Shown here: positions 1 through 59,478 of the stretch, in pieces
Layout: each line of letters opens with the position of its first letter
How positions within the stretch are numbered: the first letter of the stretch is position 1
From: a virus
Virus record (IMG/VR): IMGVR_UViG_3300031857_000194
Location: 1-59,478 of that record
DNA: 59,478 nt
Direction: 5' to 3' (one strand)
Notes under the pieces: generated by a model
What the model saw: the letters and a program-made list of their open reading frames with translations, nothing else
The model's database searches: none
Told to the model about the DNA's origin: nothing
Translations under genes and position numbers: made by a program

Positions 1-2677
1 TGTTGAATGCGTCCGATGTGTCAAGTGTCATTGGCACAGCATTTCCAGCGTCATTGGGCTGGCTCACTGTGCTCCAGAACTGTCCGTAGAATGTGCTGCC
101 GCCGGTGGTGCCTGTGAGCGTGGATCCATTGCCATAGTAATAAGGCGCTGTGACATTGCCCGAGAATACAGGTGACTCGCTCACAGCGAATGCAGCAGTG
201 TCAGTGGTGGCGTTGCCGGTGAGCACTATGTTGTTGCCTGCGGCCAAAGTCAAGGTATCTGTGGCAGAATCTGCCACAAGATTGGTGCCGTTGGCCGCCA
301 CAGTGGGGAATCCTGTGGTCACAACACCGGTCAGTTGTGTGCCGTTGCCCAAGAAGTAGGCAGCAGTGACATTGCCCGAAGCAGTGATGTTGCCCACGCT
401 GAGCGTGTTGGTGACATCGTTGTAAGTGAATTCAGCATCGTCGTCGATTTCTTTGCCTGAGCCAACAAAGGTCACTCGGGTGGGTGTGAGGTTCTGCCCT
501 ACCAAGTTGCCACCTGTGACATTGCCAGTGGCCACAATCGTGGCACCTTGTATCAGTGTGCTAGCTGTGATATTGACTGCTGTGACATTACCTGATGTGG
601 TCAGGCCATTGTTGACCACTGTGCCTGACGAAGTAATCAAGTTGCCACCACGGATGTTGCCCGTGGCCACTACCTGTCCTGCAGTGACAAGATTGCCACC
701 GGTGATGTTGCCAGTGGCCTGGATGGTGCTATTGGATGTTACTGACAAGAATGACACAGAGTTGGCGCCGCCCACGGGTTGGCCAATAGAATATGTGACA
801 TTGCCCGTGGCTGATGATACTGTGACACCTGTTCCGGCTATGGCTGCCGTGACACCTTGGTTGGTCACCGTAATGGTGTCGCCTAATTCTACTTCACTGT
901 TGCCAATTATTCCGATTCCAGCGCCTGCTTGAAATGTCCAATGATCTATTGCCAAAAAGTTGTTGGTTATGCTGCCGTTGCTGAGTGCGTTGGTCACATC
1001 ACTGCTGAACAGTGTGACTATTCCAGTACGGCCATTGAAAGTTTGCACTCCAGATCCGCCCACAGGAACGTCTGCCCACACATTTCCTGAAGTATAGAGA
1101 ACGAAATCGCCTACTGCGAATGTGATGTTGCCCGAGCCCAGATCCTGTGTGCCGGCCACGCCCACGATGTATTCGTCGCCAACATTGCCCACACCGTCGG
1201 CCAAGGTAGGTGAGTTGTTGGCTGCATTCCAGATACCCAGGAAGTTGACACCACCTGCTGGCAGATATATGGGATCGATCTTGGTTGAGGCATTGAGTGG
1301 TACCACTCCAAACGCATTGCCTTTTTGTGTGAGTGGTATGGCTGCCGTGGTCTGGCGTGTGCCGTCACGGAACTCGATGCCCACCATGTTGACTTCCATG
1401 TAACCGGTATCGGCGTTTTCACCTACTTGGATGTTTTCTCCAGAGCCGGCTGTGGTCAGTCGCAGACCATCGGTGGTCATCTGCATATTGCCCACTTGCA
1501 TGGCAGTGACACCATCTACATAGAATACACCGTTGTCCACATGGACTTCGGCATCATTGCCCAGCACCGAGTCTTCAAGGAACAAACTATTGGGACCTAC
1601 CCACACATTGGACCACTTGTTGGTGCTGTTGCCCAGTCCAAAAATATTGTTCACTGCTGGGTTAAGATTTGCGTGTATGGTGGTGGTCAGTGGATCAAAC
1701 TCTGCGGTCAATTCAGTTGCAGTATTGCCCGGAGCCGTGGTCCAAATCTGGATTTTTGACCCTTGTTGCAGGGTAGTCTGATTTTCAGTTGCTACAAAAT
1801 CTATGCGTGTGGTGGATATGTCAGGCCAGGTTCCATCTGTGAGATAAGGTGTGGCCGCAACACGGCTGATAATCTGTCCACCAAGCACGCCTGTGGGTGC
1901 CAACGAAGTGCCATTGTATCTACGGCCAATATAAGCCGAATAGTTGGCCGCACCATCGCTGTAGATGCGACTGGGTATGCTGGGCTGTCCAGTGATGTGC
2001 AACATCACACCATAGTTCTGTGGATCTACTATTGATCCATCGGCTGATCCCACGATCTGGAACGATGCTGCCAGGTTGCTGGTATCGGGCACTAGAGCAC
2101 GTATGCGACCATCGCGATCTACTGCAAAATCTGGTTCTGCATTTAGATCGGAGCTGTGTATGTGAAATCCACCCAATACATTGAGATTGGCATTGCCGCC
2201 AACGGTGGCATAGGTTATGTCACGACCAGCCACTGTGCCAGACATGGTCTGATCTGAGATGGTAAAGTTGCCGAGATTGGCCACCCCAGTGACAGAGATG
2301 TTGCTGAATGATGTGTTGCCTGCGAATGGAGTGTTGCCAAAGATCGAAACACCGTTGGCATACAAATAGTTGTTGGTCAATATGTTGCCGGCTGCTAGAT
2401 TGCCTGTTAAGGTGGCCACTGAGCCATTGAAGGTAAAGTCTGCGCTGCCACCAAATGTTCCAGCATTGTTAAACTGCACTTGTGTGTTGGATCCACCGGG
2501 AACTCCATTGCCACCACCGCCTCCGGTGCCAACCAAGATACCACCAGCAGTATTGCCATCGCTGTAGTAAAATCCGTTGCGATCTGGATCCCACCAGATG
2601 CGACCCTGTTGCCCTACATAGGTATTGCCCTGTGCGTTGTTATCTCTACTGGTGAATAAGTTTTGAATGTAGCTCAT
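1..2677 (-). CDS. Long tail-fibre/virion protein with GNxTA repeats (3' end beyond window)
   Basis: The reading frame is open from an ATG at 2677 to the window edge, about 892 codons, so the C-terminus is missing. The N-terminus (MSYIQNLFTSRDNNAQGNTY) is followed by a WWDPDRNGFYYSDG motif and a Gly-rich linker. Many short repeats of the form GNITASGNVTAAYFLGNG and SGNVTAPYYYGNGSTLTG follow; these are typical of beta-structured fibre shafts in large aquatic myoviruses. A shine-Dalgarno AAGGTG lies 6 nt upstream and overlaps the stop codon of the upstream gene, which argues for translational coupling. The same repeat type is seen in the protein at 55652-57637, so the two are probably paralogous fibre proteins. 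Function as fibre or neck-whisker-like protein is inferred from repeats only. Confidence 0.8.
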   Translation of the reverse strand, partial: MSYIQNLFTSRDNNAQGNTYVGQQGRIWWDPDRNGFYYSDGNTAGGILVGTGGGGGNGVPGGSNTQVQFNNAGTFGGSADFTFNGSVATLTGNLAAGNILTNNYLYANGVSIFGNTPFAGNTSFSNISVTGVANLGNFTISDQTMSGTVAGRDITYATVGGNANLNVLGGFHIHSSDLNAEPDFAVDRDGRIRALVPDTSNLAASFQIVGSADGSIVDPQNYGVMLHITGQPSIPSRIYSDGAANYSAYIGRRYNGTSLAPTGVLGGQIISRVAATPYLTDGTWPDISTTRIDFVATENQTTLQQGSKIQIWTTAPGNTATELTAEFDPLTTTIHANLNPAVNNIFGLGNSTNKWSNVWVGPNSLFLEDSVLGNDAEVHVDNGVFYVDGVTAMQVGNMQMTTDGLRLTTAGSGENIQVGENADTGYMEVNMVGIEFRDGTRQTTAAIPLTQKGNAFGVVPLNASTKIDPIYLPAGGVNFLGIWNAANNSPTLADGVGNVGDEYIVGVAGTQDLGSGNITFAVGDFVLYTSGNVWADVPVGGSGVQTFNGRTGIVTLFSSDVTNALSNGSITNNFLAIDHWTFQAGAGIGIIGNSEVELGDTITVTNQGVTAAIAGTGVTVSSATGNVTYSIGQPVGGANSVSFLSVTSNSTIQATGNITGGNLVTAGQVVATGNIRGGNLITSSGTVVNNGLTTSGNVTAVNITASTLIQGATIVATGNVTGGNLVGQNLTPTRVTFVGSGKEIDDDAEFTYNDVTNTLSVGNITASGNVTAAYFLGNGTQLTGVVTTGFPTVAANGTNLVADSATDTLTLAAGNNIVLTGNATTDTAAFAVSESPVFSGNVTAPYYYGNGSTLTGTTGGSTFYGQFWSTVSQPNDAGNAVPMTLDTSDAFN

Positions 2678-2687
2678 GTGCTACACC

Positions 2688-3089
2688 TTAGTCATCTAAC
2701 GGTTCGTCGTTGCTGAGTTCTTGTATGGCAGCCACGGGAATGCCACTGAGTTTTTTTATACGATCAATGATGTCAGGATTCTGTGTCAAATCGCCTTGTG
2801 CTTCTTCGGCTTGTTCTGCTTCCTCGGGAGTTCCGTCATCATAGACATTTTCCACACCCACGGCTTTTTTCAACAGTTCTTGCTTTTGCTGCAAGGGAGG
2901 CAAAAAGAGATCATCGGGACTTTTTTCATTGCCACTGGCAGTGGTATCAGCAGAGTCGTCATCGCTGACTGCCACTTGTATTTCAGCATTGATCAAGCCA
3001 GCGGGATTTTGTATGCGAGGATCGGGCGATCCGCCTTCGGGGTGATCTAGGTTATTGGCTAATACCCGTAAAATGTCTGCTATTTTCAT
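2688..3089 (-). CDS. Acidic hypothetical protein, probable virion component
   Basis: This 133-residue protein begins MKIADILRVLANNLD and is strongly acidic (EEAEQAEEAQGD, SDDDSADTT), with a helical C-terminal segment around DIIDRIKKLSGIPVAAIQEL. No enzyme motif is visible. A T4-late-like box (CATAAATA, 3108-3115) precedes it by 18 bp and an AAGG ribosome site is present, which suggests late expression with the structural genes. I do not recognise the family with certainty; acidic low-complexity proteins in this position could be scaffold or internal head proteins. Confidence 0.7.
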   Translation of the reverse strand: MKIADILRVLANNLDHPEGGSPDPRIQNPAGLINAEIQVAVSDDDSADTTASGNEKSPDDLFLPPLQQKQELLKKAVGVENVYDDGTPEEAEQAEEAQGDLTQNPDIIDRIKKLSGIPVAAIQELSNDEPLDD

Positions 3090-3107
3090 CTTTGTGCCTT
3101 GTACTTG

Positions 3108-3115
3108 TATTTATG
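3108..3115 (-). promoter_or_regulatory. T4-late-like box CATAAATA
   Basis: 18 bp before the start of the acidic gene at 3089; matches the T4 late consensus TATAAATA in 7 of 8 positions. Confidence 0.5.
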
Positions 3116-3118
3116 TGT

Positions 3119-4000
3119 TCAACGGTTCCTGTGTTTGGGCTGCCGTTGATAGGATTTGGGATTCTTGTGTGTGCCCGATCCCCGGGCCACCCGTTGTGCG
3201 GCTCGTGCCACGGGATTGCGCGGTGCAGGGGTGGATTTCTTGGGTGCTTCCAGCACACGATAACTTTTCTTCTCTGACCGATCCAACATCTTCATGGCCG
3301 AGTTGATGTCGTTGTCTAGAGCAGCGATTTCCAGTGCGCGGAAGTTGTCCCGGCCAATGTTGGTGCCGGGCGTGACACGCACAAAGTTGTACAAAGTGTC
3401 AATCCACATTTTGGCAGCACGGCTGTTCCTGCCGCCTAGATTCAGCAAGGGTCTGATGGTCTTGGATATGAGATCTGTTAGTGATGTGGCTTGCACATTG
3501 GGGAAAACTTTTTTCAAGCCATCATAGATCTGATCCCCATCGGTGGCTTCATACACTTCTTCTATGTACTCGTCGATCACACGATGATTGGCAGTGTCTT
3601 CGCTGGTCTGCTCTACACCAAAGTTCTTGTCGAATCTCGCGCCCGGTGAAATGGGATTTTTCATCTGTGTGTAGAAAGGTTCTAGATCTGGACCCACTGA
3701 ATCTTCGGGACCTTCGGTGGGTGTGCCTGTGTAGTTCTGTGTGGGGTAATCTCTAGGTTGGTTGAGTAAATCTCTTAATGGACCTTCTTTGTTGTTGTAT
3801 TCTTCCCAGTCGTAGCTGGTGTCTATGCCCTGCAAGGATTCTTCGCTTACCTGCTGTTCGCGGAACTGAGCATTGGGGCCGGCTAGATTGCCTGCTTGCG
3901 GGTTGCCTGCCACATCCACGGGATCAGGATCCATGAGCTGTACCACATCTCGGGGAAGGCTGTGTCCTGCGCGATATTCAAACAAGTCGTTGATGATCAT
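3119..4000 (-). CDS. Hypothetical protein with possible capsid-targeting leader
   Basis: 293 residues. The start MIINDLFEYRAG loosely resembles the leader shared by several genes here (hydrophobic pair then E near residue 8). The middle part carries PQNYTGTPTEGPEDSVGPDLEPFYTQ-like Pro/Gly/acidic stretches, then a helical region (residues about 130-230, IDEYIEEVYEATDGDQIYDGLKKVFP...), and the tail is very basic (ARNPVARAAQRVARG..., KHRNR), as expected for a protein that contacts DNA. The ATG overlaps the stop of the upstream gene as ATGA. No catalytic motif is visible. Probably a virion or internal head protein; function unknown. Confidence 0.7.
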   Translation of the reverse strand: MIINDLFEYRAGHSLPRDVVQLMDPDPVDVAGNPQAGNLAGPNAQFREQQVSEESLQGIDTSYDWEEYNNKEGPLRDLLNQPRDYPTQNYTGTPTEGPEDSVGPDLEPFYTQMKNPISPGARFDKNFGVEQTSEDTANHRVIDEYIEEVYEATDGDQIYDGLKKVFPNVQATSLTDLISKTIRPLLNLGGRNSRAAKMWIDTLYNFVRVTPGTNIGRDNFRALEIAALDNDINSAMKMLDRSEKKSYRVLEAPKKSTPAPRNPVARAAQRVARGSGTHKNPKSYQRQPKHRNR

Positions 4001-4737
4001 CGCTCTTCCATGTAGTCTTGCGCCACAGGCGTAGCGTTTTGCTCCATCATCTGCTCATGCACTTGTTCGATGGCTCTTTTGGCATCTGCTAGGCTGGCGA
4101 ATCCTGTGCCTATTTCTTTTTCATCTACTTTGACCACAAAGCCATCTGTCATGTTGCCACAGATGTCGGCTGTTTTTTCACCGTTGGGTCCAATTGTCAC
4201 CCTATCCACGGGTTTCAATGAGTCTCCACCGCGATTGCTGTCTTTGTTTTTTAAATCGGTGTCAGTCTTCTTTTCTTTTGACACTGTGTCTAAAAAGTCT
4301 TTGAGATCTCGAGCAGAGCCTTTGACCACTATGTCTTCACCTATGGCTGATTCTGCCATTGAGGATTCCGTTTTCTTACGACCTGCACAGTGTGCCTTTT
4401 GACTGAATCCCCGTGGATTGCTGCAGTTGATGGACTTCTTGTATTTCTCACTCCATTTTTCTGTCACAGGTTCTAGAGTTTTTTTCTTATCTAGTTCTTG
4501 AAATAATGTTTCAACCTGCTGATCTAATTCTGCGGCATGATCCTGTTCTATCTGCGACATCTTTCTGGCCAGAGCGGTATCTTCAGCAGAGTCGCCTACC
4601 AACTTGCTGGGGATTTTGCTGGCAGGATCTGTACCGCGCAGGTATCCTACGAACTTGGGGCCGGCACCTTGATTGAGATCACCCTCGGCGATGCGCTGCA
4701 GTCGGGCGGCTATGTCGTAGATGTCCTGATTGCTCAT
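3997..4737 (-). CDS. Hypothetical virion-type protein with a CSNPxGFSxxxxCxGRKK motif
   Basis: 246 residues. It starts MSNQDIYDIAARLQRIAEGD; residues 95-122 contain the two-cysteine basic module with C105 and C117 (INCSNPRGFSQKAHCAGRKK), a module I have seen repeatedly in T4-like phages of aquatic bacteria but whose function is unknown. It could bind metal or DNA. The C-terminal part (about 180-230) holds a small alpha/beta stretch (DGFVVKVDEKEIGTGFASLA followed by a helix DAKRAIEQVHEQM). The start overlaps the stop of the dps-like gene as ATGA, and its stop overlaps the next start the same way, so all three are translationally coupled. Confidence 0.72.
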   Translation of the reverse strand: MSNQDIYDIAARLQRIAEGDLNQGAGPKFVGYLRGTDPASKIPSKLVGDSAEDTALARKMSQIEQDHAAELDQQVETLFQELDKKKTLEPVTEKWSEKYKKSINCSNPRGFSQKAHCAGRKKTESSMAESAIGEDIVVKGSARDLKDFLDTVSKEKKTDTDLKNKDSNRGGDSLKPVDRVTIGPNGEKTADICGNMTDGFVVKVDEKEIGTGFASLADAKRAIEQVHEQMMEQNATPVAQDYMEER

Positions 4738-5174
4738 GCACGAGCTTTCTTGAGAAAGCTACGCAGCATCCAATTGTGCTTGCCGTGTGCGTCCTGGCGC
4801 TCGGCCAAGAAGTTTAGTATGCCTTCTTGATTTTCTGCCTTTGCACTGGCTATGGCTGTGCCGATCAAGGCCAAGAGTTTTTCATTGTCAGTTTTTAGTT
4901 CTTCAAACATGAGTTCTGCTCTGGGAATCTTAGTTTGATCTTGGATAACACTTAGTTCTTGATAACGCATGAGTGATCCTGGTGCGTAGACATCCAACAC
5001 ACGGATATATTCGGCTGCGAGATCAGTGGATTCAAAAACTTCTGTGGCTAGTTTATCAAAGAACTTGTGATACTGACTAAAGTCAGGACCTTCAACATTC
5101 CAATGGAAGTTCTTGGCCTTGAGGTAAAAAGCAAAACTACTAGCTAGTAGTTGTTTGAGATCGTCGGCTAACAT
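4734..5174 (-). CDS. dps: Dps-family ferritin (DNA-protection protein during starvation)
   Basis: 146 residues starting MLADDLKQLLASSFAFYLKA. The Dps inter-subunit ferroxidase ligands are all present at the canonical spacing: H24 (KNFHWNV), H36 (QYHKFFD), D51 and E55 (STDLAAEY), i.e. gaps of 12, 15 and 4 residues as in bacterial Dps. Length is close to the family norm and the protein is one four-helix domain. Dps proteins form 12-mers that oxidise and store iron, limit peroxide damage and often coat DNA; there is a lysine-rich C-terminus (RSFLKKARA) but no long basic N-tail. The ATG chosen overlaps the stop of the upstream leader-bearing gene; longer in-frame starts would run deep into that gene. 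Presence in a virion-protein cluster suggests a late or packaged role rather than a scattered metabolic gene. Confidence 0.9.
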   Translation of the reverse strand: MLADDLKQLLASSFAFYLKAKNFHWNVEGPDFSQYHKFFDKLATEVFESTDLAAEYIRVLDVYAPGSLMRYQELSVIQDQTKIPRAELMFEELKTDNEKLLALIGTAIASAKAENQEGILNFLAERQDAHGKHNWMLRSFLKKARA

Positions 5175-5587
5175 TTGGTATCTTTCTTGGATTCTTGCAT
5201 GGGCTGTATGCCCTGTTCGTGCTGGCTCAGTATGTAGTCCCAAACTGACACCAGATTCATTTTTGCTCCGGCGATTTTTTCCTGCACCCATTCTGGCAAG
5301 TTTTCACCGTCGGCTATGGCATCGTGCAGCCCTTTGACTGCTCTCAGCATGGTATGCAAGTTGCTCTTGGCCATGCCTGACTCGTCGTCATACTCGCCAT
5401 CGTAGTTTTCTTTGATGTTGCGTGGGGTCTTCCGGGCTTTTTTGGGTCTGCTGTTGGCATACTCACGTTTTTCGCCGTAGACGCCTTGACCTATGGGGCC
5501 GCGGCGCTGTGTAGCGCCCAGGGGCATGGCAACTGTGGCAATACCGCCTGCAACGGTGGATTCTTGTATGATTTCTTGTAGTCGCAT
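5168..5587 (-). CDS. Hypothetical protein with capsid-targeting-like leader (MRLQEIIQE|S)
   Basis: 139 residues. The first residues MRLQEIIQES match the leader shared by several genes of the window and resemble the T4 capsid-targeting sequence, with predicted cleavage after E9. The body has a basic segment (SRPKKARKTPRNIKENYDG) and then a helical domain (SNLHTMLRAVKGLHDAIADG, LPEWVQEKIAGAKMNLVSVW). The latter type of short domain (WVQxKIxxAxxxxxxVxDY) is common in T4-like phages, function unknown. A CATAAATA late box (5596-5603) ends 8 bp before the ATG. The stop overlaps the dps start. Confidence 0.72.
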   Translation of the reverse strand: MRLQEIIQESTVAGGIATVAMPLGATQRRGPIGQGVYGEKREYANSRPKKARKTPRNIKENYDGEYDDESGMAKSNLHTMLRAVKGLHDAIADGENLPEWVQEKIAGAKMNLVSVWDYILSQHEQGIQPMQESKKDTKC

Positions 5588-5595
5588 GATAAGTG

Positions 5596-5603
5596 TATTT
5601 ATG
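5596..5603 (-). promoter_or_regulatory. T4-late-like box CATAAATA
   Basis: 8 bp before the leader-bearing gene that starts at 5587; the predicted transcript would begin close to the ATG. Confidence 0.5.
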
Positions 5604-5608
5604 GAAAA

Positions 5609-7318
5609 TTAGGCTGTGTAAGTGCTGGAACTAGTGAATGTATGTATAGTATATCCACCAGCAGAAGTTACTGTGCCGCCTGAGCCACGCTGTACTCCAA
5701 GGTATCTAACGATCACAATGCCAGAACCACCTGCACCGCCTGTGCCTGTTCCACTACCAGCACCTCCACCACCACCACCGGTATTTGCTGTTCCATTAGT
5801 TGCGCTATTGGTTAATGATCCAGCACCTCCGCCACCAGAGCCGCCTGTTCCAGCAGTTCCGCTTCCTACGCCGCCTCCACCACCTCCTGCATAGGTAATA
5901 GAAGTTCCAGAAATTGATGACGCAGTTCCGTTTCCACCATTTCCTCCCGTTGTGCTACCCCCATTTGCACCTACTTGCGATGCGCCGCCGCCACCGCCAG
6001 CTCCATATCCCGGAGCGTCATTGGGGGCCGAAGCACCATTTCCACCATTACTACCTTGGCTTGGAGATGTAGGCGGGGTATTTCCAGCGCCACCGGCACC
6101 ACCGGGCCAATGACCACCGCCGCCAGAACCACCAGGGCCACCAGACTGTGGAGAAGGAGAATTGCCTCTCCCAAACCCCCCGCCTGCTGAGGTAATCGTA
6201 GAAAATACTGAGTTTCCACCGTTGGTTCCACTACCAGCCGATGAGCTTGTACCACCTGCTCCAACCGTAACCGTATAAGAGGTTCCCGCAGTTACAGATA
6301 AGCCTGTGCCTGTTCTAAATCCACCGGCTCCACCGCCAGCGCCACGCTCACCTAAACCTGTTCCACCACCTCCACCGCCACCTGCTACCACTAGATATTC
6401 CACTACGTAGTCAGTAGAGGTGCTGTTGTATGTGCCTGATGAAGTAAATGTGTGTATGGTATTGCCACCACTGTAAGTTACATTACCACCTGAGCCGCGC
6501 TGTGCGCCTGGATAGGAGATGATCACTATACCTGATGCACCTGTGCCGCCAACACCATAACTAGAGGCTGAGCCATCCCAGCCACCTCCACCTCCTCCAC
6601 CGCCAGTGTTGACTGTGCCTGCTGAACCAGCACCACCAGAACCAAAACCTCCATTACCGCCGCCACCAGAACCACCTGTCCCCCCAGCAGGTATACCACC
6701 TCCACCACCTCCACCCGCATAAGTCATAGAAGAACCAGAAATAGAAGATGCTGTTCCTGCGCCACCATTGGCACCAAGATTACTAGCCGCAGCACTGCTC
6801 CCTACAGTATCAGCTCCACCTCCGCCACCGCCGGCACCAGTACTTGCAGTGGTTCCAGGTCTTGAACTTCCTCCATTGTTGCCCTGCGATGGGCTAGTCG
6901 GTGGAGTATTGCCTAGACCGCCGGTTACTGCATTTCTTCCTCCAGAACCACCACCTGAACCACCGTTGTTTCCTGCGATTGCTAGAGTTGTATTTCCTCT
7001 GCCTCCACCACCGCCTCCTGATGAAGTAACTGTACTCAGCGTTGAGGCTGAACCATTTGAACCCTGTGCTGGTGCAGTGGTCCAGTCCGAGGGATTTGAT
7101 CCACCTGCTCCCCCGGCACCTACGGTAACAGTATAATTTGTGCTGGTGGCCAGTGATAAACCAGTACCTGTTCTAAATCCCCCAGCACCACCGCCACCGC
7201 CTGAAAATGATCCACCACCGCCACCGCCACCCGCTACCACGAGATAGGAAACATTGTAACTGGCTTCTGGGCTATAAATTCTAGCGCCTCTCAGCGTGGT
7301 ATGTGATATAATGGCCAT
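5609..7318 (-). CDS. Glycine-rich adhesin / tail-fibre tip protein, two tandem units
   Basis: 569 residues, mostly Gly, Ser, Thr and Asn. Two tandem copies of about 270 residues each begin with YLVVAGGGGGGG and end with a GGIVIISYPGAQRGSGG / GSGIVIVRYLGVQRGSGG segment plus TIHTFTSSGTY. Such glycine-rich phage proteins form polyglycine-type lattices and serve as receptor-binding tips. The N-terminus MAIISHTTLRGARIY resembles the short start of other adhesins here (xIxxTxIRGxxI). It is separated by 4 bp from the next, related gene. The Pro-rich open frames on the opposite strand are shadows of the repeats. Confidence 0.82.
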   Translation of the reverse strand: MAIISHTTLRGARIYSPEASYNVSYLVVAGGGGGGGSFSGGGGGAGGFRTGTGLSLATSTNYTVTVGAGGAGGSNPSDWTTAPAQGSNGSASTLSTVTSSGGGGGGRGNTTLAIAGNNGGSGGGSGGRNAVTGGLGNTPPTSPSQGNNGGSSRPGTTASTGAGGGGGGADTVGSSAAASNLGANGGAGTASSISGSSMTYAGGGGGGGIPAGGTGGSGGGGNGGFGSGGAGSAGTVNTGGGGGGGGWDGSASSYGVGGTGASGIVIISYPGAQRGSGGNVTYSGGNTIHTFTSSGTYNSTSTDYVVEYLVVAGGGGGGGTGLGERGAGGGAGGFRTGTGLSVTAGTSYTVTVGAGGTSSSAGSGTNGGNSVFSTITSAGGGFGRGNSPSPQSGGPGGSGGGGHWPGGAGGAGNTPPTSPSQGSNGGNGASAPNDAPGYGAGGGGGASQVGANGGSTTGGNGGNGTASSISGTSITYAGGGGGGVGSGTAGTGGSGGGGAGSLTNSATNGTANTGGGGGGAGSGTGTGGAGGSGIVIVRYLGVQRGSGGTVTSAGGYTIHTFTSSSTYTA

Positions 7319-7322
7319 GATA

Positions 7323-8231
7323 TCAATTATTAAAAGTTATGCTGCCTGATGAATTAAAAGTATATTGACGATAACCGCCGGCTACAACAATGGTAGGTGA
7401 TCCAGTGGTGGTGGCTGCTGAATAACTGTCGGGATAGCGTATCATGACCAAGCCTGATCCCCCAGCGCCACCGCTGCCTGCACCACTGCCGGTGCCACCT
7501 CCACCTCCACCACCGCCGGTATTGGCAGTGCCTGCTGTGCCGTTGCTGCCCTGCCGGCCTCCGTCGCCTTGTCCACCTGAGCCGCTGCCGAGACAGCCGT
7601 TGTATTCTCCACCTCCACCACCGCCGGCTCTGGGAGTATCGTCCCATCCTACTGTACGATTACCTCCAGGACCGGCCTGTGTGGGACAGGTAGGGGTGGG
7701 AGCATTGGTCACGCCTGCTGTACCTACACCAGCGGAACCTCCGCCACCGCCTGAAGCATAGCCTGTGCCGGGACTGTTGTTGGTACCTGTGCCACCTGCA
7801 TAGCCCTGCACAGGACTGGTGGGAGGCGCATTGCCTGATCCCCCAGCATTGGTAGTGGGAAATGTAGCGCCTTGTGCGCTGGCTCCGCCACCGGAACCTC
7901 CGGGCAAGCCTTCTCTGAATCCAGCACCTGAACTGCCGCCACCGCCACCACCTGTGGATTCTACCAGTGCGCCAAATGTTGTGGGGCTGCCGCTGTTTCT
8001 TGATGTTGTACCGCTGGTGGCTGAACCACCTGCACCCAAAGTAATGGTATAAGCAGTGCCTGTGCTGATAGTAGCATTGCCGGTGCGATATCCACCTGCG
8101 CCTCCGCCACCTCCGCCGTTGTAGCCACCTGCGCCGCCGCCGGCTATGACAATGTACTGTACAGCAAATTGCTGGGATTCATCTTGGCCCACTACCCTGA
8201 CATTGGTTATTTTTGTGTTGATTATTCGCAT
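7323..8231 (-). CDS. Glycine-rich adhesin, single unit
   Basis: 302 residues, one copy of the same glycine-rich unit as its downstream neighbour: YIVIAGGGAGGYNGGGGGGA near residue 27, PPTSPVQGYAGG in the middle, and GGSGLVMIRYPDSYSAATTT followed by QYTFNSSGSITF at the end. The N-terminus MRIINTKITNVRVVG again fits the short plug-like start shared by the adhesins. A TTAAATA late-type box is at 8238-8244. Function inferred as receptor-binding or fibre decoration. Confidence 0.8.
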   Translation of the reverse strand: MRIINTKITNVRVVGQDESQQFAVQYIVIAGGGAGGYNGGGGGGAGGYRTGNATISTGTAYTITLGAGGSATSGTTSRNSGSPTTFGALVESTGGGGGGSSGAGFREGLPGGSGGGASAQGATFPTTNAGGSGNAPPTSPVQGYAGGTGTNNSPGTGYASGGGGGSAGVGTAGVTNAPTPTCPTQAGPGGNRTVGWDDTPRAGGGGGGEYNGCLGSGSGGQGDGGRQGSNGTAGTANTGGGGGGGGTGSGAGSGGAGGSGLVMIRYPDSYSAATTTGSPTIVVAGGYRQYTFNSSGSITFNN

Positions 8232-8237
8232 AATGTG

Positions 8238-8244
8238 TATTTAA
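8238..8244 (-). promoter_or_regulatory. Late-like box TTAAATA
   Basis: Six bases before the start of the glycine-rich gene at 8231, within the short gap to the giant adhesin. Confidence 0.4.
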
Positions 8245-8262
8245 CTGATTTCTGGCCAAGTT

Positions 8263-11200
8263 TTATCTAGCCCTGGCATACTTGAATGGGAATTCTGCGA
8301 AGGCGGCGTATATATAAGTACCACCAGATGCGTTTGTGTCCGTAGTACCGGCCCTTCTTACTTTGAATCCGTTAGAAAGAAAATCTAAACCGTCTGCTAC
8401 TCCCTCGGCTGCTGATGAGTTTGGATATAAAAAACCGTTTACAATATTATATGGAGCAGTTCTTTCTCTATCCATAATCCACCAATCAGAAGTGGAATCG
8501 ATGCGCTTGTATAATACGATGGTTGGCCTAAATCCAAGATACACAAACGGCCCGTCCGCAGAGCCATTGCCCGTGTAACTACCAAAAGCAGAATAGCCCG
8601 CTACTGCGGCGAAGCAGTAGGCTACATAAGTCCGACCGTTTAAGTTCACGTTATCTGCGCCGCTAGGACCAGTTACAAGTTGTAAAGTTGTGCTTGTTTT
8701 TGTTCCTAAATTTCCAAATGAAAAAATAGCTTGTGCATCCGTAGTATTTAACGACAACCCATAATTGTTGCCAGATAAATTTTGGTGCCAATTGTACCAA
8801 CTATTGATGCCGCTTATTGATTTTATGATGGTAAATACAGGTGCAACTCCTAGACCGTGACCAATTGTCGCTCCGTTTGTTCCGTTACCTGTCCAAGTAA
8901 CAACGGAGCACCCGCTGGTCGTGTTCGCGCTGACTGTGCTGGTAATAGAGCCATCTGTGTTTGTGGAACCAGCACCATTAGCTTTCCAACACCATCCAAC
9001 ATAAGTTTGTCCGCTTAGGTTACAGGCCCCAACACCGGCATCTGTACCAAGACTAAATCCATCAGAATTAAAAGCAGTCAACGTATTTGGTTCAGACGCT
9101 TGAGCGACTGTAAGCGAAGAACAAAGTCTGTTTGTTGCTCCCCTAAGAATATCAAATAAAAATGAATTGGTTACTTGAGACCGACCTTTAATCCACACAA
9201 AATCTGGGGCAAACCCAAAACCAGTTATTGACCTATTCGCCCCGGTCCCAGTCCACAGTTCCAAATCCACATAATCACTGGCTTGTGTGGTGCTGGTAGC
9301 GCCAATGGTGGGCGTGGGAAGATTGGTTGACACCAAGCACTTGAATCCTGTGGGTGCTGCATAGGCAAACGCACGCTGGCCGAAGTTGGCGCTAGCAACT
9401 GTGCCTCCAGTGGGGGCGGCTCCATAACCAATTGCAAAAATATATGAGCCTGTGATGGACGAATACGCCACTCCCTGACTAACTCCATTCTTATAAAAAA
9501 CTAATGTGCCAGCATCTAAATCTAATGCAACACCAATAACATCTCCTGTTGCATAAGACGCTCCATACGCAGAAGGTGAAGAATTATTGTATTTGTTTCC
9601 ATTATTTGAAAAATAACCGTAACTGTTTGTGCCGTAATCGGCATTTCCAGGCCAGTTAGTTAGTTTTCCACTAAACGTTGAAGGGATAATTCCAATTAGT
9701 GTTTGGCTGCTTCCTCTTGTAAATTCTGCGTACCATTTACCAGATGAAACTGCTATTGTTGATCCGGCAGAATGCCCGGCAGTGGCCGACCAACTAATAT
9801 CTAAGGCTCCATTGGATAAAGTTGATTCAGAGCCGTTGTTTAACGGATTCAGCGTGGCGTAGTTGCCGCGCACCTCACCACCTGCACCGGTGTCGGTGCC
9901 GTAGTCGGATGGACTGTCTGAGAGATTGTCCTGGCCCGTGCCCGCGGTCACAGATATGTTGGTGGGCGTCCACTGCTGGTTGCTGATATCGTACTGGTTG
10001 TAGGCAAACGCAGCGGCGGGCGGTGTGAACGCGCCCTGATAACGGCCTGCTCCTTTGGTCACTCGCAGGTCTTGTATGTACCCAACGAATGGATATGTGG
10101 TTGGTTGATATGTTCCGTTTCCCCCGATAACGGTTGATGAGTTGCTTGTGAGATTGTAAGAGGTGGTCGATGTCACATCTAACACGCCGTTGACAAATTG
10201 TCGCGTTGTTCCGGAGACTCGAGACACCGCGACGTGGTACCAAGTGTTGGAACTTAATGTGATAACCCCTACGCAGATGTTTGTCGAAGTTGTGCTGAAT
10301 ATAAGTTTGGATGTAAATATTTGCCAGTCGTAGTTTGTGTTGCCGCTTGCTGCGATCCGGTTGGATATTATGATTTGTTGGTTTCCAATCGATGTGCTAT
10401 AAACCCACGCCTCAATAGTGAAATCCTGACTGCCAAACTGGGTGGGTGCATTTGTCGACGGTATGACCAGATAGTCCCCGGTGCCGTCAAAGGCTACGCT
10501 GGAATCACCCCACTTCTTCACAGCTGTGCTGACCTGTGCGTTGCCCACGGTCTCGATCACGTTCTCGCCGGCAGCGTCGTAGATGCCCGAGTTGGTCGCG
10601 TTCAGGAGTAGCGCTGTGTTTGCTATGGCTGTGGGCGGCAGAACGGGTGGCACGAATGACGAGGTGTAGAGCGCGGTGCCCTTTAGTATGCGAACTCCTG
10701 ACACGTACCCGTTTAGGTCATTGACTAGGGTGCTGTACTGCTCCCCGACGCACAGCGGGAGGTTGGCCGGGCTTAGCGACAAACTAAGAGTCCCCGAGTC
10801 AACGAACTCACCGTTGATGTACAACGAGCACGTGGTTCCAGATCGGACCACGGCTATGTGATTCCAAGCACCTACTTGTATTCTGGTCGTGGAGGGGTCT
10901 TGGACCACGACCGCAGCATTAACCCAAAACGTTATAGACGTGCCAGTGCCGCGCCAGTAGAGCTGCCAGCCGCCGTTTACCCCGGAACTCCAACGATCTA
11001 TTATCATTCTGTTCGTGCTCAGCGCTGAGAAGTTGACCCAGCACTCAATGGTGAAGTCCCCTGGCAGGTCAAGCGCCGAGCTTGACGGTATCAGGAGGTT
11101 GTCACCGGTGCCGTCAAGGTACATCGACCCGCCGTAGCTCGCCGCGGACCATGCCTGTGTGGGTATGAAGGGCGAGACGGGAGAGATCGCGGTGTTGCCG

Positions 11201-14103
11201 TTGGCGACCTGAGCCGCGTTTACGATGGAGTTGTCCCGCACACGGTTGGACTGGCACGCGAGCGTCATCGTGCCCGGTATCGCGGTGAGCGGCGCGGTTG
11301 GGGGTGTGAAGTTCGCGGTGTACACCGCGGTTCCTTTCACAAATCGCAGGTTGGAGATGTACCCGTAGAAGTACTCCCTGAGTGTGTTTGTTTGGGCGCC
11401 AATGACGGGGTTGTTGCCGTTGGAGGTGTTCATCACCGTGTCGGCGAAGCTGGTGCTCGCCGCGATCGTGCCACCGGCTACTTTTTTACCGTCCACGTAC
11501 AGGCTTATGTTTGTCGCGCTGTCCCTGGTGACGACCACGTGGTGCCACTGGTTCAGACGTATCACCCCCGCCGGGGCTGATATTGTTGTTACTGCTTGGT
11601 TGGTGGCTCTGAGCTGGCAGTTAAACGTGCCCGTTGAGCTCACTATGTACGGGTAAATAATATCAACGACTGTCGTGTAGTAGTGCCAAATGCCCTGCGC
11701 CGTGGCGCTGGAGTTGACGGTGTAAATCCACGACTCCCAGGTGAACAAGCCAGTGCCAATCCCGTACGTCAGCGCGGTTGGGGTTGTGGAGATGTAGTCC
11801 CCGCTGCCGTCGAAGTACGTGGACCAGGCCTGCACGGGCGGGGTGGTGTAGTTTATGGGGCTGTTGTTGAATGGGTTGGCAAATGTGAGCGTGTAGGCAT
11901 TACCGTTGACCGTGATCGGGAACGCGTTCGGGCTGTTGTCGATGAATGTGCTGGATTGGCAGGTCAGCAGTACTGTTCCAGAGATTGCGGTCAGCGGAGC
12001 GGTGGGTACGGGCAAGGTTGAGATAGTTGCGTCGTATCCGGATGGCAGTGCTCCTTTTGTCATCCGGTAGTTACTTATATATCCCAATATTGGGTTACCG
12101 CTGCGGGCCCGGCCGATGTCAAGATTGTTGTCTGAATTTATGTCCGTTGTGCAGGCGGTCGATGACGCGGCACCCACACCGTTTAAGTACAACCTGATGA
12201 CGCCGGAGTTTCTTACTACGGCGACGTGGTTCCACGAGTCGACCGCCAGAGTTCCGCCGGTTATGGCTCTGGCGCCGGCGTCTATCCACTCAAACTCAAG
12301 TCTCAGTGAAGGATTGACATAGAACACGTAACCATCTATGCCCACGGTTCCTTTGGCACCGAAACCTTGGTTTGCCCCGTTTGTGCTTGTAATGTATACC
12401 CAGCACTCTATGCAAAAACTGTCGGTATTGGGATCCAGAGCAGCGTTGTTGGCTATGGTTAAGTAATCTGTACCATCAAAAGCCCCCGACCAGTCGGTCA
12501 TGCCAAACGGGTTCGTTGGCACGGGCCGCGCGTTGCCGTTTGTGGTGACCGCGAAGGCGTTGGTTGAGTTGTCGATGAACTGGCTGTTCTGGCAGGTCAG
12601 CAGCGAGGTGTTTGCGATTGCGGTCAGCGGGGTTATTGGCACGGTGAAGTTCGCGGTGTAGACCGCTGTACCTTTGACAACTCTTGCGCTGCTTATGTAA
12701 CCATTAAGATCACCATTCCAATAAGATCCTACTTTTGTTAGCGTTGTGTCAAGGTTTATTGTTGCCGATGATGAGTACGAGGCCTCTTCTTGTCCATTTA
12801 CAAAAAGGCGCATCGTTGAACCTGATCGTGTGATAGCGACATGGTACCACTGACCAGAATCTATTGTAGTCGAAGATTGCAAAACCGGGGTTGTGCCGGT
12901 CAGGATGTTGTAAGCAAAAAAACTTAATTTTGTTGGGCCTGAGCTGTGCCCAAAGATAAGTGCTGTGGCGGTTCCGGAGAAGCTGCCAGCCCCGTTTGCT
13001 ATAAGTCCCTGCGCGACCCCCGAAGTCGCGTTGTTCATTAAGAAAAACATCTCAATTGTGAAGTCTCCGGTCAGATCAAGCTGAGCAGAGGACGGGACGC
13101 TAACATAGTCTCCCGTGCCATCAAAATACCCCGAATAGTACCCTTCAGTTTGCGCGGTGCCCCCGCCGTAGTTAAAGGGAGTGAAGTTACCCTGTGTGGT
13201 GTTGCCGTTCCGGGTGATGGCGAAGTTGTTGGTTGAACTGTCCAAGAAAGTGTTGTTCTGCGCGCCGTTGGTTGAGCTGCTGTTGATCAGCAGAGTATTG
13301 TAGGGCCAGTAGGGATAGTCTTGGGCGGTGGTTTTGGGGTTGAATCCCAGTTCAGCCACAGTGGCACCGTTGCCAAACGGCAGATAGAATCCGTTGACAC
13401 CATATGAACCAGCATAGGTCAAGGGTATGAGCTGACCTGTGGCCGTGTCAGTTTCGGTAAAAGCTGCAGGAGTCAGTGCCTGACCGTCTACAAAGTTCAC
13501 GTCGGCTAGGTACCCACCAAAGTTAATGCTCTGCTGAAGATCGCGGCCGATGGCGTGTACGGATCCTGCGGCGTTGATTGAAAGTTGCGCGAACTGCGCG
13601 GGGTTGTTACTAGTTGAGAACGCGGTGATCTGGGTGCCGTTAACGTATAGTTTGATTCTATCGGCGGCTGTGCTCTGCGTTGTATCAACCGCGCAAAGTA
13701 TGTGGTACCACTGCGAGGGATCACGAAAAACCTGAGTTGTTACTCGGTAGACTGTGAACCACAATTGAAGACCCAACGTGTCAGCAATCCCGTTTGATCC
13801 AAACGTTAGCGCAAGAAATGTTGAGTCTGAGGCTCCGTTTGGTGTGCCGAATAGCTCTTGGTACGTGTTTCCTAACACGCTGCGCTTTACCCAACCGCTC
13901 CACGTCCAAGTTGTTCTGCTGCCCTGTAAGGTTGGAATGTACGAGAAGTACGCGGTGTCCGCCGGGTTGAAGCGCACGCTGCTGCTGACCTGCAAGGGAG
14001 TGGGCCCAGGTGGATTGGGATTGGGATTGGCGCCAAACCCCAGGATCTGCATGTTGCGTATGACGCCGCCTCTGATGATACCGTTGAAATTAAAGTTTGC
14101 CAT
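8263..14103 (-). CDS. Giant LamG/SPRY adhesin (1946 residues)
   Basis: The protein starts MANFNFNGIIRGGVIRNMQI, then carries six concanavalin-A-like LamG modules, each marked by a YFDGTGDYxxxP strand, a FTIExWxY strand and a WxHVAVxRxGxxxxLYxNG strand. Linkers contain LTCQSSxFIDNSxNAF. After the sixth module comes a B30.2/SPRY-like domain (WYAEFTRGSSQTLIGII ... GDVIGVALDLDAGTLVFYKNG), then a C-terminal domain with GFGFAPDFVWIKGRS and AYCFAAVAGYSAFGSYTGNG, known from many phage adhesins. Such proteins bind cell-surface glycans. By eye the DNA of modules between about 10.0 and 12.6 kb is richer in GC and CpG than flanking modules, which suggests recombined modules. Start has no clear ribosome site. 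Confidence 0.88.
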   Translation of the reverse strand: MANFNFNGIIRGGVIRNMQILGFGANPNPNPPGPTPLQVSSSVRFNPADTAYFSYIPTLQGSRTTWTWSGWVKRSVLGNTYQELFGTPNGASDSTFLALTFGSNGIADTLGLQLWFTVYRVTTQVFRDPSQWYHILCAVDTTQSTAADRIKLYVNGTQITAFSTSNNPAQFAQLSINAAGSVHAIGRDLQQSINFGGYLADVNFVDGQALTPAAFTETDTATGQLIPLTYAGSYGVNGFYLPFGNGATVAELGFNPKTTAQDYPYWPYNTLLINSSSTNGAQNNTFLDSSTNNFAITRNGNTTQGNFTPFNYGGGTAQTEGYYSGYFDGTGDYVSVPSSAQLDLTGDFTIEMFFLMNNATSGVAQGLIANGAGSFSGTATALIFGHSSGPTKLSFFAYNILTGTTPVLQSSTTIDSGQWYHVAITRSGSTMRLFVNGQEEASYSSSATINLDTTLTKVGSYWNGDLNGYISSARVVKGTAVYTANFTVPITPLTAIANTSLLTCQNSQFIDNSTNAFAVTTNGNARPVPTNPFGMTDWSGAFDGTDYLTIANNAALDPNTDSFCIECWVYITSTNGANQGFGAKGTVGIDGYVFYVNPSLRLEFEWIDAGARAITGGTLAVDSWNHVAVVRNSGVIRLYLNGVGAASSTACTTDINSDNNLDIGRARSGNPILGYISNYRMTKGALPSGYDATISTLPVPTAPLTAISGTVLLTCQSSTFIDNSPNAFPITVNGNAYTLTFANPFNNSPINYTTPPVQAWSTYFDGSGDYISTTPTALTYGIGTGLFTWESWIYTVNSSATAQGIWHYYTTVVDIIYPYIVSSTGTFNCQLRATNQAVTTISAPAGVIRLNQWHHVVVTRDSATNISLYVDGKKVAGGTIAASTSFADTVMNTSNGNNPVIGAQTNTLREYFYGYISNLRFVKGTAVYTANFTPPTAPLTAIPGTMTLACQSNRVRDNSIVNAAQVANGNTAISPVSPFIPTQAWSAASYGGSMYLDGTGDNLLIPSSSALDLPGDFTIECWVNFSALSTNRMIIDRWSSGVNGGWQLYWRGTGTSITFWVNAAVVVQDPSTTRIQVGAWNHIAVVRSGTTCSLYINGEFVDSGTLSLSLSPANLPLCVGEQYSTLVNDLNGYVSGVRILKGTALYTSSFVPPVLPPTAIANTALLLNATNSGIYDAAGENVIETVGNAQVSTAVKKWGDSSVAFDGTGDYLVIPSTNAPTQFGSQDFTIEAWVYSTSIGNQQIIISNRIAASGNTNYDWQIFTSKLIFSTTSTNICVGVITLSSNTWYHVAVSRVSGTTRQFVNGVLDVTSTTSYNLTSNSSTVIGGNGTYQPTTYPFVGYIQDLRVTKGAGRYQGAFTPPAAAFAYNQYDISNQQWTPTNISVTAGTGQDNLSDSPSDYGTDTGAGGEVRGNYATLNPLNNGSESTLSNGALDISWSATAGHSAGSTIAVSSGKWYAEFTRGSSQTLIGIIPSTFSGKLTNWPGNADYGTNSYGYFSNNGNKYNNSSPSAYGASYATGDVIGVALDLDAGTLVFYKNGVSQGVAYSSITGSYIFAIGYGAAPTGGTVASANFGQRAFAYAAPTGFKCLVSTNLPTPTIGATSTTQASDYVDLELWTGTGANRSITGFGFAPDFVWIKGRSQVTNSFLFDILRGATNRLCSSLTVAQASEPNTLTAFNSDGFSLGTDAGVGACNLSGQTYVGWCWKANGAGSTNTDGSITSTVSANTTSGCSVVTWTGNGTNGATIGHGLGVAPVFTIIKSISGINSWYNWHQNLSGNNYGLSLNTTDAQAIFSFGNLGTKTSTTLQLVTGPSGADNVNLNGRTYVAYCFAAVAGYSAFGSYTGNGSADGPFVYLGFRPTIVLYKRIDSTSDWWIMDRERTAPYNIVNGFLYPNSSAAEGVADGLDFLSNGFKVRRAGTTDTNASGGTYIYAAFAEFPFKYARAR

Positions 14104-14105
14104 GA

Positions 14106-14312
14106 TTATTTGTTTTTGTTTCGCCCAGACTTCATGTTAGCGCACCAGTGATACATTTTAGCACGTTCCCCTGATGATTTTTTAGCACGTTGACGCAGAT
14201 CTGTGACCGAGCCAGAGCATGATGCACCTGCACGTTTGACACGCCCTGGTCTGCTGCGGCCCTTGATCTTGCCATCAGCAAAGTTTTCTGTGATGAATTC
14301 ATGTGCTCTCAT
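14106..14312 (-). CDS. Small basic Cys protein with capsid-targeting-like leader (MRAHEFITE|N)
   Basis: 68 residues. After the leader MRAHEFITEN the body is highly basic (KIKGRSRPGRVKRAGASCSG) with C42-type and C-terminal YHWCANMKSG motifs. This GRSRPGRVKRAGASC...MYHWCANM module recurs in T4-like phages of aquatic bacteria with unknown function; the size, charge and leader suit a DNA-binding internal head protein. ATG overlaps the stop of the GNAT-like gene as ATGA. Confidence 0.75.
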   Translation of the reverse strand: MRAHEFITENFADGKIKGRSRPGRVKRAGASCSGSVTDLRQRAKKSSGERAKMYHWCANMKSGRNKNK

Positions 14313-15415
14313 CGTGCTGTGGCCACCAATCTAATGTCTCTAGCAACTTTGGCCATGTCTCTGCCTTGTGCAGCAGCAGCGGGCACAGCATACATTTCTT
14401 CGTCCTCAGCACCGATGTTTAAGACTTCGCCAGTGGCTGTGTCGAAGCCATGCACTTCAATGCCGGGCATCTGCTCCAAGCGTTGCCACACACGCTGTCC
14501 ACCGGGACTTTGTTTGCGATCCGATACCAGGGTTAGGCCTAGATCAGTTATGAGCCTGCGATAAAAATCTGCTGCTGGTATGGTGTTGTCAGGACTGGCA
14601 TACAGGCCCGACACAATGAAACTGTCGGCGTTGCCAGGATAACGACTGCCAAACACCGTGAGTGTGGAGCGATTGGTCGCAGTGTTGAAAAGATTGTAGG
14701 TGATCTGTCCACCAAACTGATCACGATACACGCTGTGGGTTTTGTCTATGTCCAAGACCTTGCGGCCCAACAATGACATTTTTTCAGGCGAGATCTTGCC
14801 ACCGCGATTGGGCAGTTGATCTGGATTGGCACCTTTGCCTTTGACTTTGGAAAGTATTTGCACTTCCTGGATACCTTGTCCACTGTATTGCCGGTAAAGG
14901 TCCACATACCGCTGGACATCTTGTTCCCAGCCTCGGGGATCGCGATTCTTGTACTGTAGGCCCAGACTCATGGCATAGGCTTCTGAGGCACTGAGCCATG
15001 AACCAGGTTCCTTATGATCGGCCATGCGGGTCAGCACTCGGCGTGTCTGTGGATCTAGTCGTTCCAGTCGATAAGGATCTATACCTTCCCGGACACCTTG
15101 TTCCCACACATTACTATCGGGTCGATGTTTGGCCCAAAAGCCTGCACCGGCGTCGGTCTGCTGGCCACTCCTGCGTATGCGATATCCCTGGCTTTTGACA
15201 TAGTCATACATGGCAGCAGCTATGCCTTGGCCACGATAGCGTTCATCCACTTCCAGATCCTGTGGCATCAACTCACCGTCGTAGTCAATGAACAGCACTG
15301 AACCCAAGGGCCGGCCTCCCGCTGATGCTCGCACCATGATCTCATCTTCTTCTCGTTCCAAGCTCATGTCTATGCCTTGGAATGAGTCTTGGCCTATGAT
15401 GTCCTGTGGTAGCAT
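14309..15415 (-). CDS. GNAT-like acetyltransferase fused to a second domain
   Basis: 368 residues from ATG at 15415 (a TTG two codons upstream is less likely). Residues 40-85 show the GNAT acetyl-CoA site: a beta strand (LEVDERY) followed by RGQGIAAAMYDYV, the R/QxxGxG/A pyrophosphate loop. The catalytic residue and substrate cannot be read. The middle region is unfamiliar; the C-terminal part (about 290-340) contains LVSDRKQSPGGQRVWQRL, a motif found in phage proteins of unknown role that may be a second, degenerate GNAT-like fold. It sits between two leader-bearing genes and overlaps the downstream one, so it may act on host proteins early or be packaged. It has no leader itself. Confidence 0.65.
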   Translation of the reverse strand: MLPQDIIGQDSFQGIDMSLEREEDEIMVRASAGGRPLGSVLFIDYDGELMPQDLEVDERYRGQGIAAAMYDYVKSQGYRIRRSGQQTDAGAGFWAKHRPDSNVWEQGVREGIDPYRLERLDPQTRRVLTRMADHKEPGSWLSASEAYAMSLGLQYKNRDPRGWEQDVQRYVDLYRQYSGQGIQEVQILSKVKGKGANPDQLPNRGGKISPEKMSLLGRKVLDIDKTHSVYRDQFGGQITYNLFNTATNRSTLTVFGSRYPGNADSFIVSGLYASPDNTIPAADFYRRLITDLGLTLVSDRKQSPGGQRVWQRLEQMPGIEVHGFDTATGEVLNIGAEDEEMYAVPAAAAQGRDMAKVARDIRLVATAR

Positions 15416-15417
15416 GA

Positions 15418-17835
15418 TCAATCCAACTGACTGGCCAATTGCTGATACAAAGCCAGTTTTTTATCGGCGCTCATGGCCATCCAACGCTGCATCCAATCAC
15501 TCGTGGGTCTTGTGCCCAAGGCATCTTTGATCAGGTCGCTGATGCTCTGATCCATTTCTTGTTCAGTGGGTCCAGAGGCTTCTGTCACGCTTTGTAATTG
15601 TTGTTGTGTGGCTCGAAGGTTGGGATTATTAGGGTTGGCTGTGTGCCGAACACCGGTGGCAGTACGTTGTGTAGTTCCCCCTGTTGAACTGGCAGTATTG
15701 GGCCCAGTGAGATTTTTTACCATACTGCCAAATCGGCTGGAATCCATTCCGGCCTGTGGCAATGCTGCAGATTTCGATGCCACTTGAGCAGGTGCAGTTC
15801 CAGCCTGTGGCGGTGCTGTAGTTCTCTGTGCTGTGGGAGCAGGTGCAGTTCTCGGTGCAGGTAGTTGCATTTGTTTCCAAACACCGGCCAAGACATTTTT
15901 GTCCACACCTTGCTTGACCAACAAAGCAAAAATCTGATCGCTGTCAGTGGGCGAACCTGCGGCTTTCCATGCTGTTGACAGTTTGTCAGCAGTGATCTTG
16001 GTGGTGATGTTTTGACCCACTTGCGCCACTTTGCCAGCGATGGCTTGACCGGCCTGTGAGGCCTTGCCTTTTAGATAATCCCATACTCCTTCTTCCACAC
16101 GCTGGAACATTTCCCGTATCTGTTGTGGAGTGATGGACTCCGCGGTGGTTTGTGGCCGGCTTGCAACACCAGAACCCGCTGCAGCTCCTTGGCTCAGTGA
16201 TTGCCCGGCCTGCGCCAATCCGTTGATCCATTGTGTTAACCCATCATTGGCGATTTGGTCCGCTCTGGCGTTGCGTGCTATGTCTAAAATCGCAGATCTG
16301 TAATCTGCGGAGTTAATTTCTCTAGAGATAGTTCTCAGTGTGTCATAGCCTCCGGCTTGCCCATCTCTAATCATGCGGAGAGCTTCCTCTATCGCGGATT
16401 TTTCTTCCGGAAACACTATTACATTGAATCCCTTCAGAGTCTGTTTCCATTCGGAACCGGGTCCGGTCAGAGTTTTGGTAGCATGGAATGACACGTCTTC
16501 TAGCCCGGCATCTTTAGGACCAAATGGTATTGAATCTGCTCGCATACCTGACACAAACTGGCCCAGCATCTCAAATGCTTTGCCTGATAGATAGCCCAGT
16601 GCTGCTGTCTTAACGCCCTTGCCCACAGCAGTGGAAAGCTTTTCACCTTTGAGCAATTCAGCGGTGCCACGCAGGATCTGGCCAGCGATGGCGCCTCCAG
16701 CAGGACCAGCACCCAAGGCAGCGATGGTAGTGAGCACACCCACGATGGCTGCTGTCTTGCCAGGATTGGCCTTTGCCCACTCGCCCAACTGCGACACACT
16801 ACGACCCAGTTGAGGAAACTTCTGTGCGATGTTGCCTTTGAGATTTTCAAACTTTTGGTCAAAGGCCTGTACAGGAGCAGTATTTTGTAACCATTTTCCT
16901 ACATTGTCGATTGCTCGGTTTACAGCACCGGCGGCATCCATGCCTTTGCCCACCAAGGTACGGTTGCCACCAGCGTCTGTGGCTGCTTGTTGTGTGGCTG
17001 TAAACAGTTGATTGATCTGTTGTGGATTCAAAGCCACTTCCAGCACAGGCCGGAACTCGTTGTAGATGCCTTCGACGATGCGTCGTTGTTGGACCGTGAG
17101 TCCTTGGCAGGATTCTGTAAGGATCTTGTGGCGGGGTTGTGCAATTTCTGTGACTTTCATCTTGATAATTTTACTTTCCGTTACGCCCATCTGGCGCGGC
17201 CCCACTGTGCCCAGTTTTCGGCCACCGAGGGCCATGACAGACTCGCGCCCGGAGTAATTCATGGTGTGGACCACATTGAAACCTGAGTCGGGCATGGCCC
17301 AGACCTCGATACCGTCTTCGGGGTCTCGAAAGATTTTGACTTTTTCTTTAGCATACTGCACAGCTTCTTGTTTGGTTTTGAACTGACTGGTAAACTTAGC
17401 TTCCGTGACACCTTGCGACATTTTTTGTTTAAGTGTTTGTATCTTTTGTTGATAAAATTTGCATTTCTCGTCGTCACCCGCACGATTGGCTGCTAAAGCA
17501 AGTTCTTCAAACTTTGATATTTTCTTTCTAATATCAGAGGAGCCTTCTGACAGATCATCGTCGTCAAATGGCAAGTACCAGAACCAGTTTTCAAATCCGC
17601 CAGGATTGGTATCATAGTCCATGTGTGCGGCGTTGCGAGCAGCATTCAACATATTTTTGAATATTGCCACAGCGTTATTTTCCACTGCCACTGCTTTCAA
17701 CGCTTGATACAGTTGTTCAGCACCAGCAGCATCTTTGTGTCGTTGGATCTTGGGAGCCAGTCGGTGATACACATCAGCAAATTCGCTGTGTAGTTCTCCC
17801 ATGCGGCTTTCGACTAATATTTCTGTGACTTTCAT
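15418..17835 (-). CDS. 805-residue modular protein with leader and internal protease-like sites
   Basis: The N-terminus MKVTEILVESRM is leader-like. Near residue 226 a second leader-like start appears (KMKVTEIAQPRHKILTES), so the gene looks like two fused leader-proteins. Sites of the type hydrophobic-x-E|A/S/G occur at about 145 (GVTE|A), 220 (VTE|S), 241 (LTE|S), 255 (IVE|G), 582 (VEE|G) and 752 (VTE|A), spaced between domains as if cut by a prohead protease. Residues 360-430 are hydrophobic and Gly/Ala-rich (two membrane-like helices); 615-660 holds a helical KITADKLSTAWKAAGSPTDS module; 660-750 is a Pro/Ala/Thr linker. No enzyme motif. A membrane-active, injected internal protein is a plausible inference. 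Confidence 0.72.
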   Translation of the reverse strand: MKVTEILVESRMGELHSEFADVYHRLAPKIQRHKDAAGAEQLYQALKAVAVENNAVAIFKNMLNAARNAAHMDYDTNPGGFENWFWYLPFDDDDLSEGSSDIRKKISKFEELALAANRAGDDEKCKFYQQKIQTLKQKMSQGVTEAKFTSQFKTKQEAVQYAKEKVKIFRDPEDGIEVWAMPDSGFNVVHTMNYSGRESVMALGGRKLGTVGPRQMGVTESKIIKMKVTEIAQPRHKILTESCQGLTVQQRRIVEGIYNEFRPVLEVALNPQQINQLFTATQQAATDAGGNRTLVGKGMDAAGAVNRAIDNVGKWLQNTAPVQAFDQKFENLKGNIAQKFPQLGRSVSQLGEWAKANPGKTAAIVGVLTTIAALGAGPAGGAIAGQILRGTAELLKGEKLSTAVGKGVKTAALGYLSGKAFEMLGQFVSGMRADSIPFGPKDAGLEDVSFHATKTLTGPGSEWKQTLKGFNVIVFPEEKSAIEEALRMIRDGQAGGYDTLRTISREINSADYRSAILDIARNARADQIANDGLTQWINGLAQAGQSLSQGAAAGSGVASRPQTTAESITPQQIREMFQRVEEGVWDYLKGKASQAGQAIAGKVAQVGQNITTKITADKLSTAWKAAGSPTDSDQIFALLVKQGVDKNVLAGVWKQMQLPAPRTAPAPTAQRTTAPPQAGTAPAQVASKSAALPQAGMDSSRFGSMVKNLTGPNTASSTGGTTQRTATGVRHTANPNNPNLRATQQQLQSVTEASGPTEQEMDQSISDLIKDALGTRPTSDWMQRWMAMSADKKLALYQQLASQLD

Positions 17836-17850
17836 TTTTGATTCCTTGTA

Positions 17851-18459
17851 TTATTTACGAGTCTGTGACAGCATGGATGCTGCGATAGCCAACATACTTT
17901 TCATGCGTTCGATGTCTCCGGGTGCTTCTTTCCAACCCACGGTTATCTGCCCGATGAATTTTCCAGGCTCGGGAGGAACACTGATCCTGCAGCCATATCT
18001 CATGCCTTTTTCTATGTACCAAAGGCCCACTTCGCTTTGTGCTGCGAGATATTCAACGCAGGGCACTTCTCCGGCCATGAGTGCCACAACATCTCTATTG
18101 TTGGCAGCATTGGCAGTGAACAAGCCAACATCTATGCCTTCTTTGGTTTTGTCTCTGCCTTCACGAGTGTATGCACGATACATCACACGGCTGCCCAGTA
18201 TCGGATCTACTTTGAATATGGCCACTACTTCGGCCTGCGTGTTCTTGAACAGATGTGTGACAGCATCATCCAGGCGATTTTCAGCCAGGGTGGGCAATCG
18301 TTGTTGTTCTTTATAGGTACCAACAATTAAATCGAGATTTTTGTAAATCAAGAATCCCATGAATGCCAGCACTGCCATGATGACCAAAGCCACCAACTTG
18401 AATGGCGAATCCACATAGGTCAAGATTTTATCAAGATAATCTTTTTTAACCACTGCCAT
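17851..18459 (-). CDS. Single-span membrane protein with soluble C-terminal domain
   Basis: 202 residues from ATG at 18459, which lies 2 bp after the stop of the upstream gene (a longer start would overlap that gene by 69 nt). One transmembrane helix spans about residues 16-40 (FKLVALVIMAVLAFMGFLIY) after a basic N-terminus. The C-terminal domain (about 60-195) has alternating strands and helices with VVAIFKVDP, CRISVPPEPGKFIGQITVGW, giving a GAF-like impression. Size and N-in/C-out layout resemble the T4 holin type, but sequence identity to it is not visible to me and another holin candidate exists at 32105. Role open: membrane effector, lysis timing or signalling. Confidence 0.65.
   Translation of the reverse strand: MAVVKKDYLDKILTYVDSPFKLVALVIMAVLAFMGFLIYKNLDLIVGTYKEQQRLPTLAENRLDDAVTHLFKNTQAEVVAIFKVDPILGSRVMYRAYTREGRDKTKEGIDVGLFTANAANNRDVVALMAGEVPCVEYLAAQSEVGLWYIEKGMRYGCRISVPPEPGKFIGQITVGWKEAPGDIERMKSMLAIAASMLSQTRK
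17852..17858 (-). promoter_or_regulatory. Late-like box GTAAATA
   Basis: 16 bp before the 805-residue gene at 17835, with an AAGGAA ribosome site between. It overlaps the end of the membrane-protein gene. Confidence 0.42.
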
Positions 18460-18461
18460 GA

Positions 18462-21400
18462 TTATCTCATCTCCGGTACGACTTCTAATTCTACACCTAC
18501 TAGATCCGGTCTGTTGCGCCCCATCCATCCGGCGGCGAATCTATTGGCGTCGGTCTGGCTGTTGCCTATGCCACCAAATGTATGCACCACTTCATTGGTG
18601 TTGGCATTGCGTATCTGCCACCGACCAGTGAACTCGCCTTGTGATCGTTGTGCTGCATACTGGGCGATCAATCGGTCTGCTTGTTGATTTACATTAGGCT
18701 GGGCCTGCACGGGTTCGGCTTCGATGCTGGTGATCCTGCGGCGCTGTGCTTGCAGTGCTGAACGCACCGAATCCATGGCAGCATCAGCATTAGGGGCATC
18801 AACACTGAGGCTGTCTGTGACTTGTTCACCATTGCGAGTTTCACTCCAACTCACGCGATAGCGTTGTGTGTCCGCCGCTCTCAAGCGTGTTTGTAAATCC
18901 TGCTGATCCTGCCGATTATCTTTTTGCTGTTGCTGATACTGTCGCACTTCTGCGGCTGAGGCTGGTTCGGCTAGGAAACTGTCGGGATCATTTCGGCGGA
19001 GTTCGAGCCAATGTTTGTCCTGCCGTTCAGCTTCGGCCTTGGCCAGTGCAGTATTTTCAGCGGCCACCAGCAAGGTCCGACCGCTGTCTGTGTCAGTGAT
19101 GCGCCAGATGGTGGGACGATCCACGATCTTTTTTGCCACCTGTGCTCTACGGCTCAGTGGCTTTTCAGGTTCCACTTCGGATTTCTCCCGCGTGGTGAAA
19201 TCAAATCCTTGTCCGCTATATTTGACCAAGGCAGTTTCGTTGGCCGAGTCCAGGTTGTAATCTTTTATGACATCAATGACTTCACCAGTGTCAGTGTTGA
19301 TCACTTCGTATTCTTTAGCAGCCGCAAGGCTGCGCGGGGGTGGCACTTCCTTGGCCAGAACCTGCCGAGCCCACGACTTCTTTAGTTCTTCGGGTGTGAT
19401 CATACCTGCGCTGTATCGGGCAAACAATTCTAGTGCATCCTTGGCACCTTCTGTTTCAACATCGGCTTTGATTTTGGCGCCTTTGTCGGATCGGGAGTAC
19501 TGGGTTTCACGGTATCCGCTCAACAGTTTGTACAGTTTCTTGCCATACTCTTGGCGCTCCAGTTCGGGTCTGCTGGCTATGTACATGGCTCTAGCAAAAC
19601 GCAGCATGGTATCTTCCAGTGCGCCCACTTCTTCGTCGCCTTTGGCCAGATAATCGCCGCCCGGTGAGCGAAACTCGATGTAGCCATCTTTGATATGTGC
19701 CGAAGTGTATTTGTCACGGCCCACCCCATCTCTCACCATGTCGGCAGCCAACTCTATGAGATTCTTTTTCATGAGATCCATGGCAGCGGCTGTTTTCTCT
19801 GCGCCAGACATTTTTGCTGGCGAACTATCCCAGCCTGTGACTTCCTGCTCCTGCATTTGATTTCTACGGCTGCGCTGCACATCCTGCAGTTTGCCCAGAG
19901 CCGAACGTGCGTAACTGTTGGCTGAACGTCCAAAACGTTCCAGCACATACTGATCACCCAGGAACATTATGAGTTTGACATAGTCCACTGCGCCACCCTT
20001 GAAAGGCACGCTCACGCCCATGTGTAAACCAGTTGACGAGTTGGTGTAGGCATCGCCGTCGCTGTTGGCCCAGTCTATAACAGTCTGCAGAGATTCCAGC
20101 GCCTGCTTGAGTGGCATGGGTGGTGATACCACTTCCAGTCCTGTTTCGTCGCTGGGATCGTCGGGATCTAGGCTGCCATCAGGCTCGATGATCCAAAGCC
20201 CGGGCTTTCTTGACACGCTGTGATAGCCCGTGCTGCCACGCACTTGTGCATCACCGCCCAGGGCTTGGCGTAAACTGTCAGCGATGTCGTCCACAGTGCG
20301 ATCGCCACCGCTGGTTTCACCGCCACGCCAGTAGGGCCAGTCTAAACCAAACTCACTGCCAACGTCACTCATGTATCGATATTCTTGTTCCAACCAGTCA
20401 CTTTCATCGTAGTCGCTGCTGTCTCTGGTGGTGTCAAAATAATCGTCTCTGGCTTGATCAAAACGATCATCTTCGGTATCCACACTGGTTTCCACATCTG
20501 CCCGATACAGTTCTCTGGCCAGGGCTTCAATCTTTTCTGATTGTTCCTCGGACTCTTCACTGGTGTCTATGCCCAGTTCTTCCGCAGCACGCTCTCTGTA
20601 GTTGTCCTGCTCCTCGGGCCATACATTCTCATCATAGTAGTCACGCACGATCTGATCTGCGTTTTGGTTCCAGCCTTCGGCGATCTGTTCATCTCGCCAT
20701 TCGTAGAAAGATTCCCGCATTTCTTGCTGCAATCTATTAGCAGACGATCTGCCGATGCCGTTGTCGCCGCCTTGGAAAAAATCCACCACCCCATCTATGC
20801 TGTAGGCACGCTCGTCCATGTCATAGTCAGCTTCGTAGTCTTCTTCCTCGCCTTCGCCGGCATCACGGAAGATGAGTTCGGCTTCAAAGCCTGCTTGTAT
20901 GCCCTCGGCTTCGTCGGAATCGGCCCACTTCTTGAGTTCACCTGGGCTCATCTTGACTTCCAAGAGATCTTCACTGTCCTGTGATTCTGCTGTGATGCCA
21001 CGTGCCCAATCGTCGGGTGTGACGCCGTATTTGGCCACCCACTGATCGTGCAACTTTTGAGGTGTGATATCATATCGTCGGGATATGGTTTGCATGACGT
21101 GATCTATGTTGTCATAGTTGGGATTTTCCAACTGTTTCACACCTTTGGCCAGATCATCCAGGTACTTTTCACGCTGATAACTTTCTGCTATGTCTGTGAA
21201 TATTTTGTCGTGCTGTCGACCGTAATCAACCATGACACGTCCGGCCACGGTGTTGGCATCGGCTTCCACTCTAGCCAACTCTTGGCTGTTCATGTCGTGA
21301 TGCGCTGTGCCATCAATAAACTGTTTCACGTGCTGCAGTTCATGTGTGTAGGTACGCAACACATCTGCTAGATATCTGTCGCCAACGTAAACATAAACTT

Positions 21401-22676
21401 CACTGTCATCGGCTGTGTTCTTCCACTGCGTGACACCAAATGTGTTGTGATCTCGGGCCCAGGATCTATCGCTGGTAAAGGTGACTGGTGGTACTTGTTC
21501 GGGCTTCAGCGCCAATGATCTTAATATATCGGGTATGGCACGATTGATCTCCGAACTCAACCGGCTGTCCACGCCACGGAATGTGACACGGCCTTCGGTC
21601 AATTTACCGTTGGTTTTAGCCTTAGGAGGCACGCCAGCACGAGAGATTTTGAATCCCAACTGCTGAGCTGCTTTTTTCAAACTGTCGGGTCGGACGTCTA
21701 CTGTGAGTGCGTTGCTGAATCTGGGATCATTTCGTTCTGCTTGGGAAGGAATATAACCCGAAGCTGCTTCCTTCAAAGGCTCGTCCCCGAATCCCCAACG
21801 AAACTCCGTCATGATTTCCATGCCTGTCACACGCTTGATCAAATCCCATACGTCTCTTTGCTGGCCTTGCTTGATCAGTTGGCCCAGCAACTTTTTCTGC
21901 TCGGCAGTGGCCTTGCGATAAAACTCGTTCAGTTCCATGATGCCAATATTGCCGGCATAGGCAGCTTCTTCTATGCTGAGTTCTTCGCTCTTGGCCTGAT
22001 CACGTGCCTGCATCAATTGTCGGATCAATCCACGATTGCGCAGTAGTTTGAACACTAGATTTTCTGCAGAAAATTCCCCGGCACGATCTAGACCGGCCTT
22101 TCTCATGCGTTTGATTTTGTCCAGCAGCAGGGACAATCGATCATATTCAGGATTTTTCACAGCCTGTTCTATGGCGTGGCCCAGTTTTTTGTATTTGGAC
22201 TGCACTGTGTTGTCGTCTATGGGCACTCGCTGCCGGCGTGGCATTTTCTGCCACTGATCACGAGAAAGGGAATAGACACCAGCACTGTGATGCTGATCAG
22301 CTGCGCCCTGCACATACAATTCCACATCAGAATCTTTTACCTTGATATTATATCGATCATTGTACAGGCTTTTTTTGGCGTCAAACAATTCACGATACAC
22401 TTCGTCGTTGTCCAATCGCTTCATGTCAATGATCAGGTGCAGATCAATGTCGGAATAGGGTGTGTAGGTATAGCCTGCGTTGCTGCCACTGACGGTGATG
22501 TCATCTATCTGTGAGGAATTTAATCCAAGATATTCTCTAAAATCATCGGCTATGCGCAGCAGGGCTCGGCGCACATCGGGTTTGAGTTGATCCCCGTCAA
22601 ACAATTGGGGATTGAGATCTTGATGCAGCTGCACAGCATCCTTGAGACTGTACTGTTCTAATTCCGTGATATCCAT
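18462..22676 (-). CDS. 1404-residue multi-enzyme protein: nucleotidyltransferase, HExxH metalloprotease, amidoligase-like
   Basis: Domain 1 (about 45-125): a polymerase-beta-type nucleotidyltransferase with the GS...SDIDLHL signature (residues 63-81, metal aspartates D76 and D78). Domain 2 (about 370-500): a zinc metalloprotease with HELQH at 445-449 and a downstream ELARVEADANT helix likely to give the third ligand. Domain 3 (about 575-1060): amidoligase-like, GCS/glutamine-synthetase fold, with AGFEAELIF near 595-603, GLEVVSPPMP near 847, TGLHMGVSV near 882 and later EFRSPGGDYL. The C-terminus has several short repeats of the WRIxNxxTxE type ending RPDLVGVELEVVPEMR. Acidic linker 605-770. 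It lies among leader-bearing proteins; a CTAAATA late box is at 22684-22690. Substrates are unknown. Confidence 0.78.
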   Translation of the reverse strand: MDITELEQYSLKDAVQLHQDLNPQLFDGDQLKPDVRRALLRIADDFREYLGLNSSQIDDITVSGSNAGYTYTPYSDIDLHLIIDMKRLDNDEVYRELFDAKKSLYNDRYNIKVKDSDVELYVQGAADQHHSAGVYSLSRDQWQKMPRRQRVPIDDNTVQSKYKKLGHAIEQAVKNPEYDRLSLLLDKIKRMRKAGLDRAGEFSAENLVFKLLRNRGLIRQLMQARDQAKSEELSIEEAAYAGNIGIMELNEFYRKATAEQKKLLGQLIKQGQQRDVWDLIKRVTGMEIMTEFRWGFGDEPLKEAASGYIPSQAERNDPRFSNALTVDVRPDSLKKAAQQLGFKISRAGVPPKAKTNGKLTEGRVTFRGVDSRLSSEINRAIPDILRSLALKPEQVPPVTFTSDRSWARDHNTFGVTQWKNTADDSEVYVYVGDRYLADVLRTYTHELQHVKQFIDGTAHHDMNSQELARVEADANTVAGRVMVDYGRQHDKIFTDIAESYQREKYLDDLAKGVKQLENPNYDNIDHVMQTISRRYDITPQKLHDQWVAKYGVTPDDWARGITAESQDSEDLLEVKMSPGELKKWADSDEAEGIQAGFEAELIFRDAGEGEEEDYEADYDMDERAYSIDGVVDFFQGGDNGIGRSSANRLQQEMRESFYEWRDEQIAEGWNQNADQIVRDYYDENVWPEEQDNYRERAAEELGIDTSEESEEQSEKIEALARELYRADVETSVDTEDDRFDQARDDYFDTTRDSSDYDESDWLEQEYRYMSDVGSEFGLDWPYWRGGETSGGDRTVDDIADSLRQALGGDAQVRGSTGYHSVSRKPGLWIIEPDGSLDPDDPSDETGLEVVSPPMPLKQALESLQTVIDWANSDGDAYTNSSTGLHMGVSVPFKGGAVDYVKLIMFLGDQYVLERFGRSANSYARSALGKLQDVQRSRRNQMQEQEVTGWDSSPAKMSGAEKTAAAMDLMKKNLIELAADMVRDGVGRDKYTSAHIKDGYIEFRSPGGDYLAKGDEEVGALEDTMLRFARAMYIASRPELERQEYGKKLYKLLSGYRETQYSRSDKGAKIKADVETEGAKDALELFARYSAGMITPEELKKSWARQVLAKEVPPPRSLAAAKEYEVINTDTGEVIDVIKDYNLDSANETALVKYSGQGFDFTTREKSEVEPEKPLSRRAQVAKKIVDRPTIWRITDTDSGRTLLVAAENTALAKAEAERQDKHWLELRRNDPDSFLAEPASAAEVRQYQQQQKDNRQDQQDLQTRLRAADTQRYRVSWSETRNGEQVTDSLSVDAPNADAAMDSVRSALQAQRRRITSIEAEPVQAQPNVNQQADRLIAQYAAQRSQGEFTGRWQIRNANTNEVVHTFGGIGNSQTDANRFAAGWMGRNRPDLVGVELEVVPEMR

Positions 22677-22683
22677 GATTTAA

Positions 22684-22690
22684 TATTTAG
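22684..22690 (-). promoter_or_regulatory. Late-like box CTAAATA
   Basis: Seven bases before the multi-enzyme gene start at 22676; lies between that start and the glycosyltransferase terminator. Confidence 0.48.
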
Positions 22691-22714
22691 CAGTTTTTCC
22701 ACTAGGCACAAGCC

Positions 22715-22745
22715 AAAAAAATAGCGCAGTATTATCTGCGCTATT
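22715..22745 (-). terminator. Rho-independent terminator after the glycosyltransferase gene
   Basis: A 10-bp stem (AATAGCGCAG / CTGCGCTATT) with a 6-base loop is followed on the minus strand by a run of seven T. It separates the glycosyltransferase unit from the multi-enzyme gene. Confidence 0.82.
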
Positions 22746-22771
22746 TCCAACCCGGGGGGTTGCCAGCAAAT

Positions 22772-23635
22772 TTATGCTGCCACAGCTGTTTGTGGCTGTC
22801 CGGCTTTTTTGTTCTGTTCCACGATAGCGTGCATTTCTTGATAAATGCGATCTTGGCTCATGAAATCAAACACAAATGTTCCGGTATGGCGCAGTAGCAC
22901 ACGCTTGTCTACCCAGACTTCACCGCCTAGATCACGCCAGTTTTCGCAGAAAGTCCAGTCCTCGCTATAATAGCGATTTTCACGCACAGCCGTGTCAAAA
23001 TATGTTTTCATATATTGATTTAATTCTGCTGGCAGTCCAATGTCATTGTTGAATGATTTCACAGCAGGATGGCTGTTCATCTTTTCAAATACATGGCGTT
23101 TGATCAACAAAAATCCTGTGCCAGTTTTTGATACTTCCTGCAGGCCATCTGGTGCTTCTTTTGCTCCGGGGAATCCGTTGACCACCCATTTTACTGGCAG
23201 TGTTTTCATGGGATATAATCCACCGATCACGTCTTTGTCGTGATTCAACATGGCCAGGATATGCCAAGGCTCAAAACCAATGTCGGCATCGATAAACATC
23301 AGGTGTGTTGAATCTGCTGTGTTCAAAAACTTGGCTACCAAGGTGTTGCGAGCACGGCTGATCAAGGACTCGTTGGTCATGGTTTCCATGGTCCAATCCA
23401 GGCCCAACTGGCGTGCTGTATTGCTCCATTTGATATAACTCATAAAATTCTGTTCAAACAATTGACCACCATAGCAGGGCATACAAAAATGGATTTTTTG
23501 TTTGCGGCAGTAGTCGATGTTGACCTGGATCTGACCTTGTTGGGGTTGCTGTTGATCGGCAGCAGGTGCTGGTGCAGCCTGGGCTGCTTCTGTCAGCGCC
23601 TTGGCCATTGCTTCTTTTTTATCTTTTTTTGCCAT
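22772..23635 (-). CDS. GT-A fold glycosyltransferase (family 2-like)
   Basis: 287 residues from ATG at 23635; a GAGGA ribosome site lies 5 nt upstream, which decides against the in-frame TTG four codons earlier. After a charged, Ala/Gln/Pro-rich N-tail (about 1-42) the GT-A core begins KIHFCMPCYGGQLFEQNF, with RARNTLVAKFL (nucleotide-binding helix) and LMFIDADIGF containing the DxD metal motif. Later GTGFLLIKRHVF and YSEDWTFCENWRDLGGEVWV fit acceptor and catalytic-base segments. T4-like phages use such enzymes on modified DNA bases, on virion proteins or on host surface glycans; none can be chosen here. A strong terminator follows the gene. Confidence 0.85.
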   Translation of the reverse strand: MAKKDKKEAMAKALTEAAQAAPAPAADQQQPQQGQIQVNIDYCRKQKIHFCMPCYGGQLFEQNFMSYIKWSNTARQLGLDWTMETMTNESLISRARNTLVAKFLNTADSTHLMFIDADIGFEPWHILAMLNHDKDVIGGLYPMKTLPVKWVVNGFPGAKEAPDGLQEVSKTGTGFLLIKRHVFEKMNSHPAVKSFNNDIGLPAELNQYMKTYFDTAVRENRYYSEDWTFCENWRDLGGEVWVDKRVLLRHTGTFVFDFMSQDRIYQEMHAIVEQNKKAGQPQTAVAA

Positions 23636-23694
23636 GTTGGTCCTCAAAGTAAAGTTGTGCTATTACTTAAGAACTCTACAGCGGCGGAGAAAAT

Positions 23695-24321
23695 TTATTG
23701 AGCAGCAGCGCGATCGATCACGGCCTGATGATAGCCGTCGGACCAGTCACGATATTCAGCAGAGTCTGGGTCATAAGGATTGACCATGACCTGATTGTTT
23801 TGGTAGCATTTGTAGCCCTTGAGATAGCAACGACTGTCTCTGGGACCTAGATCCAATTTGCTCATGGGCTTGCTGGCAATATTTTCAGCGAAATTGGTTT
23901 GATCATTGAGATCTTTGATATCCCAACCTGTGCGCTGTATGCTCTGCACCAGTGCTGTTTCTATATCGTACACACGACTTTGCAGTAAATCCACAGCATC
24001 AATGGCTTCTTCAATGGCTGCCATTACATCAGCGATGCGATTGCGTTGATTTTCCATGGTTTCTGGAGCCAAGGTACGCAGCTGCATTTCAAAATCGTGC
24101 AGTTTGTACAAGGCGTCTTTGCTGATTTTTTTCACACTTGGCAGCAGCCGTTCCATATACTTCTGTGCCTGGGCCAAAGATTCTGCAGTTTCGGGTTCTG
24201 CGGCTTCTTGCGTGACAATCTGTTCCAATAATCCAACAAATCGATTTTTTTGTTCATTGGTGGCAGAGCCGAGATTGTCGCGTATCTGCTGTACTAGATC
24301 GTTGATTTTATTGGCGTCCAT
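23695..24321 (-). CDS. Helical hypothetical protein with RMF-like C-terminal motif
   Basis: 208 residues. Residues 1-130 are mostly amphipathic helix (coiled coil: NDLVQQIRDNLG, MAAIEEAIDAVDLLQSRVYD). The last 50 residues read CYLKGYKCYQNNQ ... NPYDPDS ... WSDGYHQAV, which resembles the GYxxGxxG...CPY...W..GW..A pattern of ribosome modulation factor and related small proteins. If real, this could touch the ribosome, but the key basic residues of RMF are not all seen. An AATAAATA late-type box (24327-24334) precedes it. Confidence 0.68.
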   Translation of the reverse strand: MDANKINDLVQQIRDNLGSATNEQKNRFVGLLEQIVTQEAAEPETAESLAQAQKYMERLLPSVKKISKDALYKLHDFEMQLRTLAPETMENQRNRIADVMAAIEEAIDAVDLLQSRVYDIETALVQSIQRTGWDIKDLNDQTNFAENIASKPMSKLDLGPRDSRCYLKGYKCYQNNQVMVNPYDPDSAEYRDWSDGYHQAVIDRAAAQ

Positions 24322-24325
24322 AGAA

Positions 24326-24970
24326 TTATTTATTGTTCACACCCATGGCCGCAGCCACGGTTTCAAAATAATCCCGACCTGCCACTCGGAGATTGGGATC
24401 TACCCCAGTGGCACGGAAAAATCCTTCGCGATCGCCTGCAGTGACCATGGCACGAACATCGGTACTGCGTAGATTGGGATCACCCGCAATGCCCTCAGCA
24501 TCCTGTGCTTCAGGCGTGCCACCATCTGAGAATGAGTCAAAATTGTAAACTGCCCGTAATGGCTGGCCTTTGGTATTCACCTGCTTGCCATTTGTCACCA
24601 TTGGAAAACGCATGGCTTCTTCGCCGGCGCCGTACATGACCACAGCATTCTTGTAGCCTTTTTTATTCAAATATTCGGCAGCAAAATCACTCATGGGTAC
24701 AGCAGGATCCATGACAAAATGATCACGATCCTGTGGCAATATTGCCCGCCACCAGGCCAATTTTTCAGCACCTGTCAAAGGATTTTTTTCAGGATCACTA
24801 TCGCGAGGACTAATAAACAGATACCAGTCAGCATTCAATTCACCGGCCTTTCTTTTCAAGGCATTGATCAGTCGCTGATGTCCAGCATTGGGCGGATTAA
24901 ATCTACCAAATGCGTATACCACTGTGTCTTTGTTGCCACGTGTGTTTTCAAACAATTCAAATAATAACAT
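24326..24970 (-). CDS. HxGH-superfamily nucleotidyltransferase (cytidylyl-/NMN adenylyl-transferase-like)
   Basis: 214 residues. The N-terminal Rossmann-type core has GRFNPPNAGH at 22-31, the (T/H)xGH signature of nucleotidyl- (alpha-phosphodiesterase) transferases, followed by LINALKRKAG. Near residue 165-175 a STDVRAMV segment corresponds to the ISSTxIR motif that binds the triphosphate. The first nine residues MLLFELFEN resemble the capsid-targeting-like leader. It overlaps by one base the upstream KxDG-motif gene, and the two-gene arrangement is one I associate with T4-like phages. Substrate unknown: NMN, glycerol phosphate or a sugar phosphate are all possible. Confidence 0.82.
   Translation of the reverse strand: MLLFELFENTRGNKDTVVYAFGRFNPPNAGHQRLINALKRKAGELNADWYLFISPRDSDPEKNPLTGAEKLAWWRAILPQDRDHFVMDPAVPMSDFAAEYLNKKGYKNAVVMYGAGEEAMRFPMVTNGKQVNTKGQPLRAVYNFDSFSDGGTPEAQDAEGIAGDPNLRSTDVRAMVTAGDREGFFRATGVDPNLRVAGRDYFETVAAAMGVNNK
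24327..24334 (-). promoter_or_regulatory. Late-like box AATAAATA
   Basis: Five bases before the start of the RMF-like gene at 24321. Confidence 0.42.
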
Positions 24971-26136
24971 TATCTAGGTTGCCAATCGCTGCGTTTGATA
25001 TATTTAACAAATTGTCCAGGAATGGCATATTGGTAACCACCAGGATCGGGCTGGGCAAATCCTTCGGGGTTGTCCTGGCGTATGATGCTGTGTTGCTGTA
25101 TGCCTGTTAGCCACTGATCCAGCACTGAATCTTTGATTTTTTGCAGTTGTTCCACAGCACCCAGTGTGGCTGTGAGTCCTGCTGAATCGCTGAGCATGAC
25201 GTCGGCTTGTTTGGCGCTGAGATTTTGTTTGGCCCAGACCGGAAATGACTGGGTCAAATCAGCGAATTTGGTGGCACGCTGATCACCCATGAACTTGTAA
25301 ATCACTGAACCAGGACTTTTAAGGCCCGGTTTGGGCGATAGATAATTGTCCAACACTGTGCGATTTTTTAGTATGCTCTGCTCAAGTGCAGCCAGAGCAC
25401 GATCCATTTCAGGATCCAGCACAGGCACAGTTTCCACATACAGCGGCCCTTGCACTATCAGGCCAGGTGTGTGATTCATGGCGTCGATTTGATCTGTGCT
25501 GAGTCGCTGTTCATCTGTGCTGCCCAGTTCGGGATAGTATCCTGTAATGGCCACACCAGCAGTGGCATTTTCTATACGCTCACCCAGTCTGCTGTCCTGG
25601 CGCACATAAAATCTCGTGACGTTGGGCTGGAATGTGTATTCACCACGGGCAGCAATGGCAGGTTTCTCAGGATAGAACAACAATCCACCTTCCACAAATC
25701 CACGGAAATCGCTGGGAGTAGCACGCTCAAATACCGAATACAATTGGCTCATGCCTTGTGCATATTGATTGCGCTGTGCTTGTTGTTCTGGGGTATCCGC
25801 ACGACCTGTGCCGGCAATAAACTTTTTTACTGCTGACGCACTGGACATTTCGGTACTGACACCGTCAGCGGTTTTATTTTTGCCACGCTGCTGATACATC
25901 CAGGCATTTTTGGGAAAGAAATAAAATTTGCCCTCATCGTCTCTGCCCCAAAAGAACACCGGAGATCCATCCCACTTCACTTCCACCTGCTGATATTCTG
26001 TGGGCAGTCTGCGCAGTCGTTCTATGGCGTGCAAGGCACCTTGGCTGCCGTTGGTATACACAAGGTCTTCCAAGTGTTGATATTTGCGACCTATGTCTGG
26101 CATGGCCGCTTCTACAAGGAACTGGCGGCTCAGCAT
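24970..26136 (-). CDS. KxDG-motif nucleotidyltransferase/ligase-fold protein with leader (MLSRQFLVE|A)
   Basis: 388 residues from ATG at 26136, 2 bp after the upstream stop; the open frame extends 23 codons further but into that gene. The leader MLSRQFLVEA fits the packaged-protein family. Residues 51-60 contain VEVKWDGSP, the KxDG motif I of covalent nucleotidyltransferases (DNA/RNA ligases, capping enzymes). FRGFVEGGLLFY (about 144-155) could be motif IV (EG), and VIYKFMGD further on could supply motif V lysine. It resembles a phage family of unknown function (DUF6267-like, from memory). Reaction not established; nicked RNA/DNA or a nucleotide-modified protein are options. Confidence 0.72.
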   Translation of the reverse strand: MLSRQFLVEAAMPDIGRKYQHLEDLVYTNGSQGALHAIERLRRLPTEYQQVEVKWDGSPVFFWGRDDEGKFYFFPKNAWMYQQRGKNKTADGVSTEMSSASAVKKFIAGTGRADTPEQQAQRNQYAQGMSQLYSVFERATPSDFRGFVEGGLLFYPEKPAIAARGEYTFQPNVTRFYVRQDSRLGERIENATAGVAITGYYPELGSTDEQRLSTDQIDAMNHTPGLIVQGPLYVETVPVLDPEMDRALAALEQSILKNRTVLDNYLSPKPGLKSPGSVIYKFMGDQRATKFADLTQSFPVWAKQNLSAKQADVMLSDSAGLTATLGAVEQLQKIKDSVLDQWLTGIQQHSIIRQDNPEGFAQPDPGGYQYAIPGQFVKYIKRSDWQPR

Positions 26137-26138
26137 GA

Positions 26139-27746
26139 TCAGTAACTTATGGTAATCTTGTTGATCACACCGCTGGAGAAATCTTTTACGCGGCAGCGCA
26201 GCCAAGTAAAGTTACCCAAGAGATTCAGCGCTGACACTCCGGTGTAAGCAGGTATGGGAATGTTGCCACCGGCTATCTCTCTGATTTCTATCACATCGTT
26301 GGGCTGTGGCGTCCAGTCAAATACCAAGGTGTTCACATAGGTATTGGTGTTGCTGTTGCCCGAACTGGTGAGTACATAACTGCCAAGATTGGGGAATAAT
26401 AAATTTGCATTGCCACCTTGCCAGGCTGTGTTGCTGTTGGCAACTGCACCAAAATCCAAAGACAAGCGATTGGGATCACCGTTGCTGTCCACAGTGATGT
26501 TGCGCACCACTGCACCTTGGGCAATGTAAATGTTGCTGTTGTATGCAGAACTGTTGCCGCCAATCACATTCACATTCACGTTGCTGTTTAGCGGAGGCAG
26601 TTGTTCAAAGTCAAGCTTGGGATCAACAAATCTAAATATCAAATTAGCACCGGTTACAGGGCTTTCATCAGCCAGCACAGCGAAACAATGCAGGGGCGAA
26701 GTGTTGGCGTTGCTGCCTGTGCGTGGCAAGGGAATCTGCAGTATGCCATTCACAGATACCAGTACACTTTCACTGGTATAAGTGGCTGAATCATTGTTCA
26801 ACACAAAGGTGTTGCTCAAGCCGTTGGCCACTATGGTCTGGCTGGAGAAGTTGCTGGTAGCGATGGGCTCGTAGAATTCTCTCACTGCCACTGTGGCATT
26901 GGCCGGCAGTGCATCGTTGAATACCAAGGTGCTGCCCACGGTGGTATATGCTCCGCCTATGGCATTGGAACCTGGAACTTGTATGATACCGTTCACGCTG
27001 ACCACCAGTTGATCAGCCGGATACTGTCCGTTGAGCACAAATGATTTGGTGGTGCCCACGCTGTTGCTGTACACGGGCCAGGTCAGTGTGCCTGAGCTGT
27101 TGGGACCTGCGTACCAGTTGCCGGGTGCTGTGGCATACTGTACCACAACATTGGCAGCATCGGGTATGCCCACGATTATGGGTGTGCCATCAAAACTGTT
27201 GTTGTTGGCATCTGAAGCATTGACCAAAATCTCTGTGCCAATCTGCAGTGCTGAAATGGTGGGACCGTAGGTGAATCGCACTTCGGTGCCCGACTGATAA
27301 AACACGTTGCCGATGTTGCTGCCTGCTGCGGCAGCATTGGTATAGCCGGAATTGAATATCTGCGACTCTACCATGAGCGCTGGCACATTGGCAGTTTTTT
27401 GTAAAAAGGTATTCTGTCCAAGACCCGTTACTTCTGCGATCTTGAACCAGGGATAGTTGGTGGCCAAAGGATCCAACAAACTGCTGTCAGGGTCGGACTC
27501 CAAGGTGCCTTCAAATATGAGATTGCCTACAAAATTGGTACAGTAGTAGGCCACTGTTTGTAAGCCGCCCGGGCTACGATAATAACTGGCTGCTTTCACA
27601 GGATCGCCGGCCCAGTTGTTGGCAGTGTTGGCGTTGTAGTTGGGATAACCTGGATTGTAACTGGGGTTGTTGTTAGCGGCCGCAGTGGCATTCCAATAGT
27701 TACCGTAACTAACCGTTGGGATTAGTATCTGCCCCGATGTGCGCAT
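26139..27746 (-). CDS. Virion structural protein, probable tail/baseplate component
   Basis: 535 residues starting MRTSGQILIPTVSYGNYWNA, rich in Asn, Ser, Thr, Val and Tyr with alternating beta strands throughout. Two similar units of about 95 residues (FVLNGQYPADQLVVSVNGIIQVPGS and FVLNNDSATYTSESVLVSVNG...) each end with a VAVREF-like strand. The C-terminal part (TWLRCRVKDFSSGVINKITIS) is also beta. No enzyme motif. The repeated F-VLN-V-SVNGI-Q-P unit is found in phage tail fibres and baseplate wedge proteins. Follows the 55-residue gene with 4 bp spacing. Confidence 0.75.
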   Translation of the reverse strand: MRTSGQILIPTVSYGNYWNATAAANNNPSYNPGYPNYNANTANNWAGDPVKAASYYRSPGGLQTVAYYCTNFVGNLIFEGTLESDPDSSLLDPLATNYPWFKIAEVTGLGQNTFLQKTANVPALMVESQIFNSGYTNAAAAGSNIGNVFYQSGTEVRFTYGPTISALQIGTEILVNASDANNNSFDGTPIIVGIPDAANVVVQYATAPGNWYAGPNSSGTLTWPVYSNSVGTTKSFVLNGQYPADQLVVSVNGIIQVPGSNAIGGAYTTVGSTLVFNDALPANATVAVREFYEPIATSNFSSQTIVANGLSNTFVLNNDSATYTSESVLVSVNGILQIPLPRTGSNANTSPLHCFAVLADESPVTGANLIFRFVDPKLDFEQLPPLNSNVNVNVIGGNSSAYNSNIYIAQGAVVRNITVDSNGDPNRLSLDFGAVANSNTAWQGGNANLLFPNLGSYVLTSSGNSNTNTYVNTLVFDWTPQPNDVIEIREIAGGNIPIPAYTGVSALNLLGNFTWLRCRVKDFSSGVINKITISY

Positions 27747-27750
27747 GGTG

Positions 27751-27918
27751 TTACTCCTTGATTACTTCTACGATCACACCGCTGCCCACAAGCTCTTGCG
27801 CCACTGCTTCCAGGCTTGACGTTACATCAGCGCCGGCTATGGCATCAGATTCTGAGGCATCGTCCCTGGTCAGTTTGGACAGCTTGATTACAATGATTTC
27901 TTCGTATATTTTAGCCAT
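27751..27918 (-). CDS. Small conserved hypothetical protein (55 residues)
   Basis: Translation reads MAKIYEEIIVIKLSKLTRDD then a flexible acidic stretch and SLEAVAQELVGSGVIVEVIKE. The beta-alpha-beta feel and this exact type of N-terminus are common in T4-like phages of aquatic bacteria. A CTAAATA late box (27924-27930) lies just before the ATG. It is tightly packed between two structural-type genes. Function unknown. Confidence 0.7.
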   Translation of the reverse strand: MAKIYEEIIVIKLSKLTRDDASESDAIAGADVTSSLEAVAQELVGSGVIVEVIKE

Positions 27919-27923
27919 ACTAC

Positions 27924-27930
27924 TATTTAG
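27924..27930 (-). promoter_or_regulatory. Late-like box CTAAATA
   Basis: Five bases before the 55-residue gene that starts at 27918; marks a late unit inside the clp operon. Confidence 0.45.
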
Positions 27931-28631
27931 CGTGGCTCAATACGATATGTCTTTCTTAGCAGTCCAGGGAATGACATTTCAAACAGCATCTGTATATGCG
28001 GGTTGCTGGTATCAATGAACATATTGCTGGTCATCCAGCGGCGCCGCTGCCCCGTCATACGCTGTTGTAGACTAGGGCCCAGCCTGATTTCTTCTGAGTA
28101 ATTTTCGCAGAATTTTATCAGTTTTTCCACCACGGGCTCTTCCAGCCAGCGTTCTCGAAAATAGTGCCTTAATGTGTGCTCGGGATCTTTGAGTTGGATC
28201 ACGTCGGGTTCATGTGTGAGTTCAGCAGTGACCAGTTTCACGTGTTGTAGCTGTTGCCAGAACTTCTGTTCCTGCAGCCGGTGATAATCATTGGTGTAGA
28301 TCTGCAGCCAGTTGTCGTACAATACCACTTTGTCCTGATCATTGGATTCCAACCAGTCCAGGCATTCGTGCAAGGCCAGGACGTCATCAGCAGAAAAACT
28401 CTTGCCGGGACGAGTACGATTACCACGCCAGGACCCACCATAATTTATGTTACGCTTGAGTATCTGATCTCTGAATTCTATGTTTTCATCCAGGGTGCTG
28501 TGATCCCTCACACGGCCCAGTCTGGGCGACCTCAGCACTGCTGCTTCAAAAAGATAAGCAGAGATACTGTAGCGATAGCGGTTGTAAAACAGTGAACCGC
28601 GGGGTTGGGATTTAGACTCTAATAAGTCCAT
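27927..28631 (-). CDS. Conserved hypothetical protein
   Basis: 234 residues, start MDLLESKSQPRGSLFYNRYR. Mixed alpha/beta with many aromatic and charged residues (WLESNDQDKVVLYDNWLQIY, LRHYFRERWLEEPVVEKLI). No metal or nucleotide motif. Its first 20 bases overlap the end of the clp gene, so it belongs to the dnaJ-def-clp transcription unit although structural genes follow. I do not recognise the function. Confidence 0.72.
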   Translation of the reverse strand: MDLLESKSQPRGSLFYNRYRYSISAYLFEAAVLRSPRLGRVRDHSTLDENIEFRDQILKRNINYGGSWRGNRTRPGKSFSADDVLALHECLDWLESNDQDKVVLYDNWLQIYTNDYHRLQEQKFWQQLQHVKLVTAELTHEPDVIQLKDPEHTLRHYFRERWLEEPVVEKLIKFCENYSEEIRLGPSLQQRMTGQRRRWMTSNMFIDTSNPHIQMLFEMSFPGLLRKTYRIEPR

Positions 28632-30879
28632 TGGTATCCACAGATCCTATCAAGTTGCTGGTAATGTCAAAGGTCACAGAATCTCCAACATAATCGGCCA
28701 TGATTTCACAGTTCATGAGATCATCAAACAGGATCTTGCGGCTAAGCGGCACACGAACTAGTTCATCGATTTTGCGGCTCAAGGGTCTAGCACCCATTTT
28801 GGCATCATAGCCTTTGTCTGCCAGGTGATCGATCAAGGCTTCCGAGAAGTTGATGCGAATGTTTTTGGGAGCCATGGCCTGTTGCAGTTGCTTGAGGAAT
28901 TTCAGCACGATACGCTTGATGGCCAGGGTATCCAGTTTCTGGAATTTACATATGGCATCAATACGATTGCGTATCTCAGGTTTGAAATAGTCTTTGAGTG
29001 CGCGATCTTCTTCGCCAGACTTGGCCAAGGCCACTCCAAAGCCAATGGCGTTGTTGTCATTGTCTCGAGCGCCCAGGTTGCTGGTCATGATGATGATGGT
29101 ATTTTTACAAGACACTTTCTTGCCATTGCTGCCAGTCACAGTGCCTTCGTCCAGCATCTGTAGCAAGATGTTGGACACATCAGGGTGCGCTTTTTCAATC
29201 TCATCAAACAAGATCACTGAATAGGGACTCTTGCTAAGATCATTGATGAGTTTGCCGCCGCCCAGGCTGTGATCTTCATAGCCCACATATCCTGGAGGCG
29301 CTCCAATTAGTGTTGACAGATTGTGCTTTTCTTGGAATTCGCTCATGTCATAGCGCAACAGTCGCATATCCAGTGCGTCACTGAGTGCCTTGGCCAGTTC
29401 GGTTTTGCCTGTGCCCGTGGGTCCAAGGAACAGGAACGATGCCAAGGGCCTGGTATCAACATTGATGCCAGCAAAAGAAACAAATATGCGATCGATCACG
29501 GGATCTATCACTTGATCCTGACCAAACAGCCGATCTTTCACAGTTTCAGCCAAACGCTTGATCTTGTCTGTGGTCTTGCTGGCCAGTTTGTCTCGCGGTA
29601 TGTCTGTAAATTTAGCGCAGGCAGTGATGATGTCTTCACGCAAGACCACAGCACCTTCAGCATCATTCACACGATAACCTGCACAGGCAGCATCCAACAG
29701 GTCAATGCTTTTGTCGGGATTTTTACGATCAGTGATATATCGATCACTCAGTTCCACTGCGGCCTTCACAGCATCTCTGTCGATCTGCACTGAGTGGAAT
29801 GTTTCCAGCCTGGGCTGCAGGCCTGTCAAGATATTTTCCGTATGCTCTGTGCTGGGTTCGTCTATGGCCACTTTGTAGAATCTACGCATGAGTGCGCGAT
29901 CCTTTTCAAATGACTCATAGTATTCTTCCCAAGTGGTACAAGCGATCACCTTCAAGTTGCCTTTGGTTATGGCAGGCTTGATCATGTTGGCCAGGTCCAT
30001 GCTGGAGTTGTTGGCAGCGCCTGCGCCTTTCATGGCGTGTGCTTCATCAATGAACAATATGCAGTTGTCTTTGGCTGCCAAGGCACTGAGCACGGCCTTG
30101 ACTTTTTCTTCAAAGTCTCCGCGATATTTGCTGCCTGCCAACACATCCGCAATGCTCATAGACCACACTTCGTGATTCTGCACAAACTTGGGCACTTCGC
30201 CTGCGATCACGGCCTGCGCCAGGCCTTCCACTATGGCAGTTTTGCCCACACCAGGATCGCCTACCAGCAACACGTTGCTTTTGAAACGCTTGGCCAGCAC
30301 AGTGATCATTTCTTTGAGTTCTGTGGCGCGACCTATCACGGGTTCATACTTGCCGGCTTCGGCCAGTGCAGTCATGTTGATGCAGTACTCTTCCAGTATT
30401 TCTGTGGCCTGCTTTCGGCCCAGTTTGGGTTCGCGCTGTTTGTGATGATGTCCTTGCCAGTACTCTACAAATTCTTGTTTGATCAGTCCATACTTGGAGA
30501 AAAAGTAGTGTGCGTGGCAGTTGTTTTCGCTCATGATGGACAGATACAGATCAATGGGTATCAGGAACCTGCGATTGCTGAACACCACCTGTGTCACAGC
30601 ACGATTGATCATGCGCTCGAGACCGTTGGTCTTTTTGGGCACAAACTCTTCGGGATCAACCGATTCCAACTCTAGACTTTTCATTGACTGTAGATAGGCT
30701 TCGATGTCGGCATCCAGGCTTTCAATGTCCACGCCAAAGTCCCGCGTTTGATTACGGAATTCTTGATTGCGTATCAGTGCCAACGCCACGTGTTCTAGCG
30801 TGACATATTCGTGACGCATATCAATGGCCAAGTCTCGCGCCATGTCGATGATGCTTTCAACTTCGGGATTATACTGCAT
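28612..30879 (-). CDS. clpA: ClpA/ClpC-type AAA+ unfoldase with IGF loop
   Basis: 755 residues, close to E. coli ClpA length. Clp_N-like helical domain (1-140), then AAA-1 with Walker A GDPGVGKT (207-214) and Walker B CILFIDEAHA (273-282), and AAA-2 with Walker A GPTGTGKT (486-493), Walker B VILFDEIEKAH (555-565), sensor TSNLG, and a C-terminal small domain GYDAKMGARPLSRKI. No long ClpB middle coiled coil is inserted after AAA-1, so this is a ClpA/C type. Between AAA-2 strands the sequence DNNAIGFGVAL (IGF at 612-614) sits where ClpA has its IGL ClpP-docking loop. It likely unfolds host or phage proteins, possibly feeding host ClpP. Operon with def and dnaJ. Confidence 0.92.
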   Translation of the reverse strand: MQYNPEVESIIDMARDLAIDMRHEYVTLEHVALALIRNQEFRNQTRDFGVDIESLDADIEAYLQSMKSLELESVDPEEFVPKKTNGLERMINRAVTQVVFSNRRFLIPIDLYLSIMSENNCHAHYFFSKYGLIKQEFVEYWQGHHHKQREPKLGRKQATEILEEYCINMTALAEAGKYEPVIGRATELKEMITVLAKRFKSNVLLVGDPGVGKTAIVEGLAQAVIAGEVPKFVQNHEVWSMSIADVLAGSKYRGDFEEKVKAVLSALAAKDNCILFIDEAHAMKGAGAANNSSMDLANMIKPAITKGNLKVIACTTWEEYYESFEKDRALMRRFYKVAIDEPSTEHTENILTGLQPRLETFHSVQIDRDAVKAAVELSDRYITDRKNPDKSIDLLDAACAGYRVNDAEGAVVLREDIITACAKFTDIPRDKLASKTTDKIKRLAETVKDRLFGQDQVIDPVIDRIFVSFAGINVDTRPLASFLFLGPTGTGKTELAKALSDALDMRLLRYDMSEFQEKHNLSTLIGAPPGYVGYEDHSLGGGKLINDLSKSPYSVILFDEIEKAHPDVSNILLQMLDEGTVTGSNGKKVSCKNTIIIMTSNLGARDNDNNAIGFGVALAKSGEEDRALKDYFKPEIRNRIDAICKFQKLDTLAIKRIVLKFLKQLQQAMAPKNIRINFSEALIDHLADKGYDAKMGARPLSRKIDELVRVPLSRKILFDDLMNCEIMADYVGDSVTFDITSNLIGSVDTNGLIRV

Positions 30880-31306
30880 GGTATGCCTTTCTGTCGTGCA
30901 TGGTTATGCCGTCTAAATGATCAAGTTCGTGCTGGAAACAACGAGATGCCAAGCCCAGTAATTCTTCTTGTACAATGTCTCCAGGGGCTGTGCGATATCT
31001 GACCTTTATTGTATTGGGTCTGCTTATTGTACACTGGTCTCCGGGAAAACTCAAGCAACCTTCGTCGAAATTGGCAAAATCGTCACTGGATTCCATAATT
31101 TGGGGATTGAAACAGGCCCAGGATCTCACACCAATTTTCATCACAAACACACGCTGGCCTATACCCACCTGCGGAGCTGCCAGACCTATGCCATTCTGGG
31201 CGATCATGAATTCCAAAAGGTTATTGGCCAGTCGTTGATTTTTCCAGGGATAGACAAAATCCACGGGCCTGGCAATCTTGTACAATACTCGACGTGTGAG
31301 TTTCAT
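30869..31306 (-). CDS. def: Peptide deformylase
   Basis: 145 residues with the three catalytic motifs in order: GIGLAAPQ (39-46), EGCLSFPG (82-89, metal Cys) and QHELDH (125-130, two metal His plus catalytic Glu). It removes the formyl group from new N-terminal methionines. Length is slightly short and lacks a long C-terminal helix, as in other phage and organelle deformylases. Its end overlaps the clp start by 11 bp. A GTAAATA late-type box is at 31312-31318 in addition to the sigma70 promoter upstream of dnaJ. Deformylases are known auxiliary genes in marine phages, thought to speed maturation of abundant proteins. Confidence 0.94.
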   Translation of the reverse strand: MKLTRRVLYKIARPVDFVYPWKNQRLANNLLEFMIAQNGIGLAAPQVGIGQRVFVMKIGVRSWACFNPQIMESSDDFANFDEGCLSFPGDQCTISRPNTIKVRYRTAPGDIVQEELLGLASRCFQHELDHLDGITMHDRKAYHAV

Positions 31307-31311
31307 GAAAT

Positions 31312-31318
31312 TATTTAC
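31312..31318 (-). promoter_or_regulatory. Late-like box GTAAATA
   Basis: Five bases before the deformylase ATG at 31306, at the end of the dnaJ-like gene. Confidence 0.4.
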
Positions 31319-32073
31319 TGTTTTGTCCGCTTGATAGCATCCACGACATCTTGGGGTATGTTTCTGGGCAGGTGTGTTTCAATATTCACTATAATGTCCC
31401 CAGCAGGTCCGTTGGGATTTTTAAGTGCTTGACCACGCAGTCGCATCTGCGATCCGGGTCTGGTTCTTTCGGGCACTGAGACTGACAGCACTGTGTCCTG
31501 CAGCGTGGGTATCTCTAGTTCACAGCCCAGGATCAAATCCCAAAAATCCAAACTGCGTGTGATCACCAGGTTCAATCCCTGGCGCTGGAACTCGGCGTGA
31601 CGATCCACGATGTAGGTTATCACAAGATCATGATTGTTGGGTCCGAGATTGGGATAGCGTACTTCCTGTCCTGTTTCAATGCCCAGAGGTATGTCTATTT
31701 CGATCAGTCGCCCGGAAATATTAAAGTTACGCTTGCCCCCTGTTGCCAGATCCTTAAGGTTGATATGTGCCTGTACTCGGGCCTGGGGCCTGACCTGATG
31801 ACGGAACACGTGCCCGAAGATATCACCGAAATGATGTGCGAATTCTGGTGGTATGCCTGACTGCTGGAAATGGAATTGGCCTGGCGGGTTATCGTACTGG
31901 CTTCGCTTGGCATCATCAGATAGTGTAGCATATGCTTCCTGTATTTCCTGAAACTGTTTGGTATCACCGCCGCGATCGGGGTGATGCTTAGAGGCCAATC
32001 GGCGGTAAGCAGATTTGATATCATCTGCTGAGGCCGATCGCTCTACTCCTAAAATAGCATAATAGTCTTTCAC
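31315..32073 (-). CDS. DnaJ-like co-chaperone (CbpA type, no zinc finger)
   Basis: 252 residues. The J-domain (1-65, [20 protein letters not shown]) has HPD at 31-33, needed to stimulate DnaK. After a short linker the two C-terminal beta domains follow ([38 protein letters not shown]). The Cys-rich zinc finger and long Gly/Phe region of DnaJ are missing, so it is closer to CbpA. The protein ends [10 protein letters not shown]. The gene is first in the dnaJ-def-clp unit, 7 bp from the sigma70 -10 region plus short leader. It likely recruits host DnaK for phage assembly or replication. Confidence 0.93.
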
Positions 32074-32079
32074 ACTATT

Positions 32080-32108
32080 ATTTTAGCATGAATGACTGAG
32101 TATGTCAA
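32080..32108 (-). promoter_or_regulatory. Sigma70 promoter for dnaJ-def-clp
   Basis: TTGACA (32103-32108) and TAAAAT (32080-32085) with a 17-bp spacer on the minus strand. The -35 is consensus and the -10 has one mismatch. It lies 6 bp before the dnaJ-like gene start (32073), overlapping the end of the holin gene; transcription by host RNA polymerase is expected, i.e. early in infection. Confidence 0.78.
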
Positions 32109-32407
32109 ACTTCTTCTTTTTTGCCTGCTTCTATTGCCGCAACCTTTTCCTGGCCGCGTGTGTAAGCACTGATACCAAGTATGGCACCAAAAGCGATGTG
32201 TATAAATCCGCCGCCCTGCAGGCTCAAGGGAGCCCACTGACGGAATGCATCATTGGCTGCTTGTACTTCCCAAAACTGCACGATAGTAAACAGTACGGGA
32301 AACAGTATAAAATCTGCTATGTTGATCATCATGTAAGTTACAGCCATCATTGGACGCCATTTGCTGGTCATCCAATCCTGGGCTTTTTTCTCTGCTGCTG
32401 TGGCCAT
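32105..32407 (-). CDS. Putative holin
   Basis: 100 residues from ATG at 32407; an AAGGAG ribosome site lies 5-6 nt upstream, so the longer frame is rejected. After a polar N-tail (MATAAEKKAQDWMTSK) come two hydrophobic spans (MAVTYMMINIADFILFPVLF, about 20-42, and FIHIAFGAILGISAY, about 67-82) separated by a WAPLSLQGGG turn, then a charged tail YTRGQEKVAAIEAGKKEEV. This WRPM...LQGGG..H.A.GA.LG..A..RGQEK arrangement is typical of a phage holin family in T4-like phages. It would make pores for lysis with the M15 endolysin at 45206. The dnaJ sigma70 promoter overlaps its 3' end. Confidence 0.8.
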   Translation of the reverse strand: MATAAEKKAQDWMTSKWRPMMAVTYMMINIADFILFPVLFTIVQFWEVQAANDAFRQWAPLSLQGGGFIHIAFGAILGISAYTRGQEKVAAIEAGKKEEV

Positions 32408-32505
32408 TGCTTGCTCCTTGTTGTAATAATTTGTACTTATTTCTCGCAAGTATTTTGGTCAGTGTGCAGTTTTTACACTAAGTATCATTTTATAGGGATA
32501 TTATC

Positions 32506-32886
32506 ATGGCCTGGACTGCTACACTAAACATCACCAACCTCACTGACTACAATCTCACTGTGAATCACAACACAGTGGGAGATTTGACCACTATCGCACC
32601 GGGAGCTGCTTGGTCCTGGACCACGTCGGATCCCAACAATACCAACGCCTTGCGTTTCTGGCAAACTCCGGAACAGTGGTATATGCAGGGCTCAGTGGCC
32701 TATGGCCCCATGGCTGGCGTTTATATGGATCGTGGCTGGATGGCACCTGCGGATCAGACCATCCGCTTGGATGCTGATGTCAATGGCACAGGATTCTCAC
32801 AGACCCAAAACGGTGGAGCCACTGTGGTGCCCTGGAACGGATTCGAATCCGGTGGCACGATCAATATGAAGTTTTCTAAGACTTGA
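32506..32886 (+). CDS. Hypothetical beta-rich protein on the plus strand
   Basis: 126 residues starting MAWTATLNITNLTDYNLTVN, with W-rich beta strands (PGAAWSWTTSDPN, WYMQGSVAYGPMAGVYMDRGW) and end GGTINMKFSKT. No signal peptide or membrane segment. It recalls small lectin-like or aegerolysin-type beta sandwiches, but I cannot name a family. It is divergent from the holin (98 bp apart) and its last 11 bases overlap convergently the 3' end of the desaturase gene. A GGGATATT segment just before ATG is a weak ribosome site. Opposite orientation suggests separate timing. Confidence 0.7.
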   Translation: MAWTATLNITNLTDYNLTVNHNTVGDLTTIAPGAAWSWTTSDPNNTNALRFWQTPEQWYMQGSVAYGPMAGVYMDRGWMAPADQTIRLDADVNGTGFSQTQNGGATVVPWNGFESGGTINMKFSKT

Positions 32887-33583
32887 TGTTGTAGGCCAAG
32901 CCCAGCGCAGCTAACACTCTGATCCAGAACCAGCCGATGTCGAACTCCCACCATTTGTGGCTGAGTTGTGCTGATGCTGGTCGTTCATGGTGATTGTTAT
33001 GTAATTCTTCGCCGCCGATAATGAAACCAATAGGACTAATATTCCTACTAGAATCCTGCGTGTTTGAGTTTCTATAACCCCAAAAATGTCCGACGCCATT
33101 TATCACTCCTGCGGCCCAGAACGGAATCCAGGCCATCTGTACCAACCATATCACTATGCCCCAGCCGTGGAACACAGCAGTCAATGCGCACAGCAACAAC
33201 AAGTATCCCAGGTTGGGATATCTACTGTATATATTCTGTTCTAGCCAATCCCGGGGCGTGCCGCGGCTGTACTGTTCAATCATGCGACGATTTTTGCTGG
33301 CGTCAGCGTACAGCCATGCGCCGCCAAACAGCACACGCCAGATGCCCAAGATCTGCGGCGAGTGTGGATCGCCTGCAGTTTCGCATTTCTGATGATGCAG
33401 TCTGTGTATGGCCACCCACTCGCGTGTGACCATGCCTGTGGTGAGCCACAGCCAGAATCTCATGGGATGGCTTACCCAAGGGCTCAGTTCCAGGGCCAAG
33501 TGTGTTTGATGTCGATGTAGGTAAATGGTAACACACAGTATGGTAATGTGTGTCATGATTAGTGTTAGTATGATTTCTATCAT
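32876..33583 (-). CDS. Membrane fatty-acid desaturase (acyl-CoA delta-9 type)
   Basis: 235 residues. The three His boxes of membrane di-iron desaturases are complete: HRHQTH (23-28), HRLHH (60-64) and HNNHH (195-199), plus the extra H166 in NGVGHFWGYRN as in delta-9 enzymes. Hydrophobic spans lie at 1-22, about 42-58 and about 125-160. It is shorter than bacterial delta-9 desaturases because the N-terminal span pair is trimmed, and begins almost at the first box. It would introduce a cis double bond in host acyl chains, changing membrane fluidity. A CTAAATA box (33590-33596) precedes it; the 3' end overlaps the plus-strand gene. Confidence 0.92.
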   Translation of the reverse strand: MIEIILTLIMTHITILCVTIYLHRHQTHLALELSPWVSHPMRFWLWLTTGMVTREWVAIHRLHHQKCETAGDPHSPQILGIWRVLFGGAWLYADASKNRRMIEQYSRGTPRDWLEQNIYSRYPNLGYLLLLCALTAVFHGWGIVIWLVQMAWIPFWAAGVINGVGHFWGYRNSNTQDSSRNISPIGFIIGGEELHNNHHERPASAQLSHKWWEFDIGWFWIRVLAALGLAYNIKS

Positions 33584-33589
33584 GGCAAG

Positions 33590-33596
33590 TATTTAG
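33590..33596 (-). promoter_or_regulatory. Late-like box CTAAATA
   Basis: Six bases before the desaturase start at 33583. Confidence 0.45.
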
Positions 33597-33674
33597 TAAG
33601 TAGTAATGTCAGCGCTCACTTAAGTGATCTTGGGGTAGCGAATCCTGATCACAGCGCAGCAGCCGCGCAGCATA

Positions 33675-33693
33675 ACCCTAACGGTCCTAGGGT
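33675..33693 (-). terminator. Hairpin between methyltransferase-like and desaturase genes
   Basis: A 6-bp stem ACCCTA/TAGGGT with a 7-base loop sits just after the stop of the methyltransferase-like gene (33700). There is no T run, so termination is uncertain. The rest of the 116-bp spacer (33584-33699) holds a CACTTAAGTG palindrome and no gene that I can see. Confidence 0.35.
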
Positions 33694-33699
33694 ATGTGT

Positions 33700-34440
33700 T
33701 TATCGTCCTTGAGCGTAACTCAAGGCACCTTCATAAAAACTGGTGCTGGCTATGTCTCGGGGAACATAACTGGCATTCTTTAAATTTTTACGCTGTGCCC
33801 AAGCATAGCCGGCCATGTGACCTGAACAGTCTTGAGTACAGGGATAACCTTTGTAGTACAGGCCCACAGGTGACGGGGGTGAGTTGGGTGGGCGCTGTGT
33901 GGAAATGTTTTCGCAGATGGCTGTGTCAGGCTTGACACCAATCAACATGAATCTAGTGTAAGCACCATCTCGATCTCGTAATTTTAGATTGCCTTGATAC
34001 AAGGGCACGACATCGCCATATGATTCCATCAAGTCATTGCGATCGCGGGTCTGTACGGCGAATACCACACCTGCGGGCAAGGCATCATACCAACCAGATC
34101 CTGTCCAGTCATTGTGGCTGGTGTTGATCACAGTGTCGTCGGGCCAGTAATCAAACGTATTGGCATCACCGCAGATATGTCTAGCATGACTTAATTTTTT
34201 TCCATGATTGACAGCCGCAGGATCCAGGTCAATGTTGACCATGCGGTCCACAGGCAGTATCTCGGTGTCTTGTGCGATCTTGGCCAAGTTGCCGTTCCAA
34301 GATCCAATGATCACGATCCTGCCGTCATTGGCCATGGGCTGCAATCTGCGCAACAACCACAGTTTGCTGGCTATGAGATCGTCACTAAAACTGCCCGCCA
34401 CGGTATCAGGACTGGCTTCGTTCAATGATATATCAGTCAT
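33700..34440 (-). CDS. Methyltransferase-like protein with C-terminal CSGHxAGYxWA domain
   Basis: 246 residues from ATG at 34440 (another ATG two codons earlier at 34446 is possible). Residues about 35-120 look like a class I Rossmann core: RIVIIGSWNGNLAKI (motif I, with the Gly loop), VNIDLDPAAV (acidic residue for SAM ribose), HICGDANTFDYWPDDTVIN. The usual catalytic NPPY is not seen. The C-terminus contains GYPCTQDCSGHMAGYAWAQRK, a Cys/His motif found in phage and bacterial proteins of unknown function. Overlaps the oxygenase gene. Confidence 0.65.
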   Translation of the reverse strand: MTDISLNEASPDTVAGSFSDDLIASKLWLLRRLQPMANDGRIVIIGSWNGNLAKIAQDTEILPVDRMVNIDLDPAAVNHGKKLSHARHICGDANTFDYWPDDTVINTSHNDWTGSGWYDALPAGVVFAVQTRDRNDLMESYGDVVPLYQGNLKLRDRDGAYTRFMLIGVKPDTAICENISTQRPPNSPPSPVGLYYKGYPCTQDCSGHMAGYAWAQRKNLKNASYVPRDIASTSFYEGALSYAQGR

Positions 34441-34948
34441 GGGCATATCTGTAGGCGGCACTGCACACGATCCTCTCACGATTGGTGTGGATTGGACCCA
34501 CACGATGCACCAGGAGATTTTTGTGATTGATCACTGCCACATCTCCTATTCGGGGAAAGTATTGTCTCGTGATGCCATCAAAGCACTGCATTTCCAAGGC
34601 ACCACCTTCTTGTTCAGTCATGGTGGTCTGATAGCACAGGAATTGTAAGTCCATTTTTTCTCTGGCATCGTCGTGCCACTGATCCGAGTAATGATCTATA
34701 CCAGACCAGACATAACTGTTGACCAGTTCCAGTGGGAAAAAATCCTGTGTGTGATATCGGATGCGGCTCTGCAAGATGTCAGTGGCTTGAGTGTTGATGC
34801 CGCCACGGAATCCCGGTGACTCTTCTTGCCAGACCACATCTGAGCAGATGTTTTCCAGCACAGGATCATGGAAAACATAGCAGCCAATGGTCAATAGATC
34901 CACCTGTAGATCTTCTAGATTGAATTGTTCACAGGCTTGTATGATCAT
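34433..34948 (-). CDS. 2-oxoglutarate/Fe(II)-dependent oxygenase
   Basis: 171 residues with a double-stranded beta-helix core. Iron ligands: HxD at H92/D94 (QWHDDA) and distal H148 (LLVHRVGPIH), with R157/R159 (TNRERI) to bind the 2OG carboxylate. A beta strand LQFLCYQTTM follows the HxD. Homologous prolyl-hydroxylase-like oxygenases are hallmarks of T4-like cyano- and other aquatic phages; substrates (protein Pro or nucleic acid base) are unknown. It overlaps the methyltransferase-like gene by 8 bp, suggesting that they act together. Confidence 0.85.
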   Translation of the reverse strand: MIIQACEQFNLEDLQVDLLTIGCYVFHDPVLENICSDVVWQEESPGFRGGINTQATDILQSRIRYHTQDFFPLELVNSYVWSGIDHYSDQWHDDAREKMDLQFLCYQTTMTEQEGGALEMQCFDGITRQYFPRIGDVAVINHKNLLVHRVGPIHTNRERIVCSAAYRYAHD

Positions 34949-35013
34949 ACCGGACTGTAGGGATTGCGAGGAAGATCCAAATCATTGTCGTCGGGGTAAA
35001 CTGGATAATCCAC
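34945..35013 (-). CDS. Possible 22-codon ORF before the oxygenase
   Basis: A frame starting with GTG at 35013 encodes a short peptide ending DNDLDLPRNPYSPV and stops in an ATGA overlap with the oxygenase start. The Asp/Pro-rich composition and coupling look coding rather than random, but there is no clear ribosome site and it could be the end of a longer frame read through from the upstream gene. Confidence 0.3.
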   Translation of the reverse strand: MDYPVYPDDNDLDLPRNPYSPV

Positions 35014-35015
35014 GA

Positions 35016-35252
35016 TTAACCATTCAGTTGAGCCTGTATCACATCTAACATGATCTGTGATTTGCGCTGTTCGCGTTGATTTGAAGCCAGCAAATCAACC
35101 AACTGTTGTTTAAATTCCTGCATATCGGGATCGCTGCCAATTTGTGCTATGGCTAAAATAAAGTTATCAATGTTGACCTGATACTCTGTGACTTCGCGCT
35201 GACGCATTTCCAGTGTCTGTGTTAATATTTCTTGTTTGTAAGCTTCCAACAT
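35016..35252 (-). CDS. Small helical hypothetical protein
   Basis: 78 residues, MLEAYKQEILTQTLEMRQRE onward, nearly all helix with heptad-like spacing (coiled coil), ending MLDVIQAQLNG. A good ribosome site (AAGGAG) lies upstream and a TTAAATA box at 35276-35282. No function recognised. Confidence 0.7.
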   Translation of the reverse strand: MLEAYKQEILTQTLEMRQREVTEYQVNIDNFILAIAQIGSDPDMQEFKQQLVDLLASNQREQRKSQIMLDVIQAQLNG

Positions 35253-35275
35253 TTTTGATGTCTCCTTGATATGTT

Positions 35276-35282
35276 TATTTAA
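35276..35282 (-). promoter_or_regulatory. Late-like box TTAAATA
   Basis: 23 bp before the small helical gene at 35252, ahead of its AAGGAG ribosome site. Confidence 0.4.
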
Positions 35283-35303
35283 GATAGATCCTGGGTCAGT
35301 GTG

Positions 35304-36386
35304 TTAATATACCCCACCGAAGTCTATGCCATCTACTCCCAAAGAAGACAAGGGCGAGGGATTGCTATATACCGTACCAATGCCTGTGACGGTATCAAAT
35401 GGATAGGCATAGATATAGGGTGATATAGCAAAGCCAACGGCCACAGCTCGATTGTCTAAACTAAATCCAACGCCTTCGCTGCTTGAATTCTGTTGGGTGG
35501 CTGGATCTGCATATTTGGCTCCAAATCCCGAACTTGACCAAGCGTAAATCACCAAACGCGGAGTACCTAGACTGGCTCCGCCAAGGGCGCAGGCCAGGGC
35601 CTGGCCATTGCTGCTCATGGCAATACCATCGGCAGCACGCGTCAATGCAGTGACCGGATTAGCAAGTTTTGCCCCAAAACCTGTGCTGCTATTCCAAGGA
35701 TAGGCAAATAGATAAGGCGCACTTGAAACAGACCATATGATCTGTGAACTATCGGGACTGAATACCACGCCAGTCTGGGTCGTTGACGAAGATGTAGCGG
35801 GGGCAGAGTATTTTGTACCAAATCCCGTGGCATCATTCCATGGCCAGGCTTCGATTGACGGAACTGTGGCACTTTGTATGGCCACTGCTGCATTATCTGG
35901 GCTCCAGGCCATGCCATATTTGGCTTGTGCTATCAGCGAAGGAGGATTGCTGTATCTCGTGCCAAACCCAGTGGAATCATTCCAAGTATAAACTGCCACA
36001 GATGGTCCCGATCCTACACAACCTACGGCTGTGCCATTGGGATTCCATGCCACGTCATTGGCGTCTGCAGGCAGAGATGACGGATTGCTGTATTTTGCGC
36101 CAAATCCTGTGCTGGCCGACCAAGCATAGACAGTTATGTAAGGGCTGCCATTATGGGCATAAGCTACCGCAGTACAGTCTTTATTGAATCGTACCCTTTG
36201 ACCATCTCCCGGAAGCAGTGGACTGGGATTACTGTATTTGGCGCCAAAGCCTGTGCTGGGCGACCAACGGTAAGCTTCTGCCCAAGGCGAGTTTTGTGTT
36301 GCCAACGCCACAAACTGTGAAGTATATTCCCGAGCGCCGCCGGCACGCATCACAGCACGGCGTATGGTCGATCCACGTATGATCAT
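35304..36386 (-). CDS. Beta-propeller (WD40-like) tail-associated protein
   Basis: 360 residues from ATG at 36386, just after the upstream stop; earlier in-frame codons lie inside that gene. The start MIIRGSTIRRAVMRAG matches the short plug-like motif of the adhesins. Seven to eight repeats of about 45 residues carry WSxSTGFGAKYSNPSxL (e.g. YRWSPSTGFGAKYSNP, YAWSASTGFGAKYSNP, YTWNDSTGFGTRYSNP), each followed by VAWNPNGTAV-like strands, which fits a closed propeller. Such proteins decorate tail fibres or bind glycans. Confidence 0.8.
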   Translation of the reverse strand: MIIRGSTIRRAVMRAGGAREYTSQFVALATQNSPWAEAYRWSPSTGFGAKYSNPSPLLPGDGQRVRFNKDCTAVAYAHNGSPYITVYAWSASTGFGAKYSNPSSLPADANDVAWNPNGTAVGCVGSGPSVAVYTWNDSTGFGTRYSNPPSLIAQAKYGMAWSPDNAAVAIQSATVPSIEAWPWNDATGFGTKYSAPATSSSTTQTGVVFSPDSSQIIWSVSSAPYLFAYPWNSSTGFGAKLANPVTALTRAADGIAMSSNGQALACALGGASLGTPRLVIYAWSSSGFGAKYADPATQQNSSSEGVGFSLDNRAVAVGFAISPYIYAYPFDTVTGIGTVYSNPSPLSSLGVDGIDFGGVY

Positions 36387-36390
36387 TTTG

Positions 36391-36666
36391 TTATACAGGA
36401 TCCTGAGGTTGGCTGGGTTCTTCTGTGGGTTCAGGTGCGGGCTCCACAGGCAGTTGATATTCGATCCACTGCTCGGTGCTTTGATTCCACTTGTAGACAT
36501 GACCTGGCTGTGCTTGGGGCATGGGATCGCGTACTACCCAACCTGGAGGATACCACCATACAACTTCTTGACCTTCAGGAGGCACAGGAGGATCTGACAC
36601 TTGGATCCAACCGTCGGTACCGTCGGTCTGGGGTTTGGGTATTGAACCATTTTTAGAATATAACAT
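36391..36666 (-). CDS. Small tail-associated protein, Trp/Pro rich
   Basis: 91 residues starting MLYSKNGSIPKPQTDGTDGW, with WWYPPGWVVRDPMPQ and a Pro/Glu-rich tail (PAPEPTEEPSQPQDP). This type occurs beside fibre genes in aquatic T4-like phages and may be a fibre chaperone or small virion protein. It sits between the LamG and propeller genes with 15 and 4 bp spacings and an AGGAGCT ribosome site. Confidence 0.7.
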   Translation of the reverse strand: MLYSKNGSIPKPQTDGTDGWIQVSDPPVPPEGQEVVWWYPPGWVVRDPMPQAQPGHVYKWNQSTEQWIEYQLPVEPAPEPTEEPSQPQDPV

Positions 36667-36681
36667 TATAAGCTCCTTAGA

Positions 36682-39600
36682 TTATTGTGTTGGGAAGGCT
36701 GCAGTGGGCGGTGTGAAGTTGGCAGTGTAACGGGCGTATCCTTTGGTTATGCGAAAGTCGTCGATGTAACCAGCAAATGGAAAGCTAATTCCTCCGTGAT
36801 AATAAGCCCCAATTGTGGGCACGTAAGAGCCGTAAGTGCTACCAGCTGTTATGTTGGTTGTGTTGGAGGCGGGGGTTCCGCCTGTCCCGTTAAGATAAAC
36901 AGTAACAGTGCCGTTTTGTCTTACTATCGCGGCGTGATTCCATGTTGACACCACGGGGGTTCCGGCGCTCTGAATGGCCGTGCCTCCGCCTGATGCTGTT
37001 GCAAAAAAAGATACCCTTTCCGTGACATTTGCTCCCACATATACTACACATAGGTTATGCCCTGAGATCGCTCGTGTGTAAACCATACCGGAGGTTGTGT
37101 TAATACAGTAGAACCAAAATTCAATGGTGAAATCGCCTGTTCCGAAATCAAAAAGATTGTACTGGCCGCTGTTAAGGTTGGCCAAAGCGTCACCGCTGCC
37201 ATCAAAGTACATGGATGACCCGCCGAACTTGCTCTGCACGGTTGATATCTGTGAGTTGCCTATGGTCTCCCAATCGCTCTTGGCGGCAGCATCGTAGATA
37301 CCCGCGTTAATGCCAGACAGTAAAATCGCTGTGCCCGACACAGCAGTCAGCGGTGCTGTTGGGGGAGTGAAGGCGCTGGTGTACAGCGCAGTGCCGACCA
37401 CTACTCTAAAATCGCAGGCGTATCCTAGCCAAGCACCACCATAGCTAGCATACTGGCCTAGACCATTTAATGTGCCTGCGGAATAGCCGGTGCTGACACT
37501 GCCCAAGAATACTCCATTCACAAACACTCGGATCAATCCCGATCCATCTCTAGTGATGGCTAGATGTTTCCAGCAGTTGGATCCCTTGACCTGTTCATTG
37601 GCCGTGGTTACCAATTGATTGCCCACGCTGCTTTTATCTAGTGTGATTGTTCCCGCGCTAACGTCAATGTAGACAGGAAAGTTGCCGATGGTAAAGAACC
37701 AACCGCCGGCATTGGTAGAGTTGAACCAACTTTCGATGGTAAAAACGCCAGAGATGTCAATGCTGGCTGATGTTGTGAGTTTGCTAGCTCCATCAAAATA
37801 CATGGACGCACCTATGCTGCTGGTCGAGTATGCCGCGTCTGGGTTGAACGGCGAGAAGGGCTGCACGGAGGTGTCGCCGGCGCGAGTGATGGCAACTTGA
37901 TTGATTGAGTTGTCAACGAAGCGATTGCTCTGGCAGGTTAGCAAAACAGTGTTAGCTACAGCAGACAGTGGAGATGTGCTTGGTGTAAAAGTAGTACTAT
38001 ACAAAGCACGTGTGGTCGCTCTCATATTTGAAAGGTAACCAACAAACGGAGAGCCCGTACCATCAAAGTCATTTCCAATGTATGCCAAAGTCCTAGACAT
38101 GTTCGCGGTGTTGGTGGCTGTTGTGGCATCTGCCACACCGTTGATGTAAATTTTTACATTACCACTTCCGGAACCATTTCTTACTAACGCAATATGAGTC
38201 CAAGTATTTGCAACCAGAGCTGTTGTTGTCGTAATTGCAAATAAATTATTTGTGTACAAATATACTTTTGCATTTGCGTCTAAACCAAAAGCAAAACCGT
38301 TTGTATCTGGATCACTTGTTCTATTATCCCAAATTAAACGATAATTTGCAAAGGAAAGGGGAAATACCCACATCTCTAATGTAAAATCACCGGAACCCAA
38401 AGCTGTCATTGTTCCAGTTCTTAGATTGTCACCGGTGCTACTAAAATAATTTGACCAGGCCTGCAAGGGCGGGGTGGTGTAGTTCACGATGCTGCCAAAT
38501 GGGTTGTTCAGCGTGCCCGTGTACGCGTTCCCGTTGACCGTGATCGTGAACGCGTTCGGGGAGTTGTCTATAAATGTACTGCTTTGGCAGGTCAGCAGCT
38601 GGGTGCCGGAGATTGCGGTGAGCGGCGCGGTGGGTACGGTGAAGTTTGAGGTGTAGACGGCATTGGAGGTTATGCGAGCATTCGAAATGCATCCAGTTAT
38701 GTATAACTGCGGTGAATTAGGATAAGCCAGCCCTATACCAAGCAATGTTCGATCTATTGACGCAGTAGCACTTGTAGGCGTTCCAACAGACGATCCATTA
38801 ACATATAAACTAATAGTGCCAGAAGATCGAACTCCAGCAAGATGAACCCAAGTATTAAGAGGAATTGCTGCGCCGGTTACGGTTGGGTTGACAACTCCTC
38901 CATTGCCAATAGCAAAAAAAGGCTGCCGTGAACTGTTTACCGCAAGATAGAATCCTTGCCCGGTGGCAGTATTGAATGAACTTATAACTCCAGCCTCAGT
39001 TCCCGGCGCAGAAGTCAAAAACACCCACGCCTCTAAGGTAAAATTTCCTGTGCCAACTGCAAAAGCAGATTGCGTTAGATTTAAATAGTCACCGCTGCCA
39101 TCAAAGTATCCCGACCAGTCGGTCATGCCGAACGGGTTCACCACCGTGGGCTGTGAGTTGCCAACGGCGGTGATGGCAAAGGCGTTGGTTGAGTTGTCAA
39201 TGAACCGACTGCTTTGGCAGGTCAGAAATTTAGTTCCCGTTATAGCGGTCAAAGGAGATGTTGTTGGAGTAAAACTTGATGTGTATACTGCTGAAGTTAC
39301 ATATCTGAAATTAGAAATATATCCGTTAAAAGAACTTCCTCCCAATGCAACTGCACCTACTAACATTGTAGTTGAAGTAAAATTTGTAGAGTTGCTAATA
39401 GTTGTTCCAACATTTCCATTTATGTAGACAGTCCAATTAGTTGAACCATTTCTTACTATCGCTAAATGATTCCATTGATTTGCTATAATTCCGCTAACAG
39501 ACCCAAGAACAGATCCTGTATATGTAATTTGTAATTGATTAGATGTGCTAACATTGACATCAAATCCGTCTGTTGAATCTCCAGATCGCGTATTAAAAAT

Positions 39601-39969
39601 TCCAACAGGCGACCCAAGAGATCTAATATAAAACCAGCATTCGTATGTGAACGATCCAGTGCCTGGTGCTGACGCAGTAAGAGTTGAACTAAGATAATCC
39701 CCCGAGCCATCAAAGTATCCCGAGTAGTAACCGTCAGTTTGCGTGCCACTGCCGAAGGTAAAGGGTGAGAATGCGCCCTGCGTGACGGAACCATTCCTTG
39801 TTACGGTAAGTGGGCTGGCCGAAGAATCTAGGAATGTGTTGTTCTGTGCGCCGTTCGTGCCATTCCCCGGCAGTAGCAATGATACCAAGTTGAAATAACT
39901 GTCTGAAGTTATACCTGCAGCCGACGAACTTACTGTCATGCCTTTGATTGCTGTTCCTTGTATTATCAT
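36682..39969 (-). CDS. LamG-domain adhesin, five modules (1095 residues)
   Basis: Start MIIQGTAIKGMTVSSSAAG, then DSYFNLVSLLLPGNGTNGAQ, shared almost exactly with the next adhesin. Five LamG modules (YYSGYFDGSGDYLSS, WSGYFDGSGDYLNL, WSNYFSSTGDNLRT, MYFDGASKLTTS, MYFDGSGDALANL) each with WxHLAxVRxG and LLTCQSxxFxDNS linkers. Ends RYTANFTPPTAAFPTQ, the same end type as its neighbour. Receptor recognition is inferred. DNA of the modules around 38.4-38.6 kb resembles that near 11.9-12.0 kb in the giant adhesin. Confidence 0.87.
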   Translation of the reverse strand: MIIQGTAIKGMTVSSSAAGITSDSYFNLVSLLLPGNGTNGAQNNTFLDSSASPLTVTRNGSVTQGAFSPFTFGSGTQTDGYYSGYFDGSGDYLSSTLTASAPGTGSFTYECWFYIRSLGSPVGIFNTRSGDSTDGFDVNVSTSNQLQITYTGSVLGSVSGIIANQWNHLAIVRNGSTNWTVYINGNVGTTISNSTNFTSTTMLVGAVALGGSSFNGYISNFRYVTSAVYTSSFTPTTSPLTAITGTKFLTCQSSRFIDNSTNAFAITAVGNSQPTVVNPFGMTDWSGYFDGSGDYLNLTQSAFAVGTGNFTLEAWVFLTSAPGTEAGVISSFNTATGQGFYLAVNSSRQPFFAIGNGGVVNPTVTGAAIPLNTWVHLAGVRSSGTISLYVNGSSVGTPTSATASIDRTLLGIGLAYPNSPQLYITGCISNARITSNAVYTSNFTVPTAPLTAISGTQLLTCQSSTFIDNSPNAFTITVNGNAYTGTLNNPFGSIVNYTTPPLQAWSNYFSSTGDNLRTGTMTALGSGDFTLEMWVFPLSFANYRLIWDNRTSDPDTNGFAFGLDANAKVYLYTNNLFAITTTTALVANTWTHIALVRNGSGSGNVKIYINGVADATTATNTANMSRTLAYIGNDFDGTGSPFVGYLSNMRATTRALYSTTFTPSTSPLSAVANTVLLTCQSNRFVDNSINQVAITRAGDTSVQPFSPFNPDAAYSTSSIGASMYFDGASKLTTSASIDISGVFTIESWFNSTNAGGWFFTIGNFPVYIDVSAGTITLDKSSVGNQLVTTANEQVKGSNCWKHLAITRDGSGLIRVFVNGVFLGSVSTGYSAGTLNGLGQYASYGGAWLGYACDFRVVVGTALYTSAFTPPTAPLTAVSGTAILLSGINAGIYDAAAKSDWETIGNSQISTVQSKFGGSSMYFDGSGDALANLNSGQYNLFDFGTGDFTIEFWFYCINTTSGMVYTRAISGHNLCVVYVGANVTERVSFFATASGGGTAIQSAGTPVVSTWNHAAIVRQNGTVTVYLNGTGGTPASNTTNITAGSTYGSYVPTIGAYYHGGISFPFAGYIDDFRITKGYARYTANFTPPTAAFPTQ

Positions 39970-39980
39970 TGTATCTATTC

Positions 39981-42086
39981 CTATTGCGTGGGGAAGGCCG
40001 TGGTAGGCGGTGTGAAGTTGGTGGTGTACCGGGCGAAGCGGGTAATACGAACATCATCGAAATATCCATTTACAACAAGTGGTGTAGTAGATATTTGACC
40101 AGCTCCAATCACAACTGGTTCGGTTGTTGTCGTGATTGATGATTGAGTTGCAGTTGTGCCTATCTGCGTTCCATTTACAAAAATTCTTAAATTTCCAGAT
40201 GCACATGACACGGCAACATGTATCCACGCCCCTGTTGACAAGGTATATGTAGCATCGCGCACAACAGAGCCATTAGCCGCCCATCTAAAATTACCAGTGT
40301 TTCTCCATTGAAGTATCCATTCAGTCCCGGAATTCCATTTGCTTATCAGGTTCTGGTCTGCGGTTGTATTCGGATACCACCAAAACTCAATAGTAAAGTC
40401 TCCGGACCCAAAGTTATAAAACGCATTATTTGGTACAACTAGCCAATCGCCAGTGCCATCAAATGCCATGGAGGATCCACCAAACTTGCTTTGTGCAGTA
40501 CTGATGGCAGCACCACCCACGGTCTCCAGCACATTCTTGGCGGCAGCGTCAATGATACCACCATTGGTATAGTTGAGTAGCAGTTGAGTGTTGGCAATGG
40601 CGGTTAAGGGTGCGGTAGGTACAGTAATAGATGTTGCAGAAGCATCATAAACAGCCGTGCCTTTTACCACACGAAGGTCTTGTAAATAACCGTATAAAAG
40701 GTCTGTAATGGTATATCTGCTTCCAATAGTAGCCGTAGCGCCAGTAGAACTATAATTTGTAGTGTCGGTTTGTGTTGCTGTTCTAGTTCCATTTAAAAAT
40801 AAAGACCCAGTATTGGTGCTGCTATTTCTAACATAAACAACATGATTCCACGCATTTAAAGTTAATGCTGAACCCTCCAAAGTTGCAGAACCATTGTACC
40901 AGCCTAATAAATTAGCCGCCGCCCCGCTTCCGTTTAATCTACATCCAAGTACCCAAGTAGATGTAACAGATGCCGTCCTAGCATCATAAATATAGGCTGC
41001 TGCTACTCCTGACGGCGCTGAAAAAGGATAATACCAAGCCTCTACTGTAAATGACCCTGTACCAAATTGATTAGAGGTTGACGGAGAATACGTCAAATAA
41101 TCCCCACTACCATCAAAGTATCCCGAGCCGCCCACGGTGCCGGCAGCATAGGCAGTGGTAGGATCAAAGGGCGAGAATGCCTGTACGGAGGGAGTGTTAA
41201 GAGGTGTTATGGCAAGCGCATTGGTAGAATTATCAATATAACGATTGCTTTGGCAAGTCAGTAATGATGTACCAGACACTGCAGTCAGTGGCTGTGTTGG
41301 TGGTGTAAACGATGCTGAATATACAGCCGATCCTTTGACTACTCTAAAGTTGGAGATGTATCCATTGAAATCTCCAATATATGTATAGACATTGTACAGA
41401 TAAGCGCCCAAGCCTATGTACAATTGATAGTCGGTTGTGGAAGCGGGCCACGCACCCGATAGAGTGGGATTAGTAAAAGTAGATGTTATATCAGTTCCGT
41501 TGACAAAGAAATAGTTTGATCCGCTGATTCTGGACCACGCGATGTGTGTCCACGTGTTGAGAGGTATGATCGTACTGCTGGTGTTATCAGTATTAGATCC
41601 TCCATAGTCTCTAATTATTGATAACGCTCCGGTGTTTACAATGGACATACCATAATACTTGCTACCAGCTGGGAATGCAGCACCGTAAAAACTAAACAAG
41701 AAAGCAGAATTAAAGTAAGGAGCTCCTGCGGCGGGATACTGTGTTAGATATACCCAACATTCTACAGTTCCGCCGTTGACCATGTCAAACAATGTGCTGT
41801 TAGGAGTGGTCAGCCCTTTCATAGTAGATGTACTTGACCCTGCACTGTTGACAAACACGCTCCACCCGGTCTGGCTGAATGGTGAGAATGTGCCCTGCGT
41901 GGTGTTGCCGTTCCTTGTGACGGTGAAATTGTTGGTGCTTGAATCCAAGAAGGTGTTGTTTTGTGCACCATTGGTGCCGTTACCAGGTAGTAGCAATGAT
42001 ACCAAGTTGAAATAACTATCTGGTTCTACTGTAGCAGCAGATGAATACAATTTCAATCCGCGTATTTTTGTGCCTTGTATTTTCAT
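39981..42086 (-). CDS. LamG-domain adhesin, three modules (701 residues)
   Basis: Start MKIQGTKIRGLKLYSSAATV followed by the DSYFNLVSLLLPGNGTNGAQ opening. Three LamG modules, the first marked by TVECWVYLTQYP, the second by GSGYFDGSGDYLTY and the third by MAFDGTGDWLVVP; the end RYTTNFTPPTTAFPTQ equals that of the neighbouring adhesin. Shorter paralogue made by module loss or gain. Separated by 11 bp from the downstream LamG gene. Confidence 0.87.
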   Translation of the reverse strand: MKIQGTKIRGLKLYSSAATVEPDSYFNLVSLLLPGNGTNGAQNNTFLDSSTNNFTVTRNGNTTQGTFSPFSQTGWSVFVNSAGSSTSTMKGLTTPNSTLFDMVNGGTVECWVYLTQYPAAGAPYFNSAFLFSFYGAAFPAGSKYYGMSIVNTGALSIIRDYGGSNTDNTSSTIIPLNTWTHIAWSRISGSNYFFVNGTDITSTFTNPTLSGAWPASTTDYQLYIGLGAYLYNVYTYIGDFNGYISNFRVVKGSAVYSASFTPPTQPLTAVSGTSLLTCQSNRYIDNSTNALAITPLNTPSVQAFSPFDPTTAYAAGTVGGSGYFDGSGDYLTYSPSTSNQFGTGSFTVEAWYYPFSAPSGVAAAYIYDARTASVTSTWVLGCRLNGSGAAANLLGWYNGSATLEGSALTLNAWNHVVYVRNSSTNTGSLFLNGTRTATQTDTTNYSSTGATATIGSRYTITDLLYGYLQDLRVVKGTAVYDASATSITVPTAPLTAIANTQLLLNYTNGGIIDAAAKNVLETVGGAAISTAQSKFGGSSMAFDGTGDWLVVPNNAFYNFGSGDFTIEFWWYPNTTADQNLISKWNSGTEWILQWRNTGNFRWAANGSVVRDATYTLSTGAWIHVAVSCASGNLRIFVNGTQIGTTATQSSITTTTEPVVIGAGQISTTPLVVNGYFDDVRITRFARYTTNFTPPTTAFPTQ

Positions 42087-42097
42087 ATCTGTACTCG

Positions 42098-42313
42098 TTA
42101 TGTCACAGCCGATACCAGAGTCACAGTAGCATCCAACAATGCCTGCACTTCGGCTTTTCGTTGCAAGCCTTCGGCTGTGGTCACCACAAACTTGGCTACA
42201 TCTATGTCACGCAGCAATTCCTCTGCTTCGCTTTTGGTCAATGTACCTGCTGCTATGTCTCGCTGTATCTGTTGTAATTCGGCTTCAATAGCCAACAATG
42301 TTGTGTCCATCAT
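42098..42313 (-). CDS. Small helical hypothetical protein
   Basis: 71 residues, MMDTTLLAIEAELQQIQRDI onward. It is strongly helical with heptads (LQQIQRDIAAGTLTKSEAEELLRDIDVAKF) and ends VTLVSAVT. Stop of the lipoprotein gene overlaps its start (ATGA). No motif known. Confidence 0.68.
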   Translation of the reverse strand: MMDTTLLAIEAELQQIQRDIAAGTLTKSEAEELLRDIDVAKFVVTTAEGLQRKAEVQALLDATVTLVSAVT

Positions 42314-42726
42314 CTTTTCTTCCTTGCCATGGCCTGCTGTGCGCCTGTGCTGGCTAATGTGATCAAACTATATTTGCTGCGGCAGTATGCTGCCGACACT
42401 GGTTCAGATCTAGCATAACGCTCAGGTAAAGTAACTGTGATTTCTTTGATGCTGGCAGCCATGGCAGCCACATCGCGATTGTTCTGCAGTTCTCTAGCGT
42501 AGTTGTGGAATTCCACAGCTTTGCGATGTATCACCGTAGCATTCTCAGCACTGATTTTGGCATCTTGGCATTGGGCAGCCATGAATTCACTCATGGTACG
42601 CAGTTCTACTGCATAGGTATATTCGCGATTATCAAAGGGTGGTAGCCAGTAACTTTCCCAGGCCTGCTGTACTGTGCCACAGCCCACAAGCAAGGGCACA
42701 AATAAAAATAGGAGTATTCGACGCAT
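42310..42726 (-). CDS. Lipoprotein
   Basis: 138 residues from ATG at 42726 (a GTG five codons upstream at 42741 is also possible). Signal peptide MRRILLFLFVPLLVGCGTVQ has a clear lipobox LVGC. The mature part has helical stretches (EFMAAQCQDAKISAENATVI, SIKEITVTLPERYARSEP) and two further Cys, ending QAMARKKR. It probably resides in the inner or outer membrane of the host; a lysis or superinfection role is possible but not shown. A CTAAATA box overlaps the start region. Confidence 0.72.
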   Translation of the reverse strand: MRRILLFLFVPLLVGCGTVQQAWESYWLPPFDNREYTYAVELRTMSEFMAAQCQDAKISAENATVIHRKAVEFHNYARELQNNRDVAAMAASIKEITVTLPERYARSEPVSAAYCRSKYSLITLASTGAQQAMARKKR

Positions 42727-42731
42727 ACTCC

Positions 42732-42738
42732 TATTTAG
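42732..42738 (-). promoter_or_regulatory. Late-like box CTAAATA
   Basis: Five bases before the lipoprotein ATG at 42726; also overlaps the pstS terminator region. Confidence 0.4.
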
Positions 42739-42741
42739 CAC

Positions 42742-42764
42742 AAAAACGCTGGATATCAGTGTTT
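42742..42764 (-). terminator. Terminator after pstS
   Basis: A stem AAACACTG/CAGCGTTT (one G-T pair) with a short loop is followed by TTTTTG on the minus strand. The stop codon of pstS lies within the stem. Confidence 0.65.
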
Positions 42765-43763
42765 AATGCGTGACCAGACCTGCGTTCTTATCTGCTGTGT
42801 CAATGCATCGGGCAGGCTAACATAATCTAAGTCAGCAGCGTCCTTTTTACCATTCTTGAAAGCCCAGTCAAAGAATTTGATCACTTCTTGGCTGGACTTT
42901 TTGTCACTGGGATCGATATACATGATGATGAAACTGGCTGAACTCACGGGCCAAGCATTGGGATTACGCTGATCCACGATTGAAAGTCCCATGCCCGGTA
43001 CTGAAAACCAGTCTGCACCATCGGCAGCCGCAGCAAAAGTCACATCATCGGGCGCTACGAACTTGCCCGATTTGTTCTGCAGCAACATAAAGTTCATTTT
43101 GTTCTTTTTCACATAAGCATATTCTACATAACCAATGGCGCCTTTGATCCTGTTGACATTGGCAGCAACACCTTCGTTGCCCTTGCCACCCACTGATGAA
43201 GCAGCAGGCCACTTTACCGCAGCGCCCTTGCCGACCTTGCTAGCCCACTCTTGACTGACTGTTGACAAGTAATCAGTCCAGTTGAATGTGGTACCTGAGC
43301 CATCTGCACGGTGTACCACAACGATGTTTTGATCGGGCAGCTTCTTGCCTGGATTCAGTGCTGCCAATTTAGCATCGTTCCACTTGGTGATTGTACCCAT
43401 ATAGATATCAGCCAATACAGCACCGGTGATGCGCAGTTCACCTGGTTTAAAACCATCCAGGTTGATCACTGGCACAGTGCCGCCTATGATGGCAGGAAAC
43501 TGTATCTGGGCATTCTTGTCTAGATCTGCACCTGACACAGGTGCGTCTGTGGCACCAAAGGTCACGGTTCGGGCATTGATCTGGCGTATGCCGCCCGATG
43601 AACCAATTGATTGATAGTTGAGTCCCACTCCTGTGGCTTTTTTGTAGCCTTCGGCCCACTTGGCGTACATGGGATAGGGAAATGTAGCACCTGCGCCTGT
43701 GATGTCGGCAGCAATTGCTGTGGTACAAAATACGACCGCGGCAAACATTGTAAATAGTTTTTT
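42756..43763 (-). CDS. pstS: Phosphate-binding periplasmic protein PstS
   Basis: 335 residues starting at GTG 43763, 7 nt after AAGGAG. Signal peptide MKKLFTMFAAVVFCTTAIAA, then the PstS start GAGATFPYPMYAKWAEGYK. Ligand-binding segments are visible: QSIGSSGGIRQI, TFGATDAPVSG (phosphate-binding loop) and VVHRADGSGTTFNWTDYL. It captures phosphate for the host Pst ABC transporter; no pstCAB genes are in the window, so host partners are needed. The sequence has a proteobacterial feel, and phage pstS genes are common auxiliary metabolic genes. A Pho-box-like element lies upstream and a terminator follows. Confidence 0.94.
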   Translation of the reverse strand, partial: KKLFTMFAAVVFCTTAIAADITGAGATFPYPMYAKWAEGYKKATGVGLNYQSIGSSGGIRQINARTVTFGATDAPVSGADLDKNAQIQFPAIIGGTVPVINLDGFKPGELRITGAVLADIYMGTITKWNDAKLAALNPGKKLPDQNIVVVHRADGSGTTFNWTDYLSTVSQEWASKVGKGAAVKWPAASSVGGKGNEGVAANVNRIKGAIGYVEYAYVKKNKMNFMLLQNKSGKFVAPDDVTFAAAADGADWFSVPGMGLSIVDQRNPNAWPVSSASFIIMYIDPSDKKSSQEVIKFFDWAFKNGKKDAADLDYVSLPDALTQQIRTQVWSRIKH

Positions 43764-43829
43764 CACTTGAATTCTCCTTTGTGTTGTGCTCCTGCACAAG
43801 ACTATTTACAATAAACTGCGCGGTTTATT

Positions 43830-43847
43830 ATTACACTTTTGTTACAG
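43830..43847 (-). promoter_or_regulatory. Pho-box-like element upstream of pstS
   Basis: On the minus strand the 18 bases CTGTAACAAAAGTGTAAT match the PhoB box CTGTCATAAAACTGTCAT at 14 of 18 positions with the correct 7-4-7 direct-repeat layout. It ends 66 bp before the GTG start; a TTTATT or TATTGT -10-like segment lies 13-16 bp downstream. This would place pstS under host PhoBR control. Confidence 0.58.
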
Positions 43848-43869
43848 TGAACAAACTGTAGATCAAGAT

Positions 43870-44091
43870 TTATTTTTTGTGGTCAATCATGATCTGTAAA
43901 ACTTGATTGATCAATAGATACCACACAGTGATAATGGTCAATACCACCGGAGCCAGGATCAACTGTCTAGGCGACAGACCTGGCAAGCACAACAGTAGAT
44001 ATAGTGCCAGTGTGCCAGGCAGCAGATAGGGCAAGCAGGATTGTAATCCCAGAGCCAGAGAACTACTTCTTGTCTGCTTCTTTGAGTTCAT
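43870..44091 (-). CDS. Small two-span membrane protein
   Basis: 73 residues. Basic N-terminus (MNSKKQTRSSSLALGL), hydrophobic spans at about 18-38 (LPYLLPGTLALYLLLCLPGL) and 43-62 (LILAPVVLTIITVWYLLINQ), and a charged tail IDHKK. Located next to spanin and endolysin genes, so it may be a second holin or antiholin. Overlaps the o-spanin gene by 29 bp. Confidence 0.62.
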   Translation of the reverse strand: MNSKKQTRSSSLALGLQSCLPYLLPGTLALYLLLCLPGLSPRQLILAPVVLTIITVWYLLINQVLQIMIDHKK

Positions 44092-44434
44092 AGTATTCTC
44101 GATACTTTTTCAGCATCTCGCGCTGCTGTGATAGGAAATTGCGTGTCACAGCAAAATCTATGGCCAGTTCCTCATAGCCATCGTCGGTCAAGGCAAACAG
44201 CACTTGATCCGCATTGGCTGCTCGCAGTTCTTCAAACACACGAGCCTGATTTTCCGGAGTGATGATGATCCAGCGTGGTACTGCGGGTTTGATGGGTGTG
44301 GGATCTGGTAGATTCAGTGGCGTGCGTGCCACTGCTTTCTTTTCGATCTCTATGGGCTTGATGGCATTCCAGGCCAGCAAGGCACAGCCCTGCAGATTCA
44401 TTGACACCAGGATGACAGCTAGTATGGATCTCAT
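44063..44434 (-). CDS. Probable outer-membrane spanin (Rz1-like lipoprotein)
   Basis: 123 residues from ATG at 44434. Signal peptide MRSILAVILVSMNLQGCALL with lipobox LQGC. Then a Pro-rich part (RTPLNLPDPTPIKPAVPRW), typical of o-spanins, and IIITPENQARVFEELRAANA ... LFALTDDGYEELAIDF, ending with a helical QQREMLKKYREYYELKEADKK. Its start overlaps the stop of the i-spanin-like gene (ATGA). Together they would fuse inner and outer membranes at lysis. Confidence 0.72.
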   Translation of the reverse strand: MRSILAVILVSMNLQGCALLAWNAIKPIEIEKKAVARTPLNLPDPTPIKPAVPRWIIITPENQARVFEELRAANADQVLFALTDDGYEELAIDFAVTRNFLSQQREMLKKYREYYELKEADKK

Positions 44435-44925
44435 TGTGGTGCCCGATAGTTGGGATTGGCTATGGCAGGACATTCTTTGTTGATCTCCGCTGAATTCTTG
44501 GCTGCTAATTCTTGCTGGGTATGTGCCGCGCCCGATGCCAGTTCAAGACAGCGCATAGCATTGCGTGTGCCGCGATTCACCAGGCGTTCTACCAGTTCTG
44601 GTCGTTCGCGAGCCAACTGGCCAAAGTCTCGGGGATTGCCGCGTGCGTCCTGGCTGAATTTTTTTGTCAGCGTGTCCACTTCACCGCGATAGCGTTCTGC
44701 TAGATTCTGCAGATCACGATTGGTCTGCTGAATGGCTGCAATGTCTTCAACCATCTGCCGTAACAAATCTTTTTGTTCTTGGATGCCTTGTTCTAGCCTA
44801 CGTGCGTTTTCTTGACTTTGCACCAAGTCGGCCTTGACGTTGGACACATACCAAAGTCCTGCGGCTATGATAACAGCAATGATCAGTGCGACTATGGATC
44901 GGATTATGGCGCCGACGGGCAGCAT
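44431..44925 (-). CDS. Probable inner-membrane spanin (Rz-like)
   Basis: 164 residues: an N-terminal membrane helix (IVALIIAVIIAAGLWYV, about 11-28), then a long periplasmic coiled coil (NARRLEQGIQEQKDLLRQMV ... NRDLQNLAERYRGEVDTL), and a C-terminal domain with two Cys (MRCLELASGA, NKECPAIAN). This is the Rz i-spanin layout, paired with the downstream lipoprotein and upstream of the endolysin cluster. Confidence 0.76.
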   Translation of the reverse strand: MLPVGAIIRSIVALIIAVIIAAGLWYVSNVKADLVQSQENARRLEQGIQEQKDLLRQMVEDIAAIQQTNRDLQNLAERYRGEVDTLTKKFSQDARGNPRDFGQLARERPELVERLVNRGTRNAMRCLELASGAAHTQQELAAKNSAEINKECPAIANPNYRAPQ

Positions 44926-45209
44926 CAGGGCCTCTCGTAACTGGCTTGGGCACGTGACATGGCTGTGCGAGCAGCATCTGCTTGCTCACGGCCTTGTGCT
45001 TCGGCATCCCGTGTGCTGCCTCCGGGTTCTCCTGCGATGTTTTTGATGCGTTCTATTTTGGCTGGCTCTTCGCCGTAGGTATCAATAAAATATTGACCTA
45101 GGCCTTCGTCGTACTGCCAGTCAATGACTTTGACTGTGCCGTCTCGCATGGTCACACGATATCTAGCAGGTCTAAACATACCTTCCGAGATGATCTCGTA
45201 GAGTTTCAT
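44925..45209 (-). CDS. Small protein with capsid-targeting-like leader (MKLYEIISE|G)
   Basis: 94 residues. Leader MKLYEIISEG with predicted cleavage after E9. The body MFRPARYRVTMRDGTVKVIDW ... YGEEPAKIERIKNI is a short beta/alpha domain, then a helix rich in Ala/Arg/Gln (AEAQGREQADAARTAMSRAQ). Flanked by spanin and endolysin genes with one-base and ATGA overlaps. Function unknown; possibly packaged. Confidence 0.7.
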   Translation of the reverse strand: MKLYEIISEGMFRPARYRVTMRDGTVKVIDWQYDEGLGQYFIDTYGEEPAKIERIKNIAGEPGGSTRDAEAQGREQADAARTAMSRAQASYERP

Positions 45210-45670
45210 GCAATCAATCCAGGCTTGTACACAGTCTTGCCATTTTCTTTCATGGCAGTCAGCACCTGTTTCTTGATATTACCTTCCACATAGCTCACAT
45301 GCACCCAACCTGAATCGGGCACACCAGGAGTGTAAAATTCCAATATCACTTGTGTAAAGTCCAAGTTGCTCACGATCCACTGTGCAAGATCAGCATTGGC
45401 CACGCCGGGTATTTCTATGTCAGCGGCCTGACCTTGGCAATGATCAGATGTTTTAGATCCACCCACAGCTGCATTAACATTGGGATGGCGAAAACCAGAA
45501 TTCACTTTCACACCAGTTTTGTAGTGTTCGCGCACTGGTTGCAGAACTCGTTCTGCAAGCCTTTTGAGATTGGCGATTTCTGCATCGCCGGGAGTGTTGT
45601 CTAGATTGTGACGCAGTGCTGTTTCTGACTTGATCATTTCTGACAGTGTGAAATTTTCTGTGAGTTTCAT
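45206..45670 (-). CDS. Endolysin, peptidase M15 (D-Ala-D-Ala carboxypeptidase-like)
   Basis: 154 residues. N-terminal NFTLSEMIKSETA is the usual lead-in of M15_3 peptidases, then SGFRHPNVNAAVGGSKTSDH. Zinc ligands: H77 and D84 (SDHCQGQAADI) and H124 (GWVHVSY). It cuts peptidoglycan peptide cross-links. No signal peptide, so release by the holin is needed. It lies within a lysis block with spanins. The N-terminus MKLTENFTLSE looks a little like the leader family but is explained by the enzyme family. Confidence 0.9.
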   Translation of the reverse strand: MKLTENFTLSEMIKSETALRHNLDNTPGDAEIANLKRLAERVLQPVREHYKTGVKVNSGFRHPNVNAAVGGSKTSDHCQGQAADIEIPGVANADLAQWIVSNLDFTQVILEFYTPGVPDSGWVHVSYVEGNIKKQVLTAMKENGKTVYKPGLIA

Positions 45671-45680
45671 TGAGGGCTCC

Positions 45681-46223
45681 TTATCTTGTGATGTGTGCCA
45701 GGTCTTGCCAGTTTTTCAAATCTCTGGCCACTCTGCGATATATGGGCTTGGGTGTGAGACCAGCGGCTTCGCGGATTTCGTTGATATCGCCTTCTTTTTT
45801 TCTGTTGTATTCTGCTGGGGTCAAGGTCACTGTGTCGGCCACGGCTTTTTTGCTGTAGGGATAGGATTTTTTGCCCACGTGTATTTTGAACTTGTCTGCG
45901 TCAATGGCTGTGAGGTTAGGCAGTTCGGTCATGACCTGATTGAAGTTTTTCACAAATTCGGGCGATCTGCGGAATTCAGCATAGACCAGGTAACGATTGG
46001 GTTTGATTTCTCCCGGCGAGCGATCAGCATCCAGTATGAAGTCATAACCTTTTTCCAACCAAACAACCAAATCGTCTGCGGCCTGGCTGTTGCGCAGATA
46101 AAAACTCACAACTATGACATCTGCATCATCGCCCATGCGGCTTTCGAATTCATCGATATGTACAGTGGGCTTGACCAAGCCCATCATGTCATGATATTCC
46201 AAACCTTCATTTAACTGTGTCAT
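45681..46223 (-). CDS. Conserved hypothetical, probable virion protein
   Basis: 180 residues: MTQLNEGLEYHDMMGLVKPT then alpha/beta core DVIVVSFYLRNSQAADDLVVWLEKG, FILDADRSPGEIKPNRYLVYAEF and FVKNFNQVMTELPNLTAI. C-terminal helices DINEIREAAGLTPKPIYRRV. This pair with the next gene is typical for T4-like aquatic phages, possibly near neck or tail genes; exact role unknown. Start overlaps the upstream stop. Confidence 0.7.
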   Translation of the reverse strand: MTQLNEGLEYHDMMGLVKPTVHIDEFESRMGDDADVIVVSFYLRNSQAADDLVVWLEKGYDFILDADRSPGEIKPNRYLVYAEFRRSPEFVKNFNQVMTELPNLTAIDADKFKIHVGKKSYPYSKKAVADTVTLTPAEYNRKKEGDINEIREAAGLTPKPIYRRVARDLKNWQDLAHITR

Positions 46224-46858
46224 AGTGCCGGCGCTCCTAGTCCGCCCACGCCCGAACCCTGTCCCGGAGGTGCGCCCAGTGAGCCAGGTTGTGGCACACC
46301 AGGTGTTAGCGCATCCTGAGCAGATGGTCCTGTTTGATTCTGTTCTTTGTCTAGATCTTCTTCATAGGCATCATCAAGATCCGCCAAATCCACACTTTGG
46401 TCTTCTAATTCTAGGCTACCAGTCTTGATGTCTTGCATGAGGTCCTTGGGCATGGTGATGCGCACCAGCCATATGTCTTTTTCAATCATACGAGCTTTGT
46501 GTGTGCCAGGACGGAAATCTCCAGGGTTTGTGATCTTCTCTGGGATCTTCATTTTGTCTTGTTTGTATTCCACTGTGCAGTCCAGGCTGGTCAGCCGCAG
46601 TCCTGCTCTGGGATCGGGCATGAGTTTGTAAGGCCATAAGAATATGCAGGTCACTGTGTATCTGCTGACATCGGGACCTTCCACCAGTTCGCCAAAGCGC
46701 CAGTTTTTGTAACTGTAGATGTCTAGTTCATCCAGCACACGCTCAAAGTCCAGCAGCACAGCCATGCTGCCGTCTGAAGTGTAGATGCCTTTGATCACAT
46801 CGGCTATCAGCCAGTAATCGTTGTCGCCAAAACCGTTTTCAAATACCTTGATGCCCAT
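46220..46858 (-). CDS. Conserved hypothetical, probable virion protein
   Basis: 212 residues: MGIKVFENGFGDNDYWLIAD, VLLDFERVLDELDIYSYKNW, GPDVSRYTVTCIFLWPYKLM. Mixed beta strands then an acidic linker (DLADLDDAYEEDLDKEQNQT) and a Gly/Pro-rich C-tail. It opens the minus-strand unit opposite phoH, with a CTAAATA box at 46866-46872. Function unknown. Confidence 0.7.
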   Translation of the reverse strand: MGIKVFENGFGDNDYWLIADVIKGIYTSDGSMAVLLDFERVLDELDIYSYKNWRFGELVEGPDVSRYTVTCIFLWPYKLMPDPRAGLRLTSLDCTVEYKQDKMKIPEKITNPGDFRPGTHKARMIEKDIWLVRITMPKDLMQDIKTGSLELEDQSVDLADLDDAYEEDLDKEQNQTGPSAQDALTPGVPQPGSLGAPPGQGSGVGGLGAPAL

Positions 46859-46865
46859 AGTGTAT

Positions 46866-46872
46866 TATTTAG
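46866..46872 (-). promoter_or_regulatory. Late-like box CTAAATA
   Basis: Seven bases before the virion-type gene at 46858, in the 168-bp divergent spacer opposite phoH. Confidence 0.45.
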
Positions 46873-46936
46873 TGCTTTTGGGACCTAAGGGGATTTACTC
46901 GAGGGGGATTTGTTTGTGTGACAGCCTAATACTTAG

Positions 46937-46992
46937 CTGGTTTTTCCAGGGAGATATGTGCGGTTTAAGTGGGACCGCAGGTGATCTAAATA
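46937..46992 (+). promoter_or_regulatory. phoH leader: two hairpins and a CTAAATA box
   Basis: CTGGTTTTTCCAG (46937-46949) and GCGGT...ACCGC (46960-46978) can fold, and CTAAATA (46986-46992) fits the late consensus, 34 bp before the TTG start. The rest of the spacer has no gene. Confidence 0.4.
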
Positions 46993-47026
46993 ACATTGGT
47001 AGCGATAACACTTAGGAGAATCCACC

Positions 47027-47764
47027 TTGGCTCGCAACAAAAGAATAGCAGCACAAAAAGCAGCACGTTACACCGAACAACAAATGGCACCCAACACCAT
47101 AAACTTCCGAGAAGCACAGCGAGTCAGGCACATAGAACTGGTGCCCAAGAGCCTCAATCAAGAAAATTACATATTAAAGTTACTGGATCCCAAACAACAC
47201 ATTGTGATAGCATATGGTCCTGCAGGCACAGGCAAAACTTACATAGCCATGCAGGCCGCAATAAAACAGTTGAAGATGGGCGCGATCGAGCGCATCGTCC
47301 TCACTAGACCAGCCGTGGGCGTAGAAGATGAAAAGCATGGATTCTTACCCGGGGATTTAAATTCAAAAATGGAACCCTGGACCAGACCACTTCTCGACGT
47401 GTTACGCGAATATTATAGCCCACGCGACATCGCAAAAATGCTAGAAGATCAGACTGTGGAGATATCCCCCCTGGCATTCATGCGCGGCCGTACCATGAAG
47501 TCAGCGTGGGTGATTGCTGATGAAATGCAAAACGCCACTCCTGGTCAAATGAAGATGCTGCTGACTCGTATTGGCGTGGGATCTAAGATTGTTGTGACAG
47601 GAGACGTTGAGCAGGCCGACAGATCAACACGCGATAATGGCCTTCTAGACCTCGCAGAGAGGCTGAACGCTCAAGGAGTATATGGCCTAAGTATATGCAA
47701 GCTGGATCGCAGAGACTGCCAACGTCATTCTATCATTGATGGAATACTAAAGTTATACGACTAA
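47027..47764 (+). CDS. phoH: PhoH-like ATPase
   Basis: 245 residues on the plus strand. It begins with TTG at 47027, 8 nt after AGGAG (47014-47018); no nearer ATG fits. Walker A GPAGTGKT (64-71), strand IVLTRPAVGVEDEKHGFLPG, Walker B AWVIADEMQNATPGQ, and VVTGDVEQADRSTRDNGLL (sensor-like), as in PhoH-family P-loop NTPases. Host PhoH is phosphate-starvation induced and linked to RNA metabolism, but function in phages is unknown. CTAAATA box (46986-46992) and two small hairpins lie upstream, and a terminator downstream. Confidence 0.94.
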   Translation: MARNKRIAAQKAARYTEQQMAPNTINFREAQRVRHIELVPKSLNQENYILKLLDPKQHIVIAYGPAGTGKTYIAMQAAIKQLKMGAIERIVLTRPAVGVEDEKHGFLPGDLNSKMEPWTRPLLDVLREYYSPRDIAKMLEDQTVEISPLAFMRGRTMKSAWVIADEMQNATPGQMKMLLTRIGVGSKIVVTGDVEQADRSTRDNGLLDLAERLNAQGVYGLSICKLDRRDCQRHSIIDGILKLYD

Positions 47765-47778
47765 GAGGAGGTTCAATC

Positions 47779-47826
47779 ATGAAATATCCCACCTCGTTTG
47801 ATGATCTACAGGCGCATCCGCCTTAA
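47779..47826 (+). CDS. 15-codon minigene after phoH
   Basis: ATG at 47779 is preceded by a strong GAGGAGG ribosome site overlapping the phoH 3' region, and the frame MKYPTSFDDLQAHPP ends with TAA at 47826. A hairpin (GATCTGTGAGATC) and a terminator follow. The ribosome site is much better than expected by chance; whether the peptide matters is unknown. Confidence 0.4.
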   Translation: MKYPTSFDDLQAHPP

Positions 47827-47877
47827 AGCCGATCTGTGAGATCACTGTAGAACATCCGTGACGCTAGACGTCAATTC

Positions 47878-47909
47878 AGCCCGTTATACCCTAATGGGCT
47901 TTTTATTTT
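47878..47909 (+). terminator. Terminator after phoH and the minigene
   Basis: AGCCC/GGGCT stem (47878-47882, 47896-47900) followed by TTTTATTTT. It faces the 3' end of the convergent Cys-cluster gene. The 50 bases before it contain another small hairpin (GATCTGTGAGATC) and no gene. Confidence 0.72.
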
Positions 47910-48310
47910 GTGATGGGACCGCCTTCTACCCAGGCATCGCAGGTGCGTTTGGCAGCACATTTGAATTTCAAGAATTTGCAGTAGCCTAGATCGCCAGCAT
48001 CGATGGTATCGTGGGGATCGCTGCCAGGTTCCGAACCAATGCCCTGGGCTATGCAGTCCAACATATCTGGCGATATGTCAAAGGCAGCACAGTTGCCGCA
48101 ACGATTCTGTTTGACAGATTTGATATCATCTGTGTTCCATTTGTCGGCCAGCTCCTGCCAGTATTCGTCATTGGGCTCATTGGGATTCAATGGACCATAG
48201 TGATACTCGTCTATGGCCTTTTGTCTGTTGCGGAGATTTAGACCAATGTCTTGTGTAGCCGGTGGACAGCCCTTTTCAATGGCTTCGATTATGTTGATGT
48301 AGTTTCTCAT
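47903..48310 (-). CDS. Cys-cluster protein with leader-like start
   Basis: 135 residues. The leader-like start MRNYINIIEAIEKG is followed by a helical part with LNLRNRQKAIDEYHYGPLNP. Residues about 68-130 carry RCGNCAAFDISPDMLDCIAQ ... DLGYCKFLKFKCAAKRTCDA, seven Cys in all, a probable metal or iron-sulfur binding module known from T4-like aquatic phages. Function unknown. Confidence 0.74.
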   Translation of the reverse strand: MRNYINIIEAIEKGCPPATQDIGLNLRNRQKAIDEYHYGPLNPNEPNDEYWQELADKWNTDDIKSVKQNRCGNCAAFDISPDMLDCIAQGIGSEPGSDPHDTIDAGDLGYCKFLKFKCAAKRTCDAWVEGGPITK

Positions 48311-48321
48311 TGGTAGTGACC

Positions 48322-49248
48322 TTAAGTGTTCTTATCCTGATTTCTTTGCCAGGGTAAAGTGGGTTTTTTACTGATATCAGGATTGAAGTTTTGTATTTTT
48401 GGTGCTGTGTTTTTCTTGAGATCTCCCTGTACATATCTCTGTGCTGTGCTGAGATTGCGATTCACTAGATCTGTGGTGGCCAATTCTTGGCTGTAATTTT
48501 TAGCCATCTTGCCGGTGAGGAAATAATTGTAATCTCCTTCGGTATACAACATAATGTTGCCATCTACACCAGGCACCGTACCAGCAGGCACGATCTCACC
48601 ATCTCGTTTGTATGCTCCGCTGCTTTTGATCTTACCATACATTTCTGCAGGCATGGGATTAAAAATCATTTTGTCATATACTATGACGTTTTTGCTTTTG
48701 ACCCATTGATCAGGCATATCTACTGCTATGCTTTTCAGTGGCTGATGCACAGCATAATCCTGGCTGGGACCAAATACATCTTTGGCCATGCCATATCGAT
48801 CTACATCCAAGGCCTGTGCTGAACCTGCGCCCAGGGCTAGACCGCCGGCCACTGCAGCCGCTGCCATCTTTTCTTTCCAACCTTCTCCTAAGTCTGCGGA
48901 TTCCTTGGTTGAAACATTTTTGGCTGCACCGCTGCGTTCGGCATCAGGATCTTGTCTGCGTTTGCGTGCCGCGGCTGATGCACGACCTTTTTTGCCCAGG
49001 GCATGTGCCTTGGCCTGTGGCAAGCACTTGGGCTTGCCTTCACCTTTGCTGCCTCTAGCACAGTCTCCGCGTATCTTGCCATCGGGTCCAAACCGCACCC
49101 ACTTTTCTTTAAACCATTTACGCAGATCTTCTTCTAGTTCTTGCTCTGAAACAGGCACACAGTTAGGCACCTGGCGATCTCCTTTTTTCTTCATGCCCTG
49201 TTGCTGATAACCAGTCCAGCAGGCTTCAAGAATTTCTTGATATCTCAT
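48322..49248 (-). CDS. Leader-bearing protein with two phage Cys modules
   Basis: 308 residues from ATG at 49248, where the upstream gene's stop overlaps (ATGA). The leader is MRYQEILEAC. Module 1: CWTGYQQQGMKKKGDRQVPN followed by C (about 10-30). Module 2: WVRFGPDGKIRGDCARG ... KPKCLPQAKAHALGKKGRAS, then a basic RKRRQDPDAERSGAAKNV. Both recur in T4-like phages without known function. Residues about 125-150 (MAAAAVAGGLALGAGSAQAL) look like an internal signal peptide, so the C-terminal half could be released into the periplasm after cleavage at LGE|G-type sites. Likely injected. Confidence 0.74.
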   Translation of the reverse strand: MRYQEILEACWTGYQQQGMKKKGDRQVPNCVPVSEQELEEDLRKWFKEKWVRFGPDGKIRGDCARGSKGEGKPKCLPQAKAHALGKKGRASAAARKRRQDPDAERSGAAKNVSTKESADLGEGWKEKMAAAAVAGGLALGAGSAQALDVDRYGMAKDVFGPSQDYAVHQPLKSIAVDMPDQWVKSKNVIVYDKMIFNPMPAEMYGKIKSSGAYKRDGEIVPAGTVPGVDGNIMLYTEGDYNYFLTGKMAKNYSQELATTDLVNRNLSTAQRYVQGDLKKNTAPKIQNFNPDISKKPTLPWQRNQDKNT

Positions 49249-49409
49249 TTGTTTTTCTTTCCACCAGTGCCCCAGTTGGCAGCACCTTTTTTGCGACACT
49301 GTACCAAGGCACCTGATGCATAGGCCGAAGGCCATACCTTGTAACGGCTGCGCACTTTATTGTAGCAGGCGTCTTTTTTGGCTTCCGATACAAATTCATG
49401 AGCACGCAT
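49245..49409 (-). CDS. Small leader-bearing Cys protein (54 residues)
   Basis: Reads MRAHEFVSEAKKDACYNKVR then SRYKVWPSAYASGALVQCRK and ends WGTGGKKNK. The leader MRAHEFVSE|A is nearly identical to that of the gene at 14106-14312. The WPSAYASGALVQCRK module is common in large phages. A ribosome site AGGAGC is upstream, and TAATG and ATGA overlaps link it to both neighbours. Confidence 0.75.
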   Translation of the reverse strand: MRAHEFVSEAKKDACYNKVRSRYKVWPSAYASGALVQCRKKGAANWGTGGKKNK

Positions 49410-49612
49410 TATTCTTTGCTCCTGGCAACAAAGTATCCAGTGATTATGCCCACTATGCCTACCAAAGACTTTTCCAGCAGTTGTATCACTGCGGCGTCGG
49501 GTATTTTTCTGCTGATGGAAGCAAGATAAAAATCATACACCACAGACCCGCCCAGGATCAGTAAAAATCCCACGACCAGGATCAGCAGTATGATATCTTT
49601 GGGTGTCCACAT
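49409..49612 (-). CDS. Small two-span membrane protein
   Basis: 67 residues. Spans at about 7-28 (IILLILVVGFLLILGGSVVY) and 46-62 (SLVGIVGIITGYFVA), polar C-tail RSKE. Preceded by a hairpin leader and CATAAATA box. Could be a class II holin or antiholin, or a membrane effector that accompanies the injected proteins. Confidence 0.65.
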   Translation of the reverse strand: MWTPKDIILLILVVGFLLILGGSVVYDFYLASISRKIPDAAVIQLLEKSLVGIVGIITGYFVARSKE

Positions 49613-49639
49613 ATGGCAAATCTCTTTGCCATATTTATG
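49613..49639 (-). promoter_or_regulatory. Late-like box CATAAATA with hairpin leader
   Basis: Box at 49632-49639, followed by TGGCAAAGAGATTTGCCA, a perfect 7-bp hairpin that would sit in the 5' leader just before the membrane-protein gene at 49612. Confidence 0.48.
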
Positions 49640-49643
49640 GATT

Positions 49644-49940
49644 TTATTCTACTGCTAGATTCACAGCAGCAGTGGGTTTCGCAATTTCAGGACCGTGATT
49701 ATAATCCAGCATCATATCAAATTGCTGCCTATAATGCTGTACATAAGTTTGGAAAAGTTTTTCCCAGTCACGTCCGGCTACTACTCCATTGACGTGGGCC
49801 TGCAGGACCTGTAATTTTTTGAAATCTAATATTACAGAAAAATTCCTATAGTGCTGCGGCCGCAGATTTTTTCGTATTTCGCTGACTTCGTCATACTGCC
49901 CATTGGGACGTTGGATATATTTGATCAGGAAGTATCTCAT
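49644..49940 (-). CDS. Small conserved hypothetical, downstream of clamp loader
   Basis: 98 residues, MRYFLIKYIQRPNGQYDEVS onward with a beta strand NFSVILDFKKLQVLQAHVNG. Found beside the clamp-loader gene with ATGA overlap, but not similar in size to gp62. Role unknown, possibly replication-linked. Confidence 0.65.
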   Translation of the reverse strand: MRYFLIKYIQRPNGQYDEVSEIRKNLRPQHYRNFSVILDFKKLQVLQAHVNGVVAGRDWEKLFQTYVQHYRQQFDMMLDYNHGPEIAKPTAAVNLAVE

Positions 49941-50854
49941 TTTTCTGTCAATGTTATAAGTGTGGCTGCCAGGTTGATTTCGGGGTCAGCTATGAATGCA
50001 TGGTTGACCAGGCCATCGCGTATGGTCAAAACCGAATGATTGAATGCTTCATCGTCTTCGCCAAACAGTTCTATGTTGTCATACATCCAGGTATAGATGC
50101 TTTCATACTCACCAGCAGTGACATTGTTTAATATAAGTTCTCTGGCCTGTTTATATTGCTGGCGTTTGAACAGATCAACTGCCTGTGCCATGTAGTCGCC
50201 GGTGGCTGTGTTGTTTGCGGGATTTTGTAGCACACCTCCAACTGAGCCCAACTGCACAGCATTGATAGATTTGCGCAGGTCGGGATAGTGTGCTGTGACA
50301 TAACTGTCCAAGGTATCCAGTTCAAATTTCACGCTTTCCGAGAGCAAGATGGTGGCGATCCTGGCCGTGAGTTCAGTTTTGTCTAGATCACGGATATGGA
50401 ATCCTTGGCAACGACTGTGCAGTGCAGGTATCACTTTGTTGGGATAGTTACAGGTCAAGATAAAACGTGCGGTGCTGGCATACTCTTCCAACAAGCCACG
50501 CAACATGGCCTGGCTGGCCTGGCTGAGATAATCTGCTTCATCCAACAGCACAACTTTGAACGCACCAAAAGGCATGGTGCTCACAAAGTTCACTACCTTG
50601 TCACGCATGACTTCAATCTTGGTTTCGTTTGAAGCATTGATCTGCATGACGTCATATTCGTTCACATCCAACTGATTGATCAAGATTTTGGCCAGTGTGG
50701 TTTTGCCTGTTCCCGGTGATCCCGAAAACAGCAGGTGTGGTATGGCTCCATCTCGGATCCAGCCTTCCACCTGTGATTTTTGTGCAGCATCCATGAACAC
50801 ATAGTCGGCGGCTGTTGCGGGGCGATATTTTTCTACCCAGAGTCGATCAATCAT
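49937..50854 (-). CDS. 44: Sliding-clamp loader large subunit (T4 gp44-like)
   Basis: 305 residues. Walker A GSPGTGKT (45-52), Walker B/DEAD LLDEAD (103-108), sensor LTCNYPNK, and SRC motif (LHSRCQG, 147-149), the arginine finger of RFC-type AAA+ loaders. Opening LWVEKYRPATAADYV is the classic RFC start. It loads the gp45-like clamp onto DNA; clamp and gp62 partners are not in this window. Confidence 0.93.
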   Translation of the reverse strand: MIDRLWVEKYRPATAADYVFMDAAQKSQVEGWIRDGAIPHLLFSGSPGTGKTTLAKILINQLDVNEYDVMQINASNETKIEVMRDKVVNFVSTMPFGAFKVVLLDEADYLSQASQAMLRGLLEEYASTARFILTCNYPNKVIPALHSRCQGFHIRDLDKTELTARIATILLSESVKFELDTLDSYVTAHYPDLRKSINAVQLGSVGGVLQNPANNTATGDYMAQAVDLFKRQQYKQARELILNNVTAGEYESIYTWMYDNIELFGEDDEAFNHSVLTIRDGLVNHAFIADPEINLAATLITLTEK

Positions 50855-50913
50855 AAGTTTCCTTTGGCAATATCTAGTACTTTAGCACTCAGTTGGGTCA
50901 GTGTCAATGACAA
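50851..50913 (-). CDS. Possible 20-codon ORF before the clamp loader
   Basis: A frame from TTG at 50913 ends AKVLDIAKGNL and its stop overlaps the clamp-loader ATG (TTATGAT). It fills the only gap between the two genes. No ribosome site is obvious, so it may be an untranslated leftover. Confidence 0.25.
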   Translation of the reverse strand: MSLTLTQLSAKVLDIAKGNL

Positions 50914-50917
50914 TTGG

Positions 50918-51388
50918 TTATTGTTTGATGGTATTTTGTTGTGCTTCGGCCACACGTTTGCGCAGGCTGGAACTGCTAAATGAATGGTCTCGTTTGTTGA
51001 ACACCAATTCGATGCCACGCTCGATGCAGATCTTGCGACCAGTAAAGTCTTTGTCTTCGTACTCCACACCCAAGATCCTGACATCTATGGGCAGGGTCAG
51101 CAATATATCTTCCAGATCTTTTTCTGTTTGATACACCACTATTTCATCCACGAACCTAGTGGCAGATAGTTGTATCTGTCGTTCTACTATGCTTTGCACT
51201 GGTGGATTCTTGCTGTCGGGTCTATCGATGGTGGGATCGGTTTGCAGTCCTGCTATGAGATAGTCGCAGTGATTTTTGGCTTCGGCCAGCATGGCTATGT
51301 GTCCAGCGTGCAAGAGATCAAAGGTACTGAATGTTATACCTATCTTCATGCCAGCGTCTTTTAATTCTCTTACTCGGTTGAATATCAT
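50918..51388 (-). CDS. Cytidylyltransferase-family enzyme (TagD/RfaE-like)
   Basis: 156 residues. MKIGITFSTFDLLHAGHIAM gives the HxGH site (27-30) and the alpha-beta core; IVERQIQLSATRFVDEIVVY and HSFSSSSLRKRV supply the triphosphate-binding ISTT-like region. It resembles glycerol-3-phosphate or sugar-1-phosphate cytidylyltransferases of short length. Start overlaps the upstream stop (ATGA); an internal ATG 14 codons downstream could also serve. It likely makes a nucleotide-activated sugar or polyol. Second HxGH enzyme in the window. Confidence 0.88.
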   Translation of the reverse strand: MIFNRVRELKDAGMKIGITFSTFDLLHAGHIAMLAEAKNHCDYLIAGLQTDPTIDRPDSKNPPVQSIVERQIQLSATRFVDEIVVYQTEKDLEDILLTLPIDVRILGVEYEDKDFTGRKICIERGIELVFNKRDHSFSSSSLRKRVAEAQQNTIKQ

Positions 51389-51621
51389 TTGTTGTGTTGT
51401 TTTTTTAAAATTTGCAACATCCGTTGCTTGTCCCAGTCTTCTTCGCCGGTGAATTTTGGTAAATTTTCATAGCGTTCATCTATAAAACACTTGATGTCAT
51501 ACAGGTCTTTTTTGATATGGCTGGCAGTGAATCCGTCATTGTAAGGACTGGACACTTCAGCCATCATGCGACTGAGATCCAGCCAGATGCGATTCTTATC
51601 CCAGTCTATCTTATAGCCCAT
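51385..51621 (-). CDS. Small hypothetical protein
   Basis: 78 residues from ATG at 51621. MGYKIDWDKNRIWLDLSRMM then SSPYNDGFTASHIKKDLYDI and a helical tail ending LKKQHNK. A known type in T4-like phages; no function. Overlaps the groES-like gene by 11 bp and the next by ATGA. Confidence 0.65.
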   Translation of the reverse strand: MGYKIDWDKNRIWLDLSRMMAEVSSPYNDGFTASHIKKDLYDIKCFIDERYENLPKFTGEEDWDKQRMLQILKKQHNK

Positions 51622-52018
51622 CTTTGGCAAAGTCGTTCACTGTGGTCTTCATGTAGCGTCCATCTACAGCATCGCCCATGGTATCGTCCTGTGGCAGTTC
51701 ATCAGACACCAACAAGATATCATTGGGATCAATGCGACGTATGGTCCTAGTGCCTTGCTGATCTTCGATCTCAAGACCTCTGGTCCAACGACCGTGTGCT
51801 ATACACACATATTCGCCTACACGCACACTGGTCTGTTCAGGACCCACAGCATAAACTCGGCCCCAGCGAGGACGTATGCCAGTGGCCTGACCGTTGTCAT
51901 TGGGCAGTATCAATCCCCCAGTGGTAATGCGCTCACGGAATTCCATGTCAGTGATTATGACATGATCTCTCAAGGCGCGAAGACTGGAAATTTTTATGGG
52001 TGCAAATGCGGGAGTCAT
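51611..52018 (-). CDS. GroES-like co-chaperonin (gp31-type)
   Basis: 135 residues. LRALRDHVIITDMEFRER is the GroES first strand; ITTGGLILP is the mobile loop that docks on GroEL; RWGRVYAVGPEQTSVRVGEY and CIAHGRW match the oligomer-forming barrel. After residue about 95 an extra 35-residue tail (DELPQDDTMGDAVDGRYMKT) is unlike bacterial GroES. It probably replaces host GroES to fold capsid protein, like T4 gp31. Confidence 0.86.
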   Translation of the reverse strand: MTPAFAPIKISSLRALRDHVIITDMEFRERITTGGLILPNDNGQATGIRPRWGRVYAVGPEQTSVRVGEYVCIAHGRWTRGLEIEDQQGTRTIRRIDPNDILLVSDELPQDDTMGDAVDGRYMKTTVNDFAKDGL

Positions 52019-52461
52019 TGTTTTTTATTATCCTTGGTTTTGGCTATGGCTGCTGCTAGACCTGTGGCAGGTTTTACAGGTAGTGATTCTTCCTTGACGA
52101 TTTCCACATCATCCTGGGCAACATCTTCGGGAAAGTCAACTGGTTCTTCTACCATGGGTTCAGGTTGGGATTCTTTTACTCTGATATCAGCCTGAGGTTT
52201 TTCTGCTTGGGGTTTTTCTGTCTGGGTTTGATCTGCCTGTGGTTTTTGTGCTGCGCCAGGCCGATTTTGTTTTTTGGTTTGTGTGTTGTACTGTTCAGCC
52301 AACTGTTGCTGCCTGGTTTTAACTATATTGTTGTTGCTGTCAATAAGATCGCCGCGAGCATTTACATTCATATTGCCCACTGCGCGGATCTTTTCATTGG
52401 CCATTGACATAGATCTCATGTCTATGGTCTTGCCCATGGCTGTTTTATAACTCTTACTCAT
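52015..52461 (-). CDS. Conserved hypothetical, probable virion protein
   Basis: 148 residues. Conserved-looking start SYKTAMGKTIDMRSMSMANE, then KIRAVGNMNVNARGD; the rest is Gln/Pro/Glu-rich with PQADQTQTEKPQAEKPQAD repeats and a C-terminal Ala/Lys helix. The N-terminal motif is common in T4-like aquatic phages, often beside gp31-like genes. Good AAAGGAG ribosome site. Confidence 0.68.
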   Translation of the reverse strand: MSKSYKTAMGKTIDMRSMSMANEKIRAVGNMNVNARGDLIDSNNNIVKTRQQQLAEQYNTQTKKQNRPGAAQKPQADQTQTEKPQAEKPQADIRVKESQPEPMVEEPVDFPEDVAQDDVEIVKEESLPVKPATGLAAAIAKTKDNKKQ

Positions 52462-52472
52462 TGTGTTCTCCT

Positions 52473-52967
52473 TTATCGCAAGAATTCTGCTATGTCTAAA
52501 TCATACTCAAGACTATTTACACGATGCACGCCCATGAGATAAAGAACAAAGCTGGCAACTGATGATCCTCGACCAACACCGTATATGATTTTATTGGCAC
52601 GCATGACATCTACCAAGTATTTCAAGTAGCACAGCAAGGGAAAAAGATCTCGATCAAAATACATCAATAGTTCTTGTCCCACACGCTGTCGTTCGGCATC
52701 GCAGGTGCAGAGATCCAAGATATACTGTGCGATATCCAATGTACCATATTCTTCGGGCATGAGCCAATGCTGTTGTGCCTCCTGATCCCAGGCTTCTACT
52801 GGCAATGTTATGTCTTTGGCGGTGTCAAATGTCAAGCCTAGATCCAATGTGTCCTGGTAGGCAAAATCTACCAAGACTTGGCCTAGATCAAGATCGGGAT
52901 TTGATTTTAGTGCCTGGATCAGATCTGATTCACTGTATACGAATCTGCCTACTGCATCAACTTTCAT
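52473..52967 (-). CDS. DNA polymerase III alpha-like fragment (orphan domain)
   Basis: 164 residues. The C-terminal part YGVGRGSSVASFVLYLMGVH then NSLEYDLDIAEFLR matches the Pol III alpha palm region GxGRGSxxxSxVxYxLxI...DPLxYxLLFERFL, and ends right before the catalytic Asp motif, which is absent. GRGSS lies at 132-136. So it is a non-catalytic stand-alone domain. It may bind nucleotides or the host polymerase. The start overlaps the upstream gene end by 11 bp. Confidence 0.76.
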   Translation of the reverse strand: MKVDAVGRFVYSESDLIQALKSNPDLDLGQVLVDFAYQDTLDLGLTFDTAKDITLPVEAWDQEAQQHWLMPEEYGTLDIAQYILDLCTCDAERQRVGQELLMYFDRDLFPLLCYLKYLVDVMRANKIIYGVGRGSSVASFVLYLMGVHRVNSLEYDLDIAEFLR

Positions 52968-53553
52968 TTTTGGTGAATTGTAGTATTTTGCTCACAGTTT
53001 CAGATTTGCCTTCGTTGTCGTCAAAGTGTAGATCTAGATCTCGCCATGATTCCATGGGTTTGAGTTTTACTATTTTACCACCAACGTCTGTGAAGTTACA
53101 GCAGTTAGGCGAATTTTCCACCCACCAGCCAGTGTCGTGATCCAAAGATCCCGTGTTTTCATTTTCGTTGTGTAGATATTGTACCCACTGTCCTTGATTG
53201 CTAGCGATGCTGACATCTGTGACGATCAATGCTGTTTCTGCTATGGTGTTGAGTTTGAGGTATATGGCAATGCCCACTATCTGATCATAGCACTCATCTG
53301 GCAAGTCGATCACTCGGATGCCTTGGCTCTGCAGTGCTGATATGCGATCCTTTTTTGAGGAATCTACCAACACAGCACCATCTATTAAGTGATCAAAAAA
53401 ATGTCTCCAACGATCTATAGCAATGTTTTGTGCTACGGAATCTAGTGTGTTGGTGTAAAACTCCAGACCACAGGTCATTTCCTGTATGCAAAACTGGTCG
53501 TTGAGGAAAATTCCTACATTGAAAGCATAACTCTTTTTCAGTCTTACATTCAT
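52957..53553 (-). CDS. Hypothetical protein
   Basis: 198 residues, MNVRLKKSYAFNVGIFLNDQ onward. Alpha/beta with strands GAVLVDSSKKDRISALQSQG, IRVIDLPDECYDQIVGIAIY and TALIVTDVSIASN. No active-site motif. ATGA overlaps with both neighbours show co-translation with the PolIII-like fragment. Confidence 0.68.
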   Translation of the reverse strand: MNVRLKKSYAFNVGIFLNDQFCIQEMTCGLEFYTNTLDSVAQNIAIDRWRHFFDHLIDGAVLVDSSKKDRISALQSQGIRVIDLPDECYDQIVGIAIYLKLNTIAETALIVTDVSIASNQGQWVQYLHNENENTGSLDHDTGWWVENSPNCCNFTDVGGKIVKLKPMESWRDLDLHFDDNEGKSETVSKILQFTKNES

Positions 53554-53801
53554 GAAATATCGATCACGGTGTTGTAGTTGGCTGCGTTGTTGCCCGAATT
53601 ATTACCGTACTTGGCATCTAGTTTGGTCTGTAGAATTTGTTTGTGGCTTTCAATGGCCATGAATATCTGATTGGCCATGTGATTGTTGCGAGCAGTTTGA
53701 GCGTACTTGACTTTTTGATAGAGCCCCGAAATAATTTTTTCCATGTCCTCTATGCTTTTATCAGCATAGTTGGCCGGATCAATAAACGGGTGCTCCATCA
53801 T
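53550..53801 (-). CDS. Small helical hypothetical protein
   Basis: 83 residues, MMEHPFIDPANYADKSIEDM, helical MEKIISGLYQKVKYAQTARN and NQIFMAIESHKQILQTKLDA. Asn-rich tail. Common near tail or replication genes of T4-like phages. No function. Confidence 0.65.
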   Translation of the reverse strand: MMEHPFIDPANYADKSIEDMEKIISGLYQKVKYAQTARNNHMANQIFMAIESHKQILQTKLDAKYGNNSGNNAANYNTVIDIS

Positions 53802-53812
53802 GGTCAGTGGCT

Positions 53813-54004
53813 TTACTTGGCCTTGGCTTCTTTACGTGCGTTCTTTTCTGCTGTGATTTCATTGCGACGCAGTTTTATGGCTTTGGCTGCTTCGGCCAAG
53901 GCCTTACGAGCGCGGGTACCTGCAGCCGAGTTACCGGATTCAAATTTGGCATCTTCTGCTTCCCAGGCTTTGACAGCGTCAAGAATGGCTTGTTTGGTTG
54001 ACAT
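53813..54004 (-). CDS. Histone-H1-like (Hc1-type) nucleoid protein
   Basis: 63 residues. Nearly all helix and basic: VKAWEAEDAKFESGNSAAGT then RARKALAEAAKAIKLRRNEI, ending KNARKEAKAK. The AAGTRARKAL motif (27-36) is the mark of bacterial Hc1/H1-like proteins. It would bind DNA electrostatically. Good AAAGGAG ribosome site, spacing 8. Possible roles: host nucleoid takeover, phage DNA protection. A packaged role is possible but it lacks the leader. Confidence 0.76.
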   Translation of the reverse strand: MSTKQAILDAVKAWEAEDAKFESGNSAAGTRARKALAEAAKAIKLRRNEITAEKNARKEAKAK

Positions 54005-54035
54005 ATGTAATTCTCCTTTACAGTATTAGTTAGCA

Positions 54036-54479
54036 TTATAAATCACCTGGCTGACGATTTTCTGAGTACCACGCTTGGAATTCGCCACCGGGATAACGGT
54101 TCTTGAGTTTTTCGATATTTTCTGCGATCACATCGTTAGGGTTGAGGTTCAGTGCTCTGCAAGCATTGACCCAGTACCACATGATGTCGCCTAATTCACG
54201 TTTCATATGATAAAGATTCACTTCATCCAAGTTCTTGCCTTGGAAAAAGATCTTCTTGGGGATTTCACAGAATTCACCTGATTCTGCTGCCAGTCCCAAA
54301 CAGGCTGTGAGCAATAATGGTACATTCACATCTGGTCCGTGTCTGGGACCTGCTTCATCAAATGTTTCATAGTTACCATCCACACGATCCAGTCGGTTCA
54401 TGAAAGTGGTCAAATCATTGGATTCGGCGCTGGTTACTTGCCGTACAAATTCTGAATACTTGTCAAGATCTATCTGCAT
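54036..54479 (-). CDS. mazG: MazG-like nucleotide pyrophosphohydrolase
   Basis: 147 residues from ATG at 54479, 7 nt after AAAGGAGT. Metal motif ExxE...ExxD: E66/E69 (LAAESGEF) and E95/D98 (KRELGDIMWY), with an all-helical fold and tail KLKNRYPGGEF. Acts on (d)NTPs or possibly ppGpp. First gene behind a sigma70 promoter, followed by the H1-like, PolIII-like, GroES-like, cytidylyltransferase and clamp-loader genes. Confidence 0.9.
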   Translation of the reverse strand: MQIDLDKYSEFVRQVTSAESNDLTTFMNRLDRVDGNYETFDEAGPRHGPDVNVPLLLTACLGLAAESGEFCEIPKKIFFQGKNLDEVNLYHMKRELGDIMWYWVNACRALNLNPNDVIAENIEKLKNRYPGGEFQAWYSENRQPGDL

Positions 54480-54498
54480 ACAAAGACTCCTTTGAGTA

Positions 54499-54526
54499 AT
54501 TGTAGCATATCTGTAGATCAAGTCAA
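54499..54526 (-). promoter_or_regulatory. Sigma70 promoter for the mazG-clamp loader unit
   Basis: TTGACT (54521-54526) and TACAAT (54499-54504) with a 16-bp spacer on the minus strand, 20 bp before the mazG start. This and the dnaJ promoter are the two best host-type promoters that I see. Confidence 0.75.
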
Positions 54527-54541
54527 GTCAGTTTGGAAAAA

Positions 54542-55645
54542 TCAGGGATAACTTAAAAATATAGCGCCCACATTGCCGGAATTGGATCCGTTGCCTGCAC
54601 CACCAAATCCTGCACCCAGACACTGGGGATCTGCGCTGTTGGCCGAATCTCTACGTGCCGCTGCAGGCAACGGCGAAGTATAAGGACCGCCTAATCCTGT
54701 GCTGGTTGATCCGCTGGCAATGTTTGCGATATTGAAGTAACCTGCTCCGCCACCGCCACCGGCTCCGCCAGTGTATCCAGTGGGCAGTGTCGGTGGACTT
54801 GCTGCGGCTGTTCCACCAAAGTAACCGCCACCTCCTCCGCCCATGCCATAGAAATTAGGTGGAGCAGCACTGGGTCCAGTGATACCTTTGCCGCCTGCAC
54901 TCCAACCTGTACCACCAGGTGCATTACTAATACTGGGCGTTGACGCTGGAGCAGGTATTCTAGCATCACCTCCGTGCGCTGGTGGGCCATTGGGTACATA
55001 ATTACCGGGACCTACTGCACCGGTTGTGGTTCCTGGACCATTCCATGTTGCTCCACCGCCTCCATTGGCAGATCTGACACCACCAACTGATCCAGCACCT
55101 CCGGCAGTGCCACCGCCACCGCCACCTACTGCACCGCCTGACGTTACGGGAGCTACTGATACTACCGCGCCACCGCCACCTCCAGCGGCAACTGCTATGG
55201 TTACGGGACTGGGTGATACAGTTTCAATGCCAGTGGATCCGCCGCCCCCGCCGCAGCCTCGACGAACACCACCGGCCATGGCTGCGCCACCGCCAGAAGC
55301 CACACATAACTTATAGGATTCACCATTGACCAATGTCCACGTGCCACCAGTATAACCTGCTCCGCCTCCAGGAGATCCGCCTGTTACAGGAGATGTGGCA
55401 TAGCCGGATCCGCCGCCGCCTCCCCACATCTTAAGAGTCACACTGTAGTTACCTAAAGATGTTACTGTGTAATTGCCTGCCGAACTTAATCGCAATGATC
55501 CATCCACAGCAAAGTTCCAAAATGTATTGGCACCCTTGGGACTGGGACTAATGGTCAATTCGCCCAAGCCTGCAGGTGGCGCTGGAGCAGGCGATTCAGA
55601 TACAGTTATGATACTAGCGGCTGCTGCTTGTTGTATGCCTGACAT
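54542..55645 (-). CDS. Glycine-rich adhesin
   Basis: 367 residues. Short N-terminal plug MSGIQQAAAASIITVSESPA then a beta domain FWNFAVDGSLRLSSAGNYTV and KMWGGGGGSGYATSPVTGGS; a Gly-rich array follows and it ends FGGAGNGSNSGNVGAIFLSY. Same family as the other Gly-rich proteins here. Follows 55652 by 6 bp. Confidence 0.8.
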   Translation of the reverse strand: MSGIQQAAAASIITVSESPAPAPPAGLGELTISPSPKGANTFWNFAVDGSLRLSSAGNYTVTSLGNYSVTLKMWGGGGGSGYATSPVTGGSPGGGAGYTGGTWTLVNGESYKLCVASGGGAAMAGGVRRGCGGGGGSTGIETVSPSPVTIAVAAGGGGGAVVSVAPVTSGGAVGGGGGGTAGGAGSVGGVRSANGGGGATWNGPGTTTGAVGPGNYVPNGPPAHGGDARIPAPASTPSISNAPGGTGWSAGGKGITGPSAAPPNFYGMGGGGGGYFGGTAAASPPTLPTGYTGGAGGGGGAGYFNIANIASGSTSTGLGGPYTSPLPAAARRDSANSADPQCLGAGFGGAGNGSNSGNVGAIFLSYP

Positions 55646-55651
55646 GGGATA

Positions 55652-57637
55652 TCAAGTGATGTTGGCACCGGAAAGGAACCAAGTGTTGGCTGAAACTTTT
55701 ACTATGGTTCCAAAGGCATTGCTGGTCATGGTCCTGTTGGCTGTGACTGTGATGGTACTGTTACCTGCTAGATAAATGCTAACACCACTGCCAGGAACGA
55801 TGGTGGAATTGCTGCTGCTTTGATTGATCAGTGTGACAGCAGCGCCCAAGGGAAAATTCACGCTGGAATCATCGGGCACAGTCAAAGTCACACCGCCAGC
55901 GCTGTTGTAATAGTGTTTGCCTGCATCAGACAAGCCCAACGTAGGAGTGCCAGTCCACGATACCTGTGGAATATCTCTATAGCCTATGCTGAAACCTCTG
56001 ATGTTACCTTCGTTAATGCTGGCAAAATTACTGAGCACTATGTTGCCACCTGATATGTTTGCGTTGGCAATAATAGTGCCGTTGGCTGTGATATTGCCTG
56101 CTTTCAGTGGTGCAAACACTGCCTGTGACCAAGCTATGACTGTATTGGGTTCTGACGACACACCTTCAAATACTTTCCAAGTTTTGTCGGTGTAATCTCT
56201 GGCAAAACCAGTATGTAGATTTGATCCGTTGAAATAACCTGCTACGATACCAAGATCTTCTGTGTCCCCGGGGTTGTTGGCAGCCAACAGAATCAAAGGA
56301 TCGTCTATGACCAAATCCTGTACATTGATATAAGTGAGATTGCCCGTGGCCGAGATGTTGCCGGCTACGATCAAATTGCCATTGACTGTGGTATTGCCTG
56401 CTGATATATTGCCTGCTGACAAATTGCCTGTGTATGTGGTTAGAAATACTGCTACATTGGCGTTGCCATAAGCGCTGCCGCCACCCACGCTGGATAAAAA
56501 GTATCCGTTGCCCAAGATGTATGCACCCTGCACATTGGCAGTGGTGGTGACGTTGCCAGTTAAACTGTTGATAGCGCCAGTGTATGTGGGCAAATAATCG
56601 GCTACATTGGCATTGCTGTAGTTTGTGCTGATGCCCGACAACAGCGCACCATTGCCCAAGAAATACCCAGCGGTGACATTGCCAGCAGTGGTTATACCAG
56701 TTGCAGCATTCACATTGCCAACAAATAGATTGCTCCACTGTGCTGTGGCAAAGTTCTGTAGTTTTACACCATTGACATTATCATAGCCCGAGGCTATGGT
56801 TACAGCAAAATTGCCGGTGCCATTATTGACATAAAAGCCATCATTGGTATAGATTCTTGCAAATGGATTAGTGGTTGTACCTATATCAACTGTAGTAAGT
56901 CCCCCCAAGGGAAAAATGTCTTCTGCGTACACTACGCCATTGAAGATTGGAGTGTTGTCCTGCGTGTTGCCATTGCCTATGTTACCGGTGAAACCATTGC
57001 CGAGATAATCTGCGACATTGGCATTGCCGTAAGAACTGCTGCCGCTGATGCCGGTCAAGAAAGCACCGTTGCCTAAAAAATAACTAGCTGTAACGTTGGC
57101 CGAGAAATTGCCGCCTGTGCCTGATACATTTGACAGTGCTATGATTTCGTTGGCTTCTACAAATGTATCAACTATGATATTGCCTGTGGCATCGATGGAT
57201 TCTACATAAAGTGTGCCGGCTGACACGTCTGAGGCTGAGCCAGTGATGGCATCAACAAAGGCCACACCACTTTGCCCTGCACCTGAAGCAGGCTGTATCT
57301 GTGTAGCGTTGCCTTGATCACCTGCAGGAGTTATCACATTGCCAACGTAGATGTCTCTAAAGAACAGTGTGCTATTGCCTATGTCAACTGCGTCATCGAT
57401 CAGTCCGAGACTGGCGCTCCATGGTAGTATGCTGTTGGCATACACATTGCCTGAAAACACTGTGGCGCCTACTGTGGTAAAGTTACCGGCAGCTGCGCTG
57501 GTATTGCCAATAACTATGCCGTTTATACTGCCCTGTGTGGTCAGTTCCCAGGCTTGACCGTTCCATATCCAGGTTTTACCGGCAAATGTATATAGATCGT
57601 TTAAACTAGGGCTAGTTGGAAAGGTCAGATTAGGCAC
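55652..57637 (-). CDS. GNxTA-repeat tail-fibre protein
   Basis: 661 residues, starting at GTG 57637, 5 nt or so after CGGAG. N-terminus PNLTFPTSPSLNDLYTFAGK with WIWNGQAWELTTQGS is a fibre-type head. Then repeats GNFTTVGATVFSGNV, ASYFLGNGAFLTGISG, AGYFLGNGALLSGIST. C-terminal beta domain LTVPDDSSVNFPLGAAVTLI then NSTIVPGSGVSIYLAG is common in phage fibres. Paralogue of the protein at 1-2677. Confidence 0.85.
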   Translation of the reverse strand: MPNLTFPTSPSLNDLYTFAGKTWIWNGQAWELTTQGSINGIVIGNTSAAAGNFTTVGATVFSGNVYANSILPWSASLGLIDDAVDIGNSTLFFRDIYVGNVITPAGDQGNATQIQPASGAGQSGVAFVDAITGSASDVSAGTLYVESIDATGNIIVDTFVEANEIIALSNVSGTGGNFSANVTASYFLGNGAFLTGISGSSSYGNANVADYLGNGFTGNIGNGNTQDNTPIFNGVVYAEDIFPLGGLTTVDIGTTTNPFARIYTNDGFYVNNGTGNFAVTIASGYDNVNGVKLQNFATAQWSNLFVGNVNAATGITTAGNVTAGYFLGNGALLSGISTNYSNANVADYLPTYTGAINSLTGNVTTTANVQGAYILGNGYFLSSVGGGSAYGNANVAVFLTTYTGNLSAGNISAGNTTVNGNLIVAGNISATGNLTYINVQDLVIDDPLILLAANNPGDTEDLGIVAGYFNGSNLHTGFARDYTDKTWKVFEGVSSEPNTVIAWSQAVFAPLKAGNITANGTIIANANISGGNIVLSNFASINEGNIRGFSIGYRDIPQVSWTGTPTLGLSDAGKHYYNSAGGVTLTVPDDSSVNFPLGAAVTLINQSSSNSTIVPGSGVSIYLAGNSTITVTANRTMTSNAFGTIVKVSANTWFLSGANIT

Positions 57638-57646
57638 AGGTATTCT

Positions 57647-57669
57647 CCGCTTGAGTATTTATCAAGCGG
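57647..57669 (-). promoter_or_regulatory. Late box inside an inverted repeat
   Basis: An 8-bp inverted repeat (CCGCTTGA/TCAAGCGG) encloses a 7-base loop; GATAAATA (57656-57663) spans the loop and first stem base. The arm contains the stop codon of the upstream gene. The element serves the GTG-start fibre gene at 57637. Confidence 0.5.
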
Positions 57670-59413
57670 TGTAAGTGCCTGATTCGGTAAATGTCATGAC
57701 AGTATTGGATCCGCTGGTAGTCACGCTGACGTTTCCTGAAGTGTTGCCCGTGTAATAGTCTGTTGGCACACTGAGTATGACCACACCTGAACCTCCTGCG
57801 GCACCTGGTTGATTGCCAGCGCCTTGGGATCTTCCGCCCCCTCCGCCAGCTCCGCGATTCACAGTGCCCGATGTAGCAGCCGTGGTACTGGTGGCACCAT
57901 TGCCACCTATGCTGGATCCACCAACACCTATTCCTCCACTGCTGTATGCGCCACCACCACCACCTGCTGCGTAAAATGTTGCAGATCCTATGATGGATGA
58001 ACTATTGCCGGCTCCACCTGCTCCACCAGTTGTGCCAGAAGAACTAGAACCTGCGGCCCCTGCTCCACCGCCACCTGATCCTGCCTGTCCCGATGGTGGG
58101 CCGCCTGGATTGCCCTGTCCTGGTGTACCACTGCCTTGAGTATAGAATGAAACACCACCGCCTCCCGAACCTCCACTGTTGGCTGTGGCTCCTTGCGATC
58201 CTCCACCACCACCGCCTACTGCGGTCACTCCAAAAGCCGTGGTGTTGCTGCCATTGGATCCTGCTATGGTAGTGCTGGCAGCAGCAGCACCGCCGGCTCC
58301 TACTGTGAAGGTATACTGTGTGCCACCATACAATGTGGTAGCACCTGATAAGTATCCACCTGCACCTCCGCCAGCAGCACCTGCTGTGTCTGCACTGTTG
58401 CCTCTGCCACCACCAGCGCCACCACCTACCACCACATATGATCCACTGTAAACTGCAGTGGCAAGAATAAACGTTCCTGAAGTGGTAAATGTGTGTATGG
58501 TATAACCACCTGAACTGGTAATGGTGCCACCTGTGGCACGCTGACTACCTGCATAACGGATTATTACTATGCCTGAACCACCTGTGCCACCGGCACCGCT
58601 GAAAGCAGAACCGCCACCGCCACCGCCGCCAGTATTGGTTGTTCCGTTATCTCCAGCAACGCCCGAGGGGCCGTTACTATTTTTACCATTGCCGCCACCG
58701 CCAGCACCACCAGTTCCAGCAGTTCCAAAGAAAGAACCACCGCCACCACCCCCTGCGTAAGTTACAGATGAACCAGAAATAGATGAAGCAGTTCCAGCAC
58801 CGCCGTTACCGCCAACAATCGCAGGTGATAAAACTCCCGCTGTACCAACCGCAGATGCTCCGCCACCACCACCAGCCGCACCTGTGCTATCCCCATTTCC
58901 AACTCCACCGCCACCATTATTTCCTTGGGAAGGTGAAGTCGATGGTGTATTTCCAGATCCACCAGAAATTGTTGGAGTGCTTCTATAACCACCACCGCCA
59001 CCACCAGAACCACCATTTCCACCAGCAACAGATGCTGCACCGCCCTGTCCACCTAAACCACCGCCCGTTGCGGTAATTGTTGAAAATACAGAATCATTGC
59101 CTTTTACGCCATTATTGGCTGACCCACTAGCACCTCCCGCACCACCAGCGCCAACTGTTACTGTATATGCTGTTCCTGGTACCAGGGTTAGATTGCTGCC
59201 GACTCTAAAACCACCAGCACCGCCAGCACCGCCAATGTCTGAACCGCCCCCGCCGCCGCCTGCTACCACTAGATATTCAAAAAGATTTTCCAACGGCCAG
59301 TCCTGCTGTAGCATACTCAATTCTACTTCGAACATTGACCACACGCCCGAGGCTGTGGCCGTGGTAGGTAAGTTTGCTACGCCAATGACGCCACCGTTGA
59401 TACGACGCGGCAT
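57662..59413 (-). CDS. Glycine-rich adhesin, two units
   Basis: 583 residues, starts MPRRINGGVIGVANLPTTAT, then EYLVVAGGGGGGSDIGGAGG and a second unit from YVVVGGGAGGGRGNSADTAG; ends with SGVVILSVPTDYYTGNTSG and TFTESGTYTA. Same repeat family as 5609-7318. Directly follows the truncated gene with TAAATG. Confidence 0.82.
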   Translation of the reverse strand: MPRRINGGVIGVANLPTTATASGVWSMFEVELSMLQQDWPLENLFEYLVVAGGGGGGSDIGGAGGAGGFRVGSNLTLVPGTAYTVTVGAGGAGGASGSANNGVKGNDSVFSTITATGGGLGGQGGAASVAGGNGGSGGGGGGYRSTPTISGGSGNTPSTSPSQGNNGGGGVGNGDSTGAAGGGGGASAVGTAGVLSPAIVGGNGGAGTASSISGSSVTYAGGGGGGSFFGTAGTGGAGGGGNGKNSNGPSGVAGDNGTTNTGGGGGGGSAFSGAGGTGGSGIVIIRYAGSQRATGGTITSSGGYTIHTFTTSGTFILATAVYSGSYVVVGGGAGGGRGNSADTAGAAGGGAGGYLSGATTLYGGTQYTFTVGAGGAAAASTTIAGSNGSNTTAFGVTAVGGGGGGSQGATANSGGSGGGGVSFYTQGSGTPGQGNPGGPPSGQAGSGGGGAGAAGSSSSGTTGGAGGAGNSSSIIGSATFYAAGGGGGAYSSGGIGVGGSSIGGNGATSTTAATSGTVNRGAGGGGGRSQGAGNQPGAAGGSGVVILSVPTDYYTGNTSGNVSVTTSGSNTVMTFTESGTYTA

Positions 59414-59478
59414 TTAGTTGATCTCTTCCCAGGAAGCCACTATCTCTAGTGAACTGTTGGCTGATGCGTTGGCAAATA
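59414..59478 (-). CDS. C-terminal end of a truncated upstream gene
   Basis: Only the last 20-odd codons are in the window, ending NASANSSLEIVASWEEIN and TAA. The composition is that of the structural fibre family. Identity cannot be given. Confidence 0.6.
   Translation of the reverse strand, partial: FANASANSSLEIVASWEEIN

What the first reader, a model, noticed from the sequence alone, without database searches (positions are those of the whole stretch)
15418..17835. Polyprotein-like 805-residue protein with a second internal leader and several VTE|A-type sites
A leader-like MKVTEI occurs at residue 1 and again near 226, and hydrophobic-x-E|A/S/G sites at about 145, 220, 241, 255, 582 and 752 fall between domains. 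This looks like fusion of leader-proteins matured by the prohead protease into several injected pieces, one of them membrane-like (360-430).
Basis: partly seen in the sequence, partly recalled or inferred. Interest (0 to 1): 0.7.

Follow-up and report, generated by a model that had tools for sequence, protein, structure and literature searches.

The report
Shuffled phage head polyprotein cassettes
This phage gene appears to encode several small cargo proteins in one chain, separated by sites that the phage's own head-assembly protease should cut, and related phages swap the pieces at those very sites.

Summary
The 805-aa ORF is real (minus strand, 17835..15418). MKVTEI occurs at residues 1 and 226, and all six listed sites are at the stated positions. 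The protein is a fusion. In 65 related loci, its parts occur separately: residues 9-106 inside unrelated proteins (20 loci), about 223-690 as its own gene (43), 743-805 as a 90-aa gene (1); only one near-identical copy has everything. Hydrophobic-x-Glu|Gly/Ala/Ser sites lie at the module joints, in changing order and with changing neighbours. DNA breakpoints between relatives cluster at this motif, while most altered motifs show no excess. In a relative with 88-96% DNA identity, homology resumes exactly at the Glu752 codon. Relatives with the head locus encode the T4 gp21-type protease (S77); scaffold, protease and capsid precursor carry the same motif. The leader resembles T4's capsid-targeting sequence. 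Published virion mass spectrometry of a cultured cyanophage includes proteins of two neighbouring-gene families and leader-bearing proteins. Best reading: a capsid-targeted cargo polyprotein cut by the prohead protease. Cleavage itself is not shown.

The parts
15418..17835 (-). P0001, 805-aa predicted cassette polyprotein
   Evidence: ORF; identical copy in L002
17809..17835 (-). N-terminal capsid-targeting-like leader MKVTEILVE|S (residues 1-9)
   Evidence: 65 of 1721 ATG starts in the fetched loci match the leader pattern, 1.0 expected from shuffles; T4 ipIII begins MKTYQEFIAE|A
17545..17808 (-). Module A (residues 10-97), ends at LSE97|G
   Evidence: 23 distinct contexts; strict site upstream in 11 of 23, downstream in 18 of 23; helical model, lowest confidence at 76-78 and 92-98
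17401..17544 (-). Module M2 (residues 98-145), ends at GVTE145|A
   Evidence: 33 loci besides the window's own near-identical copy; 24 contexts, strict site upstream in 17, downstream in 21
17176..17400 (-). Module M3 (residues 146-220), ends at GVTE220|S
   Evidence: no relative in viral contigs except the window's near-copy
17113..17175 (-). Second, internal leader (residues 221-241, MKVTEI at 226, ILTE241|S)
   Evidence: same 17 nt as codons 1-6; free-standing B relatives start here with their own leaders
16090..17112 (-). Module B, N-terminal part (residues 242-582) with a hydrophobic Gly/Ala-rich stretch near 360-430, ends at VEE582|G
   Evidence: 43 of 65 loci carry B without A; 582 conserved in 7 of 7; hydropathy
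15580..16089 (-). Module B, C-terminal part (residues 583-752, the WKxAGSPTDS domain), ends at VTE752|A
   Evidence: alignments A2 and A4
15421..15579 (-). Module D (residues 753-805)
   Evidence: made from a separate 90-aa ORF in L054; DNA homology resumes at the Glu752 codon
48322..49335 (-). Second cassette gene: likely start MRYQEILE|ACWTGYQQQGMKKKG..., extra C-terminal module after ..TKE|SADLGE|G
   Evidence: the extra module is absent in G007, where the gene stops after ..TKE; phrog_727, the family of a mass-spectrometry-detected virion protein of S-CREM2
44925..45209 (-). Leader protein MKLYEIISE|GMFRPARY...
   Evidence: G007 has an inserted module of about 120 residues between leader and body, again ending in VAE|S before MFRPARY
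18462..22676 (-). Upstream 1404-aa multi-module protein; joint LSIEE237|A
   Evidence: its residues 11-236 align with residues 8-237 of a 237-aa S-CREM2 virion protein
5168..5587 (-). Leader protein MRLQEIIQE|S... with an EYDDE module
   Evidence: module shared with the L032 cassette; a related module occurs in Synechococcus phages

Best explanation
P0001 is a cargo polyprotein of a T4-like phage. A short N-terminal leader, equivalent to the T4 capsid-targeting sequence, brings the chain into the prohead core. The phage's S77 (gp21-type) prohead protease then cuts after Glu in hydrophobic-x-Glu|Gly/Ala/Ser. This removes the leaders and releases several separate small proteins (A, M2, M3, B in one or two parts, D) into the head, from where they would be injected with the DNA. 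Because each joint is a cut site, modules can be inserted, lost or swapped at the joints without changing the other mature products. Shown by sequence: modularity, sites at joints, recombination edges at sites, the protease and the same motif in its expected substrates in relatives. Inferred: cleavage of P0001 itself, retention of the pieces in the head, injection, and what each piece does in the host.
For: Modules occur separately: B in 43, A in 20, D in 1 of 65 loci; only L002 has all. Joints carry the motif: A 11/23 upstream (2.3 expected) and 18/23 downstream (3.0); M2 17/24 (2.5) and 21/24 (3.4); most A misses upstream are hxE|T, and L096, L098, L099, L100 have M2-A instead of A-M2. DNA breakpoints: hxE|[GASTN] within 3 residues at 196 of 1333, 74.4 expected; hxD, hxQ, hxK, hxR, hxA, hxT 0.59-0.93x, polar-xE 1.00x; with 275 module-end families 33.2 vs 15.4. 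Relative G007: homology breaks after codons ATGAAA and resumes at the GAA codon of Glu752; a second gene has a module inserted between leader and E|MFRPARY. S77 found in all 6 records with gp23; gp22 has 10-11 sites vs 2.9-4.3 expected in 5 of 5 and ranks first of 390 ORFs in G004; gp21 and the gp23 precursor carry the motif. Leaders: 65 of 1721 vs 1.0. Published S-CREM2 virion mass spectrometry (PMC10665884): T4-type leader in 4 of 44 detected vs 0 of 158 undetected CDS; relatives of window genes detected. T4 rule L/I-x-E and CTS role: PMC9026906, passages.
Against: No cleavage product of P0001 or of its modules has been measured. The protease is not in the window, nor in the closest relative G007; both also lack gp23, so they look like fragments without the head locus. 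Total site count in P0001 is only modestly above shuffles. Sites 255 and 484 may be false; 484 is in 3 of 21. hxE before other residues is also enriched at breakpoints, 1.86x, falling to 1.26x after family collapse. The leader regexes for S-CREM2 were written after seeing its N-termini, and relatives of P0001 and of module B were not found in cultured phages, so no direct proteome test exists.
Confidence: 0.8

Rival explanations
1. An ordinary mosaic multidomain protein. The joints are linkers that stay uncut, and the hxE|G/A/S words are linker composition or recombination footprints.
For: Phage protein fragments are known to shuffle generally (PMC10684548, abstract start and one passage). VAEG joints are also conserved as DNA: GCG for Ala 16 of 30 against about 9% background, GTGGCGGAAGGC the commonest word, 7 of 47. 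No product has been measured.
Against: Breakpoint excess needs Glu at P1 and a hydrophobic residue at P3; other residues at P1 and polar P3 give about 1x or less. The same motif fills gp22 and occurs at the expected place in gp21 and the gp23 precursor. Joints vary in DNA and residues (VTEA, VTES, LSEG, VEEG), so a pure DNA repeat is not enough.
Confidence: 0.13
2. Leader-only processing: the protease removes the N-terminal leader (and possibly the second leader), and the rest stays as one large injected protein.
For: T4 internal proteins carry a leader of about 10 residues that is removed (PMC9026906, passages). SPN3US vRNAP beta subunit works with its long N-terminal region retained (PMC5694885, passages).
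Against: Internal sites 97, 145, 582 and 752 are the ones at conserved or shuffled joints. Module D is made from a 90-aa ORF in L054.
Confidence: 0.15
3. Two genes in one frame: translation also starts at Met226, giving free B without protease.
For: Same 17 nt at codons 1 and 226; B relatives start there.
Against: No well-spaced ribosome site is visible before Met226 (GGAAAG lies about 14 nt upstream), against AAGGAA directly before Met1; it does not explain sites 97, 145, 582 and 752.
Confidence: 0.07

Closest known systems
T4 internal proteins IPI-IPIII and Alt with the capsid-targeting sequence (CTS)
   Same: About 10-residue leader ending in hxE|A/S/G (T4 ipIII MKTYQEFIAE|A); head-located and injected; Ip1-3 bodies unrelated apart from the leader (PMC12373910, passages)
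   Different: T4 IPs are one small protein per gene; here several modules share one leader and chain
T4 gp22 scaffold and other prohead-core substrates of gp21
   Same: Many cut sites of the same motif in one protein; same motif here
   Different: gp22 is chopped to be removed; here sites lie at joints of conserved modules
phiKZ/SPN3US inner head proteins with long, multiply cut propeptides
   Same: Extensive Glu-specific processing by a gp21 relative (PMC9026906; PMC10052503; PMC5694885; abstract and passages only)
   Different: One mature protein per precursor in the passages read; no shuffled multi-product chains described there
Polyvalent proteins (Iyer et al. 2017, PMC5512222, abstract start and passages)
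   Same: 2-15 domains in one chain, mosaic, transferred with DNA; P1 DarA and DdrB are processed
   Different: Large enzymatic domains; DdrB processing is ascribed to a built-in metallopeptidase, not to hxE joints
PHROG families phrog_727, phrog_3477, phrog_23735, phrog_10346 (unknown function) and Pfam DUF5872
   Same: Contain the small modules of the sister cassettes
   Different: None matches P0001

Membership tests
T4-type CTS leader proteins | N-terminal leader of about 10 residues ending in hxE|A/S/G | tested here: met
   MKVTEILVE|S; 65 of 1721 starts vs 1.0 expected; T4 ipIII for comparison
T4-type CTS leader proteins | Present in the virion and injected | not testable with these tools
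   Only relatives of neighbouring genes and other leader proteins are in published virion data
Prohead protease (S77) substrates | Cognate protease encoded by the same virus | tested here: inconclusive
   Not in the window (fragment without gp23); in all 6 relatives with gp23
Prohead protease (S77) substrates | [hydrophobic]-x-E cut motif at plausible places | tested here: met
Prohead protease (S77) substrates | Cleaved in the virion | not testable with these tools
   needs mass spectrometry or an in vitro assay
Viral polyprotein | Products also exist as separate genes or in other orders in relatives | tested here: met
Viral polyprotein | Two or more functional mature proteins from one chain | not testable with these tools
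   no product measured
Polyvalent proteins | Recognised effector domains (MPTase, ADP-ribosyltransferase, methylase-helicase and others) | tested here: not met
   No Pfam or PHROG hit for P0001; in the B alignment 2 of 23 weakly match a tape-measure PHROG and 11 of 23 DUF3040

The most novel reading that the evidence does not exclude
T4-like environmental phages run a general cargo-cassette system. One targeting leader delivers a string of unrelated small proteins into the head, the prohead protease separates them, and the cleavage-site DNA doubles as the recombination joint by which phages trade cargo modules in frame.
Probability: 0.55. Interest if true: 0.9.

Novelty: new variant of a known kind. 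Interest (0 to 1): 0.82.

Why it matters
Head proteases of tailed phages are known for trimming leaders and clearing scaffold. If they also separate cargo polyproteins, one short leader can carry many injected proteins, and cargo can be exchanged without redesigning signals. It would mark a large reservoir of 'hypothetical' phage proteins (for example phrog_727 and the GVAEG-rich ORFs) as injected host-takeover or anti-defence candidates, give exact boundaries for testing each as a separate protein, and give a sequence rule for finding more. It can be tested directly in published cyanophage virion spectra.

Tried and rejected
PHROG and Pfam on P0001: nothing. tblastn of P0001 and of an L066 B relative in 50,697 phage records: no match. 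M3 has no relative beyond the window's near-copy. Site counting alone: weak, and near background over a whole 331-kb relative (415 observed, 386 expected; control motifs about as close to their own expectation, except polar-xE, 342 vs 443.5). A first, protein-level edge test was noisier: 261 of 1228 edges vs 154.4 expected (1.69x), controls 0.62-1.48x. Two mixed alignments misplaced the A fragments (A1, A2) and were used only for B; A3 and A4 replaced them. Structure: A-M2 mean pLDDT 74.5, B poor at 52.9; Foldseek on A-M2 gave no hit at E <= 0.001; B was not searched because the model is poor. The portal search returned nothing in 9 of 9 records and nothing in the controls, so it is uninformative. 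The 18-mer separator scan (29 stretches) includes at least two out-of-frame chance hits; codon statistics that included those loci were redone on loci found by protein only.

Numbers and limits. Unique DNA breakpoints are not independent, hence the collapse to 275 families. The S-CREM2 comparison used 202 CDS in the pieces fetched, with 44 of the 52 published virion proteins; the stretches 50,001-56,999 and 153,000-174,876 were not fetched, and the leader patterns were chosen after seeing these N-termini. My stricter leader pattern from the loci found 0 in S-CREM2. No description of multi-product cassettes cut by prohead protease was found in searches (listings; papers opened are named in the report); subscription papers and preprints are not covered.

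Full report
What is there. The ORF lies on the minus strand, 17835 down to 15418, 805 aa. MKVTEI is at residues 1 and 226 and both copies use the same 17 nt. Sites of the form hydrophobic-x-Glu|Gly/Ala/Ser are at 9, 97, 145, 220, 241, 255, 484, 582 and 752. The count, 9 against 4.5 in shuffles with 3 of 100 shuffles reaching it, is modest, so the case rests on where the sites are. The window is a 59-kb virus record without gp23 or the S77 protease. A second contig, L002, holds an identical copy.

P0001 is made of modules that live apart. Of 65 loci found with P0001, one (L002) is a full copy; 43 match only about residues 223-690 or part of them (module B; L031 and L036 start at 161 but at 223), 20 match residues 3-106 or part of them (module A), and one matches only 743-805 (module D). 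In L041 and L044 a long 27-28% identity alignment runs past A; I count them as A. B relatives are free-standing genes that begin with their own leaders where P0001 has its second leader, e.g. MKVKHLIEQQLKHGRGILTE|S in L009. A search with the 48-residue stretch 98-145 (M2) found 34 loci, including the window's near-copy, up to 81% identical outside it. M3 has no relative beyond the near-copy.

The joints are hxE sites. Module A has 23 distinct contexts: the strict motif stands just upstream in 11 (2.3 expected from the same proteins) and just downstream in 18 (3.0). M2 has 24 contexts: 17 upstream (2.5) and 21 downstream (3.4) (the window itself is one context in each). Most of the A misses upstream read hxE|T; E|T and E|N also occur at the gp23 site of some of these phages. 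Order changes: P0001 and others have A then M2, while L096, L098, L099 and L100 have M2 then A, again joined by GVAE|A. Proteins carrying A are often full of GVAEG-like separators.

DNA breakpoints sit at the sites. Across all ORFs of the loci held at that point I took places where two ORFs are similar in DNA (75% or more over at least 100 nt) and the similarity stops inside both. hxE|[GASTN] lies within 3 residues of 196 of 1333 such breakpoints, 74.4 expected (2.63x). Changing Glu to Asp, Gln, Lys, Arg, Ala or Thr gives 0.59-0.93x, a polar P3 gives 1.00x, and hxE before other residues 1.86x. Breakpoints are not independent; with one representative for each of 275 module-end families the excess is 33.2 vs 15.4 (2.15x), with control motifs at 0.63-1.26x.

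A natural experiment in a close relative. The contig behind L054 (G007, 169.5 kb) is syntenic with the window at 88-96% DNA identity over long blocks. At the P0001 locus the homology stops after the first two codons (ATGAAA) and resumes at the GAA codon of Glu752: GAAGCC here, GAAGGC there. In between, the relative has a different leader protein of about 350 residues with its own GVSE|G joint, and module D comes from a separate 90-aa ORF in which MAE|G precedes D. Cutting at Glu752 here and at MAE|G there would release the same 53-residue protein. In a second gene the window has MKLYEIISE|GMFRPARY..., and the relative has MKLNEIVGG... plus a module of about 120 residues ending in VAE|SMFRPARY...; homology resumes at the first base of the Glu codon. 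In a third gene (49335..48322) the window has an extra C-terminal module after ..TKE|SADLGE|G, where the relative stops after ..TKE. The third joint has Thr, not a hydrophobic residue, at P3. The blocks also break in two long regions that are not gene-internal joints of this kind (42108-34419 and 14125-5601).

Site conservation inside B is mixed. 582 is hxE|G in 7 of 7 sequences that have the segment (the other 16 of 23 lack it or end before it). 241 is strict in 6 of 11 with residues aligned there among the close relatives, 8 of 11 with a one-residue shift. 255 is hxE|G in 7 of the same 11. 484 has the motif in 3 of 21 and is probably not real. In the A-M2 model (mean pLDDT 74.5) the low-confidence stretches are 76-78 and 92-98, the latter next to site 97; the B model is poor.

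Protease and known substrates. Pfam Peptidase_S77 (T4 gp21) was found in 5 of 14 and 2 of 15 records searched (27 distinct records, 7 positive); all 6 records of 22 with a gp23 match also have S77, and one more has S77 without gp23. In the five loci first examined the scaffold gp22 carries 10-11 sites in 5 of 5 (2.9-4.3 expected; two more loci 9 and 12), the protease itself and the gp23 precursor carry sites, the latter mostly at YL[AS]E|[AS], otherwise YLTE|T or YL[KR]E|N, just before the conserved capsid start. In the 331-kb relative G004 the motif is near background over 390 ORFs (415 vs 386), but gp22 ranks first by excess. The T4 rule (L/I-x-E, Glu at P1) and the role of the CTS are from PMC9026906 (passages).

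Leader. A pattern based on the window leaders matches 65 of 1721 distinct ATG starts in the loci, 1.0 expected from shuffled N-termini (starts are distinct as 13-residue words, but related genes are not otherwise collapsed). T4 ipIII starts MKTYQEFIAE|A (from the T4 record).

Published virion data for relatives of the neighbourhood. Table 3 of PMC10665884 (section 18 read) lists virion proteins of Synechococcus phage S-CREM2. Among them are ORF154, a cytidylyltransferase starting MKNFSSFLTE|A, related to window 24326-24970; ORF156, 237 aa, matching residues 11-236 of the window's 1404-aa neighbour, which has LSIEE|A right after that point; and ORF160, a phrog_727 cassette protein, the family of window 48322-49335. 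A T4-derived leader pattern fits 4 of 44 detected and 0 of 158 undetected CDS (Fisher p = 0.002, patterns post hoc). This shows that such proteins go into virions; it does not show their cleavage. PMC3037559 (section 26) reports a cytidylyltransferase in S-SM1 virions too.

A DNA layer. At V-[AST]-E-[GAS] joints in loci found by protein search only, Ala is GCG in 16 of 30 (about 9% in the same ORFs) and Gly is GGC in 16 of 23 (about a third); GTGGCGGAAGGC recurs in 7 of 47 different contexts. The joints may therefore also serve as short homologies for recombination. P0001's joint at 220 (GTAACGGAAAGT) does not use this word.

How it most likely works. The leader takes the protein into the prohead core, S77 cuts at each hxE joint, and leaders and pieces are released in the head; the pieces that stay leave with the DNA at infection. 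Predicted pieces: A 10.0 kDa (pI 5.0), M2 5.4 kDa (9.3), M3 8.4 kDa (9.1), B 242-582 36.0 kDa (8.9) with a hydrophobic stretch, B 583-752 17.5 kDa (10.4), D 6.0 kDa (4.5). What each does is unknown; the hydrophobic B piece is a candidate for membrane passage (inference).

Comparison and novelty. It works like T4 internal proteins plus gp21, and meets their sequence criteria, but chaining several conserved, shuffled modules behind one leader is not in the passages I read on T4, phiKZ, SPN3US, P1 or polyvalent proteins, nor in the listings of seven full-text searches. I rate it a new variant of a known kind, with cleavage still to be shown.

Noticed in passing
window 18462-22676 (-): 1404-aa multi-module protein with a nucleotidyltransferase-like start (phrog_36119) and an amidoligase domain (PF12224); pieces occur separately in L104, L118, L136 and L089, and the first piece is a virion protein in S-CREM2.
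   Followed up: partly
separators in L001-L106 and window; L125-L153: V-A-E-G joints are conserved as DNA (GTGGCGGAAGGC, strong GCG codon excess), suggesting short recombination homologies; one 18-mer occurs in 29 stretches of IMG/VR, most in frame in separator-rich ORFs.
   Followed up: partly
L179 25343-26236 (S-CREM2 ORF160): The N-terminus of this cassette virion protein matches phrog_696 (major head protein) over 54 residues (E 4.8e-10 for the whole protein): a cassette module may be shared with a capsid-protein prodomain.
   Followed up: no
window 4734-5291 (-): Ferritin-like (PF00210, E 6e-22; Dps-like by recall) gene next to leader-protein genes.
   Followed up: no
window 28612-33583 and 42756-43799: Clp-type ATPase (phrog_4871), peptide deformylase, DnaJ, fatty acid desaturase and a phosphate-transport subunit (phrog_5385) in one phage fragment.
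   Followed up: no
G020 (261 kb) and G021 (209 kb), records behind L147 and L149: Large records reached through the separator 18-mer with no S77 or gp23 match; either fragments or phages with a different head protease.
   Followed up: no
S-RIM8 L154 5773-7548; S-SCSM2R L155 3137-5311; S-CREM2 ORF136-137: In cultured cyanophages cassette-type genes lie between the small and large terminase genes, a recurrent late-gene position.
   Followed up: partly

What the first reader, a model, noticed from the sequence alone, without database searches (positions are those of the whole stretch)
24326..26136. Adjacent KxDG ligase-fold and HxGH nucleotidyltransferase genes, both with the leader
VEVKWDGSP (motif I of covalent nucleotidyltransferases) and GRFNPPNAGH (nucleotidyl-transfer site) lie in one-base-overlapping genes and both start with the packaging-like leader. 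Together they could form an injected nucleotide-transfer system: for instance make and attach a nucleotide (NAD-like or CDP-like) to RNA or protein, echoing T4 Alt. The reaction is inference only.
Basis: partly seen in the sequence, partly recalled or inferred. Interest (0 to 1): 0.75.

Follow-up and report, generated by a model that had tools for sequence, protein, structure and literature searches.

The report
Paired phage ligase-fold and adenylyltransferase-fold enzymes
Two touching phage genes encode a ligase-like enzyme and an adenylyltransferase-like enzyme that travel together, sometimes as one protein, across hundreds of phages and look as if they are carried inside the virus particle, which suggests an injected nucleotide-transfer or RNA-repair kit, although no reaction has been shown.

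Summary
On the minus strand, gene A (24970-26136, 388 aa, K54 in VKWDGSP) and gene B (24326-24970, 214 aa, H31 in GRFNPPNAGH) overlap by one base, and both start with a short (L/I/F)xE leader. A is a divergent member of PF19782 (DUF6267, no known function). AlphaFold and Foldseek place it, weakly but consistently, in the DNA/RNA ligase (covalent lysyl-nucleotidyltransferase) fold. B has the HIGH nucleotidyltransferase fold, nearest to NMN/NaMN, pantetheine-phosphate and FAD adenylyltransferases. The pairing is real: 57 of 80 B-seeded loci have A just upstream, and S-PM2 carries A and B in one polypeptide. Relatives add a third nucleotidyltransferase, a Pol-beta type, directly before or fused to A (14 loci) or fused to B (23). 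Both window genes are under strong purifying selection. B homologues have been found in cyanophage virions, which fits packaging, but packaging in this phage is not shown. I commit to a virion-borne nucleotidyl-transfer module whose likeliest job is RNA-end repair (A adenylates and joins ends, Pol-beta restores bases, B is an adenylyltransferase partner). The substrate remains inference, and 'T4 Alt-like' is not supported beyond delivery.

The parts
24970..26136 (-). Gene A: 388-aa DUF6267 protein, predicted ligase-fold (covalent lysyl-nucleotidyltransferase)
   Evidence: PF19782 E 3.4e-14; phrog_455; AF2 pLDDT 90; Foldseek top hits are DNA/RNA ligases
26110..26136 (-). N-terminal leader of A, MLSRQFLVE, resembling the T4 gp21 (L/I)xE cleavage site
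   Evidence: Sequence; disordered in model; leader enrichment
25966..25977 (-). Motif I KWDG, residues 54-57 (predicted nucleotidylated lysine K54)
   Evidence: Invariant in 69 homologues
25684..25692 (-). Motif III region EGG, residues 149-151; most relatives have QGD, so the acidic residue is two positions earlier in this clade
   Evidence: Alignment
25057..25065 (-). Motif IV candidate EGF, residues 358-360
   Evidence: E358, G359 invariant in 69 homologues
25003..25005 (-). Motif V candidate lysine K378 (VKYIKR; KLVDR in relatives)
   Evidence: Invariant
24326..24970 (-). Gene B: 214-aa HIGH-superfamily nucleotidyltransferase, phage 'cytidyltransferase' family
   Evidence: phrog_3041 E 3.6e-24, phrog_395; TIGR00125 E 3.3e-5; AF2 pLDDT 91; Foldseek to adenylyltransferases
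24947..24970 (-). N-terminal leader of B, MLLFELFE
   Evidence: Sequence; disordered in model
24878..24889 (-). HxGH-type nucleotidyl-transfer site NAGH, residues 28-31
   Evidence: G30, H31 100% conserved in 80 homologues; sister clade has HKGH
24452..24469 (-). Second HIGH-superfamily signature RSTDVR, residues 168-173 (ISSTxxR type)
   Evidence: R173 100% conserved

Best explanation
A and B are partner subunits of one virion-associated nucleotidyl-transfer module. Predicted course: each is synthesised with a capsid-targeting leader, packed into the prohead, trimmed after (L/I/F)xE and injected with the DNA. A, a ligase-fold enzyme, forms a lysyl-nucleotide at K54 (probably AMP from ATP) and transfers it to a nucleic-acid 5' end, most likely to rejoin RNA cleaved by host defence nucleases. 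In relatives a Pol-beta-type nucleotidyltransferase encoded directly upstream, or fused to A, would restore missing nucleotides. B, a HIGH-type adenylyltransferase, acts in the same pathway on a small nucleotide or an RNA end. Shown here: folds (by prediction), motif conservation, purifying selection, pairing and fusion, leader enrichment. Inferred: packaging in this phage, self-nucleotidylation, RNA as the target, and B's substrate.
For: Ligase fold: top PDB hits for A are tRNA ligase Trl1, ASFV DNA ligase and T. gammatolerans DNA ligase; among viral models, the phage Atu_ph07 RNA ligase at E 9e-4, prob 0.96, and mostly DNA/RNA ligases among the named weaker hits. Motif order is KxDG ... QGD ... 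EG(F/Y) ... K. B fold: PPAT, NadD, NadM and FAD synthetase at E 2.5e-4 to 1e-3. Pairing: 57/80 B-seeded loci have A upstream on the same strand, median gap 515 bp, and 33/81 A-seeded loci have B downstream. Single-chain fusion in S-PM2d138 (A 3-401, B 411-576). Near-identical host spread in public phages: A in 471 records, B in 496. Pol-beta partner: adjacent or fused to A in 14 loci, fused to B in 23; its GS...DxD...D triad is invariant or nearly so; L179 is a compact Pol-beta/A/B row. RNA ligase with a Pol-beta enzyme (RlaP) is a described phage RNA-repair pairing (PMC7824862). Virion detection of B homologues: PMC3037559, PMC10665884, both with (L/I)xE leaders.
Against: No reaction or substrate was tested. 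The PDB matches of A are weak (E about 0.1, TM about 0.2), and a profile comparison with T4 Rnl2 or T7 ligase found nothing; its positive control (Rnl2 against T7 ligase) also failed. This clade lacks the usual motif III aspartate and the 'HTTY' histidine. The Pol-beta family next to A is not RlaP by Pfam, and the A5 profile finds no copy of it in the window or its 169.5-kb relative. No gp21 protease or gp23 was recognised in that relative. A is not always beside B (P-SSM2).
Confidence: 0.4

Rival explanations
1. NAD+ economy: B is an NMN (or NaMN) adenylyltransferase injected to rebuild NAD+ against NAD-depleting defences, and A either uses NAD+ as nucleotide donor or is a separate effector.
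For: Nearest B structures include NadD and NadM; phage HIGH-domain NMN adenylyltransferases that restore NAD+ are described (PMC9503650); the S-CREM2 authors also called B an NMNAT homologue (PMC10665884).
Against: NMNAT equivalog models score far below cut-off; PPAT and FAD synthetase structures match equally well; the ligase-fold and Pol-beta partners are unexplained; NAD+-dependent ligases need a separate NAD+-binding Ia domain (PMC9503650), not seen in A.
Confidence: 0.2
2. Injected protein-modifying effector: A and B label host proteins or RNA polymerase with a nucleotide or dinucleotide.
For: Leader and virion detection of B homologues; Pol-beta nucleotidyltransferases are listed among protein-modifying domains of injected polyvalent proteins (PMC5512222).
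Against: No ADP-ribosyltransferase or Fic-like domain; the A fold is that of nucleic-acid ligases and capping-type enzymes; no target is indicated.
Confidence: 0.18
3. Sugar-nucleotide or surface-polymer synthesis: B makes an NDP-sugar-like donor, used with glycosyltransferases, and A is an unrelated neighbour.
For: HIGH nucleotidyltransferases of cyanophages were proposed to make NDP-sugars (PMC7824862); a weakly glycosyltransferase-like gene lies at 22772-23632 (Anp1 E 1.3e-4, below cut-off).
Against: The conserved partners of B are A and Pol-beta domains, with direct fusion, not sugar genes; in cyanophages the pair lies in the replication/recombination region.
Confidence: 0.1
4. A of this clade is a catalytically dead ligase relative kept as an internal head or scaffold protein.
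For: Motif III Asp to Gly and the 'HTTY' His to Thr in the window clade.
Against: K54, D56, G57, E358 and K378 remain invariant; dN/dS 0.02-0.09; an acidic residue (E149) appears two positions from the lost aspartate, on the same face of the strand if the strand is regular (inference).
Confidence: 0.12

Closest known systems
Pfam PF19782 (DUF6267) / cyanophage T4-GC71
   Same: Gene A is a member by HMM (E 3.4e-14, cut-off passed); KxDG core and overall layout shared
   Different: Unnamed function; window clade diverges at motif III and has an insertion before motif V; no paper in the held library names DUF6267
ATP-dependent RNA/DNA ligases (T4 Rnl2, tRNA ligase Trl1, ASFV ligase)
   Same: Predicted fold; order of motifs I, III, IV, V
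   Different: No Pfam RNA- or DNA-ligase match; about 110-residue helical insert between motifs III and IV; second motif V lysine lacking; ligation untested
Cyanophage 'cytitidyltransferase' T4-GC190 (phrog_395/3041)
   Same: Gene B family; HIGH motifs; (L/I)xE leader; homologues detected in S-SM1 and S-CREM2 virions
   Different: Window B is the bare 214-aa domain without the C-terminal extensions
NMN/NaMN, pantetheine-phosphate and FAD adenylyltransferases (NadD, NadM, CoaD, RibF)
   Same: Fold and both signatures of B
   Different: 14-20% identity; substrate unknown; equivalog cut-offs not met
RlaP Pol-beta plus RNA ligase repair pairs of large phages
   Same: A Pol-beta nucleotidyltransferase adjacent or fused to a ligase-fold protein
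   Different: Different Pol-beta and ligase families; a HIGH enzyme is added; virion leaders; not seen next to A in the window itself
T4 Alt and internal proteins (capsid-targeting sequence)
   Same: Leader style and proposed delivery
   Different: Alt is an ADP-ribosyltransferase; no fold relation

Membership tests
PF19782 DUF6267 (gene A) | HMM score above curated cut-off | tested here: met
   53.4 bits against a cut-off of 27
Covalent nucleotidyltransferase / ligase superfamily (gene A) | Ligase-type fold | tested here: inconclusive
   Ligases lead both fold searches but at weak scores in the PDB (E 0.1) and E 9e-4 for one viral RNA ligase
Covalent nucleotidyltransferase / ligase superfamily (gene A) | Motif I KxxG lysine | tested here: met
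   K54-W-D-G invariant
Covalent nucleotidyltransferase / ligase superfamily (gene A) | Motif III acidic residue | tested here: inconclusive
   QGD in most of the family, EGG in this clade
Covalent nucleotidyltransferase / ligase superfamily (gene A) | Motifs IV (EGxV) and V (lysine) | tested here: met
   E358-G359 and K378 invariant; the second motif V lysine is absent
Covalent nucleotidyltransferase / ligase superfamily (gene A) | Self-nucleotidylation and end joining | not testable with these tools
   Needs biochemistry
T4 Rnl2-type RNA ligase (Pfam RNA_ligase) | Pfam match | tested here: not met
   Only DUF6267 is reported at E<=1
HIGH nucleotidyltransferase superfamily (gene B) | Fold, (H/T/N)xGH and (I)SSTxxR-type signatures | tested here: met
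   Pfam PF01467 alone is below cut-off (18.4 against 21 bits)
NMN adenylyltransferase | Equivalog score cut-off | tested here: not met
   TIGR01526/TIGR01527 16-20 bits against cut-offs of 341/181
NMN adenylyltransferase | NAD+ synthesis | not testable with these tools
   Needs enzyme assay
T4-type capsid-targeted internal protein | N-terminal leader ending in (L/I)xE | tested here: met
   FLVE in A; LFE in B, as in Alt-style leaders
T4-type capsid-targeted internal protein | gp21-type prohead protease in the same phage | tested here: inconclusive
   No Peptidase_S77 hit in the 169.5-kb relative, possibly incomplete or divergent
T4-type capsid-targeted internal protein | Presence in the virion | not testable with these tools
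   Shown in the literature for B homologues only (PMC3037559, PMC10665884)
RlaP (Pol-beta partner in relatives) | Pfam RlaP match | tested here: not met
   No RlaP among matches

The most novel reading that the evidence does not exclude
A virion-delivered machine combining three unrelated nucleotidyltransferase folds (Pol-beta, ligase-type, HIGH) that repairs or caps RNA ends in the first minutes of infection, widespread in marine T4-like phages and never assayed.
Probability: 0.3. Interest if true: 0.8.

Novelty: new variant of a known kind. Interest (0 to 1): 0.55.

Why it matters
DUF6267 and the 'cytitidyltransferase' occur in 471 and 496 public phage records, mostly marine cyanophages, with no assigned function for the first and only a guessed one for the second. 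Showing that they form one module, sometimes one polypeptide, with a recurrent Pol-beta partner turns two separate unknowns into a testable system. If it is an injected RNA-repair or nucleotide-transfer kit, it would be a counter-defence present before any phage gene is expressed.

Tried and rejected
Sequence searches of the PDB with A, B, their profiles and the Pol-beta profile gave nothing significant. hhalign of A against T4 Rnl2 and T7 ligase profiles was uninformative, because the Rnl2-T7 control also failed. I read the EGF at 358-360 as motif IV; an earlier alignment suggested this clade had lost the motif IV glutamate, but EG is invariant in the larger alignment. The P-SSM2 gene annotated 'tRNA ligase' is a class II tRNA synthetase-like protein, not an RNA ligase. 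gp21 (S77), S78 protease and gp23 searches in relatives were negative or sub-threshold; the gp23 and gp21 searches rang in no control genome, so absence is not shown. Hits in bacterial genome contigs are almost all metagenome bins, so the family looks phage-restricted. A cellular origin was not pursued.

Full report
OBSERVATION. The window is a 59,478-base virus record. On the minus strand, gene A runs 26136 to 24970 (388 aa) and gene B 24970 to 24326 (214 aa); the A stop codon and the B start share one base. The quoted motifs are present, at K54 of A and H31 of B. Both genes begin with a short hydrophobic stretch ending in xE (MLSRQFLVE/A, MLLFELFE/N).

REAL GENES. Copies 95-100% identical occur on several independent IMG/VR contigs with the same arrangement. 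Synonymous changes far exceed replacement changes (dN/dS 0.02-0.09), so both proteins are maintained by selection. A 169.5-kb relative is collinear with most of the window. It encodes a DNA polymerase of phrog_262, a clamp loader, and its own ATP-dependent DNA ligase, so A is not the phage's replicative ligase.

GENE A. It matches only DUF6267 in Pfam. The alignment of 69 homologues leaves K54, W55, D56, G57, P59, E358, G359 and K378 invariant. The core is KxDG: P-SSM2 has KIDG in a compact 270-aa form. The AlphaFold model is confident (pLDDT 90) except for the first 16 residues. Foldseek against the PDB lists tRNA ligase Trl1, ASFV DNA ligase and an archaeal DNA ligase first, at weak E-values near 0.1. 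Against viral models, beyond DUF6267 relatives, an RNA ligase of phage Atu_ph07 scores E 9e-4 (prob 0.96), followed by many DNA and RNA ligases. Weak individual scores but a consistent class of hits, together with the motif order, make the ligase-type fold likely. In the window clade the motif III aspartate (QGD) is replaced (EGG) and 'HTTY' has lost its histidine. This could mean altered specificity or loss of activity.

GENE B. It belongs to phage 'cytidyltransferase' families, carries both HIGH-superfamily signatures, and its model (pLDDT 91) matches pantetheine-phosphate, nicotinate/nicotinamide-nucleotide and FAD adenylyltransferases. The label 'cytidyl' is therefore probably misleading. 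The substrate cannot be read from the fold, and NMNAT equivalog cut-offs are not met.

THE PAIR. Starting from B alone, 57 of 80 loci carry A upstream on the same strand; starting from A, 33 of 81 carry B downstream. Many of these contigs are short. In public phages A occurs in 471 records and B in 496, with almost the same host spread. In Kyanoviridae the pair lies near uvsX and gp41. S-PM2 has A and B in one 591-aa protein, and phrog_455 matches both. L082 holds a HIGH-type domain and A in one frame, with an HAD-like stretch (DFDDT) between them by eye.

A THIRD PARTNER. In 14 loci, including the closest sister clade (L024-L028), a Pol-beta-type protein overlaps, directly precedes, or is fused to A; its GS...DxD...D residues are invariant or nearly so, although Pfam does not recognise most members. 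A different Pol-beta domain (PF01909) is fused to B in 23 loci. In the window no such gene flanks A, and the A5 profile finds none. The 1404-aa protein at 18462-22676 has a phrog_36119 N-terminus that also matches the B-linked type.

DELIVERY. (L/I/F)xE leaders are about twice as frequent in A and B homologues as in neighbouring ORFs, with the T4-like preference L or I, then x, then E, then A or S. T4 capsid-targeting sequences behave this way (PMC9026906). B homologues were found by mass spectrometry in S-SM1 (PMC3037559) and S-CREM2 (PMC10665884) virions; both have the leader. The second paper notes possible co-purification. For A no proteomic evidence was found, and no prohead protease was identified in the 169.5-kb relative.

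MECHANISM. The most economical reading is one pathway with ligase-type, adenylyltransferase-type and, in relatives, Pol-beta enzymes. Pol-beta with RNA ligase is a recognised phage RNA-repair pairing (RlaP; PMC7824862), so RNA-end repair is the leading proposal, at about 0.4. NAD+ restoration, protein nucleotidylylation, sugar-nucleotide synthesis and a dead-enzyme structural role remain open. No reaction has been shown.

NOVELTY. Virion carriage of B was already proposed in print. The ligase-type fold for DUF6267, the A-B fusion and the Pol-beta association were not found in the held library, which lacks most subscription journals. I rate this a new variant of a known kind.

Noticed in passing
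window 18462-22676 (-): 1404-aa multidomain protein: Pol-beta-like N-terminus (phrog_36119 E 1e-41; PF01909 E 0.006), an HELQH metallopeptidase-like motif by eye, and an amidoligase domain (PF12224 E 4e-9); looks like an injected polyvalent-type protein.
   Followed up: partly
window 3119-4000, 5168-5587, 14106-14312, 15418-17835, 44925-45209, 47903-48310, 48322-49335 (all -): Further ORFs whose starts carry an (L/I/F)xE leader (e.g. MRAHEFITE, MKVTEILVE, MKLYEIISE), so several proteins of this phage may share the targeting signal.
   Followed up: partly
window 50918-51388 (-): A second HIGH-type nucleotidyltransferase (PF01467 E 1.3e-9, FDLLHAGH), without a leader.
   Followed up: no
L179:3593-6996: Compact three-gene row Pol-beta / A / B with near-touching genes; a good candidate for expressing the whole module.
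   Followed up: partly
L082:3997-7128: Single 1044-aa frame with a HIGH-type domain, an HAD-like stretch (by eye) and DUF6267.
   Followed up: partly
L040:1707-3698 and L044:5962-7956: DUF6267 with an extra C-terminal domain of about 250 aa; the L044 copy matches nothing in Pfam or PHROGs.
   Followed up: partly
window 40446-41135 (within ORF 39981-42086, -): 82% DNA identity over about 690 bases to Phage DSL-LC04 (a lectin/glucanase-type protein gene), the only near match of 20001-45000 in the public phage collection.
   Followed up: no
G001 (L274-L282, 169,524 bases): Relative of the window with a T4-type DNA polymerase family but no recognisable gp23 or gp21; may be a distant T4-like lineage or an incomplete record.
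   Followed up: partly
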